A stretch of DNA of 64,000 nt, from assembly GCA_035559535.1 (NCBI GenBank), contig DATMBG010000034.1, forward strand, positions 1-64,000. The letters run 5' to 3'. This stretch comes from Candidatus Limnocylindrales bacterium (lineage in GTDB: Bacteria > Moduliflexota > Moduliflexia > Moduliflexales > JAUQPW01). The translations under genes and the position numbers were made by a program. The notes under the pieces are model-generated. The model made no database searches, was not told the DNA's origin, and saw nothing but the letters and a program-made list of their open reading frames with translations. Positions 1 through 64,000 of this stretch are shown here, piece after piece; position 1 is the stretch's first letter, and every line of letters starts with the position of its first letter.

Positions 1-1
1 C

Positions 2-151
2 TATCCGGACAAGATTCCCAACTTTGTGGCCAGTCAGACTGGGGCCAAGGTTTACATGCTTCCGGCCCATGTGGAGGGGGTACCTGAGGCTAAGGATTAT
101 TTTGCTTTGTTTGATTATTTGATCGCCAAGCTCAATGAAGCCATAAGATAA
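2..151 (+). CDS. Zn/Mn ABC transporter substrate-binding protein (3' end)
   Basis: Only the last 49 codons are in the window; the gene begins to the left. The reading frame from base 2 gives a tail with the segment GAKVYMLPAHVEGVPEAKDY and then a helical end. This resembles the C-terminus of ZnuA/TroA-type periplasmic metal-binding proteins, where a conserved Gly-Val-Pro segment precedes a Tyr-Phe-x-Leu-Phe-Asp-Tyr helix. Such a protein would deliver zinc or manganese to an ABC importer. The CitG-like gene starts about 50 bases downstream on the same strand, so the two may be co-transcribed. The family call rests on a short tail and is therefore moderate. Confidence 0.6.
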   Translation, partial: YPDKIPNFVASQTGAKVYMLPAHVEGVPEAKDYFALFDYLIAKLNEAIR

Positions 152-203
152 ATGAAACTGGGAGGTGTAGGAGAAAAGTATCTACTCTCCTACTCTGATA
201 AGA

Positions 204-1133
204 TTGGAAGAAATAGCCGAAGCCGCACAGATCGCCTGTTTGCTAGAGGTAAGTGCAACTAAACCGGGTAATGTAAATCGGTTTTATAATTTTAAAGATA
301 CCCGGTACGAGGATTTTCTTTTAAGTGCTGTTGCCCTAGGTGGAGCGTTTCGAGAGATTGATAAAGCCACTGTAGGAGAAACGATTTTAAAGGCTGTCCG
401 CTCAACCCGTAAATACGTAAAGACCAATACCAATCTGGGAATGATTTTGCTATTTGCCCCTATTGCTAAAGCCTATGCTCTGGGAAGAACAGGAGAATGG
501 AAAACTGGAGGAATGGAGGAACGGGAGAGCGGGTACCTGGTAACGCCCTCCCCGCCCTCTTACTCTGCCCGGGAACTACGTACTGACCTTGCAAAGGTCT
601 TAAATTCTCTGACGGTGGAGGATGCGAGAAATGCATACGAAGCGATTCGATTGGCCAATCCGGGAGGGATGGGAAAGGTAACAGACCACGATATCCGTGA
701 AGAAGTTCAGGTGTCCCTGTTGGAAGCTATGGCGGCAGCAGCTCATCGAGACTCCATCGCGAGGGAATATACAAGCCGGTTTGAAATTACCTTTCATCTG
801 GGATATCCTACCCTGCAACGCTATTTTACAGAAACCCGGGATCTTGAAAAGTCTATCGTCCAAACTTATCTGACTCTTCTTTCTGAAATTCCCGATACTC
901 TGATCACCAGAAAACAGGGGCTGGATGTGTCGCAGAATGTTATGACGAGAGCCAGAGAAGTTTTACAGGCCGGAGGAATCTTCTCGGAAGTTGGAAGGCA
1001 GAAATTGCAAGAACTGGACAAATTCCTCCGAAGTCGAGATAATCAACTCAATCCCGGCACTACCGCCGATTTGACAGCAGCCGCCCTGTTTGTTATTTTT
1101 TTATTAAATGGAAAGATACTACAAATGCTCTAA
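204..1133 (+). CDS. Triphosphoribosyl-dephospho-CoA synthase-like protein (CitG/MdcB family)
   Basis: About 310 residues. The N-terminal segment SATKPGNVNRF matches the conserved Lys-Pro-Gly patch of CitG/MdcB proteins, and TNTNLGMILLFAPIAKA resembles the next conserved block (Asn-x-Gly). Classical members make the prosthetic group of citrate or malonate lyase, but no lyase genes are near. The neighbours are pterin and methanopterin genes, so this is more likely the paralogue found in bacterial H4MPT-type clusters, whose exact reaction I do not know. The start is uncertain: a Shine-Dalgarno-like GGAGGTGTAGGAG lies at 161-173 but no ATG follows in frame, so translation may begin at the TTG at 204 or a little upstream. 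The 3' end overlaps the next gene by 26 bases, suggesting translational coupling. Confidence 0.75.
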   Translation: MEEIAEAAQIACLLEVSATKPGNVNRFYNFKDTRYEDFLLSAVALGGAFREIDKATVGETILKAVRSTRKYVKTNTNLGMILLFAPIAKAYALGRTGEWKTGGMEERESGYLVTPSPPSYSARELRTDLAKVLNSLTVEDARNAYEAIRLANPGGMGKVTDHDIREEVQVSLLEAMAAAAHRDSIAREYTSRFEITFHLGYPTLQRYFTETRDLEKSIVQTYLTLLSEIPDTLITRKQGLDVSQNVMTRAREVLQAGGIFSEVGRQKLQELDKFLRSRDNQLNPGTTADLTAAALFVIFLLNGKILQML

Positions 1134-1632
1134 ATGCTGGAACGAGTTTGATTATACAGAAGTACCTGAAAAGAAAAATCCAGTGGAAGAACTTCAACTG
1201 GAAGCCTGTCCCTATTGTGGAGCGAAGGAAAGCCTTCAGGAGCTACTCACAGGTAGAACGCCCATTCTCCAAACCATAACCCATTTTTTCAAAACGCCCT
1301 CGACTTTCATAGAGGGAGAGAACATCCACTACGTTGAGAAGGTTTTTTCGGAACAGAATCGACTCATCCTTAAGCTCTTCACACCCCTGGGTCCTGAGAG
1401 TGAAGAAGTTCAACTCGATGAGCTGATCCTGCAGAGAAAGGATCCGGACGGATATAAATCCATGGGTCGTCTGGCCAAAGTAGGAAAAATTCTCTATGTA
1501 GATCCTATCCAGGATCCGGTTACCCAGGCCTCTTATTTGGCTCTTAAAATCGAAAAGCAGAGTTGGGAAACGGTGATGATCCTCCGGCTGGAACTTTATC
1601 CAGATGGGAGTTTTTTTGTACACTTTGAATAA
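1108..1632 (+). CDS. Zinc-ribbon protein of unknown function
   Basis: 174 residues. Two cysteine pairs near the N-terminus (CSKCW at 7-11 and CPYCG at 34-38) form a probable zinc ribbon. The remainder looks like a compact beta-rich domain with no signal peptide or membrane segment. I do not recognise the family. It overlaps the end of the CitG-like gene by 26 bases and precedes folP, so it is probably in the same operon and may serve the same cofactor pathway. That role is inferred from context only. Confidence 0.65.
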   Translation: MERYYKCSKCWNEFDYTEVPEKKNPVEELQLEACPYCGAKESLQELLTGRTPILQTITHFFKTPSTFIEGENIHYVEKVFSEQNRLILKLFTPLGPESEEVQLDELILQRKDPDGYKSMGRLAKVGKILYVDPIQDPVTQASYLALKIEKQSWETVMILRLELYPDGSFFVHFE

Positions 1633-1697
1633 AAACTGTCTGTTGTCCGAGGTTTGTTGTCGGTACTTCGGGTTATGACTCCAATTGTTTTAAACGA

Positions 1698-2588
1698 TTG
1701 ATTAAAATCGTTACGGCGAAGCGACAAGGGACCCTGGACCATAGACGATGGATTACATTGTTGTCGGAACTTAAATGCCGAGAATATACGATTCCCCTAA
1801 ATCGTCCTAAGATTATGGGTATTCTCAACGTAACCCCGGATTCTTTTTCCGACGCCGGACAATTTCTCGATCTTGGGAGGGCCCTGGAACACGCCCATCG
1901 AATGGCCGAAGAAGGAGCCGATATTCTGGATATTGGAGGGGCTTCAACCCGGCCTGGAGCCGAGCCGGTTTCTATAGAGGTAGAGCTTCAACGAGTTTTG
2001 CCGGTGATCCAACGACTTATCCATACGATTAAAATTCCTATTTCTATCGACACCTACCAACCGGAAGTGGCCAAAATCTGTTTACAAGAAGGGGTCCATA
2101 TGGTTAATGATGTAACGGGATTGAGAAATCCGGCCATGCGGGAGGTGGTTGCCGAATTTCAGGTCCCTGCAGTTATCATGCACATGTTGGGAGAGCCCAA
2201 GACCATGCAAAAAAACCCCTACTATGAGAATGTTATCGAGGATATTAAGAAGTTTCTAGGGGAGCAGGTTCGACAGGCGAAATCAGAAGGTATTGAACAG
2301 GTCATTGTAGATCCGGGAATTGGATTTGGGAAAACCCTGCATCATAATCTCGAAATTATTCGAAATTTAAAAGCTTTTAAGTCCCTGGATTGTCCCCTTC
2401 TGCTGGGTACTTCTCGGAAAACCTTTATTGGAAAGATTACCGGTGTAGAGAATCCCCAGGACCGATTGGAAGGAACAATTGTGACCAATATTATCGGGAT
2501 TATGAATGGGGCCGATATAATTCGGGTCCACGATGTAAAGGCTTGTAAGCGGGCCATCCAGGTTTATGAAGCCATATTTTTCCCCTGA
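1698..2588 (+). CDS. folP: Dihydropteroate synthase
   Basis: TIM-barrel enzyme that joins 6-hydroxymethyl-dihydropterin pyrophosphate to p-aminobenzoate. It carries both family signatures: MGILNVTPDSFSD near residue 40, and GADILDIGGASTRPGA near 75. Further conserved blocks are SIDTY, MHMLGEPKTM, VDPGIGFGKT, GTSRKTFIGK and the C-terminal RVHD. The annotated 5' end is a TTG; the family usually begins shortly before RPKIMGIL, so an internal TTG near 1759 is an alternative start. The 3' end overlaps folK on the opposite strand by 25 bases, a tail-to-tail arrangement. A second, divergent DHPS-like gene (7359-8687) lies in the same island, so this one is the normal folate enzyme. Confidence 0.95.
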   Translation: MIKIVTAKRQGTLDHRRWITLLSELKCREYTIPLNRPKIMGILNVTPDSFSDAGQFLDLGRALEHAHRMAEEGADILDIGGASTRPGAEPVSIEVELQRVLPVIQRLIHTIKIPISIDTYQPEVAKICLQEGVHMVNDVTGLRNPAMREVVAEFQVPAVIMHMLGEPKTMQKNPYYENVIEDIKKFLGEQVRQAKSEGIEQVIVDPGIGFGKTLHHNLEIIRNLKAFKSLDCPLLLGTSRKTFIGKITGVENPQDRLEGTIVTNIIGIMNGADIIRVHDVKACKRAIQVYEAIFFP

Positions 2589-3070
2589 TAAGGCTTCACC
2601 TCATGAAAATCCTTTAATTCTTGCCTCAACTCTAACACTGTCTTTTTGAAGATGGGATGTATCCAGGTTGGATTCAGTTCAGCCAGGGGAATCAGTACAA
2701 ACCCACGCTCATGGAGTCTGGGATGAGGAATTTCCAGATCAGCTTCCCTGAGAATCAAGTCGTTGTAGAAAAGGAGATCCAGATCGATAACCCGGGGCCC
2801 CCATTTGATGAGGTAGGTACGGCCCATCCCCCTTTCTATTTCTTTACATCTAAGGAAAACCTCTCGGGGAGGTAAGGAGGTTTTAATTTCTACAACACAA
2901 TTTATAAACCAGTCTTGATGCGCATACCCTACCGGTTCGGTATAATATAGGGAAGAAATCTTGCTAACTTCGATCCCCGGTGTAGCCTGGAGTTGATGGA
3001 TTGCTTCCTGGCAGTTTCTGACTTTGTCCCCTACATTGGAACCGATTCCGACATAAGCTGTTGTCTCCAT
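2564..3070 (-). CDS. folK: 2-amino-4-hydroxy-6-hydroxymethyldihydropteridine pyrophosphokinase
   Basis: 168 residues, typical HPPK size. YVGIGSNVGD at the N-terminus and WGPRVIDLDLLFYN around residues 90-103 are the family hallmarks, with the two Asp of DLDLL binding magnesium. It pyrophosphorylates the pterin that FolP then uses. The gene is read on the minus strand, leads the minus-strand run of pterin genes, and converges on folP with overlapping 3' ends. The start ATG at 3070 is supported by the usual N-terminus. Confidence 0.95.
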   Translation of the reverse strand: METTAYVGIGSNVGDKVRNCQEAIHQLQATPGIEVSKISSLYYTEPVGYAHQDWFINCVVEIKTSLPPREVFLRCKEIERGMGRTYLIKWGPRVIDLDLLFYNDLILREADLEIPHPRLHERGFVLIPLAELNPTWIHPIFKKTVLELRQELKDFHEVKPYQGKNMAS

Positions 3071-3110
3071 TGAGATATGAAAACCCGGGAGAGATCCGGA
3101 GGTTGGGTTA

Positions 3111-4085
3111 CTACTCCCGACCCTCTATGATCTCCACCCCGGTATTCTGCCCATGGACGGGGAAGAGAGTCGCTCTAACTTTCCCATGGAGAAATTCCTC
3201 GACCTTAGAGGCCAGTTCCTGTGCCTGCTCGTTTCCTTTTACCAGGCCGTAAACGGTCGGACCCCAGGAGCTTTGCCCGGCTCCGGCGGCTCCGCAAGCC
3301 AGCATATATTCAATCAGTTGCTCACAGATCTTATCTGCAAATAATCCCCCCTGGACGGTCTCGAAATAACTTCCTACGAGTTTCTGGATCTGGGTTAAAG
3401 CTTCACCGAAAACTTTTAAATTTTCTTCGATCAAAGCCGGTAGCATTTGCATGACCAGAATTCTACAGACTTCCCCAACCCGGTAAGGAGAGACAGGAAG
3501 AAGCTGTTCAAAGGCCCGTTGTTCTTTTTCCCCACTTAAACCTTTCTGGATTTCAGGAATAACAACTAAAAACATCCAGTTTTCGGGGAAAGGATATCGG
3601 AAAAGGATCGGAGGAGGGGAAATGTCTCTTTGATGGGGGGGAGGAGTCCGGGGATGTCCTCCATCGACTAAAAACCCGCCCTGGGTAAAGGCTCCAATCC
3701 CGATTCCCGAGCGACAACCCCGTACCATGACTCTGGCCAGTTCCGGGATAGGGATGTCCTTTTGAAAGAATTTAGCCAAACCGAAAGCCACCGCCAGGGA
3801 TAACTGAGTCCCAGACCCCAATCCCACATGCTCAGGAATTCTCTCCTTAAGATGAACCTTCACCGGCTCTTTAATATTATAATGATGGAGAAATCGCCTG
3901 ACCAGAACTTCCACTTTACCGGTGGTATCTCCCTGGATCATCAACTCCCCGGCTTCGGATATTTCTAAAACTATTCCCGGCTTGTGAATAGTTACACCAA
4001 TACTACCGAAGATCCGATTTAAAGAACCGTTTAAGTCCAGTAATCCCAGATGAAGCCGGGAAGGTGTTTTAAGAGTTAAAGTCAT
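3111..4085 (-). CDS. mptG: Beta-ribofuranosylaminobenzene 5'-phosphate synthase
   Basis: GHMP-kinase-fold enzyme that condenses p-aminobenzoate (or 4-hydroxybenzoate) with PRPP, the step that commits to tetrahydromethanopterin. The N-terminal PSRLHLGLLDLNG, the glycine-rich GLGSGTQLSLAVA and the segment GCRSGIGIGAFTQGGFLVDGG are characteristic of beta-RFAP synthases. I start it at the ATG at 4085 (MTLTLKTPSRLHLG) rather than the upstream ATG at 4133, because the conserved fold begins directly after. It is the marker gene for H4MPT synthesis in bacteria. The flanking folK, DUF447 and FolB-like genes fit that pathway. The stop is 41 bases from the folK start. Confidence 0.92.
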   Translation of the reverse strand: MTLTLKTPSRLHLGLLDLNGSLNRIFGSIGVTIHKPGIVLEISEAGELMIQGDTTGKVEVLVRRFLHHYNIKEPVKVHLKERIPEHVGLGSGTQLSLAVAFGLAKFFQKDIPIPELARVMVRGCRSGIGIGAFTQGGFLVDGGHPRTPPPHQRDISPPPILFRYPFPENWMFLVVIPEIQKGLSGEKEQRAFEQLLPVSPYRVGEVCRILVMQMLPALIEENLKVFGEALTQIQKLVGSYFETVQGGLFADKICEQLIEYMLACGAAGAGQSSWGPTVYGLVKGNEQAQELASKVEEFLHGKVRATLFPVHGQNTGVEIIEGRE

Positions 4086-4190
4086 TTTGAAATCTGGCTT
4101 ATCCTTTCCTATCGGAGAGTATAGGGGTATCACCTCTATACTCCCACGACCCTTCTAAGCCCCCCTGGAAGGGTCTTCAAGGCCATCTTT

Positions 4191-4760
4191 CTAAGTCACT
4201 ACGGCTTCCGTATTTGCAGCCTGCCGGACGTAGTTCATAAGATACTCCATGGCCTGTTCCTCCTGAAGCCCACCGGTCTTTTTAACAATGACGGCAAACT
4301 CTTCAAATTTCTCTAAAATCTTTTCTACTCCAATAAACCTGATCCGCGTGGCTAAAATAGCTGCCTCGATAATAGCATTCTTGGCCCGATTAAACCCGAT
4401 AAAATCCCGGATCCGACCTCTTTTAACAATCCGGGTTGTAAACCTTGCACGTTCACTGCTACAATCCACTTCCGATACCACAAACTCATAATAGTAGCAC
4501 GTATCCTTCAGCACGAAACCCTGAATACATTCTGCCGGAAAACTCTCGAACTGTGGGGATGATACCGCACTTTCGGCAAAAATTAATACATTATCTGTAA
4601 TATGAACAACCCCCTGGCGCGTAGCCAGGAGATTTCGATAGGTAGTTCCTTCCTTATAAGGTCGGATGATAATCCTATCCTCTTCTAGCACAACCCCCAT
4701 GGGGGCAAAATTGACCTGACCTTGCTCGTTGATGGTTGAAACAATAGTTTCAGTAATCAC
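4191..4760 (-). CDS. DUF447 family protein of the H4MPT cluster
   Basis: 189 residues. The N-terminal pattern ETIVSTINEQGQVNFAPMGV followed by a beta-rich half resembles the split-barrel, flavin-binding type fold of DUF447. This family occurs in methanogens and in bacterial H4MPT biosynthesis clusters, where mutants of methylotrophs lose the cofactor. Its reaction is not known to me. The start overlaps the end of the nucleotidyltransferase-like gene by 11 bases, and the gene ends just before mptG, so all three are probably translated from one minus-strand transcript. Confidence 0.85.
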   Translation of the reverse strand: MITETIVSTINEQGQVNFAPMGVVLEEDRIIIRPYKEGTTYRNLLATRQGVVHITDNVLIFAESAVSSPQFESFPAECIQGFVLKDTCYYYEFVVSEVDCSSERARFTTRIVKRGRIRDFIGFNRAKNAIIEAAILATRIRFIGVEKILEKFEEFAVIVKKTGGLQEEQAMEYLMNYVRQAANTEAVVT

Positions 4761-5871
4761 AAATCTTCAAAAAATCTGACCGGTTATTTCCTACTACCAG
4801 GCGAAAGTAAGAATCTCCCCGTATATCCTCGACCCATTCCAGGGTCCCCTGGGCCTGAATGACCTCTCCCTTACGAGCTCCACAGAACCGACCCCGGTAA
4901 GAAATCAGTTCTTGAAGAGAATCCAGACCCTTTTGAAAGCTAAAAAAGGAAGGGGAAAAGGTATCAGAAAATGGAAGCGGTTTCCTTTCTATCCACCGAA
5001 CACGACGAACGACGAGGGGATAGCGACAGGGTGTAAACAGCGCTTCCTCATCATTCTGAACTATGCCTTCAACCCAGGCCGTTCCCATAGGGGTATACAC
5101 GCAGTCTTCATATCTTTCCGTGATCTCATCCCTATCCTTTAACAATCGAATATAGAAATCAAGAGTTTGTTGGGCCGAAGGAATACCTTTACATACTTTT
5201 CCTACTTCAAACTTACCTTGAAGCCGCTTCCGCCGTTCAAACTTTACGAATTCTTCAAAGGAAAGAGCCGTATCTTGGGATCGAAATTCCCACAATTTCC
5301 TCAATTCCTCCGGTCGATAGGGACGTATGGGACTATCCGGATTTTGAAAAAGCTTCGCCATGCCTTCGTAGACCTTAAGACCCTGTTGAGAGCCATAAAC
5401 AATCCAATCAAGGTCCGACCGGGGTGTGGCCAGTCCCACAAGAAATGAACCTGAGATACCCAGGGCCGTAAGAGGGATTTGGGATGCCTCCTGGAGGATC
5501 CTGACGAAACTCCTTAGAATTTCTCCATGGGGTTGAGAAATTGCAGATTCTTCGTTCATAACCTCCCACAGATATTCTTGAGGTCGATATATTTTCCCTA
5601 TACGCTCGTGAGGAACAGCTTGAAGAATGGTATCCTGGATCCGTTGATCCTGATAAAGATAATGGGGAAATTTCTCCTTTAATATCTGATAGCGATCGTT
5701 CAATGCATAGACCTTTTTATAACGAACTCCGTTTCGAAGGCGAGTCCCGTCTGGATCAGGGAAGTAGCGGAGAAAGGCGATCACATGGGTTTTGGGATGG
5801 ACGAACCCCTTGACATCAAAAATAAGATGTTCCACGGTCTCTATAAAATCACCTTCCCGGGCCGATATCAT
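4750..5871 (-). CDS. Nucleotidyltransferase-fold protein in the H4MPT cluster
   Basis: 373 residues. Near residue 145 the segment GISGSFLVGLATPRSDLDWI shows the Gly-Ser...Asp-x-Asp pattern of the polymerase-beta-type nucleotidyltransferase fold. The two Asp (SDLDW) would bind metal. The N-terminal third is a separate region with KVYALNDRY. Similar proteins occur in archaea; the substrate is unknown. It overlaps the DUF447 gene by 11 bases and follows the DUF1464 gene, so it is embedded in the pterin island. It is a candidate for an unassigned H4MPT or related cofactor step, but nothing in the sequence names the substrate. Confidence 0.6.
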   Translation of the reverse strand: MISAREGDFIETVEHLIFDVKGFVHPKTHVIAFLRYFPDPDGTRLRNGVRYKKVYALNDRYQILKEKFPHYLYQDQRIQDTILQAVPHERIGKIYRPQEYLWEVMNEESAISQPHGEILRSFVRILQEASQIPLTALGISGSFLVGLATPRSDLDWIVYGSQQGLKVYEGMAKLFQNPDSPIRPYRPEELRKLWEFRSQDTALSFEEFVKFERRKRLQGKFEVGKVCKGIPSAQQTLDFYIRLLKDRDEITERYEDCVYTPMGTAWVEGIVQNDEEALFTPCRYPLVVRRVRWIERKPLPFSDTFSPSFFSFQKGLDSLQELISYRGRFCGARKGEVIQAQGTLEWVEDIRGDSYFRLVVGNNRSDFLKICDY

Positions 5872-5914
5872 AGAGGTATCCCTAAACCTTGAGCGAAATA
5901 ATTATTCCTCGATC

Positions 5915-5966
5915 ACGCTTAACAGTAAATCCAGTCCAGTACGCTTAACAGTAAATCCAGTCCAGT
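5915..5966. repeat. Tandem duplication of a 26-base unit
   Basis: The unit ACGCTTAACAGTAAATCC (plus AGTCCAGT) occurs twice back to back, at 5915-5940 and 5941-5966. The right copy encodes the C-terminal residues and stop of the DUF1464 gene; the left copy lies just beyond the stop. It looks like a recent slippage duplication that leaves the reading frame intact. Confidence 0.9.
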
Positions 5967-6922
5967 ACATGTTCATGGGCTTCTTTGATACCCAGATGGG
6001 TCACAATATTTTCAAATATACCGCCTTCGATCCCATTGGCTATAATGGCGGCTCCTATGGCCGATTCGAAACCTTCTTTATCATTTTGTAATATCCGGGT
6101 AGGATAACGATGGCCTAATTTTTCCTGGACCCACCGTTTATTTCTTCCCGTTAAAAGAATAGAATCCATGTGATAGAAATGCATAAAGGCCAGGAGTTCC
6201 TTTTCCAGGCTTTCCCAGAATGCTTTCTCTCCATACCCGGGGAATTTCTCTTCGAGATCCAGGAATCCTCCCCTGTAAATTTGGGCTTTGGTATTAAAAT
6301 TATAAAGATATGCCAGCTCCCCATCAATACTTCCACGACTTTTGGGTCCCATACAACCCGCCGTACCACCCAAGGCATCGATAATCTGACCGTCCTTTAC
6401 CACAAGTAAACAGGTAAAAGCATATCCTACTTCCAGCATCAGAAAATTCATGCCCTGAAAGCCTCTGCTATAGGAAGAATCCTCGAGGGAAGCATCTTCC
6501 AGCAGTATTTTCTCAACAAACGCAATGGAGCAGAGTTTATCTGAAGTTCCCAGGTCAATTTTATTGATTTTACGATATACGGGAATGGAAGGAAGAAGTT
6601 TAACAGCAGGGATACAATAAGCCTGGATATTTCTCGGTTTGAGGATTTCTAAAAATCTACCCAATCCCAATTCCCGAGGCTCTCCTTTTTTGAGGGTCAT
6701 CTCAAAAATATCCTGCTCCTGAATCTCCTGAACTTTCTTAAGGGGAATACCGAATCCCGAAGGAAGAACTATGGGAAGCGACGGATATCTGGCGACTATC
6801 TCATCCAGATAGGATAAAACCTGTAGGCTATCCTCAAATTCCCGAAGGTCTTTAACTTTTCTCCCTTCAAGGAGAGCTACTTTCCAGGATTTCGTGCCGT
6901 AATCAATACCCAAAGAGTACAA
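5945..6922 (-). CDS. DUF1464 family protein, actin/ASKHA-like ATPase fold
   Basis: 325 residues. The N-terminal LGIDYGTKSWKVALLEG is the phosphate-1 loop of the sugar-kinase/Hsp70/actin superfamily, and ALGGTAGCMGP plus a C-terminal GAAIIANG are consistent with that fold. Together these resemble DUF1464, a family mostly known from archaea. Function is unknown. It sits between FolB-like and nucleotidyltransferase-like genes on the same strand, which suggests a role in archaeal-type pterin metabolism. The start is a TTG at 6922 without a strong ribosome-binding site, so the 5' end is uncertain. Confidence 0.65.
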   Translation of the reverse strand: MYSLGIDYGTKSWKVALLEGRKVKDLREFEDSLQVLSYLDEIVARYPSLPIVLPSGFGIPLKKVQEIQEQDIFEMTLKKGEPRELGLGRFLEILKPRNIQAYCIPAVKLLPSIPVYRKINKIDLGTSDKLCSIAFVEKILLEDASLEDSSYSRGFQGMNFLMLEVGYAFTCLLVVKDGQIIDALGGTAGCMGPKSRGSIDGELAYLYNFNTKAQIYRGGFLDLEEKFPGYGEKAFWESLEKELLAFMHFYHMDSILLTGRNKRWVQEKLGHRYPTRILQNDKEGFESAIGAAIIANGIEGGIFENIVTHLGIKEAHEHVLDWIYC

Positions 6923-6996
6923 AACTGCAGGAGGTGGGGAGTGGGCAAGGGTCCACTTTGGATCTTACTGCACCCCGCTCAGGTCCCACCTGTTTA

Positions 6997-7350
6997 TTAC
7001 GAAGAAGTTCGGACAATCTCCACCCCTACATAGTTTGCATTTTTAAGTACAAACTTCTTAACCCGAATTAAGACTTTTTTCGTTGGATACTTGCTTAAAA
7101 TAAAATGGGCTATTTCTTCTGCAACGGTTTCAATAAGGTGAAACTCTCTATTTTCTAGAAATGCCATGACACTTCGATAAACCTCAGAATAGCTGATAGT
7201 TTTCTTGACATCGTCTTCGCGAGCCGCCGCACTGAAATCTCCATAGATTTCCAGATCAATCAGCAACTTTTGCTTTCGGGATCTTTCAGAATCCGAGACT
7301 CCTACCCGGCCTTTGTAGAGTAATTCTTTAATGATAATTTTATCTTCCAT
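6997..7350 (-). CDS. folB: Dihydroneopterin aldolase-like protein
   Basis: About 117 residues, the usual FolB length. The order KIIIKELLYKGRVGV, LIDLEIYGDF, ISYSEVYRSV and HLIETVAEEIA matches the T-fold family, where the Glu of LIETVAE anchors the pterin. It would cleave 7,8-dihydroneopterin to the 6-hydroxymethyl form used by folK. I prefer the ATG at 7350 over the one at 7359. The gene begins 9 bases after the DHPS-like gene and belongs to the same transcript. It could act in the folate branch, the methanopterin branch, or both. Confidence 0.85.
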   Translation of the reverse strand: MEDKIIIKELLYKGRVGVSDSERSRKQKLLIDLEIYGDFSAAAREDDVKKTISYSEVYRSVMAFLENREFHLIETVAEEIAHFILSKYPTKKVLIRVKKFVLKNANYVGVEIVRTSS

Positions 7351-7358
7351 AAAAACCA

Positions 7359-8687
7359 CTAAACCTCATCTTCATTTAAATATCCCCATCGTAGTTCTTC
7401 CTCTTGAATAAATTTCTTGCGCAACTTCAAAGCAATCTTGGCCTTCATAAGTTCCTGACCCAGATAAAAAGCATGGGAAGGATCTCCCCGGATGTCCAGT
7501 TGGGAGAAGATTCTCTGAATATCGGTATCTTTGATAAAGGTTGTGGCATTAAAGACATAGATATATTGCCCATCAATAAAAATCCTGAAATTTCGATCCT
7601 TGATAAGACTTTGCATTTCCAGCATTTCTGCTTCTGAAAGATAATCCGTTTTTCGATCCTTAATGGTCAAAAGGCTATCATCGAGGTCTTTGGGGAGCCT
7701 GTTATTCTTATAGGTATAGTACATGAGCCTTCGGGCTTTATCTATCTCCCGAACAGAACCCCGGGCCCAGTTGGCTACTTCGGTTGTCAGGACATAGTTG
7801 ATATTCAACTCGGTCATAAATCCCACACAAAGTGCATTAATTCCGGTACTATCGGCGTCGGTCAACTCGGTAATATTGCCTAAACCCATGAGCATTTCGG
7901 CGGAAGGATATTTCTGACGAACCACATAGTAGCGATAAAAAGACTCTGCCAGGCCAAAATTGATGGGATTCAAGATGGGATCGATGATATAGTTTTTAAC
8001 CCCTTTTTTTTCTAGCTGTTCAATATTAAGATCTAGGGATTCAAGACCTGCCCCAAAATCGGGTATAACCACCGGAATACAGTTTAACTCTGAGGCTATG
8101 TCCATATTTTGGGAATTAACACTCAGCAGGTAATCCACACCGGCTTTATTAGCGGCCAAGATCTCTTTTTTATTGAAGGTATCAACACTCACCGTGAAAC
8201 CTTCTTGTTTTAGAAGGGTAATCACCTCTCCGATACCGGGGAATTCTACATCGGGTGTACATCCTACGTCAATAATATCTGCACCACTTTTTTTATAGTA
8301 ATGGGCCAGGGCTAAAATCTGTTCGGTACTCAGCAAAGGAGCATCGTTGATCTCGGCCAGGATCTTCAGTTTATATTCCCCATAGCCTATTTTCTTCTTT
8401 TTAAAACCAAAAAAATCCGGAATGTCCTTTAAATCTTTGGGGCCCTTCTCGACTTTGACTCCCAGGGCTTCTTCAATGGCCTTTATATCTACCACACACA
8501 TTCCTGAAAGGAGGATTTGATCACACTGAACCCCTTTCAAGTTCCGGATAATAAAGGGCGTCGTCATCAAAGCGGCTACACTGATTTTTAACACGGCCAC
8601 TTCATATTCAAAGTCCGGCTTCATCTCCGCTAAGGTCTCCCTCAGAGCCTTCTCGGCCAGTTTACCTGTGACGAATAAAATTTTCAT
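7359..8687 (-). CDS. Dihydropteroate synthase-like protein of the H4MPT pathway
   Basis: 442 residues, about 150 longer than FolP. An N-terminal domain with KILFVTGKLAEKAL precedes a TIM barrel in which GADIIDVGCTPDVEFPG and VSVDTFNK recall the DHPS signatures. The C-terminal part includes NWARGSVREIDKARRLM. This architecture matches the DHPS-like family found in methanogens and in bacterial H4MPT clusters, proposed to couple the pterin to the beta-RFAP product. It stands with mptG, DUF447 and FolB on the minus strand. Catalysis of that coupling is known family inference, not shown here. Confidence 0.88.
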   Translation of the reverse strand: MKILFVTGKLAEKALRETLAEMKPDFEYEVAVLKISVAALMTTPFIIRNLKGVQCDQILLSGMCVVDIKAIEEALGVKVEKGPKDLKDIPDFFGFKKKKIGYGEYKLKILAEINDAPLLSTEQILALAHYYKKSGADIIDVGCTPDVEFPGIGEVITLLKQEGFTVSVDTFNKKEILAANKAGVDYLLSVNSQNMDIASELNCIPVVIPDFGAGLESLDLNIEQLEKKGVKNYIIDPILNPINFGLAESFYRYYVVRQKYPSAEMLMGLGNITELTDADSTGINALCVGFMTELNINYVLTTEVANWARGSVREIDKARRLMYYTYKNNRLPKDLDDSLLTIKDRKTDYLSEAEMLEMQSLIKDRNFRIFIDGQYIYVFNATTFIKDTDIQRIFSQLDIRGDPSHAFYLGQELMKAKIALKLRKKFIQEEELRWGYLNEDEV

Positions 8688-8746
8688 TCCCTGATGGGGT
8701 CAGAAGTTCAGAAGTTAGGGTAAGGAGGCTTTTAACCTTCTAACCT

Positions 8747-9499
8747 CTAAACCCACATCCCTCCGTGTACATGAATGATTGCGCCGGTAATATATCGTGC
8801 CTTCTCTGAGATGAGAAAGCTAACCAGCTCGGCGATATCACCGGGTGCACCCAGGTATCCCAGTGGAACTAATTTTTTCCATTTCTCTTTATTTTCTTCT
8901 GAAAAGCGGGCGTATTCCTCGGTTTCGATAAAGCCGGGATTAATGGCATTCACCCGGATGTTAAATTTTCCTTCAGAACGGGCCAGATACTTTGTCATCA
9001 TCATCAGGCCGGTTTTAGCAATATAATAGGCAGGGGCCTCGAAGACGCCTATGGCCATGGGAACTTCGGCATTTAACGCTCCAATGTTGATAATGTGTCC
9101 ATTCCGACGGGCTCTCATACTTCGCAGGGCATGTTTCGTACAATAAAAGGCGCTACTTAGATTACCATCGATCATACGATACCATTCCTCATCGGTGGTA
9201 TCGAAAAGGGATCGAATTAAGTAAGGCCCTACATTGTTAACCAGAATATCCAGATGCCCAAACTGTCGGATCGTTTCCTCAACCAGATATCTTGCTTCGT
9301 CTGCCTTTGAAACATCTGCCTGGATTGCTATAGTCCCAGGAGATAAACGCTTTACTTCTTCCAGGGTACGTTCAGCCACCATTTTATTGGAACAGTAATT
9401 CAATATGGGAATGATACCGTCTCGTGCCAGTCTTAAAGCAATTTCTTTTCCAATCCCTCGGGTACTGCCGGTGATCAAAGCAATTTCTTTCTCAGACAT
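8747..9499 (-). CDS. Short-chain dehydrogenase/reductase (SDR)
   Basis: 250 residues. TGSTRGIG at residues 10-17 is the NAD(P)-binding glycine motif, NNVGPY follows the central strand, and YYIAK supplies the catalytic Tyr and Lys. The stretch INIGALNAE stands where most SDRs have Asn-Ile-Ser-Ser, so the usual catalytic Ser appears to be Gly or Ala. That is unusual and could mean an altered reaction. It leads the minus-strand H4MPT run, so a pteridine or dihydromethanopterin reductase role is possible, but a FabG-like oxidoreductase cannot be excluded. Confidence 0.8.
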   Translation of the reverse strand: MSEKEIALITGSTRGIGKEIALRLARDGIIPILNYCSNKMVAERTLEEVKRLSPGTIAIQADVSKADEARYLVEETIRQFGHLDILVNNVGPYLIRSLFDTTDEEWYRMIDGNLSSAFYCTKHALRSMRARRNGHIINIGALNAEVPMAIGVFEAPAYYIAKTGLMMMTKYLARSEGKFNIRVNAINPGFIETEEYARFSEENKEKWKKLVPLGYLGAPGDIAELVSFLISEKARYITGAIIHVHGGMWV

Positions 9500-10279
9500 G
9501 AAAACGGGAGTCAGAATTCAGAATCTCTTTTGGAGGTACCGTCTACCTTCAAAAAAATCTACCCCTTAAAGAGAAAAAGTTGGAATCTCTTTGTTTCACC
9601 CTCTCCTTTTCTCTTTCAGGGGTCGTTTCTTCTAAACTAACCTCCCTTCCCGACGTGGGAAAGGAGAACCCGGGGATGGCCTGGGGCTTAACTCTTCCCT
9701 CACCCCTTCGTCCCCTCTCTCCCGAGTTGGGAGAAAGGGTTAGGGAAGGGGAACTGGAAGGGTCTGTAAAAATCCTACCCCAGAAGGCTCCCTCTTCTGA
9801 AGCCCCGAAAGAGGAATACTTTGTTTACTTAGTTTTGCTTAACTTTATAAGCGGCCCTCACCCCCGGCCCCTCTCCCACAAGGGGAGAGGGGAGTTGGGA
9901 AGGAAAAGCAGCACTATAAGGTCAAAAACCAAGTAAACAAGGTAGGAGTCCGGGATAAAGACCTGAAGAGTTACTTTGTTTTTATTCTGACTTCTGACTC
10001 CTTAACTTTCTATTTGACAATTCCCTTATCTTTGTGCTTATAGTAGCTACAAGATATGCTTGCGTCAAGCTTTTACAGTAGTCCTGGAAAAAATCTCCTA
10101 TCTGAAGTAAAGTAGAAAGTTAAGAATGCCGTAGGATAGGCATATACAGGCTTTCAGGAGTAGTTTTTGAGCTTGAGCCGGATCTTGAGAAAAGTTCCTG
10201 AATTTTTTAATAAAGAAATCATTCCTCCAGTGCGGTAGAGATATTATCCAGATAACGTCCCTACCGTGTATTAACAAAG
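9500..10279. other. Repeat-rich intergenic region between the SDR gene and mfnB
   Basis: No convincing gene is present; an open frame at 9580-9936 consists largely of repeat sequence. The region holds a hairpin at about 9714-9740 (CCCTCTCTCCC...GGGAGAAAGGG), the element at 9820-9941 and copies of a TCAGAAGTCAGAAT-type motif at 9507-9523 and, inverted, at 9977-9994. A possible promoter upstream of mfnB (TTGACA near 10014, TATAGT 19 bases later) is weak. Confidence 0.7.
9820..9941. repeat. MITE-like element with terminal inverted repeats
   Basis: The ends TTTGTTTACTTAGTTTT (9820-9836) and AAAACCAAGTAAACAAG (9925-9941) are near-perfect inverted repeats of about 17 bases. Between them a strong hairpin, CCCTCTCCCACAAGGGGAGAGGG, occupies about 9868-9892. 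There is no coding capacity. The form suits a small non-autonomous element or a repetitive extragenic palindrome; a similar C-rich arm is seen near 42875-42900. Confidence 0.5.
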
Positions 10280-11023
10280 ATGCAACTTTTAGTCAGTGTG
10301 ACCGATGTCGAAGAAGCTGAAAACGCCATGGAAGGTGGCGCAGACATCATCGATATTAAGAATCCATCCGAAGGTTCTTTGGGTGCAAATTTTCCCCACG
10401 TGATCCGAGAAATTGTAAGCAAAATCCCTTCTTCTCTCGAATCCAGTGCGACCCTTGGAGACGTTCCCAATTTACCCGGCACAGTTTCTTTAGCCGGAGC
10501 AGGCGCAGCGTGGTGTGGGGTAAACTACGTAAAAGTGGGGCTTATGGGGGTTCGTACCCTGGAGGATGCCATTTTTCTCCTGAAACAGCTCCGCCATGCC
10601 GTCAAGATGATTAATCCCCATATTAAGGTTATAGCGGCCGGTTATGCCGATGCGGCTATGGTTAAAGCCTTAAATCCCCTCCTTCTTCCCCTGGTTTCCT
10701 CACAGGCAGGTATTGAGGGGTGTATGATCGATACGGCAATTAAAGACGGACATAATCTGTTTTACTATTTAAATCGAGATCAGCTTGAGAATTTTGTCAC
10801 GGAAGCCCAGGGATCTGGTTTAATCTGTGCCCTGGCAGGATCTTTACGTGAGGTGGACATACCCCTTATCCAGGAGCTGGGTGCAGATATTATAGGTCTT
10901 AGAACGGCCGTATGTGAAGGGGATCGTGTCCGTGGGCGAGTTAGCAAAAGTAAAGTTCAAAGGATCCGTTCGATTCTGGAAATGAAATCTTTAAATGGCC
11001 ATCTCCAAACGACATATCCATGA
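10280..11023 (+). CDS. mfnB: (5-formylfuran-3-yl)methyl phosphate synthase (methanofuran biosynthesis)
   Basis: 247 residues with the DUF556/MfnB signature ADIIDIKNPSEGSLGA. Lys27 falls exactly at the position of the Schiff-base lysine of the characterised archaeal enzyme, and Lys85 in NYVKVGLMG at the second active-site lysine. The enzyme makes the furan precursor of methanofuran from two glyceraldehyde-3-phosphate molecules. Its presence beside H4MPT genes indicates that this bacterium makes a methanofuran-type coenzyme for the formyltransferase/hydrolase step. It is read divergently from the minus-strand pterin genes and overlaps the next gene by 4 bases. Confidence 0.93.
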   Translation: MQLLVSVTDVEEAENAMEGGADIIDIKNPSEGSLGANFPHVIREIVSKIPSSLESSATLGDVPNLPGTVSLAGAGAAWCGVNYVKVGLMGVRTLEDAIFLLKQLRHAVKMINPHIKVIAAGYADAAMVKALNPLLLPLVSSQAGIEGCMIDTAIKDGHNLFYYLNRDQLENFVTEAQGSGLICALAGSLREVDIPLIQELGADIIGLRTAVCEGDRVRGRVSKSKVQRIRSILEMKSLNGHLQTTYP

Positions 11024-11706
11024 AAAAGTTAATTCTTTGCCTGATTGGAATTCTGCTCTTACGGCCTGGGATAGCCGGAGCCCATAACAACAGCATTAGT
11101 TTCTCCGAAATTAAAATCTATCCCGATCACATCCAATACGATCTCAGAACTATTCTGAGCGAGTTTATAACCCATGCTGTTCTTGCAGACGATAACGGAG
11201 ATCAAAAACTCGATGAGGTAGAACTTCAGCATCACAGGCAGGAAATATACGAATATTTTAACAAGCGGATCAAAATCCAGGGAAGTTCTCCCTACACTTT
11301 GAAATTAGACTCTATAACCCTTTCAGAAAGTGGGATGCCTTCCATTACCTTCCACCTGATTTTTACGCCTAAAAATCGAAAGGTTGGAAGTTTTACCATC
11401 TCTTGCAAGATATTTGAAGATGTTCAGAACCATCGAAGCCTGGCCAAGATAACGTCCGGAGAAGAAACCCGGCAATTTGTCTTTACGTTGGATAACCAGT
11501 ATGAAAGGAAAGTGGCGGAAGAAGATCAAGACTTTTTCTCCTTAGAGGGAGCTTCAGGGGTTCGAAAGATCCTTATCGCCTTGCTGATACTGATGGGAAT
11601 TGTGGGTAGTTTGTGGTTTGTCCGACGAGCTTTCCGGACGCGCGCCCCTTTACAGAAGGATGGGTCGGATGTAGATATTATAACAGAAGTGGATAAAAAG
11701 AACTGA
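11020..11706 (+). CDS. Exported, membrane-anchored protein of unknown function
   Basis: 228 residues. A signal peptide (KKLILCLIGILLLRPGIAGA) leads an extracytoplasmic domain, followed by one C-terminal transmembrane helix (ILIALLILMGIVGSLWFV) and a short charged tail. The block SCKIFEDVQNHRSLAKIT...GEETRQFVF is closely echoed in the N-terminal domain of the protein at 32761-33894 (SCKILEDV...LAKMT...GETRQFLF), so the two are paralogous in that domain. The overlap with mfnB (ATGA) suggests coupling, although a role in methanofuran synthesis seems unlikely. Family unknown. Confidence 0.75.
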   Translation: MKKLILCLIGILLLRPGIAGAHNNSISFSEIKIYPDHIQYDLRTILSEFITHAVLADDNGDQKLDEVELQHHRQEIYEYFNKRIKIQGSSPYTLKLDSITLSESGMPSITFHLIFTPKNRKVGSFTISCKIFEDVQNHRSLAKITSGEETRQFVFTLDNQYERKVAEEDQDFFSLEGASGVRKILIALLILMGIVGSLWFVRRAFRTRAPLQKDGSDVDIITEVDKKN

Positions 11707-11761
11707 GGTTGAATTTTGTTGAAAGCAAGCCTTTCATACCTAAGACAGAACAGTGAGAAAA

Positions 11762-12538
11762 ATGCAAAATTCCAATTTTGATCAACTGGTTGAGGTCATG
11801 CGAACTTTACGCAGTGATAAGGGTTGTCCGTGGGACAAAGAACAGACACTCAAAACTCTTAAACCTTTCCTGGTAGAGGAATGTTATGAAGTTTGGGAAG
11901 CCATAGATGAAAATAACCCTGAAAAGCTAAAAGAGGAATTGGGAGACCTTCTCTTCCAGATTATTTTTTATGCCCAGGTTACCGCCGAACAATTGGGATT
12001 TAACATCTACGACGTGATTGAAACAATTAAACAAAAGATGATACGTCGACACCCCCATGTTTTTGGGGAAGTGAAGGTGAGAGATTCCAAGGAGGTTCTG
12101 GTTAACTGGGAGGAAATGAAGAAGAAAGAGCGTGGGGCTCAGAGTTCTGCGCTGGATGGGGTTCCCAAAAATCTTCCGGCTTTACTTCGGGCACACCGGA
12201 TCCAGGAAAAAGCGGCTCGGGTTAGTTTTGAATGGGAAAATATCCAGCAGTGTCTGGATAAGCTGGGAGAAGAAGGCGCAGAACTTAAGGAAGCCTTGCA
12301 GGAAAGGGATCCGGATAAGATGGAAGAAGAGTTGGGAGATGTTCTCTTTGCTCTGGTAAACGTAGCCAGGTTCATGAAGATCAACCCCGAAGAAGCCCTT
12401 CAAAAGGCCATCGGGAAGTTTATCCGGCGTTTTCAATATGTAGAAGCCAAGGTGGCCGAACAGGGCAAAACCATGAAAGAGACCCCCCTGGAAGAGACCG
12501 TCCGATTGTGGAATGAAGCCAAGGAGAATTTATCATGA
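11762..12538 (+). CDS. mazG: Nucleoside triphosphate pyrophosphohydrolase MazG
   Basis: About 258 residues with two MazG domains, as in the Escherichia coli protein. The first has LRSDKGCPWDKEQTLKTL and the EExxE-type motif in EECYEVWEAI and ELGDLLFQ; the second has GEEGAELKEAL and ELGDVLFALVN. The enzyme hydrolyses NTPs to NMPs and pyrophosphate and limits misincorporation. The ATG at 11762 is preferred over the GTG at 11753, which has no better ribosome-binding site. Its stop overlaps the start of the CoA-transferase gene by 4 bases. Confidence 0.93.
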   Translation: MQNSNFDQLVEVMRTLRSDKGCPWDKEQTLKTLKPFLVEECYEVWEAIDENNPEKLKEELGDLLFQIIFYAQVTAEQLGFNIYDVIETIKQKMIRRHPHVFGEVKVRDSKEVLVNWEEMKKKERGAQSSALDGVPKNLPALLRAHRIQEKAARVSFEWENIQQCLDKLGEEGAELKEALQERDPDKMEEELGDVLFALVNVARFMKINPEEALQKAIGKFIRRFQYVEAKVAEQGKTMKETPLEETVRLWNEAKENLS

Positions 12539-13728
12539 GCGCTGTTTTTAAAGGATTACGGGTTATCGATCTCACCAAGATCATCGTAGGTCCGCTCTGT
12601 ACCATGCTACTGGGGGATATGGGTGCCGATGTGATCAAGGTGGAAAAACCGGACTCTGGAGATGATAGCCGTTACTGGACCGCAGACCCTCGTTATGAAG
12701 GATACAGCCCCTATTTTCTATCTGTCAATCGGAATAAAAGGAGCTTAACTTTAGATTTAAAGCAGCCGGAAGGGGTTGAAATTTTAAAAAAACTCATCGA
12801 GAAGGCCGACGTATTGGTTGAGAACTATCGACCGGGAACCATGGAACGGATGGGTCTAGATTACGAAACCCTAAGGAGATCCAATCCCGGTTTAATTTAT
12901 TGTGCACTTTCCGGCTATGGTTCTTCGGGACCCTATCGGGATTGGGGAAGTTATGATGTAATTATTTCGGCTGTCGGGGGGTTGATGAGTATCACCGGAG
13001 AAGAAGGTGGAAAACCGGTCAAAGTAGGGGTTGCGGTGGGGGATATCATCACGGCCCTTTATGCTTACGGTGCCATCGTCTCAGCCCTTTACGCCCGTCA
13101 AAGCAGCCAGAAAGGACAAAAAGTAGAAGTCTCTCTTCTAGAAAGCCAGATCGCTTCCCTCATTAATATTGCCAGTGATTATCTCAACTCAGGAATTATA
13201 CCCCAAAAGTGGGGAACGGCCCATGCCACCATTGTACCTTACCAGGCATTCCCGGTCAAAGACGGTTATATTGTGATCGGTGCAGGAAGCGATGTATTAT
13301 GGAAAAAACTTTGTAAAGTCCTGGATCTGGAGGAACTCGCCGAAGATCCGAGATTTCGCACGAATCCACAGCGGGTTAAGCATCGAGACCTTCTTGTTAA
13401 AATCCTCGAAGAAAAACTTCAAACTTCGACCCGGGCGGAATGGCTGGAAAAACTCAATAAGGAAGGAATTCCGGCCGGTCCCATCAATAATCTGGACGAG
13501 GTCTTTCGAGATCCCCAGGTTAACCATTTGAAGATGGTCCAGGAAGTAATGCATCCTCGAATGGGAAAGGTAAAACTGATTCGAAATCCTGTTACTTTTT
13601 CTGAAACCCCGGCATCGATTGATCTACCTCCTCCCTTGCTTGGAGAGCATACAGAAGAAATTTTAGAACAGCTTCTGGGTTATCATCCCGAACAAATCCA
13701 AGAGTTAAAGAGGAAGGGAGTTATTTAA
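12535..13728 (+). CDS. CaiB/BaiF family CoA transferase
   Basis: 397 residues of the class III CoA-transferase family. LRVIDLTKIIVGPLCTMLLGDMGADVIKVE at the N-terminus contains the conserved core, and the catalytic Asp is expected in the VGVAVGDIITALYA region. Members move CoA between carboxylic acids; the substrate cannot be read from sequence. It overlaps mazG by 4 bases and abuts the next gene, so it is in an operon. A second family member is encoded at 38065-39204. Confidence 0.9.
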   Translation: MSAVFKGLRVIDLTKIIVGPLCTMLLGDMGADVIKVEKPDSGDDSRYWTADPRYEGYSPYFLSVNRNKRSLTLDLKQPEGVEILKKLIEKADVLVENYRPGTMERMGLDYETLRRSNPGLIYCALSGYGSSGPYRDWGSYDVIISAVGGLMSITGEEGGKPVKVGVAVGDIITALYAYGAIVSALYARQSSQKGQKVEVSLLESQIASLINIASDYLNSGIIPQKWGTAHATIVPYQAFPVKDGYIVIGAGSDVLWKKLCKVLDLEELAEDPRFRTNPQRVKHRDLLVKILEEKLQTSTRAEWLEKLNKEGIPAGPINNLDEVFRDPQVNHLKMVQEVMHPRMGKVKLIRNPVTFSETPASIDLPPPLLGEHTEEILEQLLGYHPEQIQELKRKGVI

Positions 13729-13755
13729 ATGAAACCGGCAAAAAGGAGATTCCCT

Positions 13756-15510
13756 ATGGCTTATTTAAAATTGAGAAAAATATCCGGTGCAATCTTATTG
13801 GGATTCATCCTGCTACTGGGAGCAGGTAACCCGGTTGGAGGCCAACCGGCAAGTTGGCCGGAAGAAGTTTTTGCAATTATCAGCCTGGACAATCCGGGTC
13901 AACTCCTCAAGGACGTGGGACAACTGGTCGAAAGTATTCAACCGGGTATGGGCGTCGTGGTGAATAGCGCAGTTGTAGGACAGATGATCTTTAAAAATCC
14001 TACCTGGACGGGAATGGATAGGGGAGGTAAATACCTGGTCTTTATCTTAAATCCTCAGAAATATCCCCAATCTCCCTATGCCATCACCATTCCTTTAACC
14101 AACAGAGCCGGTTATTTAACTACCCTTTCCCAATCGTTGAAAAAAGAAAAGGAAGAGGGAGGAACCTATACCTTCAGAGACCCCCTTAACGAAAAGAGAG
14201 TCTTTGTGACCTTTGCCGGAAAAGTCGCCATCCTTTCAGCGGACAAAGAGGTAACCAGACAGGTCAAAGGGTTCATTGAAAAAAATAATCCCGGCTTGAC
14301 ACCCATTCCTTTCGTAAAGGGCGCCATAACCGCATCGGTTCCAATCAATAGAATCCTGACCACCTTTCAACCGATGATGGAGGCTATGAAACAACAAATG
14401 TTGATGGGACTTGAAAAACAGACACAGCCTCCCCCCCAAGAGGAATCGAAGGGTGAAACTTCCCAGACTCCCTTACAGAGGGAAGCTGTAAAAAAGATCC
14501 TCCAGGCAGAGGTAGATCTCGTGCTATCTTTTCTGGAACAGATCCAAACGTTAAACCTGGGAATCGATGTAAAAGCTGAGGGTCTTCGAATCTCACAAAG
14601 TACCCTTGCCGTGAAAGGGAGTAAGCTGGCAAACTTTATCGACGTACAATCTCCCCATAGATCGTCTTTGTTAGGGTTTATTCCCTCCAATGCCGGAATG
14701 ATAGGGAACATATCCATCAAAGTAACGCCTGAGCTTATCCAGGGATATGTAGAGTTTCTTAAAATGATATACGGGGCGACTCCAGGAGTCGATCCTGCAA
14801 CAATCGACCATTTGAGCCAATGGATAACAGAATTTTTCAAAGCATTCGGAGAGGAATTTGCCTTTGGTCTGTCCTCTGCAGATGAGAAGCCTCTGATGGT
14901 TTACCTTTACAACGTACAGAATCCCTCGAAAGCAAGGCAATTAATGGAGGAATACCCTCAGCTTCTAGCCCCTATGATGAATTTTTATAAAAGCACAGGA
15001 ACAGAGTTTGACGTGAAGATTTCTGATAAAATTAACTATCATTCCGGAGAGATTCTCGTTTACAAGATGAACTTGAAGATCGGGGCTACTACCGACCCTG
15101 AAGCCCAGGAAGCTTTTACAAAACTCTTTGGAAAAGAAATGCCCATGCCGGTGGGTTTTATTGGTCAATACAGTGTTATGGGTTTTGGATCCGGAGCTCT
15201 TGGAGAAGTGCAGAAGCTCATGGACCTTCTCAGTGCAGGTGCCAAGATATCGGCCAAACATACACCTTCTCTGTTTGGTCTTCCAGAAGAGAACAATATC
15301 TTCTTATATTTTTCCATTCCAAAACTGGTAGCCTGGGCAGCCTCTTTAGACCCCAAGATGTCGGATCTTAAAGTTCCGGAAAGTCCAGGAATTGCCCTGA
15401 GCGGTCGCTTTGTGGAATCTCGTATAGAAACGGAATTTTTTATCCCTGCAAAGGAAATTTCAATCTTTCGGGATATGATCCCTGCCCAAAAAGCTCCAGA
15501 ACCGCAATAG
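13756..15510 (+). CDS. Large secreted protein of unknown function
   Basis: About 584 residues. The ATG at 13756 is chosen because AAAAAGGAG stands 6-12 bases before it and a signal peptide follows directly (ISGAILLGFILLLGAG). The mature part has no further membrane segment. Alternating strands and helices and phrases such as ISLDNPGQLLKDVGQLVE recall large exported DUF3352-like proteins, but I cannot assign a family. A Pro/Gln-rich linker (TQPPPQEESKG) lies near residue 230. It follows the CoA-transferase gene on the same strand and may share its transcript. Confidence 0.7.
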   Translation: MAYLKLRKISGAILLGFILLLGAGNPVGGQPASWPEEVFAIISLDNPGQLLKDVGQLVESIQPGMGVVVNSAVVGQMIFKNPTWTGMDRGGKYLVFILNPQKYPQSPYAITIPLTNRAGYLTTLSQSLKKEKEEGGTYTFRDPLNEKRVFVTFAGKVAILSADKEVTRQVKGFIEKNNPGLTPIPFVKGAITASVPINRILTTFQPMMEAMKQQMLMGLEKQTQPPPQEESKGETSQTPLQREAVKKILQAEVDLVLSFLEQIQTLNLGIDVKAEGLRISQSTLAVKGSKLANFIDVQSPHRSSLLGFIPSNAGMIGNISIKVTPELIQGYVEFLKMIYGATPGVDPATIDHLSQWITEFFKAFGEEFAFGLSSADEKPLMVYLYNVQNPSKARQLMEEYPQLLAPMMNFYKSTGTEFDVKISDKINYHSGEILVYKMNLKIGATTDPEAQEAFTKLFGKEMPMPVGFIGQYSVMGFGSGALGEVQKLMDLLSAGAKISAKHTPSLFGLPEENNIFLYFSIPKLVAWAASLDPKMSDLKVPESPGIALSGRFVESRIETEFFIPAKEISIFRDMIPAQKAPEPQ

Positions 15511-15613
15511 CCGGTTCCTGCAGGATCGATTTAATTTCAATTTTATTTAAAATCAATAGAGGCCACCGACCGGTCGCCTTTATCAGAGGTTATAGGACTC
15601 GATTTTTCCCATG

Positions 15614-16900
15614 CTATTGTCCCGGATCCACCATCACCTTTCCCTCCTTCCATACCATAAGCTCCCCTTTTGGAGTCTCTTTTTCATAATCAATCTGAAC
15701 GAAGGACAACTTTGAAACCAGGGGATAGGTAGTCGGTTTTTTGAGAGAGTCTAACCAGGCTTCTAAGGTCTGATCTTCATCGGAGGGGGGAAGTACCATG
15801 AGATCTGTCCAGGTTCCGGTATTCAAGTAAGTTCCGTTTCCGGTTTTGACTTTCTTGGCTCCATGGGTATGCCCAAAGACTACCCACTTTACACCTTTAC
15901 TGGCGATGAGGTTTCTGGCGGTCTCTATGTTAGGATCGTTGTGCAGAACTTCCCAAAGTCGCTGGGTACTTTCGATGAGGGGAAGGGTCCGTTGGAGAAT
16001 TTTAAGTTTTGTACGTTCCCAAAATTCTTTCAGGAAACGCCTTTCCTGGGAAGGGGGGGCATGGATTTGTTCCAATCCTCCAGAGACCAGGGCCAGATCC
16101 TTAATAAATTTAATCGATTCTCGATCCAGTTTGGCCTTCTGGACCTGTTTTTCCACGCTTCGAGCATCTCGTCGAAGGATATTCTTTAACAAACTGAAAA
16201 AGTCTTCAACTTCCAATCCTAAAAAGCGCGGAACCCGATCTAAAAAGAAATTTCGATCTAAGATAAGAACAATAAAAGCACCGGCCAATAAAGGCTTGAT
16301 ATTGTCAATGAATCCATAGCGTGCCTCGACTTCATTAAAAATCTCGATGACAAACCGAGAACCCCAGGGAAGATTAAGGCTTTTGGTCACCTCATCCCGG
16401 ATCAAATGGTCATGATCAACCCAATTGCGGCTATCGTACTGATTACCATGCTCGATGTAAACCCCCGGCGGCATATAAGACAGGGTAGGGTGAAAGATGA
16501 GACCTTTTTTAAGCTCATGGTCGTTTCCGGCTATGGTATCCGCCATCAATTCCCGTACTTCGGGAAAATTAAGTTCAATGTCGTGATTCCCCTGGATGAT
16601 TCGAACCTGATTACCGGCTGCGATAAAAGCACCCAGTTTCTGAAAAGCTTTTTTATGCTTACTTAATACGATCTTTATTTTACTTATTCCACTGTTCAAA
16701 TCCCGTCCTCCTAAAGGAGGAACTTGAAGAAACTCAATGAAATCACCGTTGATCACCAGTTCCACACCCGAATTCTTCCCCTGTGAGTTTCCGGCCAGAT
16801 AATCCAGAAAGTTGATAAACTCTTCTTCGTACACAAAGTCCTCTAATGGACCCCGATCACCGAAATGCAAATCACTTATCACAACATATTTTTTGGGCAT
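15614..16900 (-). CDS. Calcineurin-like metallophosphoesterase
   Basis: 428 residues. The metal-binding motifs appear in order: SDLHFGD (about 9-15), NGDFIEF (about 52), QGNHDIE (about 101) and FGHTHGAKK (about 350). A long central insertion of about 180 residues, mostly helical, separates the third and fourth motifs, so it is larger than simple phosphoesterases. The substrate is unknown; no signal peptide is seen. It converges with the secreted-protein gene ending at 15510. Confidence 0.88.
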   Translation of the reverse strand: MPKKYVVISDLHFGDRGPLEDFVYEEEFINFLDYLAGNSQGKNSGVELVINGDFIEFLQVPPLGGRDLNSGISKIKIVLSKHKKAFQKLGAFIAAGNQVRIIQGNHDIELNFPEVRELMADTIAGNDHELKKGLIFHPTLSYMPPGVYIEHGNQYDSRNWVDHDHLIRDEVTKSLNLPWGSRFVIEIFNEVEARYGFIDNIKPLLAGAFIVLILDRNFFLDRVPRFLGLEVEDFFSLLKNILRRDARSVEKQVQKAKLDRESIKFIKDLALVSGGLEQIHAPPSQERRFLKEFWERTKLKILQRTLPLIESTQRLWEVLHNDPNIETARNLIASKGVKWVVFGHTHGAKKVKTGNGTYLNTGTWTDLMVLPPSDEDQTLEAWLDSLKKPTTYPLVSKLSFVQIDYEKETPKGELMVWKEGKVMVDPGQ

Positions 16901-17253
16901 GTTAAAGCTCCAGCCTGATTAAAAAACACACCTGCAAAGAACACAAAGAAGACGTGGAGAGGCGGAAATATAAAGACCAAAACCCAATCTGATCTCTCTA
17001 CGTCTCGCAGTGTGGCCTTTGTAGTGACTCAATAGCCTGTTATGCCACAACCCAACCCAGAAATGGTATTATCATGCCTTTGCAGGGTCTTCAAGCAAAA
17101 ACTAATAAAAGAATTCTTGACGAAACTTTTTTTTATCTGCATATTTATAATTTACTTAACTTCCTTTTTCATAAAATTCCATAAAACCACCTTAACACCT
17201 CTGACCGACATCCGTCACGGGGAGAATTGACCTCCTCTAGGGAGAAGACGCAT
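16901..17253. other. Intergenic region upstream of the HpcH/HpaI aldolase gene
   Basis: No gene seen. The region between divergent genes is A+T-rich on its right side (17100-17190). TTGACG at 17117 and TATAAT at 17146 are present, but their spacing is too long for a confident promoter. The ribosome-binding site AGGGAG for the aldolase lies near 17239-17244. Confidence 0.5.
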
Positions 17254-18036
17254 ATGAAAGAAAATAAAGTAAAAAAAGCTTTAAAAGAAGGAAAGGTTAC
17301 CCTGGGAACGCTGGTTGATTTTGTTCGTACTCCGGCGATTGCAACGATGATGAAAGCCATAGGATTCTCCTGGATTATTATCGATTCAGAGCACTCCGGT
17401 TTTTCCATGGAAACCATTGCCGATATTACCCAGATGGCCCGCGGGGTGGATCTGGTACCCATTGTACGGGTCCCTACCCAGCATTATGACCCCATTTACC
17501 GCTATCTGGATATCGGGGCCATGGGTTTATTGATTCCCCGAATTGAAGAGCGGAAGGTTTTAGAACGTATCGTTCGAGAGACCAAATATTATCCCCTGGG
17601 AGAGCGTGGGATGTCACCCCATAATGCCCATTCGGATTTTAAGAAATGGAAAAATATCATGGAGGACACGGCCCGGCTCAACGAGGAAACCATGCTGGTT
17701 TTACTCATTGAAAGCAAGAAAGCCGTAGATAATCTGGAAGATATGTTGCAGGTTAAGGGGGTAGACGTCTGCCATGTGGGGGTTTTCGACCTCTCCCAGT
17801 CTTTGGGACTTACCGGAGATATTCATCATCCGGAAGTTACCGCCTGTATCGAGCATGTAATCCAGGTCTGTAAAAAAATGGGTGTAGCCCCTGGGGTTAC
17901 CACTTTCGATGTGGAAGTCACCAAAAAATGGATCGATAAAGGGATTCAATTCATCAATTATGGACATGATACGGGATTTTTATTTATGGTGGAAAAACAT
18001 ATCCAGGAACTCCAGGGATATATAAACAAACTCTAA
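17254..18036 (+). CDS. HpcH/HpaI aldolase family protein
   Basis: 260 residues, the normal size for class II pyruvate aldolases such as 2-keto-3-deoxy-glucarate or 2,4-dihydroxyhept-2-enedioate aldolase. IIDSEHSGFSMETI carries the catalytic-region Glu-His, RVPTQHYDPIYRYLDIGAMG the conserved Arg, and LIESKKAVDN with DVCHVGVFDLSQS the metal and phosphate contacts. I place the start at the ATG at 17254, 10 bases after AGGGAG, not at the upstream TTG. It precedes the arginine operon but has no evident part in it. Confidence 0.88.
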   Translation: MKENKVKKALKEGKVTLGTLVDFVRTPAIATMMKAIGFSWIIIDSEHSGFSMETIADITQMARGVDLVPIVRVPTQHYDPIYRYLDIGAMGLLIPRIEERKVLERIVRETKYYPLGERGMSPHNAHSDFKKWKNIMEDTARLNEETMLVLLIESKKAVDNLEDMLQVKGVDVCHVGVFDLSQSLGLTGDIHHPEVTACIEHVIQVCKKMGVAPGVTTFDVEVTKKWIDKGIQFINYGHDTGFLFMVEKHIQELQGYINKL

Positions 18037-18120
18037 CAGGTTAGAATTGATAATTGTGGATTGACAATTTTCAAGGAATAACCGATAATTGGAGAGAATT
18101 TCATAGAGGAGGATTCGGAT

Positions 18121-19143
18121 TTGAAAATCAGAGCCCATAAAATTGCTTCGGTTACGAGAAATTTAGTCTCACAGGAAATGGAGATAACCGATGAGATGGA
18201 AGTCAGGGAAGGCAATCTGATAGTTGTAAAGGCCTTGGAAGAAAAGCTGGTCTATGACAGAATTGAGTTAACGACCGGAAGAATGGCCAAGGTTGCCAAA
18301 GATGATATTATTGTCGGAGCTTTAGGGGGAAGAAAAGCGTTGAAGGGTTTTGTGGGAAAGATTCCCGAATCTATTCGGCGCGGGGATATTCTTCATATTT
18401 TAAATCTGGGAGGTGTCATTGGTATCGCAACCTCCGGCAATCCTGAGGTCGGAAACCCTCTCCGGGTAGAGGTGCTTGGAATGCCGGTGGTTAACGGGAA
18501 AATCGTTCATATCAGCCAGGGAGCTATCCCCTGGAGTTCATCTCTCACAAACTGCCCTCCTTTGGTGGTTGTGGCCGGTACCTGCATGAGTGCCGGAAAG
18601 ACTCAAGCCGCCACAGAAATCATCCACAAACTGACCGAAAAAAAATATCGTGTGGTAGGGGCGAAGGTGACCGGGGTGGCCTGTCTAAGAGATACCCTTA
18701 ATATGCAAGATCATGGGGCTCTGGCCGCACTGAGCTTTTTAGATGCGGGTCTTCCTTCAACAGCCCACATTACCAACGTGGCTCCCGTAGCTAAAGGACT
18801 CTTTAACGAGTTGAGTAAATTAAATCCGGATGTTATCGTGGTCGAACTGGGCGATGGAATCGTCGGAGGTTACAATGTAGGCTCTTTTTTGAAAGACCCC
18901 GAGATTCAGAGTTATAGTCAAGTCTATGTCATGTGCGCCAATGACCTGGTAGGAGCCTGGGGAGCCGTGGAACTTATGAAGCAGTTTTATTTGGAGATCA
19001 CGGTGATGACGGGTCCTGCCACCGATGCCGAGGTAGGTAAGGAGTATATCGAGACCCACTTGAAAATCCCCGCTGCTAACGCCCGGCTGGAGCCGAGGAG
19101 ATTAGCCGAGATTGTAGAAAACAAGTTGAACAGTAAAGGATGA
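18121..19143 (+). CDS. P-loop protein, DUF1611/DgcN-like architecture, next to argC
   Basis: 340 residues. The TTG at 18121 is the start: GAGGAGG stands at 18106-18112, 8 bases away, and no ATG fits. An N-terminal beta-rich domain of about 145 residues is followed by a P-loop domain with AGTCMSAGKTQAA (Walker A-like) and DVIVVELGDGIVGG (Walker B-like). Two-domain proteins of this shape include DUF1611, whose characterised member DgcN is an acyl-CoA-dependent N-acetyltransferase of D-glutamate. I cannot confirm membership by eye. It stands 50 bases before argC in the arginine operon, so an N-acylating or regulatory part in arginine synthesis is a reasonable inference. The catalytic activity is not shown. 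Confidence 0.6.
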   Translation: MKIRAHKIASVTRNLVSQEMEITDEMEVREGNLIVVKALEEKLVYDRIELTTGRMAKVAKDDIIVGALGGRKALKGFVGKIPESIRRGDILHILNLGGVIGIATSGNPEVGNPLRVEVLGMPVVNGKIVHISQGAIPWSSSLTNCPPLVVVAGTCMSAGKTQAATEIIHKLTEKKYRVVGAKVTGVACLRDTLNMQDHGALAALSFLDAGLPSTAHITNVAPVAKGLFNELSKLNPDVIVVELGDGIVGGYNVGSFLKDPEIQSYSQVYVMCANDLVGAWGAVELMKQFYLEITVMTGPATDAEVGKEYIETHLKIPAANARLEPRRLAEIVENKLNSKG

Positions 19144-19193
19144 GGATGTTGTTCGTTGGAAAGGATAACCGACAACGGACAATGGACAGTTTT

Positions 19194-20228
19194 ATGATCA
19201 AGGTCAGTATTCTGGGTGCTACAGGCTATACAGGTAGTGAGTTACTTCGATTTTTGCTCTTCCATGAGCAGGTCGAGGTCGTTAAGGTGACTTCCCGTAC
19301 AGATATCGGAATTCCCGTGGGCCAGGTGCATCGAAATTTATATAAGCTCACGAACCTGACCTTCACCGAAGAGAACATAGAAGAGATCGTCGAACTTTCC
19401 GATGTGGTTTTCCTGGCCCTTCCTCATGGACAGGCTCTGGAGAAAGTACCTCAGATCTTTCAGGTAGCCAAACAAAAGGACATTAAGGTCCTGGATCTGG
19501 GAGGAGATTTTCGTCTTAAAGATCCCCAGGTTTTTGAGAAATATTACAAACTCAAACATACGGCCCAGGAGTTTTTAAAAAAATCGGTCTATGGCCTGAC
19601 CGAATTTAACCGGGACGAGATACGCAAATCGAATTTAATTGCCTGTCCGGGATGTTTTCCTACCGGAGCGCTGCTGGCCTTACTCCCTCTGGCCAGGGAA
19701 AATCTGCTAACCGGAGACGTCATCATCAACTCGGCCACAGGGTCTTCAGGGTCCGGAGCTACACCCTCCGAAGGAACCCACCATCCCGAGCGGGCCTATG
19801 ATTACAAAGCTTATAACCTTTTCTCCCATCGCCATCAACCTGAAATTCAACAAGAACTGGAGAGATTTAACAAGAATCCTATTGAAGTCACCTTAACGAC
19901 CCATTCCGCTCCTATGGTCCGAGGTATTTTTACCACCGTCTATACCCGCTTGAGCAAGGAGATTTCTGAAGATCAGCTCAGAGATCTTTATAAGGGGTAT
20001 TATGAAAAAGAACCTTTCATCAGACTGGTGGATCAACCTCGTGCCGCTGTGGTTGCCGGGTCCAATTTTTGTGATATCAGCATAGCCAGTCGGGGTCGAA
20101 AGGTCATTATTAATTCGGCCCTTGATAATCTGGTCAAAGGAGGGTCCGGTCAGGCTGTACAAAATATGAACTTAATGTTCGGACTTGACGAAAAGTCGGG
20201 ATTAGGTTTTCCGGGAACACATCCTTAA
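19194..20228 (+). CDS. argC: N-acyl-gamma-glutamyl-phosphate reductase
   Basis: 344 residues from the ATG at 19194. ILGATGYTGSELLR is the NADP-binding loop and IACPGCFPTGALLALLPL contains the catalytic Cys (GCFPTG). The HSAPMVRGIF and GSNFCDISI segments match ArgC. It reduces the acyl-glutamyl phosphate made by ArgB. The upstream GTG/ATG extensions at 19140-19193 run through repeat-like sequence and are not part of the protein. First recognised arginine gene of the operon argC-argD-argF'-argB. Confidence 0.95.
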   Translation: MIKVSILGATGYTGSELLRFLLFHEQVEVVKVTSRTDIGIPVGQVHRNLYKLTNLTFTEENIEEIVELSDVVFLALPHGQALEKVPQIFQVAKQKDIKVLDLGGDFRLKDPQVFEKYYKLKHTAQEFLKKSVYGLTEFNRDEIRKSNLIACPGCFPTGALLALLPLARENLLTGDVIINSATGSSGSGATPSEGTHHPERAYDYKAYNLFSHRHQPEIQQELERFNKNPIEVTLTTHSAPMVRGIFTTVYTRLSKEISEDQLRDLYKGYYEKEPFIRLVDQPRAAVVAGSNFCDISIASRGRKVIINSALDNLVKGGSGQAVQNMNLMFGLDEKSGLGFPGTHP

Positions 20229-20358
20229 TAGAGACGTAGGGTATAGGGACGCGGAGACGCGGGGACTGTGGGACACGGAGGTAGGGGGACACGTCTTCCA
20301 GTCCCAAAGATGCTGCGCCCCCGCATTCCAGAATCCCTATTTCTCCACGTCGTTGTAA

Positions 20359-21516
20359 ATGAATTTAGCAGAGCTCATCTCCCTGGAGGATAGGTATCAG
20401 TTATTGACGTACAAGAAATTCCCCCTGGATGTAGTCAGGGGAAAAGGGAAGTATGTTTATGACTCAGAAGGCAAGGAGTATCTGGATTTATACGGCGGTC
20501 ATGCCGTTGTTTCTATTGGACATTGCCATCCTAAATTAGTTAAAGCCATTCAAGATCAGGCCGAGAAGCTGATTTTTTACTCTAACGCGGTCTATAGCCC
20601 GATCCGTGCCGAGTTGAGTAAGTTGCTGGTAGAGATAGCCCCTAAAGGAATCGGAGCGGTGTTCTTCAGCAATTCGGGAGCAGAAGCCAATGAAACCGCG
20701 CTTAAGATCGCCAGGAAATTTACAGGTCGGGAAGAGGTTATCTCCCTGGAGAACTCCTTCCATGGACGAACTGTTGGATCGTTGAGTGTGACCGGGGCAA
20801 AAAAATATCGGGATCAGGTAAGGCCTTTATTGGATTGCAAGTTCGTTCCATTTGGAGACCTGGAAAGTGTTCGTAACTCCCTCAGTGAGAAGACTGCGGC
20901 GGTCATGGTAGAAGCCATTCAAAGCCTGGCAGGTGTTTATATGGCCAAACAGAGTTATTATCAAGGACTTCAAAAACTCTGTAAAGAAAAGGGGGCCCTT
21001 TTAATTTTTGATGAGGTTCAGACTATGCCGGGTCGCACAGGAGCCATGTTTGCCTGTAATAACTGGGAGGTTACGCCGGATTTGATCACCACGGCCAAAG
21101 GAATCGCCGGTGGAATTCCGATGGGAGTCACTTTTGTCAAAGAAGAAATTGCAAAGACCATCACCTATGGAGAGCAAGGCTCTACCTTTGGAGGTGGTCA
21201 AATAGCCTGTGCAGCTTCTAAGGCGACTCTGGAAGTTATCCAGGAAGAAAAGCTGGTGGAAAATGCCCGGTCTGTGGGGGAATATGCCCTCAAAATTATT
21301 TCAGAGGTTCCCAGGGTTAAAGAAGTTCGAGGACTGGGCCTGCTCATTGGAGTGGAAACAGATCTTCCTGGTGGAGAAGTCCAGAAGAAACTTTTATCTA
21401 AAGGAATTTTGGTAGGAACTTCCGACCATCCTAAAACGATTCGATTATTGCCGCCCCTTATCATAGAAAGGACAGATATAGATCGGTTTACCCATGAGTT
21501 AAGAAAAATCTTATAA
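20359..21516 (+). CDS. argD: N-acylornithine aminotransferase
   Basis: 385 residues, class III PLP-dependent aminotransferase. Visible features are LYGGHAVVSIGHCHP, FFSNSGAEANETALK, ENSFHGRTVGSLSVTG, the PLP-Asp motif IFDEVQTMPGRTG and the Schiff-base Lys in LITTAKGIAGGIPMG. It transfers an amino group from glutamate to the acyl-glutamate semialdehyde. Given the carbamoyltransferase next door, the natural acyl group may be succinyl rather than acetyl. About 130 bases of palindromic spacer separate it from argC. Confidence 0.95.
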   Translation: MNLAELISLEDRYQLLTYKKFPLDVVRGKGKYVYDSEGKEYLDLYGGHAVVSIGHCHPKLVKAIQDQAEKLIFYSNAVYSPIRAELSKLLVEIAPKGIGAVFFSNSGAEANETALKIARKFTGREEVISLENSFHGRTVGSLSVTGAKKYRDQVRPLLDCKFVPFGDLESVRNSLSEKTAAVMVEAIQSLAGVYMAKQSYYQGLQKLCKEKGALLIFDEVQTMPGRTGAMFACNNWEVTPDLITTAKGIAGGIPMGVTFVKEEIAKTITYGEQGSTFGGGQIACAASKATLEVIQEEKLVENARSVGEYALKIISEVPRVKEVRGLGLLIGVETDLPGGEVQKKLLSKGILVGTSDHPKTIRLLPPLIIERTDIDRFTHELRKIL

Positions 21517-21579
21517 GATAAGATCTCCAAGGAATGAACCACGCCGGTTGGTTAAAACTTCGGAGGTCTGGAAGGAATA

Positions 21580-22596
21580 ATGACCTACACAAACTTTAAA
21601 GGTAGACATTTTATCAATACTCAAGACTGGACACGCGAGGAATTGGAACAGCTCCTGGAATTGGCTATAGATATGAAGCGACAGCCGTTCCGGAAATCTT
21701 TGGTCAATAAATCGCTCCTGCTGCTTTTCTTTAATCCCTCTCTCCGGACCCGAACTTCGTTCCAATTAGGTATGCATCAACTGGGAGGAACGACCGTGGT
21801 TCTCAACATGGGATTAGAGGTTTGGAATCTGGAGGTTGAAGAGGGGGTGGTTATGGATGGAAAAGCCGCGGAACATATCAAGGAAGCTGCGCGGGTCTTT
21901 TCCAGATATGGGGATATGATCGGGGTCCGAAAATTTCCGGATCTTGTGGATTGGAAAAAGGAAAAACAAGATGCCGTTATTCAGGCTTTTGTCAAATGGG
22001 GAAGTGTTCCCGTTATCAACATGGAATCCCACCTCTACCATCCCTGTCAGGCTATGGCGGATATGTTAACAATTCAGGAACACCTGGGAGGATTTAAAGG
22101 ACGAAAGTTTCTTCTGACCTGGGCCTATCATCCCAAACCTCTTCCGACCAGTGTTCCCAATTCAGCCCTGCTGGCTGCAAGTAAAATGGGAATGGATGTT
22201 GTCCTGGCCCATCCCAAGGGATATGACCTGGATGAAGATATTTTAAAAGCGGTTCGAGAAAATGCCGCCCTGAATCAAAGCTCATTTCAGATCGTTCATA
22301 CTATGGAAGAAGGCTTCCAAAACGCCGATATTGTTTATGCCAAAAGTTGGGGGGCTCCAGCTTTTTATGGGAATTGGGACGAAGAAGCCAAACTCCGAGC
22401 CGAGTTGAAGGACTGGCGGGTTACCCAGAAAAGAATGCAGCTTACCCGGAATGGTAAGTTTATGCATTGTCTTCCGGTTCGAAGAAATGTAGTGGTAGAC
22501 GATGAGGTTATCGATGGACCCAACTCTATCGTCTACGATGAAGCCGAAAACCGACTCCATGTACAAAAAGCAATATTAGAGGCGATATTAAGTTAG
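21580..22596 (+). CDS. argF': N-acylornithine carbamoyltransferase, predicted succinyl type
   Basis: 338 residues. FFNPSLRTRTSFQLG is the carbamoyl-phosphate loop, and HCLPVRRNV and ENRLHVQKA are typical of the N-acylornithine branch (Xanthomonas AOTCase, Bacteroides SOTCase), not of ordinary ornithine carbamoyltransferase. The adjacent-subunit Trp is conserved (EVWNLE, Trp82). The key residue aligned with Glu92 of the acetyl enzyme is Ala97 here (MDGKAAEHI). In the Xanthomonas enzyme, small or Pro residues at that site are known to switch specificity to N-succinylornithine. The carboxylated Lys of the Xanthomonas enzyme is also replaced (RRNVVVDD). I therefore predict N-succinylornithine as substrate. 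Confidence 0.9.
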   Translation: MTYTNFKGRHFINTQDWTREELEQLLELAIDMKRQPFRKSLVNKSLLLLFFNPSLRTRTSFQLGMHQLGGTTVVLNMGLEVWNLEVEEGVVMDGKAAEHIKEAARVFSRYGDMIGVRKFPDLVDWKKEKQDAVIQAFVKWGSVPVINMESHLYHPCQAMADMLTIQEHLGGFKGRKFLLTWAYHPKPLPTSVPNSALLAASKMGMDVVLAHPKGYDLDEDILKAVRENAALNQSSFQIVHTMEEGFQNADIVYAKSWGAPAFYGNWDEEAKLRAELKDWRVTQKRMQLTRNGKFMHCLPVRRNVVVDDEVIDGPNSIVYDEAENRLHVQKAILEAILS

Positions 22597-22662
22597 ACGA
22601 AAGGGACGAGGCAAAAGGAGAACATCTTTGTCCCTTTTCCCTTTCGCCTTTTACCTTTGTAA

Positions 22663-23586
22663 ATGAAAGACGTATCTATTTTAAGGACGGCGCTCCCTTA
22701 TATCCAACGATTTAGAGATAATATTTTTGTCATTAAGCTGGGAGGAAATGTAATTATCGATGTTAAAAATCTAGATCTGGTCACAGAGGAAATTACTCTA
22801 CTCCATCTGGTAGGAATTCATATTGTTGTGGTTCATGGCGGGGGAAAACAGGCCGATGAACTTCTGGAAAAACTCCATCATACTTCGAGGAAAATAAACG
22901 GACGCCGGGTCACCGATGATGATACGTTGGAAGTAGCCAAGATGGTTTATTCGGGTAAGATCAGTACCGAAATTGTCTCCGCTCTGAGGCGGCATGGAGC
23001 CAAAGGCGTAGGCCTTACCGGAATTGACGGGGGACTGATTCAGGCCAGAAGGAGACCCCCTGTAAAGGTTTTTAATAAAGAAACCGGTCAGGAAGAAATG
23101 GTAGATTACGGACATGTGGGCGACATTGAAAAAGTAAACCCGGATCTCCTTTTAACCCTGGTTAATGCCCGTTATATACCGGTTGTGGCGTCATTGGGAG
23201 CCGATGAAAAAGGGAATGTTTTAAATATCAATGCCGATGTCATTGCAGGGGAGATTGCCAAAAGCTTAAAAGCCGACAAATTGATCAGCATGAGCAATGT
23301 ACGCGGGGTTCTTCGAGATATAAATGATCCGGATTCCTGTATCTCTTCCTTAAGTGTCCGAGAAGCTCAAGAACTCATTCAGAAAGGGATTATTGCCTCA
23401 GGTATGCTCCCTAAAATCCAATCCTGCATCGCAGCGGTGGAAGGTGGAGTACGGCGTGCCCACATTATCGATGGGACCAAGCGCGACTCGCTCCTTAAAG
23501 AAATTTTCAGGCCAGAAGGCGAAGGCACCATGATTGTAACCGATTCAGATAAGGAAAAATATTTAATGGAAGAATTCAAAGGATAG
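22663..23586 (+). CDS. argB: N-acetyl(acyl)glutamate kinase
   Basis: 307 residues, amino-acid kinase fold. FVIKLGGNVI holds the phosphate-binding Lys, VVVHGGGKQADELL the glycine-rich loop, NGRRVTDDDTLEVAKMVYSG the acyl-glutamate site and LNINADVIAGEIAKSLKA the second half. It phosphorylates the acylated glutamate used by ArgC. The segment ASGMLPKIQSCIAAVEGGV is typical of ArgB. It closes the recognised arg genes; argG, argH and any argA/argJ are not in this window. Confidence 0.94.
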   Translation: MKDVSILRTALPYIQRFRDNIFVIKLGGNVIIDVKNLDLVTEEITLLHLVGIHIVVVHGGGKQADELLEKLHHTSRKINGRRVTDDDTLEVAKMVYSGKISTEIVSALRRHGAKGVGLTGIDGGLIQARRRPPVKVFNKETGQEEMVDYGHVGDIEKVNPDLLLTLVNARYIPVVASLGADEKGNVLNINADVIAGEIAKSLKADKLISMSNVRGVLRDINDPDSCISSLSVREAQELIQKGIIASGMLPKIQSCIAAVEGGVRRAHIIDGTKRDSLLKEIFRPEGEGTMIVTDSDKEKYLMEEFKG

Positions 23587-23591
23587 TGAGC

Positions 23592-23650
23592 GATAGGTCG
23601 TGGGCCGTGGATAGTTAAACCCACTTTCTGCTCACGGCCCACGATCTATC
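23592..23650. repeat. Hairpin between argB and the amidotransferase gene
   Basis: GATAGGTCGTGGGCCGTG (23592-23609) pairs with CACGGCCCACGATCTATC (23633-23650), matching at 17 of 18 positions, with a loop of about 23 bases. No poly-T follows, so it may be a processing hairpin or extragenic palindrome rather than a terminator. Confidence 0.75.
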
Positions 23651-23661
23651 ACCCACTGCTT

Positions 23662-24396
23662 ATGCCTCCACTTATAGGTATTACCTGTTCAACCACGATC
23701 GGATCTTCCTGGAGTGTAAATTCTTTAGGACGTCTTCAGGACGCCGTTTATCGGAACTATAGTCAGGCCATCGAGTTTTGCGGAGGGGCCCCGATTCTCA
23801 TCCCTGTCATCAAAAAAACAACGGCCTTAGAAAGTATCTTATCGAAGCTGGATGGATTGATCTTATCGGGGGGCAACGATATACATCCTCGGTTTTATGG
23901 AGAAGAACCCCTACTCAAATTAGAGGCCATCGACGCAGAAAGAGATGTGATAGAAATCGAGCTAACCCGATTAGCTTTGGAAATGGATATTCCCATTCTG
24001 GGAATTTGTAGAGGGATCCAGGTCTTGAATGTGGCAGGTGGGGGAACCCTTTATCAAGATCTCGTTTCTCAAAAACCGAATTGTTTGAAGCATCGTCAAG
24101 AAGCCGATATGCAGGTTCAAACCCACCGAATTCGCCTGGACCGGGATAGTCTACTTTATCAGATTTTTAAGAAAGACGAAGTCTGGGTCAATAGTCGACA
24201 TCATCAGGCGGTTAAAGATATAGCCCCCGGTTATCGGATTGCAGCGGTTGCCAGTGACGGAGTTATCGAGGGAATTGAAGATCTTTCCCGTAAGTTCGTA
24301 GTGGGAGTCCAATGGCATCCGGAGGGAACATGGGAAGTAGATGAAGATTCTCAGAATCTGTTTCGTGCATTTGTGGAAGCGGCTATACGGGCTTAA
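23662..24396 (+). CDS. Class I glutamine amidotransferase, gamma-Glu-GABA hydrolase-like (peptidase C26)
   Basis: 244 residues. LILSGGNDIHPRFYGEEP, the nucleophile Cys in ILGICRGIQVLNVAGGGTL and the His-x-Glu of VGVQWHPEGTW form the amidotransferase triad of the PuuD/C26 group. These enzymes hydrolyse gamma-glutamyl amides, as in putrescine degradation. It is read in the same direction as argB after a hairpin spacer, so it could be involved in arginine-derived polyamine turnover. That link is contextual. Confidence 0.9.
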   Translation: MPPLIGITCSTTIGSSWSVNSLGRLQDAVYRNYSQAIEFCGGAPILIPVIKKTTALESILSKLDGLILSGGNDIHPRFYGEEPLLKLEAIDAERDVIEIELTRLALEMDIPILGICRGIQVLNVAGGGTLYQDLVSQKPNCLKHRQEADMQVQTHRIRLDRDSLLYQIFKKDEVWVNSRHHQAVKDIAPGYRIAAVASDGVIEGIEDLSRKFVVGVQWHPEGTWEVDEDSQNLFRAFVEAAIRA

Positions 24397-24693
24397 ATCC
24401 CTCCAAGGGTTCGATTCTACCCTTTAAAGGTTTTGATGCGTTATTTTCCTCAAATTCCCCAACGACTTCCAGATTCCCTGCAATACCATAATTTACTACT
24501 AATTGAGGCCTGATAAGGGTATTTTCCCCTCTGTACGTTCTAGATTGAGATATCCCAGCTCAATCTCCATCTCTTTAGGATCGACTCCAGCGGCATCGGT
24601 CGAGATGAAAGGTCGATACCCCCAGGCAGCGACGGGAAGGAACAGTATGAACAGGAGAGGTAAAGTTCCTTCCCCGAAGAAGACGCCTATCAT
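24397..24693 (-). pseudogene. Truncated, frameshifted exported-protein gene
   Basis: The start is well formed: AAAGGAG lies 5 bases before the ATG at 24693, and a signal peptide (GTLPLLFILFLPVAAWG) leads to YRPFISTDAAGVDPKEMEIE. The frame then stops near 24499, but the protein continues in another frame (GENTLIRPQLVVNYGIAGNL, then EVVGEFEENN), so a one-base change in the CCCC run at 24526-24529 broke it. The second half is cut off at the amidotransferase gene, with no C-terminus. The full gene was probably an outer-membrane-type or exported protein of a few hundred residues. I regard it as a remnant. Confidence 0.7.
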
Positions 24694-24728
24694 CCGAACT
24701 CCTTTCCTGTTCAAGCTCCCTCCTTATT

Positions 24729-25667
24729 TTACCCTCCAAATTCTTTTTGGGTACTGAGTGCGGCTTTTATCCCTTTTGCGAGGTCACTGGTTGAGCCAAC
24801 ACCCCAGTAATGAAGGAATACCGTGCGAGGGGATTCCATAATCATGTGGTTATGGAGAGCAACAATGTTAATCTTAGCACTACGAAGCGCCTTGAGCACA
24901 GGTTGAACCTCATTCTCAAGCATAACAAAATCACCGTCCACCACAGCTTTATCATCGCTTCCAACAAAGGCAGCCCAGGTGTTCACTCCCATTTCATTTC
25001 CGATTTCGTAGCCCTCCATCTTTGTGGTTCGACCAACAGTGATTTTATAAACTCCCTGGTTCATCTCGCCTTTCATACCGAGGATATCTTCAATTTTTTT
25101 GGGATCCAGCGTGGTATTGACAGAATCCAGATTAGCTTTAGGCATCTCACTTTTACCGCCGCTGGTCTCATTAATTTTGGCAAACACTTTTCCAACTGCC
25201 GTTGCGAGTTTCTCCTCATCGCCCATTCCACCGATATGCAAGAACATGACTTTTGGGGAATCCCAGAAGAAGTGGTTGTGTAGAGCAGTAACCTCCAGAC
25301 CATTGCTTAAGGCAACATCTATAACTGCATTAACCTGGTCTTCAAGCACAACATTATCGCCCATAACCATGGTACGGTCACCGACTTTTTTAAACGCTGC
25401 CCAGGAAGTAAGGCCCATAGGCGGGGTTATTTTTACACCTGCTGCGGTGACTTGGAGATCAGTGCGCGGAAGGCTAACTTTAAATACGCCTTCCTTTTCG
25501 TTGAGTTTTCCCTTTGCACCTGTGAGTTTCTCGATTTTAGCGGTATCGAGCTTTTCTTCTGCCAGGCCTGGTGTAACGGTCCAGGAAAGTGCCAGGAATG
25601 AAAAGGCAAAGACCACCCCCACCAGGGAGATATACACGCTTTGTATGTTTACACATCTTATCTTCAT
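24729..25667 (-). CDS. Exported protein with two DUF1259 domains
   Basis: 312 residues. A signal peptide (ISLVGVVFAFSFLALSW) precedes two copies of a DUF1259/LppY-LpqO-like domain. Copy one holds GLTSWAAF and ALHNHFFWDSPKVMFLHIGG; copy two holds GVNTWAAF and ALHNHMIMESPRTVFLHYWG. The repeated His-Asn-His and His residues may bind metal. Function is unknown. It follows the PepSY-like exported protein and the two-component genes on the same strand, and may be a target of that regulator. Confidence 0.85.
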   Translation of the reverse strand: MKIRCVNIQSVYISLVGVVFAFSFLALSWTVTPGLAEEKLDTAKIEKLTGAKGKLNEKEGVFKVSLPRTDLQVTAAGVKITPPMGLTSWAAFKKVGDRTMVMGDNVVLEDQVNAVIDVALSNGLEVTALHNHFFWDSPKVMFLHIGGMGDEEKLATAVGKVFAKINETSGGKSEMPKANLDSVNTTLDPKKIEDILGMKGEMNQGVYKITVGRTTKMEGYEIGNEMGVNTWAAFVGSDDKAVVDGDFVMLENEVQPVLKALRSAKINIVALHNHMIMESPRTVFLHYWGVGSTSDLAKGIKAALSTQKEFGG

Positions 25668-25754
25668 AGGTTAAATTCCTTTCATTCCAGTGTTCACTAG
25701 AAAGCCTGAAACAGGCTTCTCCGGAAGATAGGTCTTTACATCGAGAAGAGCCTT

Positions 25755-26354
25755 TTATTTCTTGGTTGCCAGGGCATTACCTGTCATAAGGTCGTATCTC
25801 AATTCAACCACTTTATCCTGGGCGGCCACAAGCACTACGAACTGAGGCTTATGATTTTCAACAACAGGAGTAATGGAGAATACGATCCCTTGCTGATCCT
25901 TCGACGCCTTATGGAGAATATCAAGGAGTGAGTGTGGTGAGATAGCCATCAGGGTGAGTTGCTGGGCTGAACGCTTTAGATGTTCTGGGTCTTTGAAAAC
26001 TTCGACCTCGGGGTTCCACTTCTCCTCTTCCGGGCTTCCCGCGAGCTCCTTGAGGACATTGTGCTCAGCATCGGTGCCGAGTCCTTTCTCTGCAGTATAG
26101 ACTGAAAGTGAAAGCTTTTTATTGTCATCAAGCTCAAATTTTGCTGAGATGGGAGTTTCTGGAGTCTTAGTTGCTTGCTGAATACCCTCGGTAAGCGTAA
26201 TCTTGCTATGAGGAAGAACCTTGAGAAGCGGTCCATATTCCTCTTTTTCATATTCTCCAGCTTTTAAAGGCTGTAATCCCCAAATTCCCAATACCAGAAA
26301 GGTCGAGATAACTCCAATTGAAAAAACATTCAAAATACCCTTCTTTACTTGCAT
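25755..26354 (-). CDS. Small exported PepSY-like protein
   Basis: About 199 residues. The start is the ATG at 26354, since AAAAGGAGATGTAGT precedes it. An N-terminal hydrophobic segment (VFSIGVISTFLVLGIWGL) acts as signal or anchor. The C-terminus VELRYDLMTGNALATKK recalls the end of PepSY-type repeats. The position between a histidine kinase gene and the DUF1259 gene suggests an extracytoplasmic role in the same response. I cannot assign a function. Confidence 0.65.
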   Translation of the reverse strand: MQVKKGILNVFSIGVISTFLVLGIWGLQPLKAGEYEKEEYGPLLKVLPHSKITLTEGIQQATKTPETPISAKFELDDNKKLSLSVYTAEKGLGTDAEHNVLKELAGSPEEEKWNPEVEVFKDPEHLKRSAQQLTLMAISPHSLLDILHKASKDQQGIVFSITPVVENHKPQFVVLVAAQDKVVELRYDLMTGNALATKK

Positions 26355-26431
26355 ACTACATCTCCTTTTGTTAAGCCCCAACCGTCCTCAACATCACCTC
26401 AACGCCCTGTGCGCCGGGAATGTACCCGAAT

Positions 26432-27868
26432 TTAATCAACGGGTAACGGCTGGGAACTCTGGTTATTCTCCAAGTCCGGGAGCACGATCCGGAAGGTGCT
26501 CCCTCTGCCCTCCTCACTCTCTAACTCGATGCGACCGCTATGTGCTTCAATAGCCCATCGAGCAATAGAGAGTCCGAGACCGGTTCCTCCCAGCTCCCGT
26601 GAGCGGGCTTTATCTATCCGGTAAAACCGATCAAAGATGCGCTCACGGTGTTCAGGGGCAATCCCGGGACCCCTATCGATCACCTCCAGAACAGAACCTT
26701 CCAGGCGCTTCTGAACTACAATTCGGATGCAGGTACCCTCCGGGCTATACTTGATAGCATTATCGACTAAGTTAATAATAGCCTGACGGAGTACCATGCG
26801 ATCCCCCCATATATAAACGGGTCCTGTGGCTTCGATGGAGATAGATTGTTGCTTTTCCTCGGCAAGTACTCCCAACTGGTTTACTACCTCCCGGGCTAAC
26901 TCTACCAGATCTACCCGCTCAGGAGTTAGTTTCACGTGTCCGGCATCGGCTCGGGAGAGCATCAAGAGGTTATCCACCAACCGGTTCAGGCGATCCACTT
27001 CCTCCAACATGCTCCCGATCACCTCACGATAGGCCTTCGCATCCCGGGGCTCACGCAAGCCTACTTCGCCAACACTCCGAATGGCCGTAAGGGGGGTTCG
27101 AAGCTCATGGGACGCATCCGCCGTGAAGCGACGCATCTGCTCGAAAGATCGCTCCAAACGGGCAAAGGTCTCATTAAAGACCCTGGCCAGATGTCCCAGC
27201 TCGTCCTCAGGATTTTCAACCGGGAGTCGCTCTCTGAGCCTTTCTGCTGTGATCTTTCTTGCTTGCTCGGTCATTCGACTCACCGGCTCCAAGGCATGGC
27301 GTGCCAGGGTGTAGCCCCCTAATCCCGCGGTTCCGATTGCTAAGGGAAGACCCAAAACCAGTACCAATAGGAATTTCTTCAGCTCCTGGCGAAGCGGTTC
27401 TTCAGACCTTGCTACCCGAATTACCACAGGAAGCCCGTTGAGGAGGTAGGAACCGCTTAAAAACCGAACATGGAGATTCTGGGGTAATTTAATGGATCTG
27501 ACTACAAAGTGACCTTGCAGCTCGAAAGCGGATATAGGTCCTGGTTCTTCTTCCCTGGAGGAAGGACTACGGTAAAGAAGCTTACCTTCCGGGCTCCAAA
27601 CTTCAAACCATTGATTATTATCAGGATATTCGTTTTCTTCATGGTGGGAATCGGTATGCCAACGTACTCCTCCTTCTCCCGTCCGTTCCAGCATCTGCTC
27701 GGCAACTTCAAAGTCTTCGCGAAGCTGACGATCCAGTTCAGCAAAGAGATTGTATCGCAGAAATAGAAATACCCCTCCTGCATAAAAGACAAGTAGGACG
27801 GTGAGCGCCAGCGTATACCACAGTGTAAGCCGCCCTCGAATACTGTGAAGATACCAGTACCTCTTCAT
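26432..27868 (-). CDS. Sensor histidine kinase
   Basis: 478 residues. Transmembrane helices near 13-33 and 168-190 enclose a periplasmic sensor of about 130 residues, followed by HAMP (LARHALEPVSRMTEQARKIT), a HisKA domain with the phosphorylated His in SHELRTPLTAI and a HATPase domain with NLVDNAIKYS, DRGPGIAPE and GGTGLGLSIA. It pairs with the OmpR-type regulator; the two genes overlap by 4 bases (ATGA). The signal is unknown; adjacent exported proteins suggest an envelope cue. Domain order resembles CusS-like kinases. Confidence 0.94.
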   Translation of the reverse strand: MKRYWYLHSIRGRLTLWYTLALTVLLVFYAGGVFLFLRYNLFAELDRQLREDFEVAEQMLERTGEGGVRWHTDSHHEENEYPDNNQWFEVWSPEGKLLYRSPSSREEEPGPISAFELQGHFVVRSIKLPQNLHVRFLSGSYLLNGLPVVIRVARSEEPLRQELKKFLLVLVLGLPLAIGTAGLGGYTLARHALEPVSRMTEQARKITAERLRERLPVENPEDELGHLARVFNETFARLERSFEQMRRFTADASHELRTPLTAIRSVGEVGLREPRDAKAYREVIGSMLEEVDRLNRLVDNLLMLSRADAGHVKLTPERVDLVELAREVVNQLGVLAEEKQQSISIEATGPVYIWGDRMVLRQAIINLVDNAIKYSPEGTCIRIVVQKRLEGSVLEVIDRGPGIAPEHRERIFDRFYRIDKARSRELGGTGLGLSIARWAIEAHSGRIELESEEGRGSTFRIVLPDLENNQSSQPLPVD

Positions 27869-28548
27869 GGTTCGCCCTCCCGCAGGATAAAGCCAACCCC
27901 TCGCACGGTGTGGATGAGTTTGGTTGCAAAGTCCTGATCCACTTTCTTCCTCAAGCGCGCAATATGAACATCGATGACATTATCCAGGGGCGTGGCTCGG
28001 GATGGCTCCTTCCACACATCTCGGGTGAGCATTTCCCGAGACACCAGTTGGTTCTGGTGGCGGAGCAGGTACTCGAGGAGTTCAAATTCCCGCGCAGTCA
28101 AATTCAAGACCTGACGACCACGAGTGACTTTTCGCGTTACCAGGTCCATCTCTAAGTCCCCTGCCTTAAGGCGAAGCACCTGGTCTGGCCGACCTCTACG
28201 TAAAAGCGCCCGAATGCGGGCAAGGAGCTCGGGAAATGCAAAGGGCTTTATCAGGTAGTCATCAGCCCCGCTGTCAAGACCGAGTACCCGATCTTCGATA
28301 GCATCCTTTGCGGTTAGAATCAGAACCGGCGTCTGAAGCCCTCGTCTTCTCAATGTAGTAAGCACTTCGATCCCGTCTCGGCCTGGAAGCATCAGATCCA
28401 GCACTACCAGATCAAAAACCTCTGCATGGACATAAAAAAACCCCTCTTCCCCAGTTTTTGCGATGACGACTTCGTAGTGCTCGGCCTCAAGTCCTTCTTT
28501 CAAGGCTCGGGCTACTTTAGTTTCGTCCTCGACAACAAGGATACGCAT
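27865..28548 (-). CDS. OmpR-family response regulator
   Basis: About 227 residues, starting at the ATG at 28548 (MRILVVEDE). The receiver has the acidic pair in VEDE, the phospho-acceptor Asp51 in VVLDLMLPGRDG and the conserved Lys in LIKPFAF. The C-terminal winged helix carries LTAREFELLEYLLRHQNQLV and RLRKKVDQD. It is the partner of the kinase whose start it overlaps, and probably controls the operon with the two exported proteins. The upstream extension to 28587 is not needed. Confidence 0.94.
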   Translation of the reverse strand: MRILVVEDETKVARALKEGLEAEHYEVVIAKTGEEGFFYVHAEVFDLVVLDLMLPGRDGIEVLTTLRRRGLQTPVLILTAKDAIEDRVLGLDSGADDYLIKPFAFPELLARIRALLRRGRPDQVLRLKAGDLEMDLVTRKVTRGRQVLNLTAREFELLEYLLRHQNQLVSREMLTRDVWKEPSRATPLDNVIDVHIARLRKKVDQDFATKLIHTVRGVGFILREGEP

Positions 28549-29055
28549 AGATTTTACTCTTCCGTAGGAGCAATCTGTTTGTAGCAACGATCCTACCTGA
28601 TACTAAGCCCGGTAGGGGTGACCTGTGAAATTCTGGCATCGTTTTTATCCACAGGTCGCTCCTATGGGCCTAAAAGACCTCGGGGGTAACCCTATGGCTA
28701 CAAACAGGTCGCCCCGCTGGGGCTTTTTGGGTAATTTAGCTTTGTCGAGGTAATTACCTTAAGAATTTAAGAATAAGGTAAGGTAGGCTGTCAGGTTTTC
28801 CTACTGAAGTTTTTCTGACATTCGTGTAAGGATTTAAGGGAGAACTTAGAGCGGTATGAAAATACTTCACCCTCCGTTCAACTATAACAGGTCAAGGAAA
28901 TCCTATAAGAAATAAAATGAGGTAATATCCGAAGCTGAGTGTGGATAATAGAAAAGGGTAGGAATTTTCCTACTATCGGAATTTGTTTGCTTCGGCCTAA
29001 CGTAGATACTCATGTTCAGCTACCACAGCCACAACTCTTGTACTTTCGCTCCAAT
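28549..29055. other. Intergenic region with repeated G/C-rich palindromes
   Basis: No gene seen. ACAGGTCGCTCCTATGGGCC (near 28652) and ACAGGTCGCCCCGCTGGGGC (near 28705) are two versions of a short palindromic motif; a related GCCCCGCTGGGGC occurs near 57223. The rest is A+T-rich. It separates the response regulator's 5' side from the 3' end of transketolase. Confidence 0.6.
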
Positions 29056-31122
29056 TCATACACTTTCCCTCTCTTCATTTGATCTGATCTTAAACAGAAC
29101 CCGCCGGGCGGCCTCGGCGACATTTTTAGCTGTTAATCCTAGCCGTTCATAAATTATGGGATAAGGTGCCGAAGCCCCAAAGCGATCCAACCCTATGACC
29201 TCTCCTTTTAATCCCACATATCGGCTCCATGCCAGGGTAGCCCCTGCTTCCACGGCTACCCGAGCCTGAATCTGGGGAGGTAATACGGTCTGTTGATATT
29301 CTACCGGTTGGGCTTCAAACAACTCCCAACTCGGCATGGATACTACCCGAGCCTGTATTCCTTGTTCGGCCAGTAACTCCCTGGCTTCCAGTGCTAAATG
29401 CACTTCAGACCCTGTTCCTATTAAGATGACATCTATATTTTCTGCATCGGCCAGAATATATCCCCCCTTTTTGGCTTCCGAGGCCGGGGCATACCGACTT
29501 CGATCCAATACCGGGATACCCTGTCGAGTTAAAATCAGAGCGGTCGGCCCCTGTTGACGGGTGAGGGCTACTCGCCAGGCTTCCACCGTTTCGGTCGCAT
29601 CTGCCGGTCGAAATACCACCAGGTTTGGAATTGCCCGCAAACTCGTCAAATGTTCAATAGGCTGGTGGGTCGGTCCATCTTCTCCCAATCCCACACTGTC
29701 ATGGGTAAAAACAAATATCACCGGTAATTTTGTCATGGCTGCCAACCGAATCGCCGGTCGCATATAATCCGAGAAGATCAGAAAAGTTCCGCCATAGGGT
29801 CGAATCCCTCCGTGTAAAGCCAGTCCATTGAGAATTCCTCCCATTCCATGCTCTCTTACTCCAAAGTGAATATACCGCCCTGAGAAATCGTCTCGGGTTA
29901 AAAACTTCTCTCCTTTGGGTAAGGTGTTATTGGAAGGGGTTAAATCTGCCGAACCCCCCAACAAGTTTGGAATTCTGGGCGCAATGGCATTAAGGACAGC
30001 CCCCGAAGCGGCCCGGGTCGCAAGGGGTTTATCCAGGGGAAAAGTCGGCAGGTCCCGGTCCCAATCGGCAGGTAGTTCCCTACTCATGAAACTTTGAAAA
30101 GCCGCCGCCAAATCCGGATAAGTCTCTGCATACCGAGTAAACAGAGCTTTCCACTGGGCTTGTTTGGCTGCCCCGGCAGCACCTGTTTCCCGCATGAATT
30201 CGTAAACTTCTGGAGGGACATAGAATGGAGGGTCCAGGGGCCAGCCCAAACGTTGCTTGGCCAAACGGACTTCCTCTGCACCCAACGGTTCTCCATGGGC
30301 TTTATTGGTATCCTGTTTGTGGGGACTTCCAAAGCCGATGTGGGTCTTACAGGCAATTAAGGATGGACGTTTCTTCTCGGCTTGAGCTGCATACAGGGCC
30401 ATCTCCACCGCAGCCGGATCATGTCCGTCCACCTGTTGCGTATGCCAGCCATAAGCGGCAAATCGGGCCAGCACATCTTCACTAAAAGCCAGCCAGGTGG
30501 GTCCATCGATACTGATACCGTTATCGTCGTATAGTACGATCAACTTCCCTAAACCCAGGTGCCCGGCTAAAGATCCGGCCTCATGGGAAATCCCTTCCAT
30601 CATATCCCCGTCACTGGCAATGACATAGGTATAGTGATCCACAATATTAAAACCGGGCCGATTGAACCGGTTGGCAAGCCAACGTTCTGCGATGGCCATT
30701 CCCACGGCATTGGTAATCCCCTGTCCAAGGGGACCGGTTGTGGCTTCAACCCCGGGCGTGAGGCCATGTTCGGGATGACCCGGAGTCTGACTCCCCCATT
30801 GACGAAAGGCCTGGAGCTGCTGGAGGGGAAGATCATAACCGGTGAGATGAAGGAGACTGTAAAGGAGCATGGAACCATGGCCTGCAGAAAGAACAAAACG
30901 GTCACGATTGGGCCAGGAAGGATCTTTGGGATTATGGGAGAGGAACTGGGTCCAAAGGACAACAGCGGCATCAGCCATACCCATAGGCATACCGGGATGT
31001 CCAGAATTTGCCTTTTGAACACTATCCATAGCCAATACCCGAATAGCATTGGCGGTTAATCGACGTAGCCGTGACAGGTCTGTAGTCTGGATAGATGTTG
31101 AGGTTGAAGCAGGGTTCGTCAT
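29056..31122 (-). CDS. tkt: Transketolase
   Basis: 688 residues, full length for the family. N-terminal [21 protein letters not shown] and [18 protein letters not shown] bind thiamine diphosphate with GDGDMMEG-type metal binding seen as [14 protein letters not shown]. The pyrimidine-binding half has [19 protein letters not shown]. The enzyme moves two-carbon ketol units in the pentose phosphate or Calvin-type cycle. It stands alone, so a specific link with C1 assimilation cannot be drawn. Full conservation makes the call secure. Confidence 0.97.
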
Positions 31123-31283
31123 GATCCTTAAACGATCAGAGATGAAGGAAAGAGGAATCGTTCATCGTCCATCGCTTATTTATCCTTATTGCTTTCAATT
31201 TATTCAATTCATATTTTACCGAGTACTTAAATGATACTCAAAAACCGGGTGATATGCAAGATCCTGACCCCATTAATTTTCAT

Positions 31284-31312
31284 TTGACATCTCGAACTCC
31301 CAAATCTACAAT
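31284..31312 (+). promoter_or_regulatory. Sigma-70-type promoter before the isochorismatase gene
   Basis: TTGACA at 31284-31289 and TACAAT at 31307-31312 are separated by 17 bases. The downstream start codon is 72 bases from the -10 box. The match is the best of this type in the window. Confidence 0.65.
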
Positions 31313-31383
31313 TAAAACAGGTCACCAGGGGTTATAAGTAAACAACCCCAAGTAACAACCCCATGGATAGAGGAGGAACTTGC

Positions 31384-32640
31384 ATGATTCAAACGATTAA
31401 AAGCTTTAAGTTTATACGCCGGTTTTTACTCGTCGTCCTGGCAATAGGGATAATGAGTTCCTGGGTCCTTACCCAAGAGGCCCAAAAGAAAACGGCCCTG
31501 ATCATTGTGGATATGCAGAATGACTTTGCAAAGGAAGGCGGGGCTTTATATGTACCCTCTACAGAGCAAATCAAACCCAAACTGAAACAATTAATTGCTA
31601 AGGCCCGTGAGAAGGGGATTCCCATTATTTACACCCAAGACTGGCATCGCCCGGACGATGTAGAGTTTAAGATCTGGCCACCCCATACCATTCAAGGAAC
31701 CCCGGGAGCAGAAGTTATCGCAGACCTTGCACCTACCGATAAGGATTATACGGTTAAGAAACGGACCTATAATGCCTTCTTTGAAACGGATCTGGACATG
31801 CTCCTGCGCCAGTTGGGAGTTAAACGGATTGTGATAACCGGAACCGTATCGAATATTTGTGTTTTGAACACAGCCGGGGATGCAGCTTTGCGAGGCTACG
31901 AGGTCGTCCTGCCCCACGATGCCATTGCTCCCCTTACCGATTTTGATCAGCAAGCAACCCTCCGGGAAGTCTCCTTTCTCTATAAGGGTAAAATTACCAC
32001 GGCAGACCATGCTTTTGATCCAGATCCCCAGGAGATCAAAGTCGAATTCAATGCCAAACCTCCTGAGTTAAAAGTGGCCTCCAATGTAGAACTCCCAAAA
32101 GACAAAACAGCCGTCATCGTGGTAGACATGCAGAACGATTTCGCCCGGGAAGGAGGGGCCCTCTACGTACCTGCAACCAAAGAAACCATTGAACCTATAA
32201 AGAATCTCTTGAAGAAAGCAAGATCGTCAGGTACCCTGGTTGTTTTTACCCAGGACTGGCACCGAAAGGATGATCCTGAATTCAAAATCTGGCCTCCTCA
32301 TACCATCCAGGGAACCGAAGGCGCTCAAGTGATCGCAGATTTTGAGCCCTCCGATAAAGACTATTTTGTTAAAAAACGAACCTACGATGCCTTCTACGGT
32401 ACCGATATGGATCTGCTCCTCCGACAAAACGGGATTCAAAATGTCGTAATTACCGGTACAGTTTCTAACATCTGTGTCTTGCATACTGCCGGAAAGGCTA
32501 GACTACACGGCTATAACCTCGTTGTAGTCCGAGACGGAATCTCGGCCTTGACCCCCTTCGATATGGATCTGTCCCTACGGCAGATGTCCTTTCTGTATAA
32601 CGGGACCATAGTTGATTCGGGAAATATTCAGTTCCAGTAA
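31384..32640 (+). CDS. Exported tandem isochorismatase-family cysteine hydrolase
   Basis: About 418 residues. The ATG at 31384 follows GAGGAGGAACTTGC. A signal peptide (FLLVVLAIGIMSSWVL) leads to two complete isochorismatase-fold domains that are about half identical to each other. Each has the catalytic Asp in VDMQNDFA, the Lys in VKKRTY and the Cys in GTVSNICVL. DWHRPDD and DWHRKDD provide His residues for metal binding, as in nicotinamidases. The likely reaction is hydrolysis of nicotinamide or a similar amide outside the cytoplasm, but the substrate is not certain. Two active domains in one exported chain are unusual. Confidence 0.88.
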   Translation: MIQTIKSFKFIRRFLLVVLAIGIMSSWVLTQEAQKKTALIIVDMQNDFAKEGGALYVPSTEQIKPKLKQLIAKAREKGIPIIYTQDWHRPDDVEFKIWPPHTIQGTPGAEVIADLAPTDKDYTVKKRTYNAFFETDLDMLLRQLGVKRIVITGTVSNICVLNTAGDAALRGYEVVLPHDAIAPLTDFDQQATLREVSFLYKGKITTADHAFDPDPQEIKVEFNAKPPELKVASNVELPKDKTAVIVVDMQNDFAREGGALYVPATKETIEPIKNLLKKARSSGTLVVFTQDWHRKDDPEFKIWPPHTIQGTEGAQVIADFEPSDKDYFVKKRTYDAFYGTDMDLLLRQNGIQNVVITGTVSNICVLHTAGKARLHGYNLVVVRDGISALTPFDMDLSLRQMSFLYNGTIVDSGNIQFQ

Positions 32641-32644
32641 TCTT

Positions 32645-32860
32645 AGAGGGAGGCGTGTGGGAGTATGGGAGTATGGGAGGGAGTATGGGAGTATGGGAGG
32701 GAGTATGGGGGTATGGGAGGGAGTATGGGGGTGTGGGAGTAAGTATGGGAGTATGGAAGTATGAATACTTTACTTTTCAAACCCCCACACCTCCACACTC
32801 CCACACCCCCATACTCCCACACCCCCACACCTCCACACCCTCACACTACCCTCCCATTCT
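32645..32860. repeat. G-rich minisatellite with an inverted C-rich arm
   Basis: From about 32650 to 32760 the + strand is built of GGGAGTATGGGAGG-like units. From about 32778 to 32855 the complementary kind follows (CTCCCACACCCCCATACTCCC). The two arms can pair to a long hairpin around 32761-32777. G-runs on the left arm could form G-quadruplexes. The right arm is inside the open frame of the next gene. Confidence 0.85.
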
Positions 32861-33894
32861 TTCTTTTTCTACTGCTCAGCCTTGCTCTTCCCGTAATCGC
32901 CCACACTTACAGTACCAGTTATTCCTATCTGACCATTGAACAGGATAAGGTGTTCTACCGATTAAAAGTCCCTGCAACGCAGTTTTTGACGGCAATTCAG
33001 GTGGAACCCGACAAACTTAATGAAAACCTGGATAAGGCCGCTGCCTACCTGAGAGAGAAGATTAAAATCCTGAATCGCAGATCGGCTTGTAATTTGACCC
33101 TTCAGCACCTCCATCCACTGGAAGAGGATCCTATTTTTATCCAGATCGATATGGTCTTTACCTGCAAAAAACCCATCGATAACTTCACCATGTCCTGTAA
33201 AATTCTGGAAGATGTCCCCGAACTCTATCATCAGAATCTGGCCAAAATGACTTTCAGGGGGGAGACCCGCCAATTCCTTTTTACACCGGACAAATATTAC
33301 AACTGGGAAGAAGGAGGGATGTTGGGGGAGATCCCTCAAGAAAATCGGTTTACTCGTATTAAAGAGAAGATCGGGTCAGGAATCCAAAGCATATTAACCG
33401 GAGGGAATATCCTTTTATTTCTTCTGATCTTGTTTCTGCCGGTTGGAGTCTTAAAAGAGGCTTTTAAAACCCTCCTCGCTTTTACCCTGTCCTACACGCT
33501 GGCCTTCTTTCTGGAAAATCTTCTGTTTTTACATCTAACTCCCAAATTTATAAACTCTCTCCTCTACTTCGGGGTGGCCTATATGGCCCTTGAAAATTTA
33601 TCTATAAAGCCTGCTCTCCATCGATGGATTCCGGCGGGGATCTTTGGTTCTGTATATGGATTTTATTCTGCCCAAGCTTTCGCAGCTTTGGATCGGTCTT
33701 CATCGGATCGGTTTGTTTCTTTGTTTGCTTTTTATATCGGAACCGAAACAGGACAGATTATCATTCTCCTCTTTTTAGTTCCTGCTGTTTCTTACTTGAA
33801 CCGGTGGAAGATGGGATATAAGACTATCCGGGTTCTTTCCATGGGAATTCTTGGAATCGCGTTACTTCAGTTTTTTAGAGGGATTTTGTTATAG
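32761..33894 (+). CDS. HupE/UreJ-like membrane protein with exported N-terminal domain
   Basis: Up to 377 residues. The first 30 or so are low-complexity Pro/His/Thr from the minisatellite; a signal-like helix (LPFFLFLLLSLALPVIAHTY) follows, so the true start may lie within or after the repeat. An extracytoplasmic domain of about 150 residues shares SCKILEDV and GETRQFLF with the protein at 11020-11706. The C-terminal half has about six transmembrane helices and resembles HupE/UreJ-type proteins. Function is unknown. It reads away from priA's 3' end, tail to tail. Confidence 0.7.
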   Translation: MNTLLFKPPHLHTPTPPYSHTPTPPHPHTTLPFFLFLLLSLALPVIAHTYSTSYSYLTIEQDKVFYRLKVPATQFLTAIQVEPDKLNENLDKAAAYLREKIKILNRRSACNLTLQHLHPLEEDPIFIQIDMVFTCKKPIDNFTMSCKILEDVPELYHQNLAKMTFRGETRQFLFTPDKYYNWEEGGMLGEIPQENRFTRIKEKIGSGIQSILTGGNILLFLLILFLPVGVLKEAFKTLLAFTLSYTLAFFLENLLFLHLTPKFINSLLYFGVAYMALENLSIKPALHRWIPAGIFGSVYGFYSAQAFAALDRSSSDRFVSLFAFYIGTETGQIIILLFLVPAVSYLNRWKMGYKTIRVLSMGILGIALLQFFRGILL

Positions 33895-33957
33895 AGTAGA
33901 AGACCTTTCCGGCTTTGTCGATGGGGGATTTTCACTTTTAGCTTCTCCTCACGGACT

Positions 33958-36492
33958 TTACATTAAATTTACCGGGTCCACATCAACGGTTATACGTACA
34001 TCTTTAATCGATTCCACCTTACGAAAGGTTTCGATCCCTTCACCCACAAAAGTCCGTAAGGTTCCCGAGCTGGGACTTTTTAGCAAAATCTGATATCGAT
34101 ATCTTCCCTTTAATTTAGCCAGAGCTGCCGCCGTAGGACCCAGGAGGATGACCTCTTCGGGCTTTTGAATTCGGAGGTGTCCGGCCAGTTTTTTAGCCAG
34201 GATTTCGGTAAAATCTTTATCTGTCCCCTGGAGGATGATATTGACGACCCGGGAGAAGGGGGGATATCTCAATTGTTGACGGAAGTGGATCTCTTTTTCA
34301 TAAAACTTGAGATAGTCATGGGTTTGTGCGGTGAGAATGGCGTAATGAGAAGGGGTAAAGGTTTGAATTAGAACCTCTCCGGGAAGGGATCCACGTCCTG
34401 CACGACCGGCCACCTGGGTTAATAATTGAAAAGTTCGCTCACTGGCCCGAAAATCAGGGAGATGCAGCATCGTTTCAGCCGAAATAATGCCGACCAGTGT
34501 CACATAAGGGAAGTCATGGCCTTTGGCAATCATTTGGGTTCCGATGAGGATATCGATCTCCCGATTCTCAAACCGGGTTAAAACATCGCGATGGGATTCC
34601 TTTTGGGTCATGGTATCTCGATCCATGCGAGCCACCCGCGCCTGGGGAAAGAGGAGTCGAACCTCCTTTTCCACCTTCTGGGTTCCTACCCCATAGTAGC
34701 CTACTTCTGAGCCGGAACATGCCGGACATACTCTGGGAGCTACCTTGGAGAAATTGCAGTAGTGGCAGAGTAACCGCTCGATGGGAATGTGGTAAGTTAA
34801 CGTAACACTACAACGGGGGCAATAATAGACAAATCCACATTCTCGACACAGGAAGAAGGTAGCAAATCCCCGTCGGTTCAAGAAGAGCAGAGTTTGTTCC
34901 TTTCGTTTTAAACGGGATTCAATCGCCTGCTCCAGCTCAAAGGAAAAGATCCGGCTAGATTCCTGAGGGGTTTTTCTCATATCCAGAATATAAACCCGTG
35001 GAAGTTCTCGCCGATCGATCCGTTCGGTCAGGCTGATGATTTTGTATTTACCTTGTTGGGCATTATAGAAACTTTCCAGGGAAGGAGTGGCACTTCCCAG
35101 GATGGCGGGAGCATTTTCGATCTTGGCCCGCATGATAGCCACATCTCGTCCATTATAACGCGGAACAGAGTCCTGTTTGTAAGAAGGATCATGCTCCTCG
35201 TCCACAATCACCAACCCGAGTTTGGGGACCGGCGCAAAAATGGCCGATCGAGCTCCCAGGACAATATCGATCTCCCCTTTTCGGATTCTTTGCCATTGAT
35301 CAACCCGCTCTCCTGCAGAGAGGCGACTATGTAGAATCGCGATACGATCCCCAAAACGGGATAAAAAACGATTGACTAAAAGCGGAGTCAAAGAGATTTC
35401 TGGAACCAGAAAGATAGCCTGCTTCCTGGAGAACCCCTCCTGAGAATCTTGTTTTTCTTTTTGGGCTCCGGAACTCAGGGACAGATTTTTAGTGAGCAGA
35501 TACTCGATAGCCTGCAAATAAACTTCCGTTTTGCCACTGCCGGTAACCCCATGCAATAAAATAGTCGAAAACTTTCCGGAATCAATTTCCGATTTGATCC
35601 TCTCTAGAGCTTTAACCTGGGGTTCTACCAGGGAAAGGGGTTGTGTTTTCTGATAGGAAATATGTTCAAAGGGATTCCGGTAGACCTCCTTAGAATAGGC
35701 AGCAACCCAACCGGTTTTCTCTAAAGACCTCACGACCTGGTAGGGCTCGAATCCCAGTTTATCTCCTAACTCGGTTAAAGCAATATCCTGGGGGTATATT
35801 TTCATTAAAAAGGTCAGTACTGCGGCTTGATGAGGAGCCCGGGTCTTTAAAGCATTCACGGATTCTGCTATCTGGGATGGCTCTTGAAGAAGTCGTACAT
35901 ATTTGGCAACTTTAGGTTTAATTTTGGTTTGGATAACACGCTCTATCTCAATAAGCCCGCGCTTTTCCAGGGCATGGAGAGTAGAGTAGAGGCCTTTTTT
36001 GCCCAGTTTTTTCTTTAGCCTGGGTAAAGGAACCTCTTCTTCCCTTTGAAGGAATTCCAGGAGTTTACGTTGTGCAGGGGTTATCCCTTCCTGAGTTAAA
36101 GATGGGGACTGATGGGGTGGTTCTCCTGAAAGGTTAAGTCTGACCATGGAGACCTCTAAGCTTTCCAATCCGGCAGGGAGGGTTGCCTTAATAGCCTCTC
36201 CCCAGGAGCAGAGATAATAATCGGCCATCCATTCTGTTAATTTCAAAAGATTCCCATTCAAAATGGGTTCCGTATCCAAAACATCGGTAATTTCCTTCAA
36301 ACCGGCCAGATCTATGAGATTAGGATCTAAAGAAGGAATCAGATTGACCAGGTATCCGGTAATCTGTCGATTTCCAAAAGGGACCAGAACCCTTTTACCG
36401 ATGGCAATTTCTTCCTGAAGACTCTCCGGAATTTTATAGGTAAAGGTTTGATAAACCGGTAAGGGAATAGCTATTTGGGCATAAGGTATCAT
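33958..36492 (-). CDS. priA: Primosomal replication protein N' (PriA helicase)
   Basis: 844 residues, typical size. The order is an N-terminal DNA-binding domain (QIAIPLPVYQTFTYKIPE), a winged-helix part, Walker A (LLHGVTGSGKTEVYLQAI), the DEEH box (VIVDEEHDPSYKQ), the zinc-binding insertion with CRECG, CPRCS, CHYC and CPAC, and helicase motifs IGTQMIAKGHDFP and QVAGRAGRG. It restarts stalled replication forks. All elements are intact. ssb is read divergently 324 bases away. Confidence 0.97.
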   Translation of the reverse strand: MIPYAQIAIPLPVYQTFTYKIPESLQEEIAIGKRVLVPFGNRQITGYLVNLIPSLDPNLIDLAGLKEITDVLDTEPILNGNLLKLTEWMADYYLCSWGEAIKATLPAGLESLEVSMVRLNLSGEPPHQSPSLTQEGITPAQRKLLEFLQREEEVPLPRLKKKLGKKGLYSTLHALEKRGLIEIERVIQTKIKPKVAKYVRLLQEPSQIAESVNALKTRAPHQAAVLTFLMKIYPQDIALTELGDKLGFEPYQVVRSLEKTGWVAAYSKEVYRNPFEHISYQKTQPLSLVEPQVKALERIKSEIDSGKFSTILLHGVTGSGKTEVYLQAIEYLLTKNLSLSSGAQKEKQDSQEGFSRKQAIFLVPEISLTPLLVNRFLSRFGDRIAILHSRLSAGERVDQWQRIRKGEIDIVLGARSAIFAPVPKLGLVIVDEEHDPSYKQDSVPRYNGRDVAIMRAKIENAPAILGSATPSLESFYNAQQGKYKIISLTERIDRRELPRVYILDMRKTPQESSRIFSFELEQAIESRLKRKEQTLLFLNRRGFATFFLCRECGFVYYCPRCSVTLTYHIPIERLLCHYCNFSKVAPRVCPACSGSEVGYYGVGTQKVEKEVRLLFPQARVARMDRDTMTQKESHRDVLTRFENREIDILIGTQMIAKGHDFPYVTLVGIISAETMLHLPDFRASERTFQLLTQVAGRAGRGSLPGEVLIQTFTPSHYAILTAQTHDYLKFYEKEIHFRQQLRYPPFSRVVNIILQGTDKDFTEILAKKLAGHLRIQKPEEVILLGPTAAALAKLKGRYRYQILLKSPSSGTLRTFVGEGIETFRKVESIKDVRITVDVDPVNLM

Positions 36493-36816
36493 GTGTAAAG
36501 GGTAAATAAAAGGCGAATAGAGGTCAAGAAAATTTTTTGAGAAAGTATTCTATCTTAGGAATTGTGGTAGAGAATAATAGACGAGTTCAGGGAAAAAATC
36601 AATAAAAATCTTCCAATGTTTTTTCGCTTAATATTCTCCTTTTCCCTTGACAAGTTTTCCGATTCCCTGTAAGCTTTTGAATAAGAAGGCTTAGAAATTC
36701 TTTACAAGGTAAAGTTCTTTGAACCCTATCAGATTCTACTTGACGGGTTAGGGGAGTTGTTTGTATGCTGGGAAAGCTTATTCTATGTCAACTACCCTAT
36801 AACATGGAGGGCATTT
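36493..36816. other. Divergent intergenic region between priA and ssb
   Basis: No gene is seen. A possible second promoter (TTGACA near 36654, TAAGCT 17 bases on) and the better one at 36740-36769 both face ssb. The stretch is A+T-rich. Confidence 0.5.
36740..36769 (+). promoter_or_regulatory. Putative ssb promoter
   Basis: TTGACG (36740-36745) and TATGCT (36764-36769) are 18 bases apart; the ssb start follows 48 bases after the -10 box. One mismatch in the -35 and two in the -10 boxes leave moderate support. Confidence 0.45.
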
Positions 36817-37299
36817 ATGATGGAGCAACGTGAAAGACGACCTGAAAAAAGTTTAAATAAGGTCTTAATTATTGGTCGACTGGGACGGGACCCGGAGTTG
36901 CGATATACCCCGAACGGTACGGCTGTTGCAACCCTGGCCGTGGCGACCAACGAGTCCTGGCAGGACAAAGAGACCAGTCAATGGCAGGAGCGTACCGAGT
37001 GGCATCGGGTTATAGCCTGGGATCGGCACGCCGAAATTGCCGGGGAGTATTTATCCAAAGGAAGTCGGGTTTATATCGAGGGTCGTTTACAAACCCGGGA
37101 ATGGGAGGACAAAGATGGTATTAAGCGGTGGACCACGGAAATCATCGTCCGGGACATGATCATGCTGGGGGGTCGAGGGGATAGCTACTCACCTCGGGTT
37201 GAAGAACCTCCGCATCCTGCAGATGTATACAATACGGGGATATCATCGGGATCTGAAGTACCTCCGGTGGGAGGGACCGAAGAAGATATTCCCTTCTGA
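36817..37299 (+). CDS. ssb: Single-stranded DNA-binding protein
   Basis: 161 residues from the ATG at 36817, which follows [37 protein letters not shown] and [31 protein letters not shown] define the OB fold. The C-terminal acidic tip EEDIPF recruits partner proteins such as PriA. It is divergent from priA, a sensible neighbour. The upstream in-frame extension to 36757 lacks family similarity. Confidence 0.96.
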
Positions 37300-37303
37300 C
37301 CGA

Positions 37304-37400
37304 AAGTCAGAATCCAGAAGTCAGAATGAACAGGGAAGCTACCCGGCCTTGACTGGGCTATCCCCATTGGGAGGAGTTCCTGACCCTATTCTGACTTCTT
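37304..37400. repeat. Short dispersed repeat forming an inverted pair
   Basis: AAGTCAGAATCCAGAAGTC (from 37304) and the inverted ATTCTGACTTCTT (37388-37400) can pair; a T-rich stretch follows. The same motif family occurs at 9507-9523 and 9977-9994. It may end ssb transcription. Confidence 0.5.
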
Positions 37401-37409
37401 TATTCTTTC

Positions 37410-38027
37410 TTGAAAGAGAGTGTGGCACCGAGTCAAACGATCCTCTTACCCGAAGCCGAGTTACATTATTACGAAGCTCTCTTTTCAAAGGAAGAGAGTG
37501 ATCGACTCTTTGACTCCTTGCTGAAGCACATAGACTGGCAACAAGGAGAAGGAACTTTCTTCGGGAAGAAGGCTCTGATTCCACGATTACAGGCCTGGTA
37601 CGGAGAAACCGGCGAGAGTAAAATCTACAAGTATTCGGGTATGACGTTGATTCCCCTGGATTGGACTCCTGACCTTCTTTTCATCAAAAGCCGTATCGAT
37701 GAACTTGCCGGAGTTCATTTTACCAATGTCCTGGTGAACCTTTATAGGGACGGAAGAGACGGAGTAGGCTGGCACAGCGACGACGAATCCATCTTGGGGA
37801 AGAACCCCATCATCGGCTCTGTAAGTTTTGGAGCAACCAGAGTTTTTCAGCTCCGGCATAAAACCCGAGGGATAAAGTTTGAATTGGAATTAAAACACGG
37901 AAGTTTCTTACTCATGCAGGGTCCAACCCAACATTATTGGCAGCATCGGATTCCTAAAAAAGCAGGGATCACCAGACCTCGGATTAATTTGACTTTCAGA
38001 GTTTTACACGAGGTGGAGGGAGGGTAA
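37410..38027 (+). CDS. alkB: AlkB-type 2-oxoglutarate/Fe(II) dioxygenase
   Basis: About 205 residues. NLYRDGRDGVGWHSDDE gives the iron ligands His and Asp, QHYWQHRIPK the distal His, and RPRINLTFRVL the Arg pair that holds 2-oxoglutarate. Size and order match AlkB homologues that demethylate damaged bases in DNA. The start is a TTG at 37410 or the GTG at 37422; both lack a clear ribosome-binding site. It is a stand-alone gene after ssb. Confidence 0.92.
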   Translation: MKESVAPSQTILLPEAELHYYEALFSKEESDRLFDSLLKHIDWQQGEGTFFGKKALIPRLQAWYGETGESKIYKYSGMTLIPLDWTPDLLFIKSRIDELAGVHFTNVLVNLYRDGRDGVGWHSDDESILGKNPIIGSVSFGATRVFQLRHKTRGIKFELELKHGSFLLMQGPTQHYWQHRIPKKAGITRPRINLTFRVLHEVEGG

Positions 38028-38064
38028 AAGAATTTCCAACATACCGGAAAACTGCCGTTCTGCC

Positions 38065-39204
38065 CTACTGGGGTGATGATTCTTGAATTAAGCTGTTATC
38101 GGCTCCCAGACCCGGATAGGTAGCTGCAGGTTCTTTTTTTAGAAAGTTAGAAGCAACGGGTACAGGTAGGGCCGGGATAGCCTCTCCGGCATGGTTCAAT
38201 AGTTGACGATCCAACAGACCCCGTGCACGGAAATGTTCAGATTCCAGAGCTTTTGGAAGGGTTGTTACGATATTACAGCATACATCCTGACCGGAGAATA
38301 TCTGTTCCCACTCCTGGGCGGTACGGGATTGGATGATTTGGGCGACCTCGGTGAGGGTTCTTTCTGGGGATTTCGAATCATCTCGAAATTCCTCGGCGAG
38401 TCCTATCAGTTCACAAAAGTTATTCCAGAACTTATTTTCCAGGGGGGCTGCAGCCAGGAATTGACCATCTTTGGTTGGATAGATCTGATATCTCGGGGAA
38501 CCCCCGGTGAACAACCCCTTCCCGGGTTGAGGCCACTGATGGGCAGCAAAGCCACTCCCTATAGCCCAGAACATGAAGGTAAAGAGGTTATCGGACATGG
38601 CCATATCCAGGTAACATCCTTCTCCGGTGCGATTCCGTCGGAGGAGGGCCAACAGGATGTTAATCACCACGGGATAAGAACCGCCGCCAATATCTGCGAT
38701 CAAGGTGGGGGGCATCACAGGAACTCCGTTAGGGGTAGCTCCCAGACTTAAAAGACCTGTTTCTGCCAGGTAATTGAGATCATGTCCCGCTGTAGAGGCC
38801 CGAGGACCTTTCTGTCCGTATCCGGTCAGAGAGCAATAAATAATCTTGGGATTGATCTTTTTTACCGCTTCATATCCCAATCCAAGCCGATCCATCACGC
38901 CGGGTCGAAATTGTTCCAAAAGGATATCGGCGGTTTGGATGAGAGGTTTGAGGGAGTCCAGGGCTCCCGGATCCTTTAAATCCAGGGAGATACTTCGCTT
39001 CCCCCGGTTCAGGAGGGCAAAATGGACGCTATCCTTCCCGAACCTGGGTAGATAAGAACGCAATTCATCCCCCTGGGGGGGACGTTCCACTTTGATCACT
39101 TCCGCCCCTGCTTCGGCGAGAATTAAAGAAGCTAAAGGTCCTGGTAGCAAGGTACTAAAATCGAGAACCCGGATCCCCGACAGGGGTGGTAAGGATGGAT
39201 TCAT
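38065..39204 (-). CDS. CaiB/BaiF family CoA transferase
   Basis: 379 residues, class III CoA transferase. LSGIRVLDFSTLLPGPLASL and AGAEVIKVERPP at the N-terminus are the family core; STAGHDLNYLAETGLLSLGA and IADIGGGSYPVV include the expected catalytic Asp. It resembles alpha-methylacyl-CoA racemases as well as transferases. It differs clearly from the enzyme at 12535-13728, so it is not a recent duplicate. It is co-oriented with the phosphatase-family gene upstream. Confidence 0.9.
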   Translation of the reverse strand: MNPSLPPLSGIRVLDFSTLLPGPLASLILAEAGAEVIKVERPPQGDELRSYLPRFGKDSVHFALLNRGKRSISLDLKDPGALDSLKPLIQTADILLEQFRPGVMDRLGLGYEAVKKINPKIIYCSLTGYGQKGPRASTAGHDLNYLAETGLLSLGATPNGVPVMPPTLIADIGGGSYPVVINILLALLRRNRTGEGCYLDMAMSDNLFTFMFWAIGSGFAAHQWPQPGKGLFTGGSPRYQIYPTKDGQFLAAAPLENKFWNNFCELIGLAEEFRDDSKSPERTLTEVAQIIQSRTAQEWEQIFSGQDVCCNIVTTLPKALESEHFRARGLLDRQLLNHAGEAIPALPVPVASNFLKKEPAATYPGLGADNSLIQESSPQ

Positions 39205-39229
39205 CTCTTTTACCTTTCCTCTTCCTTTC

Positions 39230-40030
39230 CTATTCTTCTAAATGAGGTTGATGAGGGTCTGCCAGGATTGAGAGAACCTTTCCATGGAGTAGACCATTGG
39301 AGCTGACCAGACTTCCACCGTAGATAGACCGCTGACCCGCTAAGGTTGTTGCCTGACCCCCTGCCTCTTCTACGATCACCTGCAGGGGAGCAATATCCCA
39401 GGGCTTTACAGCCGGATCGATGGCCACTTCACCGGCACCTTCTGCCACAAGCATATGCTGATAAAAGTCTCCAAATCCCCGGGTCCTCTGCACCTGGCGC
39501 ATCAAAGTGAAAATACTCCTTGGAGGTAAAGATTCTCCCGAGCCGCCCAGGGTTCCGTGAAAGAGGTGAGCTTTCTGAAGATCCTGGATTTGGGAAACGT
39601 AAAGTCGGCGTTTTCCACAATAAGCCCCGTAACCTCGTGCGGCCCTCCATCGTGCCTGTAAAGCCGGTGCAGTCACCAAACCGGCAATAACTTCACCGTC
39701 TTCTTCGATAGCAAGTAGGGTCGCAAATATGGGAATACCCCGAACGAAATTCCGGGTACCATCAATGGGGTCAATGATCAGGCGTAGGTTTCCCGATCCG
39801 GCCTGTTCTCCGTATTCTTCGCCCCAGATGCCCAGATCCGGATGATGTTTTCGCAAGAGGTTCTGGGCTATTTCCTCAATCGTACGATCTGCTTCGGTTA
39901 CGGGACTCAGATCAACTTTTTCCTCAACACGGAGATTCTGCGCTCGAAAGAGACGAAGGGCAATCTCGTCCGCACGATCTGCAATCTCCTCAAGAAAGGA
40001 TAACCAGGAGATGGGATCCATCTTTTTCAT
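39230..40030 (-). CDS. Inositol monophosphatase-family phosphatase
   Basis: 266 residues. The metal-binding signature IIDPIDGTRNFVRG (residues about 90-103), WGEEYGE and the C-terminal PWDIAPLQVIVEEAGG are complete. Family members hydrolyse inositol phosphate, histidinol phosphate (HisN-type) or PAP. Sequence alone does not choose; HisN-like activity is common for free-standing bacterial copies. It lies 25 bases upstream of the CoA-transferase gene on the same strand. Confidence 0.9.
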   Translation of the reverse strand: MKKMDPISWLSFLEEIADRADEIALRLFRAQNLRVEEKVDLSPVTEADRTIEEIAQNLLRKHHPDLGIWGEEYGEQAGSGNLRLIIDPIDGTRNFVRGIPIFATLLAIEEDGEVIAGLVTAPALQARWRAARGYGAYCGKRRLYVSQIQDLQKAHLFHGTLGGSGESLPPRSIFTLMRQVQRTRGFGDFYQHMLVAEGAGEVAIDPAVKPWDIAPLQVIVEEAGGQATTLAGQRSIYGGSLVSSNGLLHGKVLSILADPHQPHLEE

Positions 40031-40147
40031 ACTTTATATTTTAAACTCCTTTTTGATTTCGATAAACAGGTTATTCAGTAATTTCTCAGGTTCCTAATCA
40101 GAATTTTTTCAAGCGGAGCATCTCCTTCCATCTTCTCCCTAAGCTAC

Positions 40148-40444
40148 CTACCCTTCTTTTACCTTCTCAATGGTTGCCTCCCAGGCGAAGCCGGCTAACA
40201 AAGCTGCCGGCCAGCTATCCAGTTTATCATTTAGAAAGGCCATAATGAGAGGGGCCGTAACGAAGGCAAAGATAAGGGTTACGATATAGGGCTTGCTGGC
40301 ATCCCAGGCACGGGATAAGAATCCCGGTACTCCGGCCACCCCGGCTCTAGGTCTAGGTAGGGCCTGCCGCAATATGGGATAGATGACACTGATCACGATA
40401 CCTGCAACAACGGCCAAATAGGTTGACCAAAATGACATGGGCAA
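40148..40444 (-). CDS. Small membrane protein of unknown function
   Basis: 98 residues. Two hydrophobic segments (TYLAVVAGIVISVIYPIL and YIVTLIFAFVTAPLIMAF) flank a Pro/Gly-rich loop. The ATG at 40444 follows GAGGTC in minus-strand sense. The family is not recognised. It shares orientation and a membrane character with the gene at 40700-41464, and the two could form a pair. Confidence 0.55.
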   Translation of the reverse strand: MPMSFWSTYLAVVAGIVISVIYPILRQALPRPRAGVAGVPGFLSRAWDASKPYIVTLIFAFVTAPLIMAFLNDKLDSWPAALLAGFAWEATIEKVKEG

Positions 40445-40589
40445 GACCTCCTCACATGAGCTTTGGTAAGCAAAATGAATTCGGCTTCCTGATGCCCGAG
40501 TTAAGCAAGCACGAACTTAAATTGGAGCGCCCAAGGGCATCAAGCAAGTTAATAAGAAAAGTACTACTCCCTGCACCCCCCTCCGGGGA

Positions 40590-40698
40590 GTTGTCGGGTC
40601 CTTACTGTTTCACACATTTTCCTTAAAAACCTTCCAAAACCGATACCCTTTTAAATCTTCTGTTGTCGGGTCCTTACTGTTTCACACATTTTCCTTAA
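40590..40698. repeat. Two exact 37-base direct repeats
   Basis: The sequence beginning GTTGTCGGGTCCTTACTG and ending CACATTTTCCTTAA occurs at 40590-40626 and 40662-40698, with a 35-base spacer. Two copies only, with spacer and position just after a gene end, do not make a CRISPR. It may be a local duplication. Confidence 0.9.
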
Positions 40699-40699
40699 C

Positions 40700-41446
40700 T
40701 TAAGGTTCTCCTTTTATCCGCTCCATCACCTTACTGGTGATATGATGCTCTCTTTCCTTAACCACCGCCAAGACGACCAATTTAAAGAAAGGTATGGTGG
40801 TACTGATTGCCGAAGCCAATTGGGCAGTTTCCAACAACCAACCGAACAAAAGCCCTGCAAGGCGCATAATCAGGAGAAGCACCCACAGAAAACACCCTCC
40901 AATAATAGGCGCCAATAGTACATATACAAGGGGTGATTTTATGTCGGCGCCTACCAACATAAGTACCCCTAAGGTAAGAGCAATGATCGCCATTGCTATA
41001 CTGACCATACCCCCGGCAATGACAATCTCACCGGTATAGATCCCCGCATCCATGACCCTTGTTATATACCCCTCTTTTGCCCACGGTCGGGATAGTGGCT
41101 TAAATCCAGGCAATATGGGGGGTTTAAGTTTCGACGGTAGAAGCCGATCATATATCTCCTGAACGTCTCCACTGGGCGGCCCATTCCAGATGCATCTATA
41201 AAATAATCTTGACAATTTAAAGGGATCCACCTGTTCGACACCCCTGACAAAAGAGTCATTAAGATTTCGCAGCTTCTCCCGGAATTCAGGCGATAGAAGA
41301 TCCACTATCTTTTCTGTGAAGGCAGAGAAAACAAAGATAATGAGTACGGAGATAAACCACTTTCGGGCCTTCTGCCAACTACGCCTGTCGGTTGATCCTT
41401 CTAACTGAGAGGATGGTTTCTCCTCCTGTCTGGTCGTATCGGCCAT
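40700..41446 (-). CDS. Polytopic membrane protein of unknown function
   Basis: About 248 residues from the ATG at 41446. There is one N-terminal transmembrane helix (WFISVLIIFVFSAFTEKI), then a soluble loop of about 80 residues, and three further hydrophobic helices (IVIAGGMVSIAMAIIALTLG, VYVLLAPIIGGCFLWVLL, FFKLVVLAVV). A charged N-terminal tail of about 25 residues is likely cytoplasmic. No known family is apparent. It ends beside the 37-base repeats. Confidence 0.6.
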   Translation of the reverse strand: MADTTRQEEKPSSQLEGSTDRRSWQKARKWFISVLIIFVFSAFTEKIVDLLSPEFREKLRNLNDSFVRGVEQVDPFKLSRLFYRCIWNGPPSGDVQEIYDRLLPSKLKPPILPGFKPLSRPWAKEGYITRVMDAGIYTGEIVIAGGMVSIAMAIIALTLGVLMLVGADIKSPLVYVLLAPIIGGCFLWVLLLIMRLAGLLFGWLLETAQLASAISTTIPFFKLVVLAVVKEREHHITSKVMERIKGEP

Positions 41447-41464
41447 ATCCTTTTCCTGTAACAC

Positions 41465-41881
41465 AGATAGGTCTATAAGTTAGGAGCCTTACAATTCCTT
41501 ACCTTCTCCTATCAGATTCGTTGTGAAAGCATTGTATAAAATGGTTACCCCGGCGAATAGAGTCGAACTGTCGGAATTATGGGTCCCATAAAAGCGAGAG
41601 GGCCTGACACCTTGCAGTAATCTGAAATCGACGAGGTTAACTACTTTCAACCTGACAAAGTTTTACGGTTGTTTTAGTAACGACCCTTTGCGGATGCCTT
41701 TATCTAACAACCCTTTATAAGAGTTGTCAAGAACAAAAGGTGGGTAGCTTCTTTCTGAGGTATCCAAAAATTGTATAATCGAGTTTGCAAATTCCCTGCG
41801 GGTACTGATTTTCGGTTAAGTATATACAATTTTTTATACAGACTCCGAGGTAAATCCGAAAAGCCGGCCGGGTTATTCTTT
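41465..41881. other. Intergenic region, no gene seen
   Basis: The segment is A+T-rich on its right half. Around 41540-41640 lies a non-coding stretch with GTCCCATAA-type sequence and the phrase GTTACCCCGGCGAATAGAG that looks like part of a mobile or repetitive sequence. I could not fold a tRNA from it. Confidence 0.4.
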
Positions 41882-42577
41882 TTATCCCTGCAGGTCCTGT
41901 CCAGGGTCTGATAGGAGGTAGTGTACGAACCAGTCGGTTGCAAGCCGCGCGACTTCTTCCAGCGCACCGGGTTCTTCGAAAAGGTGCGTCGCTCCGGGGA
42001 TGACCTCCAGTTTCTTTTCCGTGCGGAGCTGTGCCAGTGCCGCCCGGTTCAGATCGATCACCAGGGTATCTTCTCCACCCACGATGAGAAGCGTGGGGGC
42101 CTGGACCCGAGGCAGAAAGGACTCTGCCAGATCCGGGCGTCCACCCCGTGAGACAACTGCTCCTACAACCTTCGGACGTTCTGCCGCAGCAACCAGTGCA
42201 GCCGCCGCACCGGTACTGGCACCAAAGTAGCCAATTCTGAGGTTTTGGGTCTCTGGGTTCTGCCTGAGCCAGTCTGTGGCACCCACAAGCCGCTCAGCCA
42301 GCAGCTTGATATTAAACCGGAGATGTCGAAGCTGCATATCCACTACTTCCTCTTCTGAGGTGAGAAGGTCCATGAGTAAAGTCGCAAGCCCGGCCTCGCG
42401 AAGCACCCGTGCAACGTATCGGTTTCGAGGACTATGCCGACTACTCCCACTCCCATGCGCGAATACCACAATCCCTCGCGTACCTCCGAGCCCCTCTAGA
42501 TTCCCTGAAAGGGTAACCGGGCCTACCGGAATCTGGACCAGGTTCTCTTCATCCTGTCTTCTCGATATTCCGTTCAT
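41882..42577 (-). CDS. Alpha/beta hydrolase, dienelactone-hydrolase-like
   Basis: 231 residues. VVFAHGSGSSRHSPRN forms the oxyanion region, GYFGASTGAAAALVAA holds the nucleophile Ser (Gly-Ala-Ser-Thr-Gly), VGGEDTLV the acid Asp region and PGATHLFEEPG the catalytic His. The family acts on small esters and lactones, or, when next to phosphoribosyltransferase domains, stands as their hydrolase partner. No partner is present here. The start ATG at 42577 is preceded by AAAGGAGGAAA. Confidence 0.88.
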   Translation of the reverse strand: MNGISRRQDEENLVQIPVGPVTLSGNLEGLGGTRGIVVFAHGSGSSRHSPRNRYVARVLREAGLATLLMDLLTSEEEVVDMQLRHLRFNIKLLAERLVGATDWLRQNPETQNLRIGYFGASTGAAAALVAAAERPKVVGAVVSRGGRPDLAESFLPRVQAPTLLIVGGEDTLVIDLNRAALAQLRTEKKLEVIPGATHLFEEPGALEEVARLATDWFVHYLLSDPGQDLQG

Positions 42578-43332
42578 GGGTATTTCCTCCTTTATTTCTT
42601 ATTTGCTCATCCCTGAATAATTAAAATACTGCCTAAACCCCAGGAGTAACCTTTCTGGTTGCTCTGCTTAAGGGCTATCACAAAGATCACTCTTTAATTA
42701 TACCACCTCTTCATAGTAAATGGGTATCAGCTCAGAAGGAATAACGAGGAAGGAAGTGACTGATTCCATAGAGGGGGTATGGATGAGGTGCCTGTAAAGA
42801 CTTTCTTCAAAAGGATCTGCTATTTTGTAAAGTTAAAATTTTGTAAAGTTAAATTTGAATAAGCTATTCTGCCCTCACCCCAGGCCCCTCTCCCGAGGCT
42901 TCGGGATATGACCTCCTTTTCCCATATAACGGACAGGCTAAAAAGAGGTATATTTCTCCGCCGGCCGATGGTTAGACATTCTCTGGCATTGACGCTTCGG
43001 TCTTATATTTCCCCACGACGGGTGGTGCCACTCTCGATATACTGCTTATCATTGTTCTTCCCTCTTCGCGCCATTTCGTAGCACCTCCCGCGTGTCTAAC
43101 GCTATGCCTCTGAGCGGCTGGTATACTTCTTCACGCACAAAGTCGCCTGCGCCACCCTGATCGGTCCCAGGGTCAGTCAGGTAGCCTGCCTTTGATAGCC
43201 CTCAAGCCGCCTTGCACTAATTACCCTTAGAGCAAGGGGAGGCTTTCCATAACATAATGGTTGGTGTTGGCCATGACCATTCGCTCACGCTAGGGTGATC
43301 GCAAAGCTCGGAAGTAGGTTGTGAACCCACTC
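42578..43332. other. Intergenic region at the left edge of the accessory island
   Basis: No firm gene. A C-rich palindrome fragment (CCCTCACCCCAGGCCCCTCTCCC) near 42872 resembles the 9868 hairpin. GTTAGAC at 42971-42977 and GTCTAAC at 43094-43100 are inverted, integron-core-like heptamers; between them, on the minus strand, a tiny frame begins MARRGKNNDKQYIE after GGGAGG. These may be worn cassette boundaries, but no complete attC fold is evident. Confidence 0.4.
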
Positions 43333-43672
43333 TCACTGGATGAACTCCATAATGCACAACATGACGCCTATGACTCCGAGAATTACCCCCCAGAAGTGCA
43401 TCGGAATGAAAAACAGCCGGTGTGTTGCCCGGTCGAGAACCCTCTCCTTTCCTGTCACCTTATCAATAACTGTCTGGGCTGTGCGCTTGCGCAATAGATT
43501 ACCCACAACCCAAGACAAAGCTGCCGCGATCAATAGGGCAAACTCCAATGGTCCACTTATGAGCCAAATAATATCCTTTACCCCATAAAGCATCGAACAC
43601 GTAATTGCAAAGTAATGCCGCTCCAAAAACAAAGACGACAACGAGAAAACCGAAACCACTCCACATGATCAT
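43333..43672 (-). pseudogene. Cassette-type small membrane protein gene with a frameshift
   Basis: Reading from the ATG at 43672 gives MIMWSGFGFLVVVFVFGAAL and continues to HKWTIG, then leaves frame. From about 43540 the other frame gives ALLIAAALSWVVGNLLRKR and ends with LFFIPMHFWGVILGVIGVML. One extra base in the AAA run at 43540-43542 (+ strand) explains the break. The joined product would be about 112 residues with three or four transmembrane helices, a type often found in integron cassettes and accessory DNA. It may be a real pseudogene or a homopolymer sequencing error. Confidence 0.65.
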
Positions 43673-44007
43673 TGTTTATCCCTTTCAGTTTGTTGTGATG
43701 GCGAACTCAAGCGGTATACATGAGACATCTAACGACCCGGCATCAGAGGTTGACCGCTTTAGAGTTACGATGGACCGCTTACGTGCATACCAAACAACCG
43801 GCGACAGCACATAACACAGCCTGCTCTTCACGTGGGTTGCACAATGGTAAGCTTACAGATCTTGAACAACTCTCAGTGGCGCTCCCATTGAACGCACATC
43901 TCTCCATAAATTGGAGTCCTTCCGGTGTCCCCGGTCTGCACGCAACCACCGGCATCAACTGTTGCTAAATCCCCTTGCTGGAATTAAATGTTCCGATACT
44001 CCGTCAT
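43673..44007. other. Non-coding stretch with cassette-boundary-like heptamers
   Basis: No gene is supported. ATCTAAC at 43727-43733, and GCCTAAC at 44013-44019 just beyond, match the RYYYAAC core of integron attC sites in the orientation expected for minus-strand cassettes. Matching inner stems are not clear, so these are only candidates. Confidence 0.4.
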
Positions 44008-44187
44008 TCATTGCCTAACATTCAGCTGATCAATGCGGCATATTATAGTGTCGGGATCAGTATTCGAACATGATATCTGCTCGGCAGCCTGCGTATGAGA
44101 TATGAAACTAAATATGAAAGATGTGACTAAAAAGATTTTTAGTGCAGGGAATAGACCTGTTCGCTTAGATGTGTCAGTGGATTTCAT
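44008..44187 (-). CDS. Small exported protein
   Basis: About 59 residues. The ATG at 44187 follows a strong AAAGGAGGT at the right distance. A signal peptide (LKIFLVTSFIFSFISHTQAA) leads a short mature peptide with two Cys (SCSNTDPDTIICRI), perhaps a disulphide loop. The last codons run through GTTAGGC, an integron-core-like heptamer. Function is unknown. Confidence 0.5.
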   Translation of the reverse strand: MKSTDTSKRTGLFPALKIFLVTSFIFSFISHTQAAEQISCSNTDPDTIICRIDQLNVRQ

Positions 44188-44245
44188 AGTCATACCTCCT
44201 TTCGCAGCCCCACCGGAGCAGCGCATGATATGGTACATCTTTGCG

Positions 44246-44785
44246 CTATGATTGCGTAGCCCGGAAAACGGCGACCTGTTTCAGGAAACGGTCAAAGCTT
44301 TGTGGATCTGGGAAAGCGCGGCGGGGCAAAATGAAAGCCTGTAATGATGTTATATAGACGTATGCAGCATGCAGATCGTTCGCGACGTCTACGACCGCTT
44401 GCCAGGGCGTGATGGATGATTGTCCGGCCGCATTGCTGAACTGAAGTCCGGCGGAATCGATCAGGGCGTGCGTCGGACCCAAGATGTTCCTGAACGTACC
44501 ATCCCGGACGCGCCGCAGTATGGATCGCCTCAGCGACCAGCATCCAAGTGGTACGGCTAATATGGCCATGACGAGCGAAAGCAAAAGTATGGGCAGCGCC
44601 AAGGTAAAGTTCAGCCATAGCTTCGGATTTACAAGAGTGCCAACAATCAGTACCCAGCTTGCTAATCCGAGCCGCAAGGACCAGCGCCGCTGACGGAAGT
44701 ATGGGGAGTGCGCCCAGGTGTAAATCGAGAAACGGACGTAATCCTCTGTTGTTAGTGTGTAATTCAACTCCCAGGATTCCATCAT
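44246..44785 (-). CDS. YcxB-like membrane protein
   Basis: About 179 residues. YTLTTEDYVRFSIYTW at the N-terminus, two adjacent transmembrane helices (LGLASWVLIVGTLV and FTLALPILLLSLVMAILAVPLG) and a C-terminal PH-like part with SITPWQAVVDVANDLHAAYVYI and the ending FILPRRAF match the YcxB-like family. Its role is unknown. It starts a few bases after the secreted-protein gene (44800-46338), so both are probably one transcript. Confidence 0.7.
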   Translation of the reverse strand: MMESWELNYTLTTEDYVRFSIYTWAHSPYFRQRRWSLRLGLASWVLIVGTLVNPKLWLNFTLALPILLLSLVMAILAVPLGCWSLRRSILRRVRDGTFRNILGPTHALIDSAGLQFSNAAGQSSITPWQAVVDVANDLHAAYVYITSLQAFILPRRAFPDPQSFDRFLKQVAVFRATQS

Positions 44786-44799
44786 GTTCACGGTCGGAT

Positions 44800-46338
44800 T
44801 TAATTCTCAACGGGCAATCTTCGCTTGCAGACATGATTTCCGACCCACATGCCGGGGTAAATATCGTTTCCAAGCAAAATGGTGGGGTCTAGTGAATTGT
44901 CATCGATGCAATAGGTCTGATATCCGTACGGAACCGGGTAAACTTTGCCGGTTTCGGGATCGCGCACCAGTTCCTCGCCAGCCAATGCAGCTACCCAGTG
45001 GCGTGCATCGTGGACCATCGCCTCCTGCCGCCGCTCGAAGGCCTCTAACTGCATTTGCTGTACAGCCCGCCCGGCACTGTCAATGAGCTGTTGCTGTACC
45101 TTGGCGCCCTTCACGATTGTCTGGCCCATCTTGATCAAAATGTCGGCTTCCTGTGCGTAAATGCCGACAAGAGCTGTGGCGAAACGGCTGCCCCAACCCG
45201 GAGTGGGCCGCACAGAGTGAATTACGCCAGCGCAGAGATCGCGCCAGCTCTCAGCTTGACTGGCTGGCACCGAACAGCCGGCGATTAACGCGAGACTCGT
45301 CACCTTCCCTGGCCCTAGTATCGGATTCGGCAGATGGTACATGGTAATAGTGCCCCAGTAATCCAGCGGGCCCATTGGACTTGAGCTGAGGACTTGATAA
45401 AAAGCCTGGGACGCAGAGATTGGGATCAAGTCCGGGTGGCCAAAGGAAAGGCCCTGCCAGTGGGATTGCTGGAGCCGTTCGATCACAAGCTGTAAGCTTT
45501 CCCCGGGCGACCATGATCGGGAAGAATCCTGAAGCTGCATCTGGACGGACGGAATCACGCATTGCATGAGGATATTGCCGAACGGATTAAACCCTTGCGA
45601 GCAACTGGCAATTCTGGCCTGATAACGGAGGTCAGAAACACTGACGATCAACACAATAATCGACGGCTGAGTCTTTCCAGAGGGCGCCATTATGAAGACG
45701 TCGCCTTGGGAGGAAGAGTTAATCGACCAGTCAACCGGCAGATAGACCGTGAATTCACCATTGGCAGATCGCGTCGGCGTCAAGGGAACTGCCGGTGTGG
45801 CTTTTTCAGACGGCGTGGACTTAACCGGTACCTCTGCAGCTTCTATCCTGCCAATCGTAAAGCTGCGCTGCATTTGATCGAACGCGCTTCTGACCAAAGC
45901 AAGTTCCGCTTTGGGCGCGGACTGAATCAAGACAAATGTGTGATCGCCGCTGGCTACACCGGACAACGTAAGATAGGCTTCCATGCCCTTCGGATTGATT
46001 CCCGAATAGGCGACCGATACGCCGTTTAAGCCGGCCAGAACTGCGCCTGAGCGGCCTGTTTCGGTCAACTCGCGCCATTGCCGTCCTATTTGTCCAGCTA
46101 AAGAGACGATCAGGCTGGCTGGATCAGAGGATCCGTGGGAGATGAGTATGGTGAGATACGAACTACCGTGAACGAATGATACAGAGTCGGCATTCAGCGG
46201 TGTAACGGTCCATCCCGGTGGCACTTCGACACGAAACCGGTTCTGTGGATCAGAATAAATCTGCGCAGCTGAGGCGAAGCTGAACACCAGCAGCATGCCC
46301 AGCATCAAAGCGATTGCAAAGCAGCGCTCCCATTTCAT
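44800..46338 (-). CDS. Secreted two-repeat protein of unknown function
   Basis: 512 residues. A signal peptide (CFAIALMLGMLLVFSFASA) is followed by two related domains: residues about 27-165 (RFRVEVPPGWTVTPL) and about 190-375 (EFTVYLPVDWSINSS), each like PsbP/DUF1795-type beta sandwiches. A helical linker and a C-terminal part with ARHWVAALAGEELVRDPETG and two late Cys follow. The G+C is higher than in the host-like regions. It is read towards the YcxB-like gene, 14 bases away. Confidence 0.65.
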   Translation of the reverse strand: MKWERCFAIALMLGMLLVFSFASAAQIYSDPQNRFRVEVPPGWTVTPLNADSVSFVHGSSYLTILISHGSSDPASLIVSLAGQIGRQWRELTETGRSGAVLAGLNGVSVAYSGINPKGMEAYLTLSGVASGDHTFVLIQSAPKAELALVRSAFDQMQRSFTIGRIEAAEVPVKSTPSEKATPAVPLTPTRSANGEFTVYLPVDWSINSSSQGDVFIMAPSGKTQPSIIVLIVSVSDLRYQARIASCSQGFNPFGNILMQCVIPSVQMQLQDSSRSWSPGESLQLVIERLQQSHWQGLSFGHPDLIPISASQAFYQVLSSSPMGPLDYWGTITMYHLPNPILGPGKVTSLALIAGCSVPASQAESWRDLCAGVIHSVRPTPGWGSRFATALVGIYAQEADILIKMGQTIVKGAKVQQQLIDSAGRAVQQMQLEAFERRQEAMVHDARHWVAALAGEELVRDPETGKVYPVPYGYQTYCIDDNSLDPTILLGNDIYPGMWVGNHVCKRRLPVEN

Positions 46339-46693
46339 CTTTTCATCTTATGAGCCGATTATGAGCCAATTTTCCCGCATCCCATCCCCTCATCAAAGAC
46401 AGCGCCAACACCATCGTCATAGCCCGTCGGGAAATCGTTTTCATCTCCATTCTCCTCGATTAAAGTTCGCTCTTTCTTTCCTTCGTCCCTTACCGCCCAA
46501 TTCAGCCCAAAAGGGGTCAAACCCCGACTTGTGAGGCTCTCTTTCTAACAACCAGCGGGGTAGTATAAATGCACCCGTTGTGGCAACCATAGCAAATAAT
46601 CTCATCCACACGAAGTACCTCAGGGACCTTATCTCCGCCCCCAGTGCGATATGCAGAACAAATGCGGCTTGGCTCATTACGGTGTCCCTTACG
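46339..46693. other. Region between the secreted-protein gene and the leader copy
   Basis: Overlapping short frames on the minus strand (for example one with VDEIICYGCHNGCIYTTP, TTG start near 46705) have no good start or ribosome-binding site. It may contain a broken small zinc-binding gene. No firm gene is called. Confidence 0.35.
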
Positions 46694-47090
46694 AGCTAAT
46701 ATCAAATAGACCCCAAACCCGGCGTAATATCCAGATCCTTCCTCAACTTTACCCTACTTTAGGAGTATTTCTCCAGTTAATCCAAACCCTACACAGCCCA
46801 AGGGTCCTTTTTTGTTTTCACTATCCTTTATCTTGGGTCTACCTTTCCGGTTTGCTCATACCCTCTAAGTCGTGGTTTTTCTTTAACTTCTCTAACCAAC
46901 TGGACAATTCCGCTCCTATCTGTGGGGATATTGGAACCGGAAAATACCCCAACAGATATTACCTCTATATAATGAAGTACGATGAACTATTTTATAAGTT
47001 TCGCTAAACCATCAAAGGTCATAGTAGGATATCATGACAGAAATGACTCTATTTTATGAAACAAATATTGTCAAGAAAAAACCTCTTTTT
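46694..47090. repeat. Integron leader-like repeat, copy A
   Basis: This segment is a diverged direct repeat of 56146-56560. Shared blocks include TTTAGGAGTATTTCTCCAG, CTAAGTCGTGGTTT, AGATATTAC and CAAATMTTGTMAAGAAAAAA. Similarity begins at the heptamer AGCTAAT (46694-46700), at the same place where copy B meets its first cassette (GCCCAAC, 56146-56152). No integrase remnant lies to its right. I interpret it as a second attI/leader region or a duplicated island boundary. Confidence 0.65.
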
Positions 47091-47428
47091 TGTATCTGTA
47101 TCCCTTTAGTAGGTGGAAAAAGAAACACCCCCATCCTCCCTCCAGGGGGACTGACATAGGGTTGCTGCTGCTGAATCCCCCCTGGAGGGAGGATGGGAGA
47201 GTGTTCAGACAGAAAAAGTGACACCTATTAAATTGTTGTAGAACCGTCTACTTTATGTTAAAGAACAAAAAGGCTTTCGACATATATAAATTTTTAAACA
47301 CCTTCCAGCCCAGGCTGGAAGGGATGGGCCCACCGCCTGGTACGGGTGGATGATCATCCACCCCTACAGTCAGGCCGCATAGGGCCAGTCTCAATCAGCA
47401 TGCAAAAAACTTTCAATCCCCTGCGTAT
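47091..47428. other. Intergenic palindromes
   Basis: No gene. CCCCCATCCTCCCTCCAGGG (near 47129) pairs with CCCTGGAGGGAGGATGGG (near 47186). CCTTCCAGCCCAGGCTGGAAGG occupies 47301-47322 (10-base arms, 2-base loop), and GGGTGGATGATCATCCACCC at 47344-47363 is a perfect 20-base palindrome. They look like extragenic repeats. Confidence 0.75.
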
Positions 47429-48385
47429 TTAACGCCAAAGCGTGCCTGGACATCTACCTGGACCTTCTGCGCTTTGATTAGACATCCTTTTTCCCTTAGG
47501 TACTTCCAGGTGCTTTACAAAGTTTCCCTCTGTTCCATCGAACAGAAAAGGGTCTTGCGGTAGTACGCCGATCTGGTGCCGCAGATACCGTATATCCAGT
47601 TCGTCGTGCGGGTGCTTATCGGCGAAAAGGGAGCTCTGCTGCGGCCGATACAACCCAAGCAGCAGATTGACGAAGGTTGTCTTACCAGAGCCATTTGGCC
47701 CCACGAGCGCGGTGAATGTATGGGGTGCAAGAGTCAGGTTGACACCACGCAAGACAGGAGCATGATCGGCGTGGCCAAATGTCACATCGTGCAGGGTAAT
47801 GGCGCCACGCATACAATGGCGACGTGTGCCGGAGTATGGCTCGGGCGGAGTGTGAGTGATTAGTTGTTGCAATGACCCGAGCGCCTGATAGCCGTCTACG
47901 AACGCGGGCACGGCACCGAGAGCATCTTGTGAGTAACGCCGCAACGCGAGCAGAATCACGTTGAAGGCAAGTAGGTTGCCCAGCGAAATGTGTCCGGCGG
48001 CAACCTGACTGCCGCCGATAATGAGGAGAACGCCGACCACACCCAGCAGCATGGCATTCTGGACGGCTTGATACCATGCTTGCTGGCGAGACAATGCTTC
48101 GGTCCCACGCTTGAGCGCTTCGATCTGGATAGTTTGATGTGGGGTCTCTTGCTCTTCGGCGGTTTGTACGCGTGTCAGCGTGATCAATTGCAAGACGGCG
48201 AGTGTGCCACGGCTGTAAGCCTTGAGGGCTTTCACGCGTCGGTCAATTTGCCGCCAAAGCGCCTGCAGTGAATAGCGGTTGATTACTATTAGTAGCGGCA
48301 CAGCGAGCGAGAGGACCAACATCAGCGTTGGATTCAGCCAGACCAACGCCGCGCCGATGCCAATACCGATTTTGGAACAAAAGTA
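47429..48385 (-). pseudogene. ABC exporter truncated at both ends
   Basis: The frame covers only the late transmembrane part of an exporter (WLNPTLMLVLSLAVPLLIVI), the linker, and the nucleotide-binding domain up to the Q-loop (LVGPNGSGKTTFVNLLLGLY, HQIGVLPQDPFLFDGT). The ABC signature, Walker B and switch His are missing; the last 30 residues are unrelated. The N-terminal half of the membrane domain is also missing and the sequence fuses directly to the sulfotransferase remnant at about 48385. It was probably the exporter of the adjoining peptide/glycan cluster. Confidence 0.8.
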
Positions 48386-49009
48386 TCGCCCACCTGCAGA
48401 AAGCGGAAGATGTCCAGGAGAACCTTCAATGGCTTCATGTCCCAATCGTCGTAGAGATAGATGCGAATCTGCTCGCGTGGGAAGCGTTCCAAGTAGGGTT
48501 GAAGGAGACAGTAATAAAAGCCATTCGCTCTATATCGCCAGCCACAAGACCAATTCATTTGCTGGCATTCTTCTTCGGCATCGAGCGCCTGGGCGAAAAA
48601 AAGATGCTCGCGCCCTAACTGGACCATCATCAGATACGACGAATACGCTCGATCAACAGGGTGTCTCAGCACGGCAATCAACCGGGCGTGAGGAACGTAC
48701 AGTCGGATACGCTCCACATATGCCTCACCCACCGTAAGATATACCGGAGAGGCTTTCACCGATGGCGATGTGATGATCACGGGCTCCGCGGAACAATTCG
48801 GCATGATCTTCGAGCTTGAAGATTGTACTACTATTGAAGAATCGTTCGTCGCCAGGTCCGCAGAAATTTAGCCTCTCTCCGTTGAAGGCGAAGAAACGTG
48901 GTTCCTTGACCGGACTCATGTAAATTTGCGGGTGCTGTTTAAGCGCACGATCCAGGGCTGTAGTGCCACTCTTGGTTGCGCCAATGATCAGGAAATTGGG
49001 CATGGGCAT
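48386..49009 (-). pseudogene. Sulfotransferase gene, frameshifted and 3'-truncated
   Basis: Starts at the ATG at 49009 (or 49003). FLIIGATKSGTTALDRAL is the 5'-phosphosulfate loop of PAPS-dependent sulfotransferases, followed by MSPVKEPRFFAF. The frame breaks at IAIGES; the other frame resumes at KASPVYL and gives LRHPVDRAYSSY, the 3'-phosphate motif. One extra base in the TTT run at 48754-48756 (+ strand) accounts for this. The C-terminus is lost where it joins the ABC exporter remnant (after TFVPK). It would have sulfated a glycan or peptide product of the cluster. Confidence 0.8.
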
Positions 49010-49037
49010 ACCAACAACCTCTTGGCCTTTGACTCGG

Positions 49038-50420
49038 TCACACGTGTCTATTTTCACTGAGGAGGCAGCGATAGGCTTCGTAGCAAGCCCGCACCGTGTC
49101 ATAAGCGGCTTTCCAAGTTCCCCCTTTGTGATCATCTATCACCCTCCCATCCGCCTGGCAGGCGGTGAACCACTCACCCCACTCAGGGTCAAAAAAGTGC
49201 CCGAAGGTGAAATCGGCCAGTTGCTTGAAGTAGTCAATGTAGCGGCGCTGCCCACTCAGTGCATACATGAGCACCAGCGCTTGCATCCCTTCGCCTTGCG
49301 TCCACCAGGGTTTCTCAGTGCTGGCAAGAATCCCGTTCCGATACACATATTGATAAAAGCCCCCATGCTGTGCGTCCCAGCCGTGGCGCAAAGTAAAATC
49401 CAGGATACGCTCTGCCGTGGTGTAATATTCTGGAACCCCAGTAACCTGATGCATTCTGAGCAACAGCCAAGCCGCCTTCGAATTGTGCCCGATTAAGGCT
49501 TGGCCACGGACGGACATTGGGTCGTAGACCCAGTTCGTATGGAATCGTTCAAGGACACAGCCATATTTACGATCCACCATTTGCAAGACAATTACATCGG
49601 CAATCTGCCGGGCTCGCTCCAGGTAGGCAGCTTCCTTGGTTGCCTCGTGCAAAGCCATGATGGCGGTCAGCATAACCAACTGAATGTAGCTCATCTTGGC
49701 ATCCGATTTCACCTTCCAATCCGACTGGCAGCTTTCGTAATAACCCAGATGATTTTTGTCCCAAACCCGCTGCTCTAACAGACGATAGGTTCGTACCGCA
49801 TAGTCAAGTGCCGTCTGGTCTTGTGTGACACGGTGGTACTCTACCAAACCCAATAGCACGTACGCCTGTTGGAATGAGTTCTTATCAGGCTCTCTAACAC
49901 GTCCATTCCGATAGACGCTTTTGTACCACCCCCCGCGTTGTTTGTCCCACATGTTTTCGATGAGAAACCTGACTCCTTCCCTCGCCAGTTCGAGATAGGT
50001 GGGAGAACGGAACAATTCGTAGCCTATAGAGAAAGCGCAGACCATACGCCCCTGCATGGCGGTCGCTTTCAGATCATCCTTGTAGACCTGCCCCTGGCGA
50101 TCGAGGTGCGTGATAAAACCGCCGTAGCGCCGGTCAGGAGAATGTCGTTCCCAGAACGGCAATAGAGCCGACCGAATATGCTCTAGGAAAAAGTCGCCGG
50201 TATACTCAGCAGCACTTTTCAGCAGACACAACGGCTTCTGATGGCTTGGAGCAAGCGGCATGCGTGCCTTGAGCCTCGTTCGCGCCCCCTGCAGCCTGGC
50301 ATAGACCTCCCAGAAGGCAAAGGCGAACATATCATGCACGCCTCCATTACCCCGGGGAGACACGAGCCTCTTCACAGGCTTCTTCAACGGTGCTAAGATC
50401 AGATGACGAATCGTCTTCAT
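49038..50420 (-). CDS. AGE-family epimerase/isomerase (N-acylglucosamine 2-epimerase fold)
   Basis: 460 residues. An N-terminal extension of about 70 residues precedes an (alpha/alpha)6 barrel. Repeated motifs such as GGFITHLDRQG, GGWYKSVYRNG, GGFYQYVYRNG and EWFTACQADG, plus conserved His in LIGHNSKAAWLL, match the AGE superfamily (sugar epimerases, mannose isomerase). It may epimerise a sugar of the glycan built by the two neighbouring glycosyltransferases. The gene appears intact, in contrast to the two genes downstream. Confidence 0.82.
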   Translation of the reverse strand: MKTIRHLILAPLKKPVKRLVSPRGNGGVHDMFAFAFWEVYARLQGARTRLKARMPLAPSHQKPLCLLKSAAEYTGDFFLEHIRSALLPFWERHSPDRRYGGFITHLDRQGQVYKDDLKATAMQGRMVCAFSIGYELFRSPTYLELAREGVRFLIENMWDKQRGGWYKSVYRNGRVREPDKNSFQQAYVLLGLVEYHRVTQDQTALDYAVRTYRLLEQRVWDKNHLGYYESCQSDWKVKSDAKMSYIQLVMLTAIMALHEATKEAAYLERARQIADVIVLQMVDRKYGCVLERFHTNWVYDPMSVRGQALIGHNSKAAWLLLRMHQVTGVPEYYTTAERILDFTLRHGWDAQHGGFYQYVYRNGILASTEKPWWTQGEGMQALVLMYALSGQRRYIDYFKQLADFTFGHFFDPEWGEWFTACQADGRVIDDHKGGTWKAAYDTVRACYEAYRCLLSENRHV

Positions 50421-50458
50421 GGGAAACCTCCAAAAATGTTATTGGCTTAATGTCAAGT

Positions 50459-51136
50459 TCATCTGGCCCGGCGCCGGTCCAGTGCGGCTTTGAGAATTTG
50501 GGTGAACTCGCCCATGACCATCTCGCGGCAGCGAATTGTCAAGTTATTGGTGTGAACTCTTCTACGCATCACCACGTTGGGCAGTATAACGATTTCGAGG
50601 GCTGCTTCTTGGGCCCGAGCATACCAATCAACAAACTGACCAACATGCCAATGCGTCGCAAACAGCCCAACACGCATAAATGCCGCCCGGCGAATCAGCA
50701 TCGCGCTGATGTGCAAGCCGTTCAATGTCATTCCTACAAATCGGGCAGACTGGGCAGCAACACCGGCATCGGTACTGCTGAATTGCTCGAACTGTCCAAA
50801 CACCGCGTCCAGTTCTGGCCGAGCCGCGAGGGTTGTCATTTGTCGCGTGAGTTTCTCTGGCATCCACACATCGTCCGCATCGAGAAACGCAAGAAACTCG
50901 CCGCGCGCCTGCTCGACGCCGTGATTGCGCGCCGCACCCGGTCCCTGGTGCAGCTGAAAGCAATAGCGCACTGGGAATTGCTGTGCCACACGCGCGCTCT
51001 CATCCGTCGAGCCATCGTCCACGACGATAATCTCGATGGGACGATAGGTCTGCGCCAGCACGCTCTTTATCGCTTCAGACAGGTAACGCTCACCGTTATA
51101 GACCGGGATAATGACGCTGACCAGTGATGCAGTCAT
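50459..51136 (-). CDS. Family 2 glycosyltransferase (copy 1)
   Basis: 225 residues. SVIIPVYNGERYLSEAI and IIVVDDGSTDESARVA form the nucleotide-sugar site, and LAFLDADDVWMPEKL contains the Asp-Ala-Asp metal motif. It is a GT-A inverting transferase; donor and acceptor are unknown. About 28 residues around the DDGSTDE motif are identical to copy 2 (51844-52536), and the underlying DNA is nearly so, showing a recent duplication with later divergence of the C-terminal, acceptor-binding half. The start overlaps the methyltransferase gene by 41 bases. Confidence 0.92.
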   Translation of the reverse strand: MTASLVSVIIPVYNGERYLSEAIKSVLAQTYRPIEIIVVDDGSTDESARVAQQFPVRYCFQLHQGPGAARNHGVEQARGEFLAFLDADDVWMPEKLTRQMTTLAARPELDAVFGQFEQFSSTDAGVAAQSARFVGMTLNGLHISAMLIRRAAFMRVGLFATHWHVGQFVDWYARAQEAALEIVILPNVVMRRRVHTNNLTIRCREMVMGEFTQILKAALDRRRAR

Positions 51137-51839
51137 CTCCTAATGAGTGTTGGTAACTGGAAGAGTGCTCATCTTTATAATCCTTAAGCAGAAGACCGGC
51201 TTGCCTTATCAGTAATTTTTCGAACAGCCACCATGTAGCCTTTGTAATATCTCGATGTGAGAATGGAACTCGTTCAAGAACTGGTCGATTGCGATTGTCG
51301 GACGCTCCAAAAAGAGGCTTTTCAGGTTCCCACATATAATGATCAAAGATTAAGATGCTGTCTGGTTGAAGCAAAGCCCAGACTAACCGGGCGTCAGTCC
51401 CTACATCGGCGACACAATGACTCCCATCTATATAGATGATATCGTAACTGTTCTCACGCAGCAGTGGTAGGACGCCTTGTGACCTACCTATTATCTTGAT
51501 GACTTGAGACGTCCGCCCCGAGACCTGGATATTGTGATCGAACCGACTTTCGGCTCTTCGAGACCGAAAGATATCTACACAGATGATCAAGCAGGTAGGA
51601 TGGGTAAGAGTGTTCTCCAGGAACCAAAGTGCCGAACGCCCTTCGTAACTACCAATTTCAAGGAGACGCACGTAGGCTTTTCCTTTGAGATCACCCAGAC
51701 ATTTCCTCCAGACCGGTATTGCCTGTGCGGTATAGTCAGCCGTAAAAGGATGCACTAGGATGTGCCTCTTGAGCCTTTGCAGCAATCGTTCTAGCAGAAT
51801 GATTGCGGCGACTACTCTCTCAGGAATAACCGCCTTCAT
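51096..51839 (-). CDS. Class I SAM-dependent methyltransferase
   Basis: 247 residues. LLEIGSYEGRSALWF is the SAM-binding glycine loop, ICVDIF the acidic end of strand 2, and DIIYIDGSH the following strand, as in the Methyltransf_24 group acting on sugars or small hydroxyl groups. The C-terminus is rich in Ser/His (HSSSYQHSLGDD). Lies between the two glycosyltransferases, so its substrate is probably their product. The overlap with copy 1 (41 bases) is unusually long. Confidence 0.82.
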   Translation of the reverse strand: MKAVIPERVVAAIILLERLLQRLKRHILVHPFTADYTAQAIPVWRKCLGDLKGKAYVRLLEIGSYEGRSALWFLENTLTHPTCLIICVDIFRSRRAESRFDHNIQVSGRTSQVIKIIGRSQGVLPLLRENSYDIIYIDGSHCVADVGTDARLVWALLQPDSILIFDHYMWEPEKPLFGASDNRNRPVLERVPFSHRDITKATWWLFEKLLIRQAGLLLKDYKDEHSSSYQHSLGDDCITGQRHYPGL

Positions 51840-51843
51840 GCGC

Positions 51844-52536
51844 CTAACCTTCCTTCTTCAATTCACGCTTGCGCGCCACTGAACGTCTCAATGCAATAAA
51901 CACATTTTGCATATTCTCCGCCATGTTAACCGAGGTGTTCCTGTCGTGAATGCGCTTCAGTAATAGCACCCGATCAATCACTGCCATTGGCGTGCCAAGA
52001 TCATTCGCGCGGGCGAACCAATCGACATCTTCCGCTGTGCTCATCTGCGGGTCGAATATCCCAACGTGGTTAAACACTTGCCGTCGCGCAACGAGGGTCT
52101 GTATAAGACGGACCGACCAGTCGCCCTCCAGGATCTCTTGCCGGAGGAGCGTAGCGGGAAAGGGGCAGCCGGGTTCTAGAAAGAATTCGATTCGCGTGGT
52201 GGTGTATTGCACGTCGGGATGTTCGATCAAATAGCCAACCTGCACCTCCAGTTTCTCCGGCATCCACACATCGTCCGCGTCAAGAAACGCGAGGAATTCG
52301 CCATGCGCCTCCATGATGCCACGATTGCGCGCCGCGCCTGGACCACTGTGCGGCTGACGGTAATAGCGCACCGGATACCATTGGGCCACACGCGCGCTCT
52401 CATCCGTTGAGCCATCGTCCACGACGATAATCTCGATGGGACGATAGGTCTGTGCCAATACACTTTCAATTGCTTCCCCCAGATAGCGCGCGCTATTGTA
52501 GATTGGCACAACCACGCTGACGAGTGGCGCAGTCAT
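51844..52536 (-). CDS. Family 2 glycosyltransferase (copy 2)
   Basis: 230 residues. SVVVPIYNSARYLGEAI, VVDDGSTDESARVA and FLAFLDADDVWMPEKL are the GT2 elements. The C-terminal half (VFNHVGIFDPQMSTAEDVDW) has the acidic ED motif typical of the catalytic base. It shares the first half with copy 1. It overlaps the HprK-like gene by 4 bases, indicating operon translation. Confidence 0.92.
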   Translation of the reverse strand: MTAPLVSVVVPIYNSARYLGEAIESVLAQTYRPIEIIVVDDGSTDESARVAQWYPVRYYRQPHSGPGAARNRGIMEAHGEFLAFLDADDVWMPEKLEVQVGYLIEHPDVQYTTTRIEFFLEPGCPFPATLLRQEILEGDWSVRLIQTLVARRQVFNHVGIFDPQMSTAEDVDWFARANDLGTPMAVIDRVLLLKRIHDRNTSVNMAENMQNVFIALRRSVARKRELKKEG

Positions 52537-53576
52537 TGGAGTAGCATTTTCATCATGGTTTCCGATATCCGCTCCAGTTCTGTCCCCAGTTCAAGATGAT
52601 AACAGGGAATTTGTCTGACCAAATCGGCAAGGGCAAGGAATTCGAACTGTCCTGTGCCTGGGAATAGAAAGAGCGAACTCGGAGCGAAGGCTCGCAGTGC
52701 GGCGATCGGTGTAGCCAGGGTCAAAGTAGTTTCAGGACGCCCGGTGACCCGTGTCAGTAAAATCACCCGCACAGGCAAACCCGCGATCAAACTGCTCGGC
52801 TGATACTGATAGAGGTAAAGAAGCGCTTTTTCACTGGCGAGTTCTTCAGGGTTGCTAATGGCAGATAGCAAGGTCGGGAAATTCTCAAGGTGGACAGCAT
52901 TCAGTTTGGCAGAGTTGTAGAGGCTATAGACATACGGCACGCCATTAGGGACCAACAAGCAATAGTCGTCGCCGACATAGCGCCATCCTCCTACGAGAGC
53001 AGCTAAGGCGGTGGTTGATTTGCCACTACCTCCCGACCCTGCCAACAGAACCCCATCTTTCAAATGCCCAACCGCCCCGGCATGGACTAACAAACGCCCG
53101 TGTTGGCGCATCCACCAGTGGAGGATGGCACGCAGGGGAGCGCCCCGCTCGTAAGTCGGAACATGGCAAGCATCTCGAATCCAATACACTCCCAGGTTTT
53201 CTGTAATGTCCAGCGTGCTCACCGCGCCCACATCCGCAGATAGTGCAACATGGATGCGCGTATCACTGAAGCCGCGCACATCACCGCGCGCGATGCAGCC
53301 ATCTAATCCCCAAGGACGCGGCGGCATTGACGTGCCCGTCGAGGCGCTGTCCCACAGACAAATGGTCAAATCCGCCTCACCGATGTCGGAAGACACCGCC
53401 AGATGCTCCAGCGCCGGCGTGATAAACGGCACCAGTGCAGATCCCGCAAACCGCAGGCGAACGATATAACCCCCAATGGTGTAGTAGCGATCAATAGCAC
53501 CGCCGACGGTTTGCTCGGCGCGTTGATAGGCGTCGTATACGCCCTCGAAAAAGGCAAGCGGACTCGTCTCAGTCAT
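52533..53576 (-). CDS. HPr kinase-like protein
   Basis: About 347 residues from the ATG at 53576; the longer open frame upstream merely overlaps the PqqD-like gene. GVLLAGSGGSGKSTTALAAL is a Walker A loop in the HPr kinase/phosphatase arrangement, preceded by HAGAV, with the following YVGDDYCLL typical of HprK-type kinases. Such proteins, paired with PqqD-like proteins, occur in lasso-peptide and other RiPP or glycan clusters, where some phosphorylate the product. The substrate here is unknown. It overlaps both neighbours by 4-8 bases. Confidence 0.85.
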   Translation of the reverse strand: MTETSPLAFFEGVYDAYQRAEQTVGGAIDRYYTIGGYIVRLRFAGSALVPFITPALEHLAVSSDIGEADLTICLWDSASTGTSMPPRPWGLDGCIARGDVRGFSDTRIHVALSADVGAVSTLDITENLGVYWIRDACHVPTYERGAPLRAILHWWMRQHGRLLVHAGAVGHLKDGVLLAGSGGSGKSTTALAALVGGWRYVGDDYCLLVPNGVPYVYSLYNSAKLNAVHLENFPTLLSAISNPEELASEKALLYLYQYQPSSLIAGLPVRVILLTRVTGRPETTLTLATPIAALRAFAPSSLFLFPGTGQFEFLALADLVRQIPCYHLELGTELERISETMMKMLLQ

Positions 53577-54039
53577 GGTCCTCTTTCCTGATCGGCCAGC
53601 CCTGTTCATCCACTTCATGGATCGGATCGAGCAGCAACAAGTCTTGCAGATCGGTATACTTGTGGAGCGACGGCACCTGAAACGCGGAACGCGCCGCCAG
53701 ATTTGGATCCGGTATTGCGGGAGCAGCGTGGGGCACGGATGGTGCGTCATCCAACGGCGCAATGAGCGACTCGCGTTGCAACTCGATCAAGAACTGCTCC
53801 ACTCCTTGCTCGATGTCAGCGCAGTTGCCAGTATAGCGCTGGGTCAGCATGTGGATGATGTCGTTCACCGACGCGTTCTGCGCAATCTGTTCCCAGATCA
53901 CTGAGCCGACGCCATCAGTGCTGAAATATGCGCCGCTGTCGAAATCAATGATAATCGTCTCTCCGTCTATGGTCTGGTGAATCACTCTCGGAGTATTAAT
54001 CCTGAAAGTGGCTGATTGTAGCATTCTCTCCCTATTCAT
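53569..54039 (-). CDS. PqqD-family peptide-chaperone-like protein
   Basis: 156 residues. The N-terminal 90 residues (DGETIIIDFDSGAYFSTDGV, GSVIWEQIA, VNDIIHML) are the winged-helix PqqD fold that binds RiPP precursor leaders. A Pro/Ala-rich linker leads to a conserved tail with KYTDLQDLLLLDPIHEVDE. The tail is not part of ordinary PqqD and could be a docking or substrate segment. The gene opens the minus-strand cluster. No precursor peptide gene is evident nearby, although short ones can be missed. Confidence 0.82.
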   Translation of the reverse strand: MNRERMLQSATFRINTPRVIHQTIDGETIIIDFDSGAYFSTDGVGSVIWEQIAQNASVNDIIHMLTQRYTGNCADIEQGVEQFLIELQRESLIAPLDDAPSVPHAAPAIPDPNLAARSAFQVPSLHKYTDLQDLLLLDPIHEVDEQGWPIRKEDHD

Positions 54040-54440
54040 TATTCATCTCCTACGGCATTTGACCCCCTGTGCTTAACACGCACGAAACGGTTAGGACGAT
54101 GAGAATGTCAGCAAACGCCAGTTCTACGTTCGTATAGGTTCGATCTAGGCATACTCGTACACGGGGACTTGAATCAAACGCTTGGGTTTACTTTGTTGCC
54201 AAGCCATCTTTTGGAGGCGTATCACTGTGTCGGGCGAAAACAACTGCTCGCCTCAGCACAGTCCCGAGCCCTGTTTTCTCAGCGAGAGTATCTCCCTTTT
54301 TGACTACTTTGAGCAAGGGACTGAAAGGGCCTAATGTAGCTTCAAATATCTCTGTTTAACATTTCAGACACTTCATTGCCTCCTCCTCAAGTGATCAGAT
54401 TTAGGTATATTCTAGCCGTCCTTCGCCATAAAAAGACGCC
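54040..54440. other. Junction between the peptide/glycan cluster and the integron cassettes
   Basis: No gene. GCTTAAC and GTTAGGA about 24 bases apart (near 54070-54096) resemble attC cores but are too close for a normal site. The stretch may contain the promoter of the PqqD-led operon, but I see no clear boxes. Confidence 0.4.
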
Positions 54441-54513
54441 AGCTAACACTGAAGCTCACCTGCCACTATAGAGCGCCAGTGGAATAGCGGTTAAGTGGAG
54501 CGTCTTGTTGGGC
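54441..54513 (-). other. Integron attC site of the NmrA cassette
   Basis: 73 bases bounded by AGCTAAC (54441-54447) and GTTGGGC (54507-54513), the inverted core heptamers of attC (one mismatch from RYYYAAC on the left). Imperfect inner arms (GAAGCTCACC...GTGGAGCGTCTT) allow folding. It lies directly after the stop of the NmrA-like gene, as required for a cassette read on the minus strand. Confidence 0.7.
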
Positions 54514-54545
54514 AGTATGAGGTCTGACACCGCGTCGAACCGCGA

Positions 54546-55418
54546 TCAGCGACCACTCCTTTGCCAAGCGTCAGCAGTCTCTCGGGCGAAGTCACGGTAG
54601 TTGCGAGGAGCGTGACCCAATAGTTCCGTCAATGCCTCGATGTCATTGTCGTTCGCGATAAAGCCGCGCTCCACAAACCCTTGGAACATCATACGCAAAT
54701 CGAAGGCCAACCAATTCGGAACGTTCTGCCGCATTTGTTCTTCCCACGCGTCGAAGTCATGTCCCGCATAGCTAATTTCCTTTTGCAGGATCTCACTCCA
54801 TATCGAGGCTGCACCCGGACCGCTCAAGAGGCTCGGGCCGACCAGGTTGTAGATTTTACCTTGATGGCCGTCGCTCGTCAGGACAATGGCCGCGGCTTCG
54901 GCGATGTCACGCACGTCTACCGCTGAAATACCCTGTGAGCCCAAGGGCATTGGGTAAATCCCAGCCACTGTCAGCGGTTCCTTCAGCATCGCATCATTTT
55001 GAAAGAAGTAGCTCGGGCGGAGAATGGTGTAGGGGACATCGAAATCCTTCAGCGCTGCTTCGATCATCAACTTCGACGCGAAGTGCGGTACGTCCTTGAA
55101 ACGATCCGCTTGAAAAACCGATTGGTACACCACATGCTGAATCTTCAGCTTCTTTGCCAGATTGCAGACGATGAGACCCTGCGTCAACTCGTCAGGAACG
55201 ACCGCATTCAGCAAATACACTTTCTCTACGCCATCGAGCGCTTGTTCAATTGTAACTGGATCGAGCAAATCGCCAATGGCAACTTCAACGTCCGACGGGA
55301 GCGTCTTGCTCTTGGCCTCGCTGCGAACCAGTGAGCGGACGTTCGTATTGCGTTTCCGGAGCTCCTTGATCACCTGAGAGCCAACCCTACCGGTGCTGCC
55401 TGTTACCAGAATCTTCAT
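54546..55418 (-). CDS. NmrA-like NAD(P)-binding oxidoreductase (integron cassette)
   Basis: 290 residues. ILVTGSTGRVGSQVIKEL is the dinucleotide loop and VYQSVFQAD, TILRPSYFFQN and GISAVDVRDIAEAAA follow the atypical SDR/NmrA pattern. These proteins bind NAD(P) and act as quinone reductases or redox sensors; the substrate is unknown. The gene with its attC forms a cassette of about 1 kb between 54441 and 55460. Codon usage is unlike the flanking host genes. Confidence 0.9.
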   Translation of the reverse strand: MKILVTGSTGRVGSQVIKELRKRNTNVRSLVRSEAKSKTLPSDVEVAIGDLLDPVTIEQALDGVEKVYLLNAVVPDELTQGLIVCNLAKKLKIQHVVYQSVFQADRFKDVPHFASKLMIEAALKDFDVPYTILRPSYFFQNDAMLKEPLTVAGIYPMPLGSQGISAVDVRDIAEAAAIVLTSDGHQGKIYNLVGPSLLSGPGAASIWSEILQKEISYAGHDFDAWEEQMRQNVPNWLAFDLRMMFQGFVERGFIANDNDIEALTELLGHAPRNYRDFARETADAWQRSGR

Positions 55419-55453
55419 CTTGAAGGATCCTCTTGCGCTATGCGTTTTGGACC

Positions 55454-55521
55454 ACCTAACGGCCTGCGCTTGAGCGGCGGCTAAGCGCAGCGAAGCCGTC
55501 CGCTCAAAGCGCTTGTTGGGC
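55454..55521 (-). other. Integron attC site of the toxin-antitoxin cassette
   Basis: 68 bases, bounded by ACCTAAC (55454-55460) and GTTGGGC (55515-55521). Inside, GCGCTTGAGCGG pairs with CCGCTCAAAGCGC with one bulged base, and CGGCT...AGCCG nests within. This is the classic fold of an attC recombination site. It follows directly the stop of the DUF5615 gene on the minus strand. It is the strongest integron signal in the window. Confidence 0.92.
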
Positions 55522-55526
55522 GGGCA

Positions 55527-55883
55527 TTACTCATCAAAGCGGCGAATGCGAAAGATTTCTGGCGCAATAACGGCAAAGGCACGTGGCAATTGGGCAGCAT
55601 GTTGATTGATCGCCAAAGCCACTATCTCTGCCTTCCGGGTAGGTGATAGTCCTGCCAGGCGTATCAATATAATCCCGTGTGCATAAAGACGCTGACGAAA
55701 GATCATCTCCCCAAAATCCTTATCCGCAGTCAGTAGCAAAGCGGTTTCCTGATTCGCTCGTGCCAAAACAACATCATCGGATATTCCTGGCTCCATTTCG
55801 GCAACATACCACACCACATGACCATCTCGCCGAAGACGCTCAACAATATGACGGTCAACACTTTCATCAGCCACGAAATTCAT
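55527..55883 (-). CDS. DUF5615 PIN-like toxin (integron cassette)
   Basis: 118 residues. VADESVDRHIVERLRRDGH at the start and TADKDFGEMIF in the middle carry the acidic residues of the DUF5615/Mut7-C PIN-like fold, presumed RNase. It overlaps the DUF433 gene by 4 bases. The pair is the common DUF433-DUF5615 toxin-antitoxin-like module, which in cassettes may stabilise the array. Toxicity is inferred. Confidence 0.85.
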   Translation of the reverse strand: MNFVADESVDRHIVERLRRDGHVVWYVAEMEPGISDDVVLARANQETALLLTADKDFGEMIFRQRLYAHGIILIRLAGLSPTRKAEIVALAINQHAAQLPRAFAVIAPEIFRIRRFDE

Positions 55884-56116
55884 GTTTCCGTCTCAGCCAC
55901 AGGGTAAATCACGTCAGCGCGCAAGGCTTCTTTGGCAAAGGCGATAGCTGCCAGCACTGCTTCGCGTGTCAGCCGAGGGTGGGCCTCAAGAATCTGTTCG
56001 ATGGTTTCCCCTGCCGCCAATTTCTCCAGAATGAGTTCCACCGTGATGCGCGTGCCTGCGACCACAGGTTTGCCCATCATAATTTTGGGATTTGATACGA
56101 TCAATTGCTTTTCCAT
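55880..56116 (-). CDS. DUF433 antitoxin-like protein (integron cassette)
   Basis: 78 residues from the ATG at 56116, after GAAAGGTGATTC. VSNPKIMMGKPVVAGTRITV is the DUF433 signature, followed by a helix-turn-helix-like LEAHPRLTREAVLAAIAFA. It is the first gene after the leader of the integron and the probable antitoxin of the DUF5615 partner downstream. Confidence 0.88.
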   Translation of the reverse strand: MEKQLIVSNPKIMMGKPVVAGTRITVELILEKLAAGETIEQILEAHPRLTREAVLAAIAFAKEALRADVIYPVAETET

Positions 56117-56145
56117 ATGAATCACCTTTCACAACTACTATGCCC

Positions 56146-56560
56146 GCCCAACATGAAATAAACACCAAAAGTGTCCGAATATCCAGCCCTCTGGACTATC
56201 CCTATTACCCCATTTTAGGAGTATTTCTCCAGGAAATTCAGACATTACACACCAAAAGCGTCCTTTTCCTTGTTTTTAATAGACCTCTTCTCGAGTGTAT
56301 TTCCCTGATTTACTTATATCCTAAGTCGTGGTTTCCCCTTAACTTCTCCATGCTTCGGTAGAATTTTACCCCTCTATTCTTTGAAATATTCATACCGAAA
56401 ACTACACCGCAAGATATTACACTTTTATACGATGTTGCACGAGGAGCTACTCTACAACTCGATAAACAAAAATCATCGTCACTTAAGCTAGTTCATTTTA
56501 AAATTACAAAACAAATCTTGTAAAGAAAAAATTTCTTTTTTCCAAAACTCGACTATATTT
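56146..56560. other. Integron leader / attI-like region, copy B
   Basis: The heptamer GCCCAAC (56146-56152) marks the boundary with the first cassette. To its right is about 400 bases of A+T-rich non-coding DNA that is also present, diverged, at 46694-47090. It lies between the divergent cassettes (minus strand) and the integrase remnant (plus strand), exactly where an attI site and cassette promoter belong. The exact attI could not be delimited. Confidence 0.65.
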
Positions 56561-56645
56561 TTTTCCAAAAAATGCGCCTTAATTTCGGTAGTTAACCGTC
56601 TCGGTTGACATGAGTTTATTTTTTACTGTGAAAAGGAGGAATACC

Positions 56646-57100
56646 ATGCCAGAAAAACCCAAACTGCTCGATCCATTACACAATACCCTCCGTCCCACAA
56701 GCCCTACAGCAAACGCTAAGATTTGGCTTATGTGGATGGGAATAAACGCTTTATTTACTGTCAAGGGGGACGTTTAACCTACTCAGGGGGATGTTTCTTG
56801 TTGGGAAACAGTAGGTTAAGTGTCTCCCTTGACAGAGTAATGGGGGCAAAGGAGGTGGAGGAGTTTATAACCCATCTGGCCCGTGAGCAAACCGTGGTGG
56901 TCAGTACGCAGAATCAGGCATTAAATGCTATTGTGTTTCTCTACAAAGAGGTTTTGGGAATTAAATTCAACCAATTACACGTAGAACAGGCAAAAAAGCC
57001 TGAAAAGCTGCCGGGGGTCTTTACGTGTAGGGAGTCATCAGTCCGGCAGAGAGGATGTAAAAATTTTGATGGTTCTGGCTTAAAAATTCTTCTGGGCTAA
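56646..57100 (+). pseudogene. intI: Degraded integron integrase (tyrosine recombinase)
   Basis: AAGGAGG stands 6-12 bases before the ATG at 56646, which begins PEKPKLLDPLHNTLRP, a typical integron-integrase N-terminus. A frameshift follows; another frame gives YSKR, a stop, then LAYVDGNKRFIYCQGG, matching the Tyr-Val-x-Trp-Ile-x-Arg-Phe-Ile part. A palindromic insert interrupts it at 56759-56836, then EVEEFITHLAREQTVVVSTQNQ, ALNAIVFLYKEVLG and PEKLPGVFT continue the N-terminal core-binding domain. The catalytic domain is missing. The gene runs divergently from the cassettes, as in functional integrons. Confidence 0.85.
56759..56836. mobile_element. Palindromic MITE-like insertion in the integrase remnant
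   Basis: CTGTCAAGGGGGACGTTT (from 56759) and AAGTGTCTCCCTTGACAG (to 56836) form 26-base imperfect arms around a 26-base loop. The 78-base element separates two parts of the integrase that should be adjacent. No clear target duplication is seen. Confidence 0.65.
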
Positions 57101-57577
57101 AACTCCCGTCGGCAAACGCTATCCTGCCTAAGGATCCGGGTCAATTTAGTCGGTATCTTAGTTCCGTTAGGAGTGATCTATTCATAGCAAAATCTTTTGA
57201 CTTTCCCTGCTATAATTAGATTGCCCCGCTGGGGCCGTAGTATTAAGTTAAGGGTGGAAGTCCTTGTTAAAGACAAAAACACCCCCACCCTCTTCCTCCC
57301 CCGCTTCGCAGGAGAGTGGACTTGGACCACAGCGTTCCTTCCCCTGCGGTAGCGGGGGAAGGTCAGGAAGGGGGCCTTAACTTAAGGTCATGGTGCGCTG
57401 GGGCTGTACAACAAGAATTACCTATCCCCAACTGATTAGCACTGATAGCTCGCCTAAAATCCCGTTGACATTTCTTTCCATTCATGCTAACACTTGTTAG
57501 TCATACAGATTTCGTAGACTTTACATTTGTTTTGAGGGGTTGGTAGTTTTTACTTTTTATAAAGGAGAATATAGCGT
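57101..57577. other. Intergenic region upstream of the CHAT gene
   Basis: No gene. A GCCCCGCTGGGGC palindrome (near 57223) and a large inverted repeat (CCTCTTCCTCCCCCGCTTCG... with ...GCGGGGGAAGGTCAGGAAGG, about 57290-57377) occupy the middle. The CHAT promoter is on the right side. Confidence 0.6.
57465..57493 (+). promoter_or_regulatory. Putative CHAT gene promoter
   Basis: TTGACA (57465-57470) and an extended -10 (TGC then TAACAC, 57488-57493) are spaced by 17 bases; the start codon is about 85 bases downstream. The -35 is perfect, the -10 weak. Confidence 0.5.
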
Positions 57578-59281
57578 ATGCCCACACTACCCACACAGCG
57601 AAACCTGCCCTCCGGCACTCCAGGCCGGAATAATTCCTCCCTTTCAAAACCTCGAAGGCTTTCTTTAAGGCTGGCCTTAGGGTCTATTACAGAAGTGGAC
57701 GCTTCCGCACTGGTTGTAGGACACTTTAAAGGCGTTGCCCCCCGTAGTGCAGAACTTGCCGTTGATCAGGCCATTGGATCGATTATTAATGATTTCGAGA
57801 ATCGGCGGATGATCAGTGGAAATCTGGGGGAGATTTTCTTTATTCCAACACACCGAACCAGGTTATACGCTTCTACGGTGATACTGGCCGGATTGGGTAA
57901 CTTCTCCAGCTTTACCAAGGATAGTTTGAGACTGGTGGGAATGAATCTTATCAAAGGGCTGGTAAGTACCAAAATTTATGATTTCGGTATTGTTTTAATG
58001 GGCTCCAATGCAGGAAATTTATCGGTAGAAGATGCGACTCGAACCCTTATATACGGAATCTATGAAGGACTACAGAATTATGATCCAGACGGCAGGATCC
58101 AGGAAATGACCCTGGCCGAGATCAATGAGGAGAAATATCGAAAAATCCGAGAGGTCCTTTTGAATTTCCTGAAAAGTGATCTCTTAACTCAAAAACTGGA
58201 TATCTCCTTTTCTGAATGTGCCTTGACCGGAATCCAGGCCGAACCGACCAAGGAAAAAATATCTCCTTTAAATATTGTAATTCGAACCGAGGGAACCAAA
58301 CTTATTTTTTCTGCCCTGGGAGAGTCGGCTACCCTGCGTAAGGAGCAAGTCATCTCTCCAAAAATCATCGAAGGCATCCGGAAGAAATTGGAGGATTCGT
58401 ATGGAAAACCTCAGGCCGAAGAAATTCAAAAAGCCCATGGAAAACTCCTCTTTGACCAGGTGGTCCCGGAAGATATCCAGAAGGTTATCCTGGCCTGCAA
58501 GGGTCGTCCCATCGCGTTATCCTTAGATTCCTATGCAGCTTCTATTCCCTGGGAGCTTATGTACACCGATCGCCCAGACTGTCCGGGTTTTCTGGGACTC
58601 AACTTCCCCATTGGCCGACAGCTTATGATTGATGCCCCGGTTACCAAGTGGCTGGCCCGCAGAAAGATAAAAGGTAAGCTAGACTTCCTTTTAATAGGGG
58701 ATCCCACTGCAGATCTCCCGGGAGCTGCCGAGGAGGCAAGGATCCTTTCAAGGTTTTTGAACTCTTTACAGGGAGTTCAGGTAACCACCCAAATAGGACC
58801 CAAAGACAACACTGCTGAAGAGGTTTTAGCTCAATTAGGTTCAGGAACCTACGATATCGTCCATTATGCCGGACATGCCTATTTTGATCGGCGAGATCCC
58901 TCTGAAAGTGCCTGGATATTTAAGGACGGGGGAAGGGTGCGCGCCCGGGATTTGGTAAATCTATCCAGCCTTCCGGCATTGCTTTTTTCAAATGCCTGTG
59001 AAGCCGGAGTTGTTGAGCCGATTTACCATACGGATAAATACGGGGTCGCAGAAGCTCTCCTGCGGGCGGGTCTTATTAACTATATCGGAACCTTCTGGCA
59101 AATCAACGACTCACCGGGAGCTTTTTTTGCCGGAAAATTCTATGAAAAACTCCTCCAGGAAAGAACTATCGGAGAATCTTTGGTTGAAGCCAGAAAAGAT
59201 ATGATTCGAAAATTCGGCTACAAAGAGTTAAACTGGGGAAGTTATATGTTATACGGAAATCCAATGTTTCGATTTAAGTAG
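57578..59281 (+). CDS. CHAT-domain protease fused to an M17-aminopeptidase N-terminal-like domain
   Basis: 567 residues, ATG at 57578 after AAAGGAG. Residues about 25-170 (VDASALVVGHFKGVAPRSAE, ISGNLGEIFFIPTH, STVILAGLGNFSSFT) have the pattern of the macro-like N-terminal domain of leucine aminopeptidases. A middle region of about 150 residues leads to a CHAT domain. The CHAT catalytic dyad is complete: His433 in VHYAGHAYF and Cys474 in LFSNACEAG. CHAT proteases act in bacterial cell-death and defence pathways. No metallopeptidase half is present, so the M17-like part may sense a ligand. The gene stands alone next to the degraded integron. Confidence 0.85.
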   Translation: MPTLPTQRNLPSGTPGRNNSSLSKPRRLSLRLALGSITEVDASALVVGHFKGVAPRSAELAVDQAIGSIINDFENRRMISGNLGEIFFIPTHRTRLYASTVILAGLGNFSSFTKDSLRLVGMNLIKGLVSTKIYDFGIVLMGSNAGNLSVEDATRTLIYGIYEGLQNYDPDGRIQEMTLAEINEEKYRKIREVLLNFLKSDLLTQKLDISFSECALTGIQAEPTKEKISPLNIVIRTEGTKLIFSALGESATLRKEQVISPKIIEGIRKKLEDSYGKPQAEEIQKAHGKLLFDQVVPEDIQKVILACKGRPIALSLDSYAASIPWELMYTDRPDCPGFLGLNFPIGRQLMIDAPVTKWLARRKIKGKLDFLLIGDPTADLPGAAEEARILSRFLNSLQGVQVTTQIGPKDNTAEEVLAQLGSGTYDIVHYAGHAYFDRRDPSESAWIFKDGGRVRARDLVNLSSLPALLFSNACEAGVVEPIYHTDKYGVAEALLRAGLINYIGTFWQINDSPGAFFAGKFYEKLLQERTIGESLVEARKDMIRKFGYKELNWGSYMLYGNPMFRFK

Positions 59282-59400
59282 AAAACCATAGCCCTGCTAC
59301 ATCTTTGCGAACTTTACGCCTTTCAGGGATTCCGGGGTTAAAATTAAGCCGCCCGGGACGCTAAGCAGGCGCAAAGCCCGCAGGATAAAGAGAAAGAACC

Positions 59401-60549
59401 ATGAAAATCACCGATGTCCAAACATTCCTGACAGGTACCCGGTGGCGGAATTTTCTTTTTGTGAAAATCTCTACCGATGAGGGAATCACCGGTGTGGGGG
59501 AGGCCACTCTGGAAGGGAAAGAGAAAGCAGTAGAAGCAGCCATTCACCAGTTGAAGCGGCGGAACGTTGTGGGGGCAAATCCTTTCAACATTGAAGAGAT
59601 ATGGATGCGTATGTATCGTAACGAGTTCTGGCACGGGGGACCGGTTCTCCTTACGGCCATGAGCGGGATCGAAATAGCCTGCTGGGATATTGTGGGAAAG
59701 GCCTTAGGACAACCTGTTTACAATCTCCTCGGAGGCCGCTGCCGGGACAAAATCCTCACCTACGCCAACGGCTGGTACGGCGGGGAACGAACTCCAGAAA
59801 ACTTTGCCCGACGGGCTAAACGGGTGATTGAAAAAGGGTATAAGGCCCTTAAATTTGATCCGTTTGGCTCCGCAGGCCGGGAAATGAGTCGACAGGAAAA
59901 AGTTAAGTCCATCGATATTGTTGCAGCGGTTCGGGATGCCGTAGGTCCGGATATAGAAATTTTCATAGAGGTCCACGGAAGATTCAGCCCCATGACCGCC
60001 ATCGAAATCGCTAAGGAACTGGAACCTTATCGACCCGGCTGGTACGAGGAACCGGTTCCACCCGACAACCATGACGCCATGGCTCTGGTGGCCCATAAAA
60101 TCAATATCCCCGTCGCAACCGGTGAACGCCTCTATACCCGATATGGATTCCGAAGACTCTTTGAACTCCAGGCCGCCAGCATCATCCAACCCGATATCCT
60201 TCACACCGGAGGAATTCTGGAAACCAAAAAGATCGCCGCCATGGCCGATACTTATTATATGACCGTCGCTCCCCACAATCCCAACGGGCCCATCTCTACG
60301 GCAGTGGCCGTTCAGATAGATGCCTGCCTGACCAATTTTTATATTCAGGAGTGCCTGGATGATTTTGATGTCCCCTGGAAAAGTCAACTGGTTAAAGGAG
60401 CTCTGGAAATCAAGGATGGTTATATCACCATTCCCGACAGGCCCGGCATCGGTGTCGAACTCAATGAAGAAGTTATCCAGGAACATCCCTACCTGGAAGA
60501 TGCCTTCTTCAATATGTGGGGTGAGGGATGGGAAAAGGATTTTGCTTAA
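59401..60549 (+). CDS. Enolase-superfamily dehydratase, D-galactonate dehydratase-like
   Basis: 382 residues of the mandelate racemase/muconate lactonising group. EVHGRFSPMTAIEIAKELEP and YEEPVPPDNHD hold metal ligands, PVATGERLYTRYGFRRL the third ligand and its neighbours, and VAPHNPNGPIS the catalytic His. The arrangement follows galactonate dehydratases (DgoD). It would dehydrate a sugar acid. It precedes genes for a membrane protein and a hydroxyacid dehydrogenase, not a recognised galactonate operon, so the sugar is uncertain. Confidence 0.88.
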   Translation: MKITDVQTFLTGTRWRNFLFVKISTDEGITGVGEATLEGKEKAVEAAIHQLKRRNVVGANPFNIEEIWMRMYRNEFWHGGPVLLTAMSGIEIACWDIVGKALGQPVYNLLGGRCRDKILTYANGWYGGERTPENFARRAKRVIEKGYKALKFDPFGSAGREMSRQEKVKSIDIVAAVRDAVGPDIEIFIEVHGRFSPMTAIEIAKELEPYRPGWYEEPVPPDNHDAMALVAHKINIPVATGERLYTRYGFRRLFELQAASIIQPDILHTGGILETKKIAAMADTYYMTVAPHNPNGPISTAVAVQIDACLTNFYIQECLDDFDVPWKSQLVKGALEIKDGYITIPDRPGIGVELNEEVIQEHPYLEDAFFNMWGEGWEKDFA

Positions 60550-60604
60550 TCTCATTGTTTATCTTTCCCGATAGCGCGAACCCTCGCGCTACCGGCCTGA
60601 ATCC

Positions 60605-62248
60605 ATGGTGAAAGGTAACCTCAAGGGGGGAGTGTCCCTTGTAACCAAGATGGGATTGCTCCCCATCCTTTTCTATTTGATCTTTTTCTGGATCCTTAAC
60701 GACCCCCTTATCGGATTATTCTCTACCCATTTGTTTGCAGATCAAGGGGACGGATTACAGAATCTCTGGAATCTGTGGTGGGTCCATAAGGCCGTCACCC
60801 AGCTTCATCAATCCCCCTGGCATACAATTTATCTCCGCTATCCGTCCGATATGACCCTCCTGGGACATACCTTGAATCCCTTCAACGGTTTCATGGCGTC
60901 AGGATTGCTAAAATTTTTGACGCTGACGGAAGCTTACAATTGTATCGTTATTTTTTCCTTCGTTATGGGCGGACTGACCGCTTTTTTACTAGCCTATTAT
61001 TTCACCCGGTCTTACGGCGGTAGCCTCCTGGCAGGCTATATATTTACCTTCTCCAATTATCACTTTGCCCATGCCCAGGGACACCTGAACCTGGAATCTC
61101 TGGAATGGATCCCTCTCTTTGTACTCTGCTGGTACCGATGGGTTACCAAACCCGGCGTGGCGATGGCCCTGACCTCTGCCTTTGTACTCTTTGCGGTTAT
61201 TCTGTGCGATTATTATTACTTTTTTTATTCGGTTTTGATCGGCTTTTTGATTTTGATCTGGTATGCCTTCCAAAAGGATCTCTTTTTCTTTCTCAGAAGG
61301 GCGTATTTAACTTCTCTGATAATCTTCCTTACGGCTACCCTCCTGACTACAGGACCTCTGGTTATTTCCTTGCTGCTCGTAAACAGGAAAGATCCCTTTA
61401 TAGGTGCCCACCAACCCCAGGAATATTCCCTGGACCTGCTGGCCCCTTTCATCCCCGGAGGTCATTGGCGCTTTGCCCATTTAACCCGGTTTTATTGGTC
61501 CAAATTACCCGGTAATATCGATGAAAGTAGCGTTCATATCGGTGTTTCCGTTTTCTGCCTTCTGATGTTGGTATGGATCCGGAGGCATAAAGTTCCACTC
61601 CGGGATTTAGGACTCTGGTACCTTATCCTCGTTTTCTTTACCGTCCTGAGTCTGGGACCCGTCTTGCAGGTAGGGGGAAAGGGGATCCCCTTCATAAAAT
61701 TGCCCTATGCCCTGCTGGAAGTGGTATTCCCTCCGATAAAACTTTCCGGTGCTCCCGTACGGATGATGGTTATCCCCATACTCAGCGCGGCAGTTATCTG
61801 CGCTGCAGGATTTAAATCCCTTTTCCATGGATTTATCGGAAAGCGAGGGTGGACAGGATTCTTCTTGATCCTGCTTTTCCTGGAATATCTACCGAAACCC
61901 ATTCCGGCCTCTAAACTCAATGCACCGGACTACGTGAAGGTTTTGAAGGACTTACCGGATACCGGGGGGATCATCGATACCACCGCCCGACCTACTCTGG
62001 CACTTTACTATCAAACCATTCACGAAAAACCTATGGCCTTTGGCTATGCTTCTCGAATTCCTACCAGTGTCAACAACAAAGATCAAAAGCTATTACAAAT
62101 TCTTAACGATCAGCGATACCCTTTACTTTATTGTGACTATTATATTAAATACTTGATTACGGACACCCTTACCAACGTCCCGGAAGGTCGTTTGCTTTAT
62201 CAGGACGCAAAGGTAAAGTTGTACGATCTGGAAAATCAATGCCCATAG
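60605..62248 (+). CDS. Polytopic membrane protein, GT-C glycosyltransferase-like
   Basis: 547 residues with about eleven transmembrane helices. The first loop carries FADQGDGLQNLWNLWWVHKA, the acidic motif found after helix 1 in many GT-C type mannosyltransferase-like proteins, and a later soluble part (DLPDTGGIIDTTARPTLALY) forms the C-terminal domain. The donor would be a lipid-linked sugar, but enzyme activity is only inferred. It lies 55 bases after the dehydratase gene. Confidence 0.75.
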   Translation: MVKGNLKGGVSLVTKMGLLPILFYLIFFWILNDPLIGLFSTHLFADQGDGLQNLWNLWWVHKAVTQLHQSPWHTIYLRYPSDMTLLGHTLNPFNGFMASGLLKFLTLTEAYNCIVIFSFVMGGLTAFLLAYYFTRSYGGSLLAGYIFTFSNYHFAHAQGHLNLESLEWIPLFVLCWYRWVTKPGVAMALTSAFVLFAVILCDYYYFFYSVLIGFLILIWYAFQKDLFFFLRRAYLTSLIIFLTATLLTTGPLVISLLLVNRKDPFIGAHQPQEYSLDLLAPFIPGGHWRFAHLTRFYWSKLPGNIDESSVHIGVSVFCLLMLVWIRRHKVPLRDLGLWYLILVFFTVLSLGPVLQVGGKGIPFIKLPYALLEVVFPPIKLSGAPVRMMVIPILSAAVICAAGFKSLFHGFIGKRGWTGFFLILLFLEYLPKPIPASKLNAPDYVKVLKDLPDTGGIIDTTARPTLALYYQTIHEKPMAFGYASRIPTSVNNKDQKLLQILNDQRYPLLYCDYYIKYLITDTLTNVPEGRLLYQDAKVKLYDLENQCP

Positions 62249-62305
62249 GTCCCTTAAATAATCGAAAAGATAAGCTAACAGAAACAGAATGAGAGGTCGA
62301 CGCTT

Positions 62306-63337
62306 ATGAGTCACACTCAAAGAGAATCTTTAAAAGTTCTTTTACTTGGGAACATGGCGGTTACTGCCCTGGAGGGTCTCCAGGCAAGGGTTCAAGTACC
62401 TTGTGAATTTATTCCTGTTCCGGGAAAACTGGAGGATCCGAAAGCTCTCTCTTTGATAGAAGAAGCCGACGTGCTGGTGGCGCCCGGTTTTACAAAGAAA
62501 ATGGGGGCAGTTGCAAAGAAACTCCGACTGGTTCAGGCTCCTTTCGCCGGTTTAGAGGCCTTTGACTTAGAGGCGCTTCCTCCAGGTGTTGTTCTGGCCA
62601 ATGTCTATAACCATGAAGTCAGTATTGCGGAATTTGTCCTGATGGCTATGTTGGTTTTGAGTAAACAACTCAAAAAATACGATGCGGATCTAAGACGGGG
62701 TTTCTGGGGTCATAAGCCGTTTTTTGCCGAGCCTTTGGTAGGAGAGTTGCAAAACAAGATTTTAGGTCTTATCGGCTTCGGCCACATTGGTCGGGAGATT
62801 GCCGTGAGGGCGCGGGCTTTTTCCATGAAGATTTGGGCCATCCGAAAACACGGTAAGGAAGGAATTCAGGATTCCAAAGCTCCCCAGATAGATTTCCTTG
62901 GAGGGAAAGAAGATTTACCTCAACTCCTGAGCCAGGCCGATTTTATCGTTCTCTGCTGCCCTCTTACCGAAGAAACCCGGGGTCTCATCGGAACCAGGGA
63001 ATTTAACAGGATGAAACCTACCGCCTATTTAATCAACATTGCCCGGGCCGAAATTGTGAATGAAGAGGCTCTTTATCAGGCTTTATGGGAAAAGAAGATT
63101 GCAGGGGCAGCTCTCGATGTGTGGTACCGGTATCCTCGGGGGTATCCTTCCACTTCCGACGAGCAGTGCTTTCCCTCTCGATTCCCCTTTCAGGATCTGG
63201 ATAACGTGATTATGACCCCGCATATTTCTGGAAGAGCAGAAAGTACCCTTCAAGGTCGTTTACGGGATATAGCAGATAATATAAGTCGGGTATACCACGG
63301 ACAGCCGTTGAAGAACGTGGTGTATGTGGGAAAATAA
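62306..63337 (+). CDS. D-2-hydroxyacid dehydrogenase
   Basis: 343 residues. LGLIGFGHIGREIAVRARAF is the NAD-binding loop, CPLTEETRGLIG and NIARAEIVNEEALYQAL hold the catalytic Arg, and MTPHISGRAEST the catalytic His. The family includes glycerate, phosphoglycerate and hydroxypyruvate reductases; the substrate is not determined. A bidirectional hairpin terminator follows. Confidence 0.9.
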   Translation: MSHTQRESLKVLLLGNMAVTALEGLQARVQVPCEFIPVPGKLEDPKALSLIEEADVLVAPGFTKKMGAVAKKLRLVQAPFAGLEAFDLEALPPGVVLANVYNHEVSIAEFVLMAMLVLSKQLKKYDADLRRGFWGHKPFFAEPLVGELQNKILGLIGFGHIGREIAVRARAFSMKIWAIRKHGKEGIQDSKAPQIDFLGGKEDLPQLLSQADFIVLCCPLTEETRGLIGTREFNRMKPTAYLINIARAEIVNEEALYQALWEKKIAGAALDVWYRYPRGYPSTSDEQCFPSRFPFQDLDNVIMTPHISGRAESTLQGRLRDIADNISRVYHGQPLKNVVYVGK

Positions 63338-63340
63338 AAC

Positions 63341-63421
63341 AAAAGAAAGAACGGAGATACAGGATTTACCATATCTCGTAAAGACGCTCTGCAGGGCGTC
63401 CTATCTACCGTTCTTTCTTTT
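63341..63421. terminator. Bidirectional hairpin terminator
   Basis: AAAAGAAAGAACGGAGAT pairs with ATCTACCGTTCTTTCTTTT. An inner hairpin GACGCTCTGCAGGGCGTC lies at about 63383-63400. It sits between two convergent genes, and A-rich and T-rich ends suit termination on both strands. Confidence 0.7.
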
Positions 63422-63439
63422 TAAACTCCCGGGGTCAAT

Positions 63440-64000
63440 CTAAGCTCTGGACTGAAGCAGTTGGTTCAAGGGAGGTTTAATGTTGGCCTTTTTCTTGAGT
63501 TCTTCTATAAACTCCCGATAGGCCGTACTCTGCTTCTGTTGAAGAAGGCTCCTTCGAAGGTTTTCCTTCTCCTCCTGGAATTTCTTTTCATCGATTCCGG
63601 GCTTTTCTACGACCTTTAAAAGGACGAAACCTCCGGGTGTTTTAATGGGATCACTGACCTGATTTACCTCTAAAGAAAAGGCCGTATGAATGATCTCTTC
63701 TGATTTTTCGGCCATATCATTCAGAAACCATCGTCGGTTGAAGGGTTCCGGTTTAACCGGGGTTAATTGATACTTTTCCAATAAAGATTCCCAGGAAGCC
63801 CCGGCTTTAAGTTCTGCCAGGAACTCGTTGGCTTTTTTCTCGGCCAACTCTGTGGCCTTATTGTCTATAATCTTCTCTTTAACCTGTTCTCTGGCTTCTT
63901 CCAGGGAGGGGATGTAGGAGTCTTTTTTCTCCACAAGCTGCAGGATATAAAATCCGGCACCCGGCACTTCTACCACCTGGCTGATTTCTCCAGGAGAAAG
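63440..64000 (-). CDS. Parvulin-type peptidyl-prolyl isomerase (3' part)
   Basis: The frame continues beyond the right edge; about 186 residues are visible. LSPGEISQVVEVPGAGFYIL is the end of one parvulin/SurA domain, and PIKTPGGFVLLKVVEKPG is a second similar module, both as in PpiD/SurA-type periplasmic foldases. The C-terminal part has a coiled helix (EEKENLRRSLLQQKQSTAY). The class (SurA or membrane-anchored PpiD) cannot be decided without the N-terminus. Confidence 0.82.
   Translation of the reverse strand, partial: LSPGEISQVVEVPGAGFYILQLVEKKDSYIPSLEEAREQVKEKIIDNKATELAEKKANEFLAELKAGASWESLLEKYQLTPVKPEPFNRRWFLNDMAEKSEEIIHTAFSLEVNQVSDPIKTPGGFVLLKVVEKPGIDEKKFQEEKENLRRSLLQQKQSTAYREFIEELKKKANIKPPLNQLLQSRA

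Follow-up and report, generated by a model that had tools for sequence, protein, structure and literature searches.

Signal-gated CHAT proteases of conflict systems are already known. In Craspase, a CHAT protease with a His/Cys dyad is autoinhibited and is freed by a foreign-nucleic-acid signal (PMC9729208). In type IV Thoeris, a caspase-like protease is activated by N7-cADPR made by a TIR protein, according to a passage of PMC12847820 that cites the work. In type II Thoeris, macro domains form oligomers and bind ligands of the ADPR type (PMC11204291). Here we describe a new variation, in which a CHAT domain is paired with the N-terminal domain of M17 leucine aminopeptidases (M17N). The gene lies in a 64,000-nucleotide stretch of DNA (the window) from a Candidatus Limnocylindrales bacterium. 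The first-pass annotation knew of no described system of this form, and none was found in the literature that we searched, the coverage of which was incomplete. The features of the gene are as follows.

57453 to 57577, + strand: conserved 5' region with TTGACA (57465-57470) and the Shine-Dalgarno sequence AAAGGAG (57561-57567), from alignment with the sister-species locus L004
57578 to 59281, + strand: M17N-CHAT fusion protein P0001, 567 aa, an open reading frame with an ATG start, supported by Pfam and by a dN/dS of 0.10 against the sister copy
57713 to 58084, + strand: Peptidase_M17_N domain, residues 46-169, supported by Pfam, by hhalign to PepA-type proteins and by conservation in 27 proteins
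58175 to 58432, + strand: fast-evolving inter-domain linker, about residues 200-285
58439 to 59260, + strand: CHAT caspase-like protease domain, residues 288-561, from Pfam
58874 to 58876, + strand: codon of His433, the predicted catalytic His
58997 to 58999, + strand: codon of Cys474, the predicted catalytic Cys

Pfam profiles bore out the annotated architecture of an M17 N-domain that lacks the metallopeptidase half and is joined to CHAT. Peptidase_M17_N matched P0001 at 41.6 bits (cut-off 23.4; E 1.5e-10), and CHAT (PF12770) matched at 107 bits (cut-off 24; E 1.6e-30) over model positions 4-289 of 289, with a secondary match to Peptidase_C25. The M17 catalytic domain gave no Pfam match in P0001 at E values up to 10, and CHAT occupies its place. 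Judged by these profiles, P0001 is not an M17 aminopeptidase, and its whole-domain match together with the predicted His/Cys dyad assigns it to the CHAT family. His433 and Cys474, which had been called intact, are indeed present and are invariant in 27/27 M17N-CHAT proteins. The sole match of P0001 in PADLOC was 'BovA', over the CHAT region (E 2.2e-12). Csx29 (TPR-CHAT), the protease of Craspase in type III-E CRISPR, has the CHAT domain and the His/Cys dyad in common with P0001, whereas it is CRISPR-bound and has a TPR as its regulatory part, in place of which P0001 has M17N and no TPR by Pfam; the two sequences match weakly (E 0.14-0.28). No type III-E gRAMP locus was recognised among the subset of neighbouring ORFs that was scanned. 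Elsewhere in the same genome there are two ordinary M17 proteins, with open frames of 504 and 570 codons, as well as two further CHAT genes. An AlphaFold2 model built from the window protein and its sister had a pLDDT of 33 and was left out of fold searches.

We then considered the origin of the M17N domain. Its profile matched PepA-type proteins of the same genome across the whole domain (hhalign E 7.9e-7), and in a PDB search with the full profile the N-terminal part found aminopeptidases and the C-terminal part found CHAT entries, the latter matches being weak. The homology to PepA thus extends over the full N-terminal domain, but PepA continues into a metallopeptidase catalytic domain, where P0001 has CHAT instead. 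A direct sequence comparison with macro domains was negative: P0001 had no Pfam Macro match, and M17N aligned to the genome's own macro domain (PF01661-type) with an hhalign E value of 0.22 and a probability of 0.3%. M17_N is a member of the Macro clan in Pfam (PMC6500376); as no sequence match accompanies this placement, we claim kinship with macro domains at the level of fold only. At that level M17N is a candidate likeness to TM-macro ThsA of type II Thoeris, in which a macro-fold receptor for an ADP-ribose-type signal controls the effector (PMC11204291); TM-macro ThsA, however, has a true macro domain and membrane helices, whereas M17N has no detectable macro sequence match. The full-length alignment with PepA-type proteins also favours another explanation, possible but clearly the less probable, that the protein serves the cell's own physiology rather than immunity, as a regulatory or stress protease in which M17N would oligomerise and CHAT would cleave endogenous proteins in a controlled way. 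M17 aminopeptidases are hexameric, and their N-domain can serve as an oligomer assembler. A role of M17N as a mere oligomer assembler is compatible with all the data.

Whether the fusion is genuine was examined by comparison with other genomes. The gene is present at 96% amino acid identity in a separately binned sister species (MAG JZ-2, L004), which was the sole match in a DNA-pattern scan across genome contigs. A plasmid-encoded LCAT-M17N-CHAT protein of Rhizobium leguminosarum aligned to residues 27-567 of P0001 with about 35% identity. Because the same architecture recurs in both, the fusion is genuine rather than a product of assembly. Between the window and sister copies, dN/dS was 0.10 for the whole gene, 0.07 within M17N and 0.06 within CHAT; the two domains had a dN of 0.015 and a dS of 0.23, and the linker, which at 85 residues is short, had a dN of 0.042 and a dS of 0.034. 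The gene is under purifying selection, the strength of which agrees with a function in the cell's own physiology. With 27-locus recurrence, the invariant dyad and this selection, the pairing is not due to chance. It is accordingly very improbable that we are dealing with an artefact, such as a chimeric or decayed aminopeptidase or an integron-captured gene cassette. Such an origin would suit the accessory segment with an integrase remnant 125 bp away, but the selected copy in the sister genome, the same fusion in distant bacteria and the position of the gene beyond the junction, in conserved DNA, all speak against it.

That junction was located by aligning the window with the sister genome. 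Homology covers 57453-64000 and, with gaps, 35736-43010, with none between. It restarts 125 bp 5' of the start codon, so the conserved side opens with the M17N-CHAT gene, whose annotation as lying at the edge of accessory DNA was correct. The segment of about 14 kb from 43010 to 57453 has no counterpart at the same place in the sister species. It contains glycosyltransferase-, methyltransferase-, toxin-antitoxin-, PqqD- and HPr-kinase-like genes and truncated ABC-transporter genes, and could represent an island for a surface polysaccharide or a peptide natural product. The toxin-antitoxin-like genes include a DUF5615 (PIN-like)/DUF433 pair at 55527-56125. The first-pass annotation had also placed the gene next to an integron. 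A degenerate, truncated tyrosine-integrase fragment of 125 codons is present at 56723-57100, with only the SAM-like N-domain (Phage_int_SAM_4), but no attC array was identified, and a general repeat scan that used no attC-specific model showed no pair of attC-like repeats to either side of the gene. With only an N-terminal integrase fragment and no such repeats, a true integron or integron cassette was rejected, and the claim was overstated. By eye, a similar integrase remnant lies 5' of the sister gene (L004 7690-7760), in which case the insertion would predate the species split. A dispersed short repeat at 57236-57396, with 29 further partial matches in the same genome (72-90% identity), has TTAAGTTAAGG/CTTAACTTAA-like ends and resembles a MITE- or REP-like element adjoining the junction.

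The gene had been credited with its own promoter. Both the TTGACA and the Shine-Dalgarno sequence are kept in the sister, but a promoter scan upstream of the gene found no complete sigma-70-type site; Rfam and tRNA scans returned nothing. On the 3' side lies a mandelate-racemase-type enzyme, followed by what appear from sequence to be a membrane protein and a D-2-hydroxyacid-dehydrogenase-like gene. These conserved neighbours (59401 onward) look metabolic or membrane-related, which counts against a defence function; as a non-defence neighbourhood conserved in both sister species, they favour the physiological explanation. No recognised defence gene adjoins the window gene except the DUF5615/DUF433 pair in the variable segment. 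No TIR was found near it, one partial TIR being present on another contig, and no homologues were found in phage records or viral contigs.

To place P0001 in its family, 27 loci with the M17N-CHAT pair were examined, 26 of them besides the window. Invariant across the 27 proteins, along with the dyad, are His429, Asn472, GLG 105-107, Gly48 and several residues of the CHAT core; D63 of M17N is conserved. Most relatives are larger than P0001, with one or more alpha/beta-hydrolase domains preceding M17N-CHAT and with TPR-S and TIR added in some. Three classes were distinguished.

Class (i), M17N-CHAT alone or with a tail: the window and sister proteins, L117 (706 aa) and L029 (with TPR-S)
Class (ii), LCAT-like alpha/beta-hydrolase-M17N-CHAT, about 1,010-1,060 aa: L025, L090 and L113, and L114 by length and similarity
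Class (iii), DUF7379-LCAT-M17N-CHAT, about 1,800-2,200 aa: with TPR-S in L088 and L119, and with a C-terminal TIR in six genomes

Independent Pfam M17_N matches were obtained for two LCAT-M17N-CHAT proteins (G658, E 2e-11; G748, E 5.7e-8). The M17N of class (iii) is divergent, with an hhalign E value of 2.6e-7 for four of these proteins; the Pfam M17_N match is weak in L088 and L029 and absent in L119. Full-length matches were patchy, occurring in 3/385 genomes across bacteria, 4/345 of one phylum, and 6/56 and 15/277 of two classes. A housekeeping gene would not be expected to spread in this way, which weighs against a role in general physiology. In a CHAT tree the M17N proteins fell into two clades, the window protein standing beside L025 and L090, and a single-clade constraint was not rejected (p-AU 0.187). 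Among the nearest CHAT relatives without M17N in this tree are proteins of a separate family of roughly 1,000-1,100 aa (L091 7216-10131, L092 6390-9626 and similar loci), of which the L092 copy is a guanylate cyclase-CHAT-TPR protein (Pfam on L007, the same gene). Another protein without M17N, of 659 aa, is a TIR-CHAT fusion (L129 4913-6889).

The LCAT or DUF7379 alpha/beta-hydrolase fused in most Pfam-examined relatives raises the question of whether M17N is an adaptor that couples CHAT to such a partner. CHAT would then activate the lipase-like partner, and the target of the window protein would be a hydrolase from another place in the genome. In VMAP conflict systems, caspase genes and alpha/beta-hydrolase genes reportedly always occur together (PMC7159879), which agrees with this idea, but the window protein, L029 and L117 have no fused hydrolase, and for the window gene no such partner was identified; we regard the adaptor role as rather unlikely. 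A related comparison is with the alpha/beta-hydrolase-CHAT-TPR-S proteins of NAD-linked conflict systems. TPR-S occurs also in L088, L119 and L029, and pYEATS in the neighbour of L025, whereas both the hydrolase and TPR-S are absent from the window protein. The domains that bear the Pfam names TPR-S and pYEATS are said to come from work by Burroughs and Aravind in J Bacteriol in 2020.

We surveyed the loci for defence genes. TIR was found in 12/27 M17N-CHAT loci compared with 2/43 CHAT loci without M17N (Fisher p 8.6e-5), as scored in loci of varying length with a single profile, which took its seed from an M17N-CHAT locus and was iterated across the two sets together. Because several positive loci belong to one family, a recount by family was made, which gave 5/11 M17N-CHAT against 2/36 control CHAT families (p 0.005). 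With TIR counted only as a separate gene, the figures were 10/27 against 1/43 (p 1.7e-4). In six genomes TIR is in the same polypeptide, C-terminal to CHAT. Pfam confirmed TIR_2, ThsB_TIR and CAP12-type TIR in example loci, and the gene at L089:4192-4656 was identified as ThsB by PADLOC (E 2.7e-44) and as ThsB_TIR by Pfam. Thoeris of types I, II and IV has TIR (ThsB) in the operon; the window gene has no adjacent TIR, whereas relatives such as L089 have ThsB_TIR. The caspase-like protease and TIR system of the type IV effector are likened to TIR-linked M17N-CHAT by description, as given in the passage cited above, and not by sequence. This association and the TIR fusions in the wider family argue against a purely physiological protease.

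SIR2, TPR-S, nSTAND and clostripain are associated less frequently than TIR, and the counts for SIR2, nSTAND, patatin and C11, seeded from M17N loci only, are descriptive and carry no enrichment test. PADLOC reported a ThsA-like SIR2 at L119. The L119 cluster (6787-18941) comprises this SIR2, a STAND-like ATPase, a CAP12-type TIR, a TIR and a 2,180-aa DUF7379-LCAT-M17N-CHAT-TPR-S-TIR protein, and looks like a multi-input NAD-linked immune system. At L025 (R. leguminosarum), SIR2_2-pYEATS and an NS endonuclease lie directly downstream. Pfam found nSTAND1 at L029 and L030 and patatin at L122. In four genomes a clostripain C11 gene lies directly upstream of M17N-CHAT (L087 8808-9713 and L088 3974-5365 by Pfam; L117 10631-12115 and L126 13580-14893 by profile), a possible two-protease cascade.

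The closest relatives of the window gene differ in this respect. The near clade (window, L025, L090, L113, L114) has no TIR, and all TIR-positive loci lie outside it. Immune-like context within it was seen only at L025; L090, L113 and L114 adjoin ordinary genes, as a physiological role would have it. The TIR enrichment belongs to the wider family and does not reach the window's own clade. The proposal of a defence effector fits the wider family, with its TIR enrichment and its TIR and TPR-S fusions, but is not shown for the window copy itself, which has metabolic-looking neighbours and a near clade mostly without defence neighbours. Comparative sequence evidence thus supports a defence role for the wider family, and the role is unproven for the window copy. 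Since relatives with informative contexts are multi-gene or have extra domains, the proposal of a single-gene system is doubtful.

Taking these results together, we favour, with moderate confidence, M17N-CHAT as a family of signal-gated caspase-like proteases of bacterial immunity with M17N as the regulatory half, of which the window gene would be a compact member. The setting is probably NAD/TIR-linked immunity. Craspase, type IV Thoeris as described in the passage cited, the type II Thoeris macro domains, the Macro clan placement and the TIR association together suggest that M17N is a regulatory, perhaps ligand-sensing half. The N-terminal non-catalytic domain of M17 leucine aminopeptidase would have found a second use as the half that regulates a CHAT (caspase/separase-like) cysteine protease. 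At rest, the His433/Cys474 protease would be kept inactive. M17N would receive a signal, which may be an altered state of assembly or the binding of a small nucleotide-like ligand, with an NAD derivative as the most plausible one, and the protease would then be released to cleave cellular or partner proteins, leading to growth stop or death of the infected cell. The protease activity, its autoinhibition, the gating through M17N by a signal and the anti-phage role are all inferred. A more specific version, which we put forward only as an unlikely conjecture, is that M17N with its macro-clan fold was recruited as the receptor of NAD-derived messengers made by TIR and switches on the caspase-like protease, in a Thoeris-like sensor-effector arrangement; some lineages would combine its TIR producer and TPR-S sensor with lipase-like hydrolases in a single polypeptide.

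If the favoured reading is right, M17N-CHAT would add a regulatory domain derived from a universal aminopeptidase to the known bacterial switches of caspase-like proteases. An 'M17_N' annotation does not always denote an aminopeptidase. The 27-locus set, with its invariant dyad and conserved M17N motifs, permits direct mutational tests, and M17N offers a specific candidate for a sensor of TIR-linked immunity that can be put to the test.
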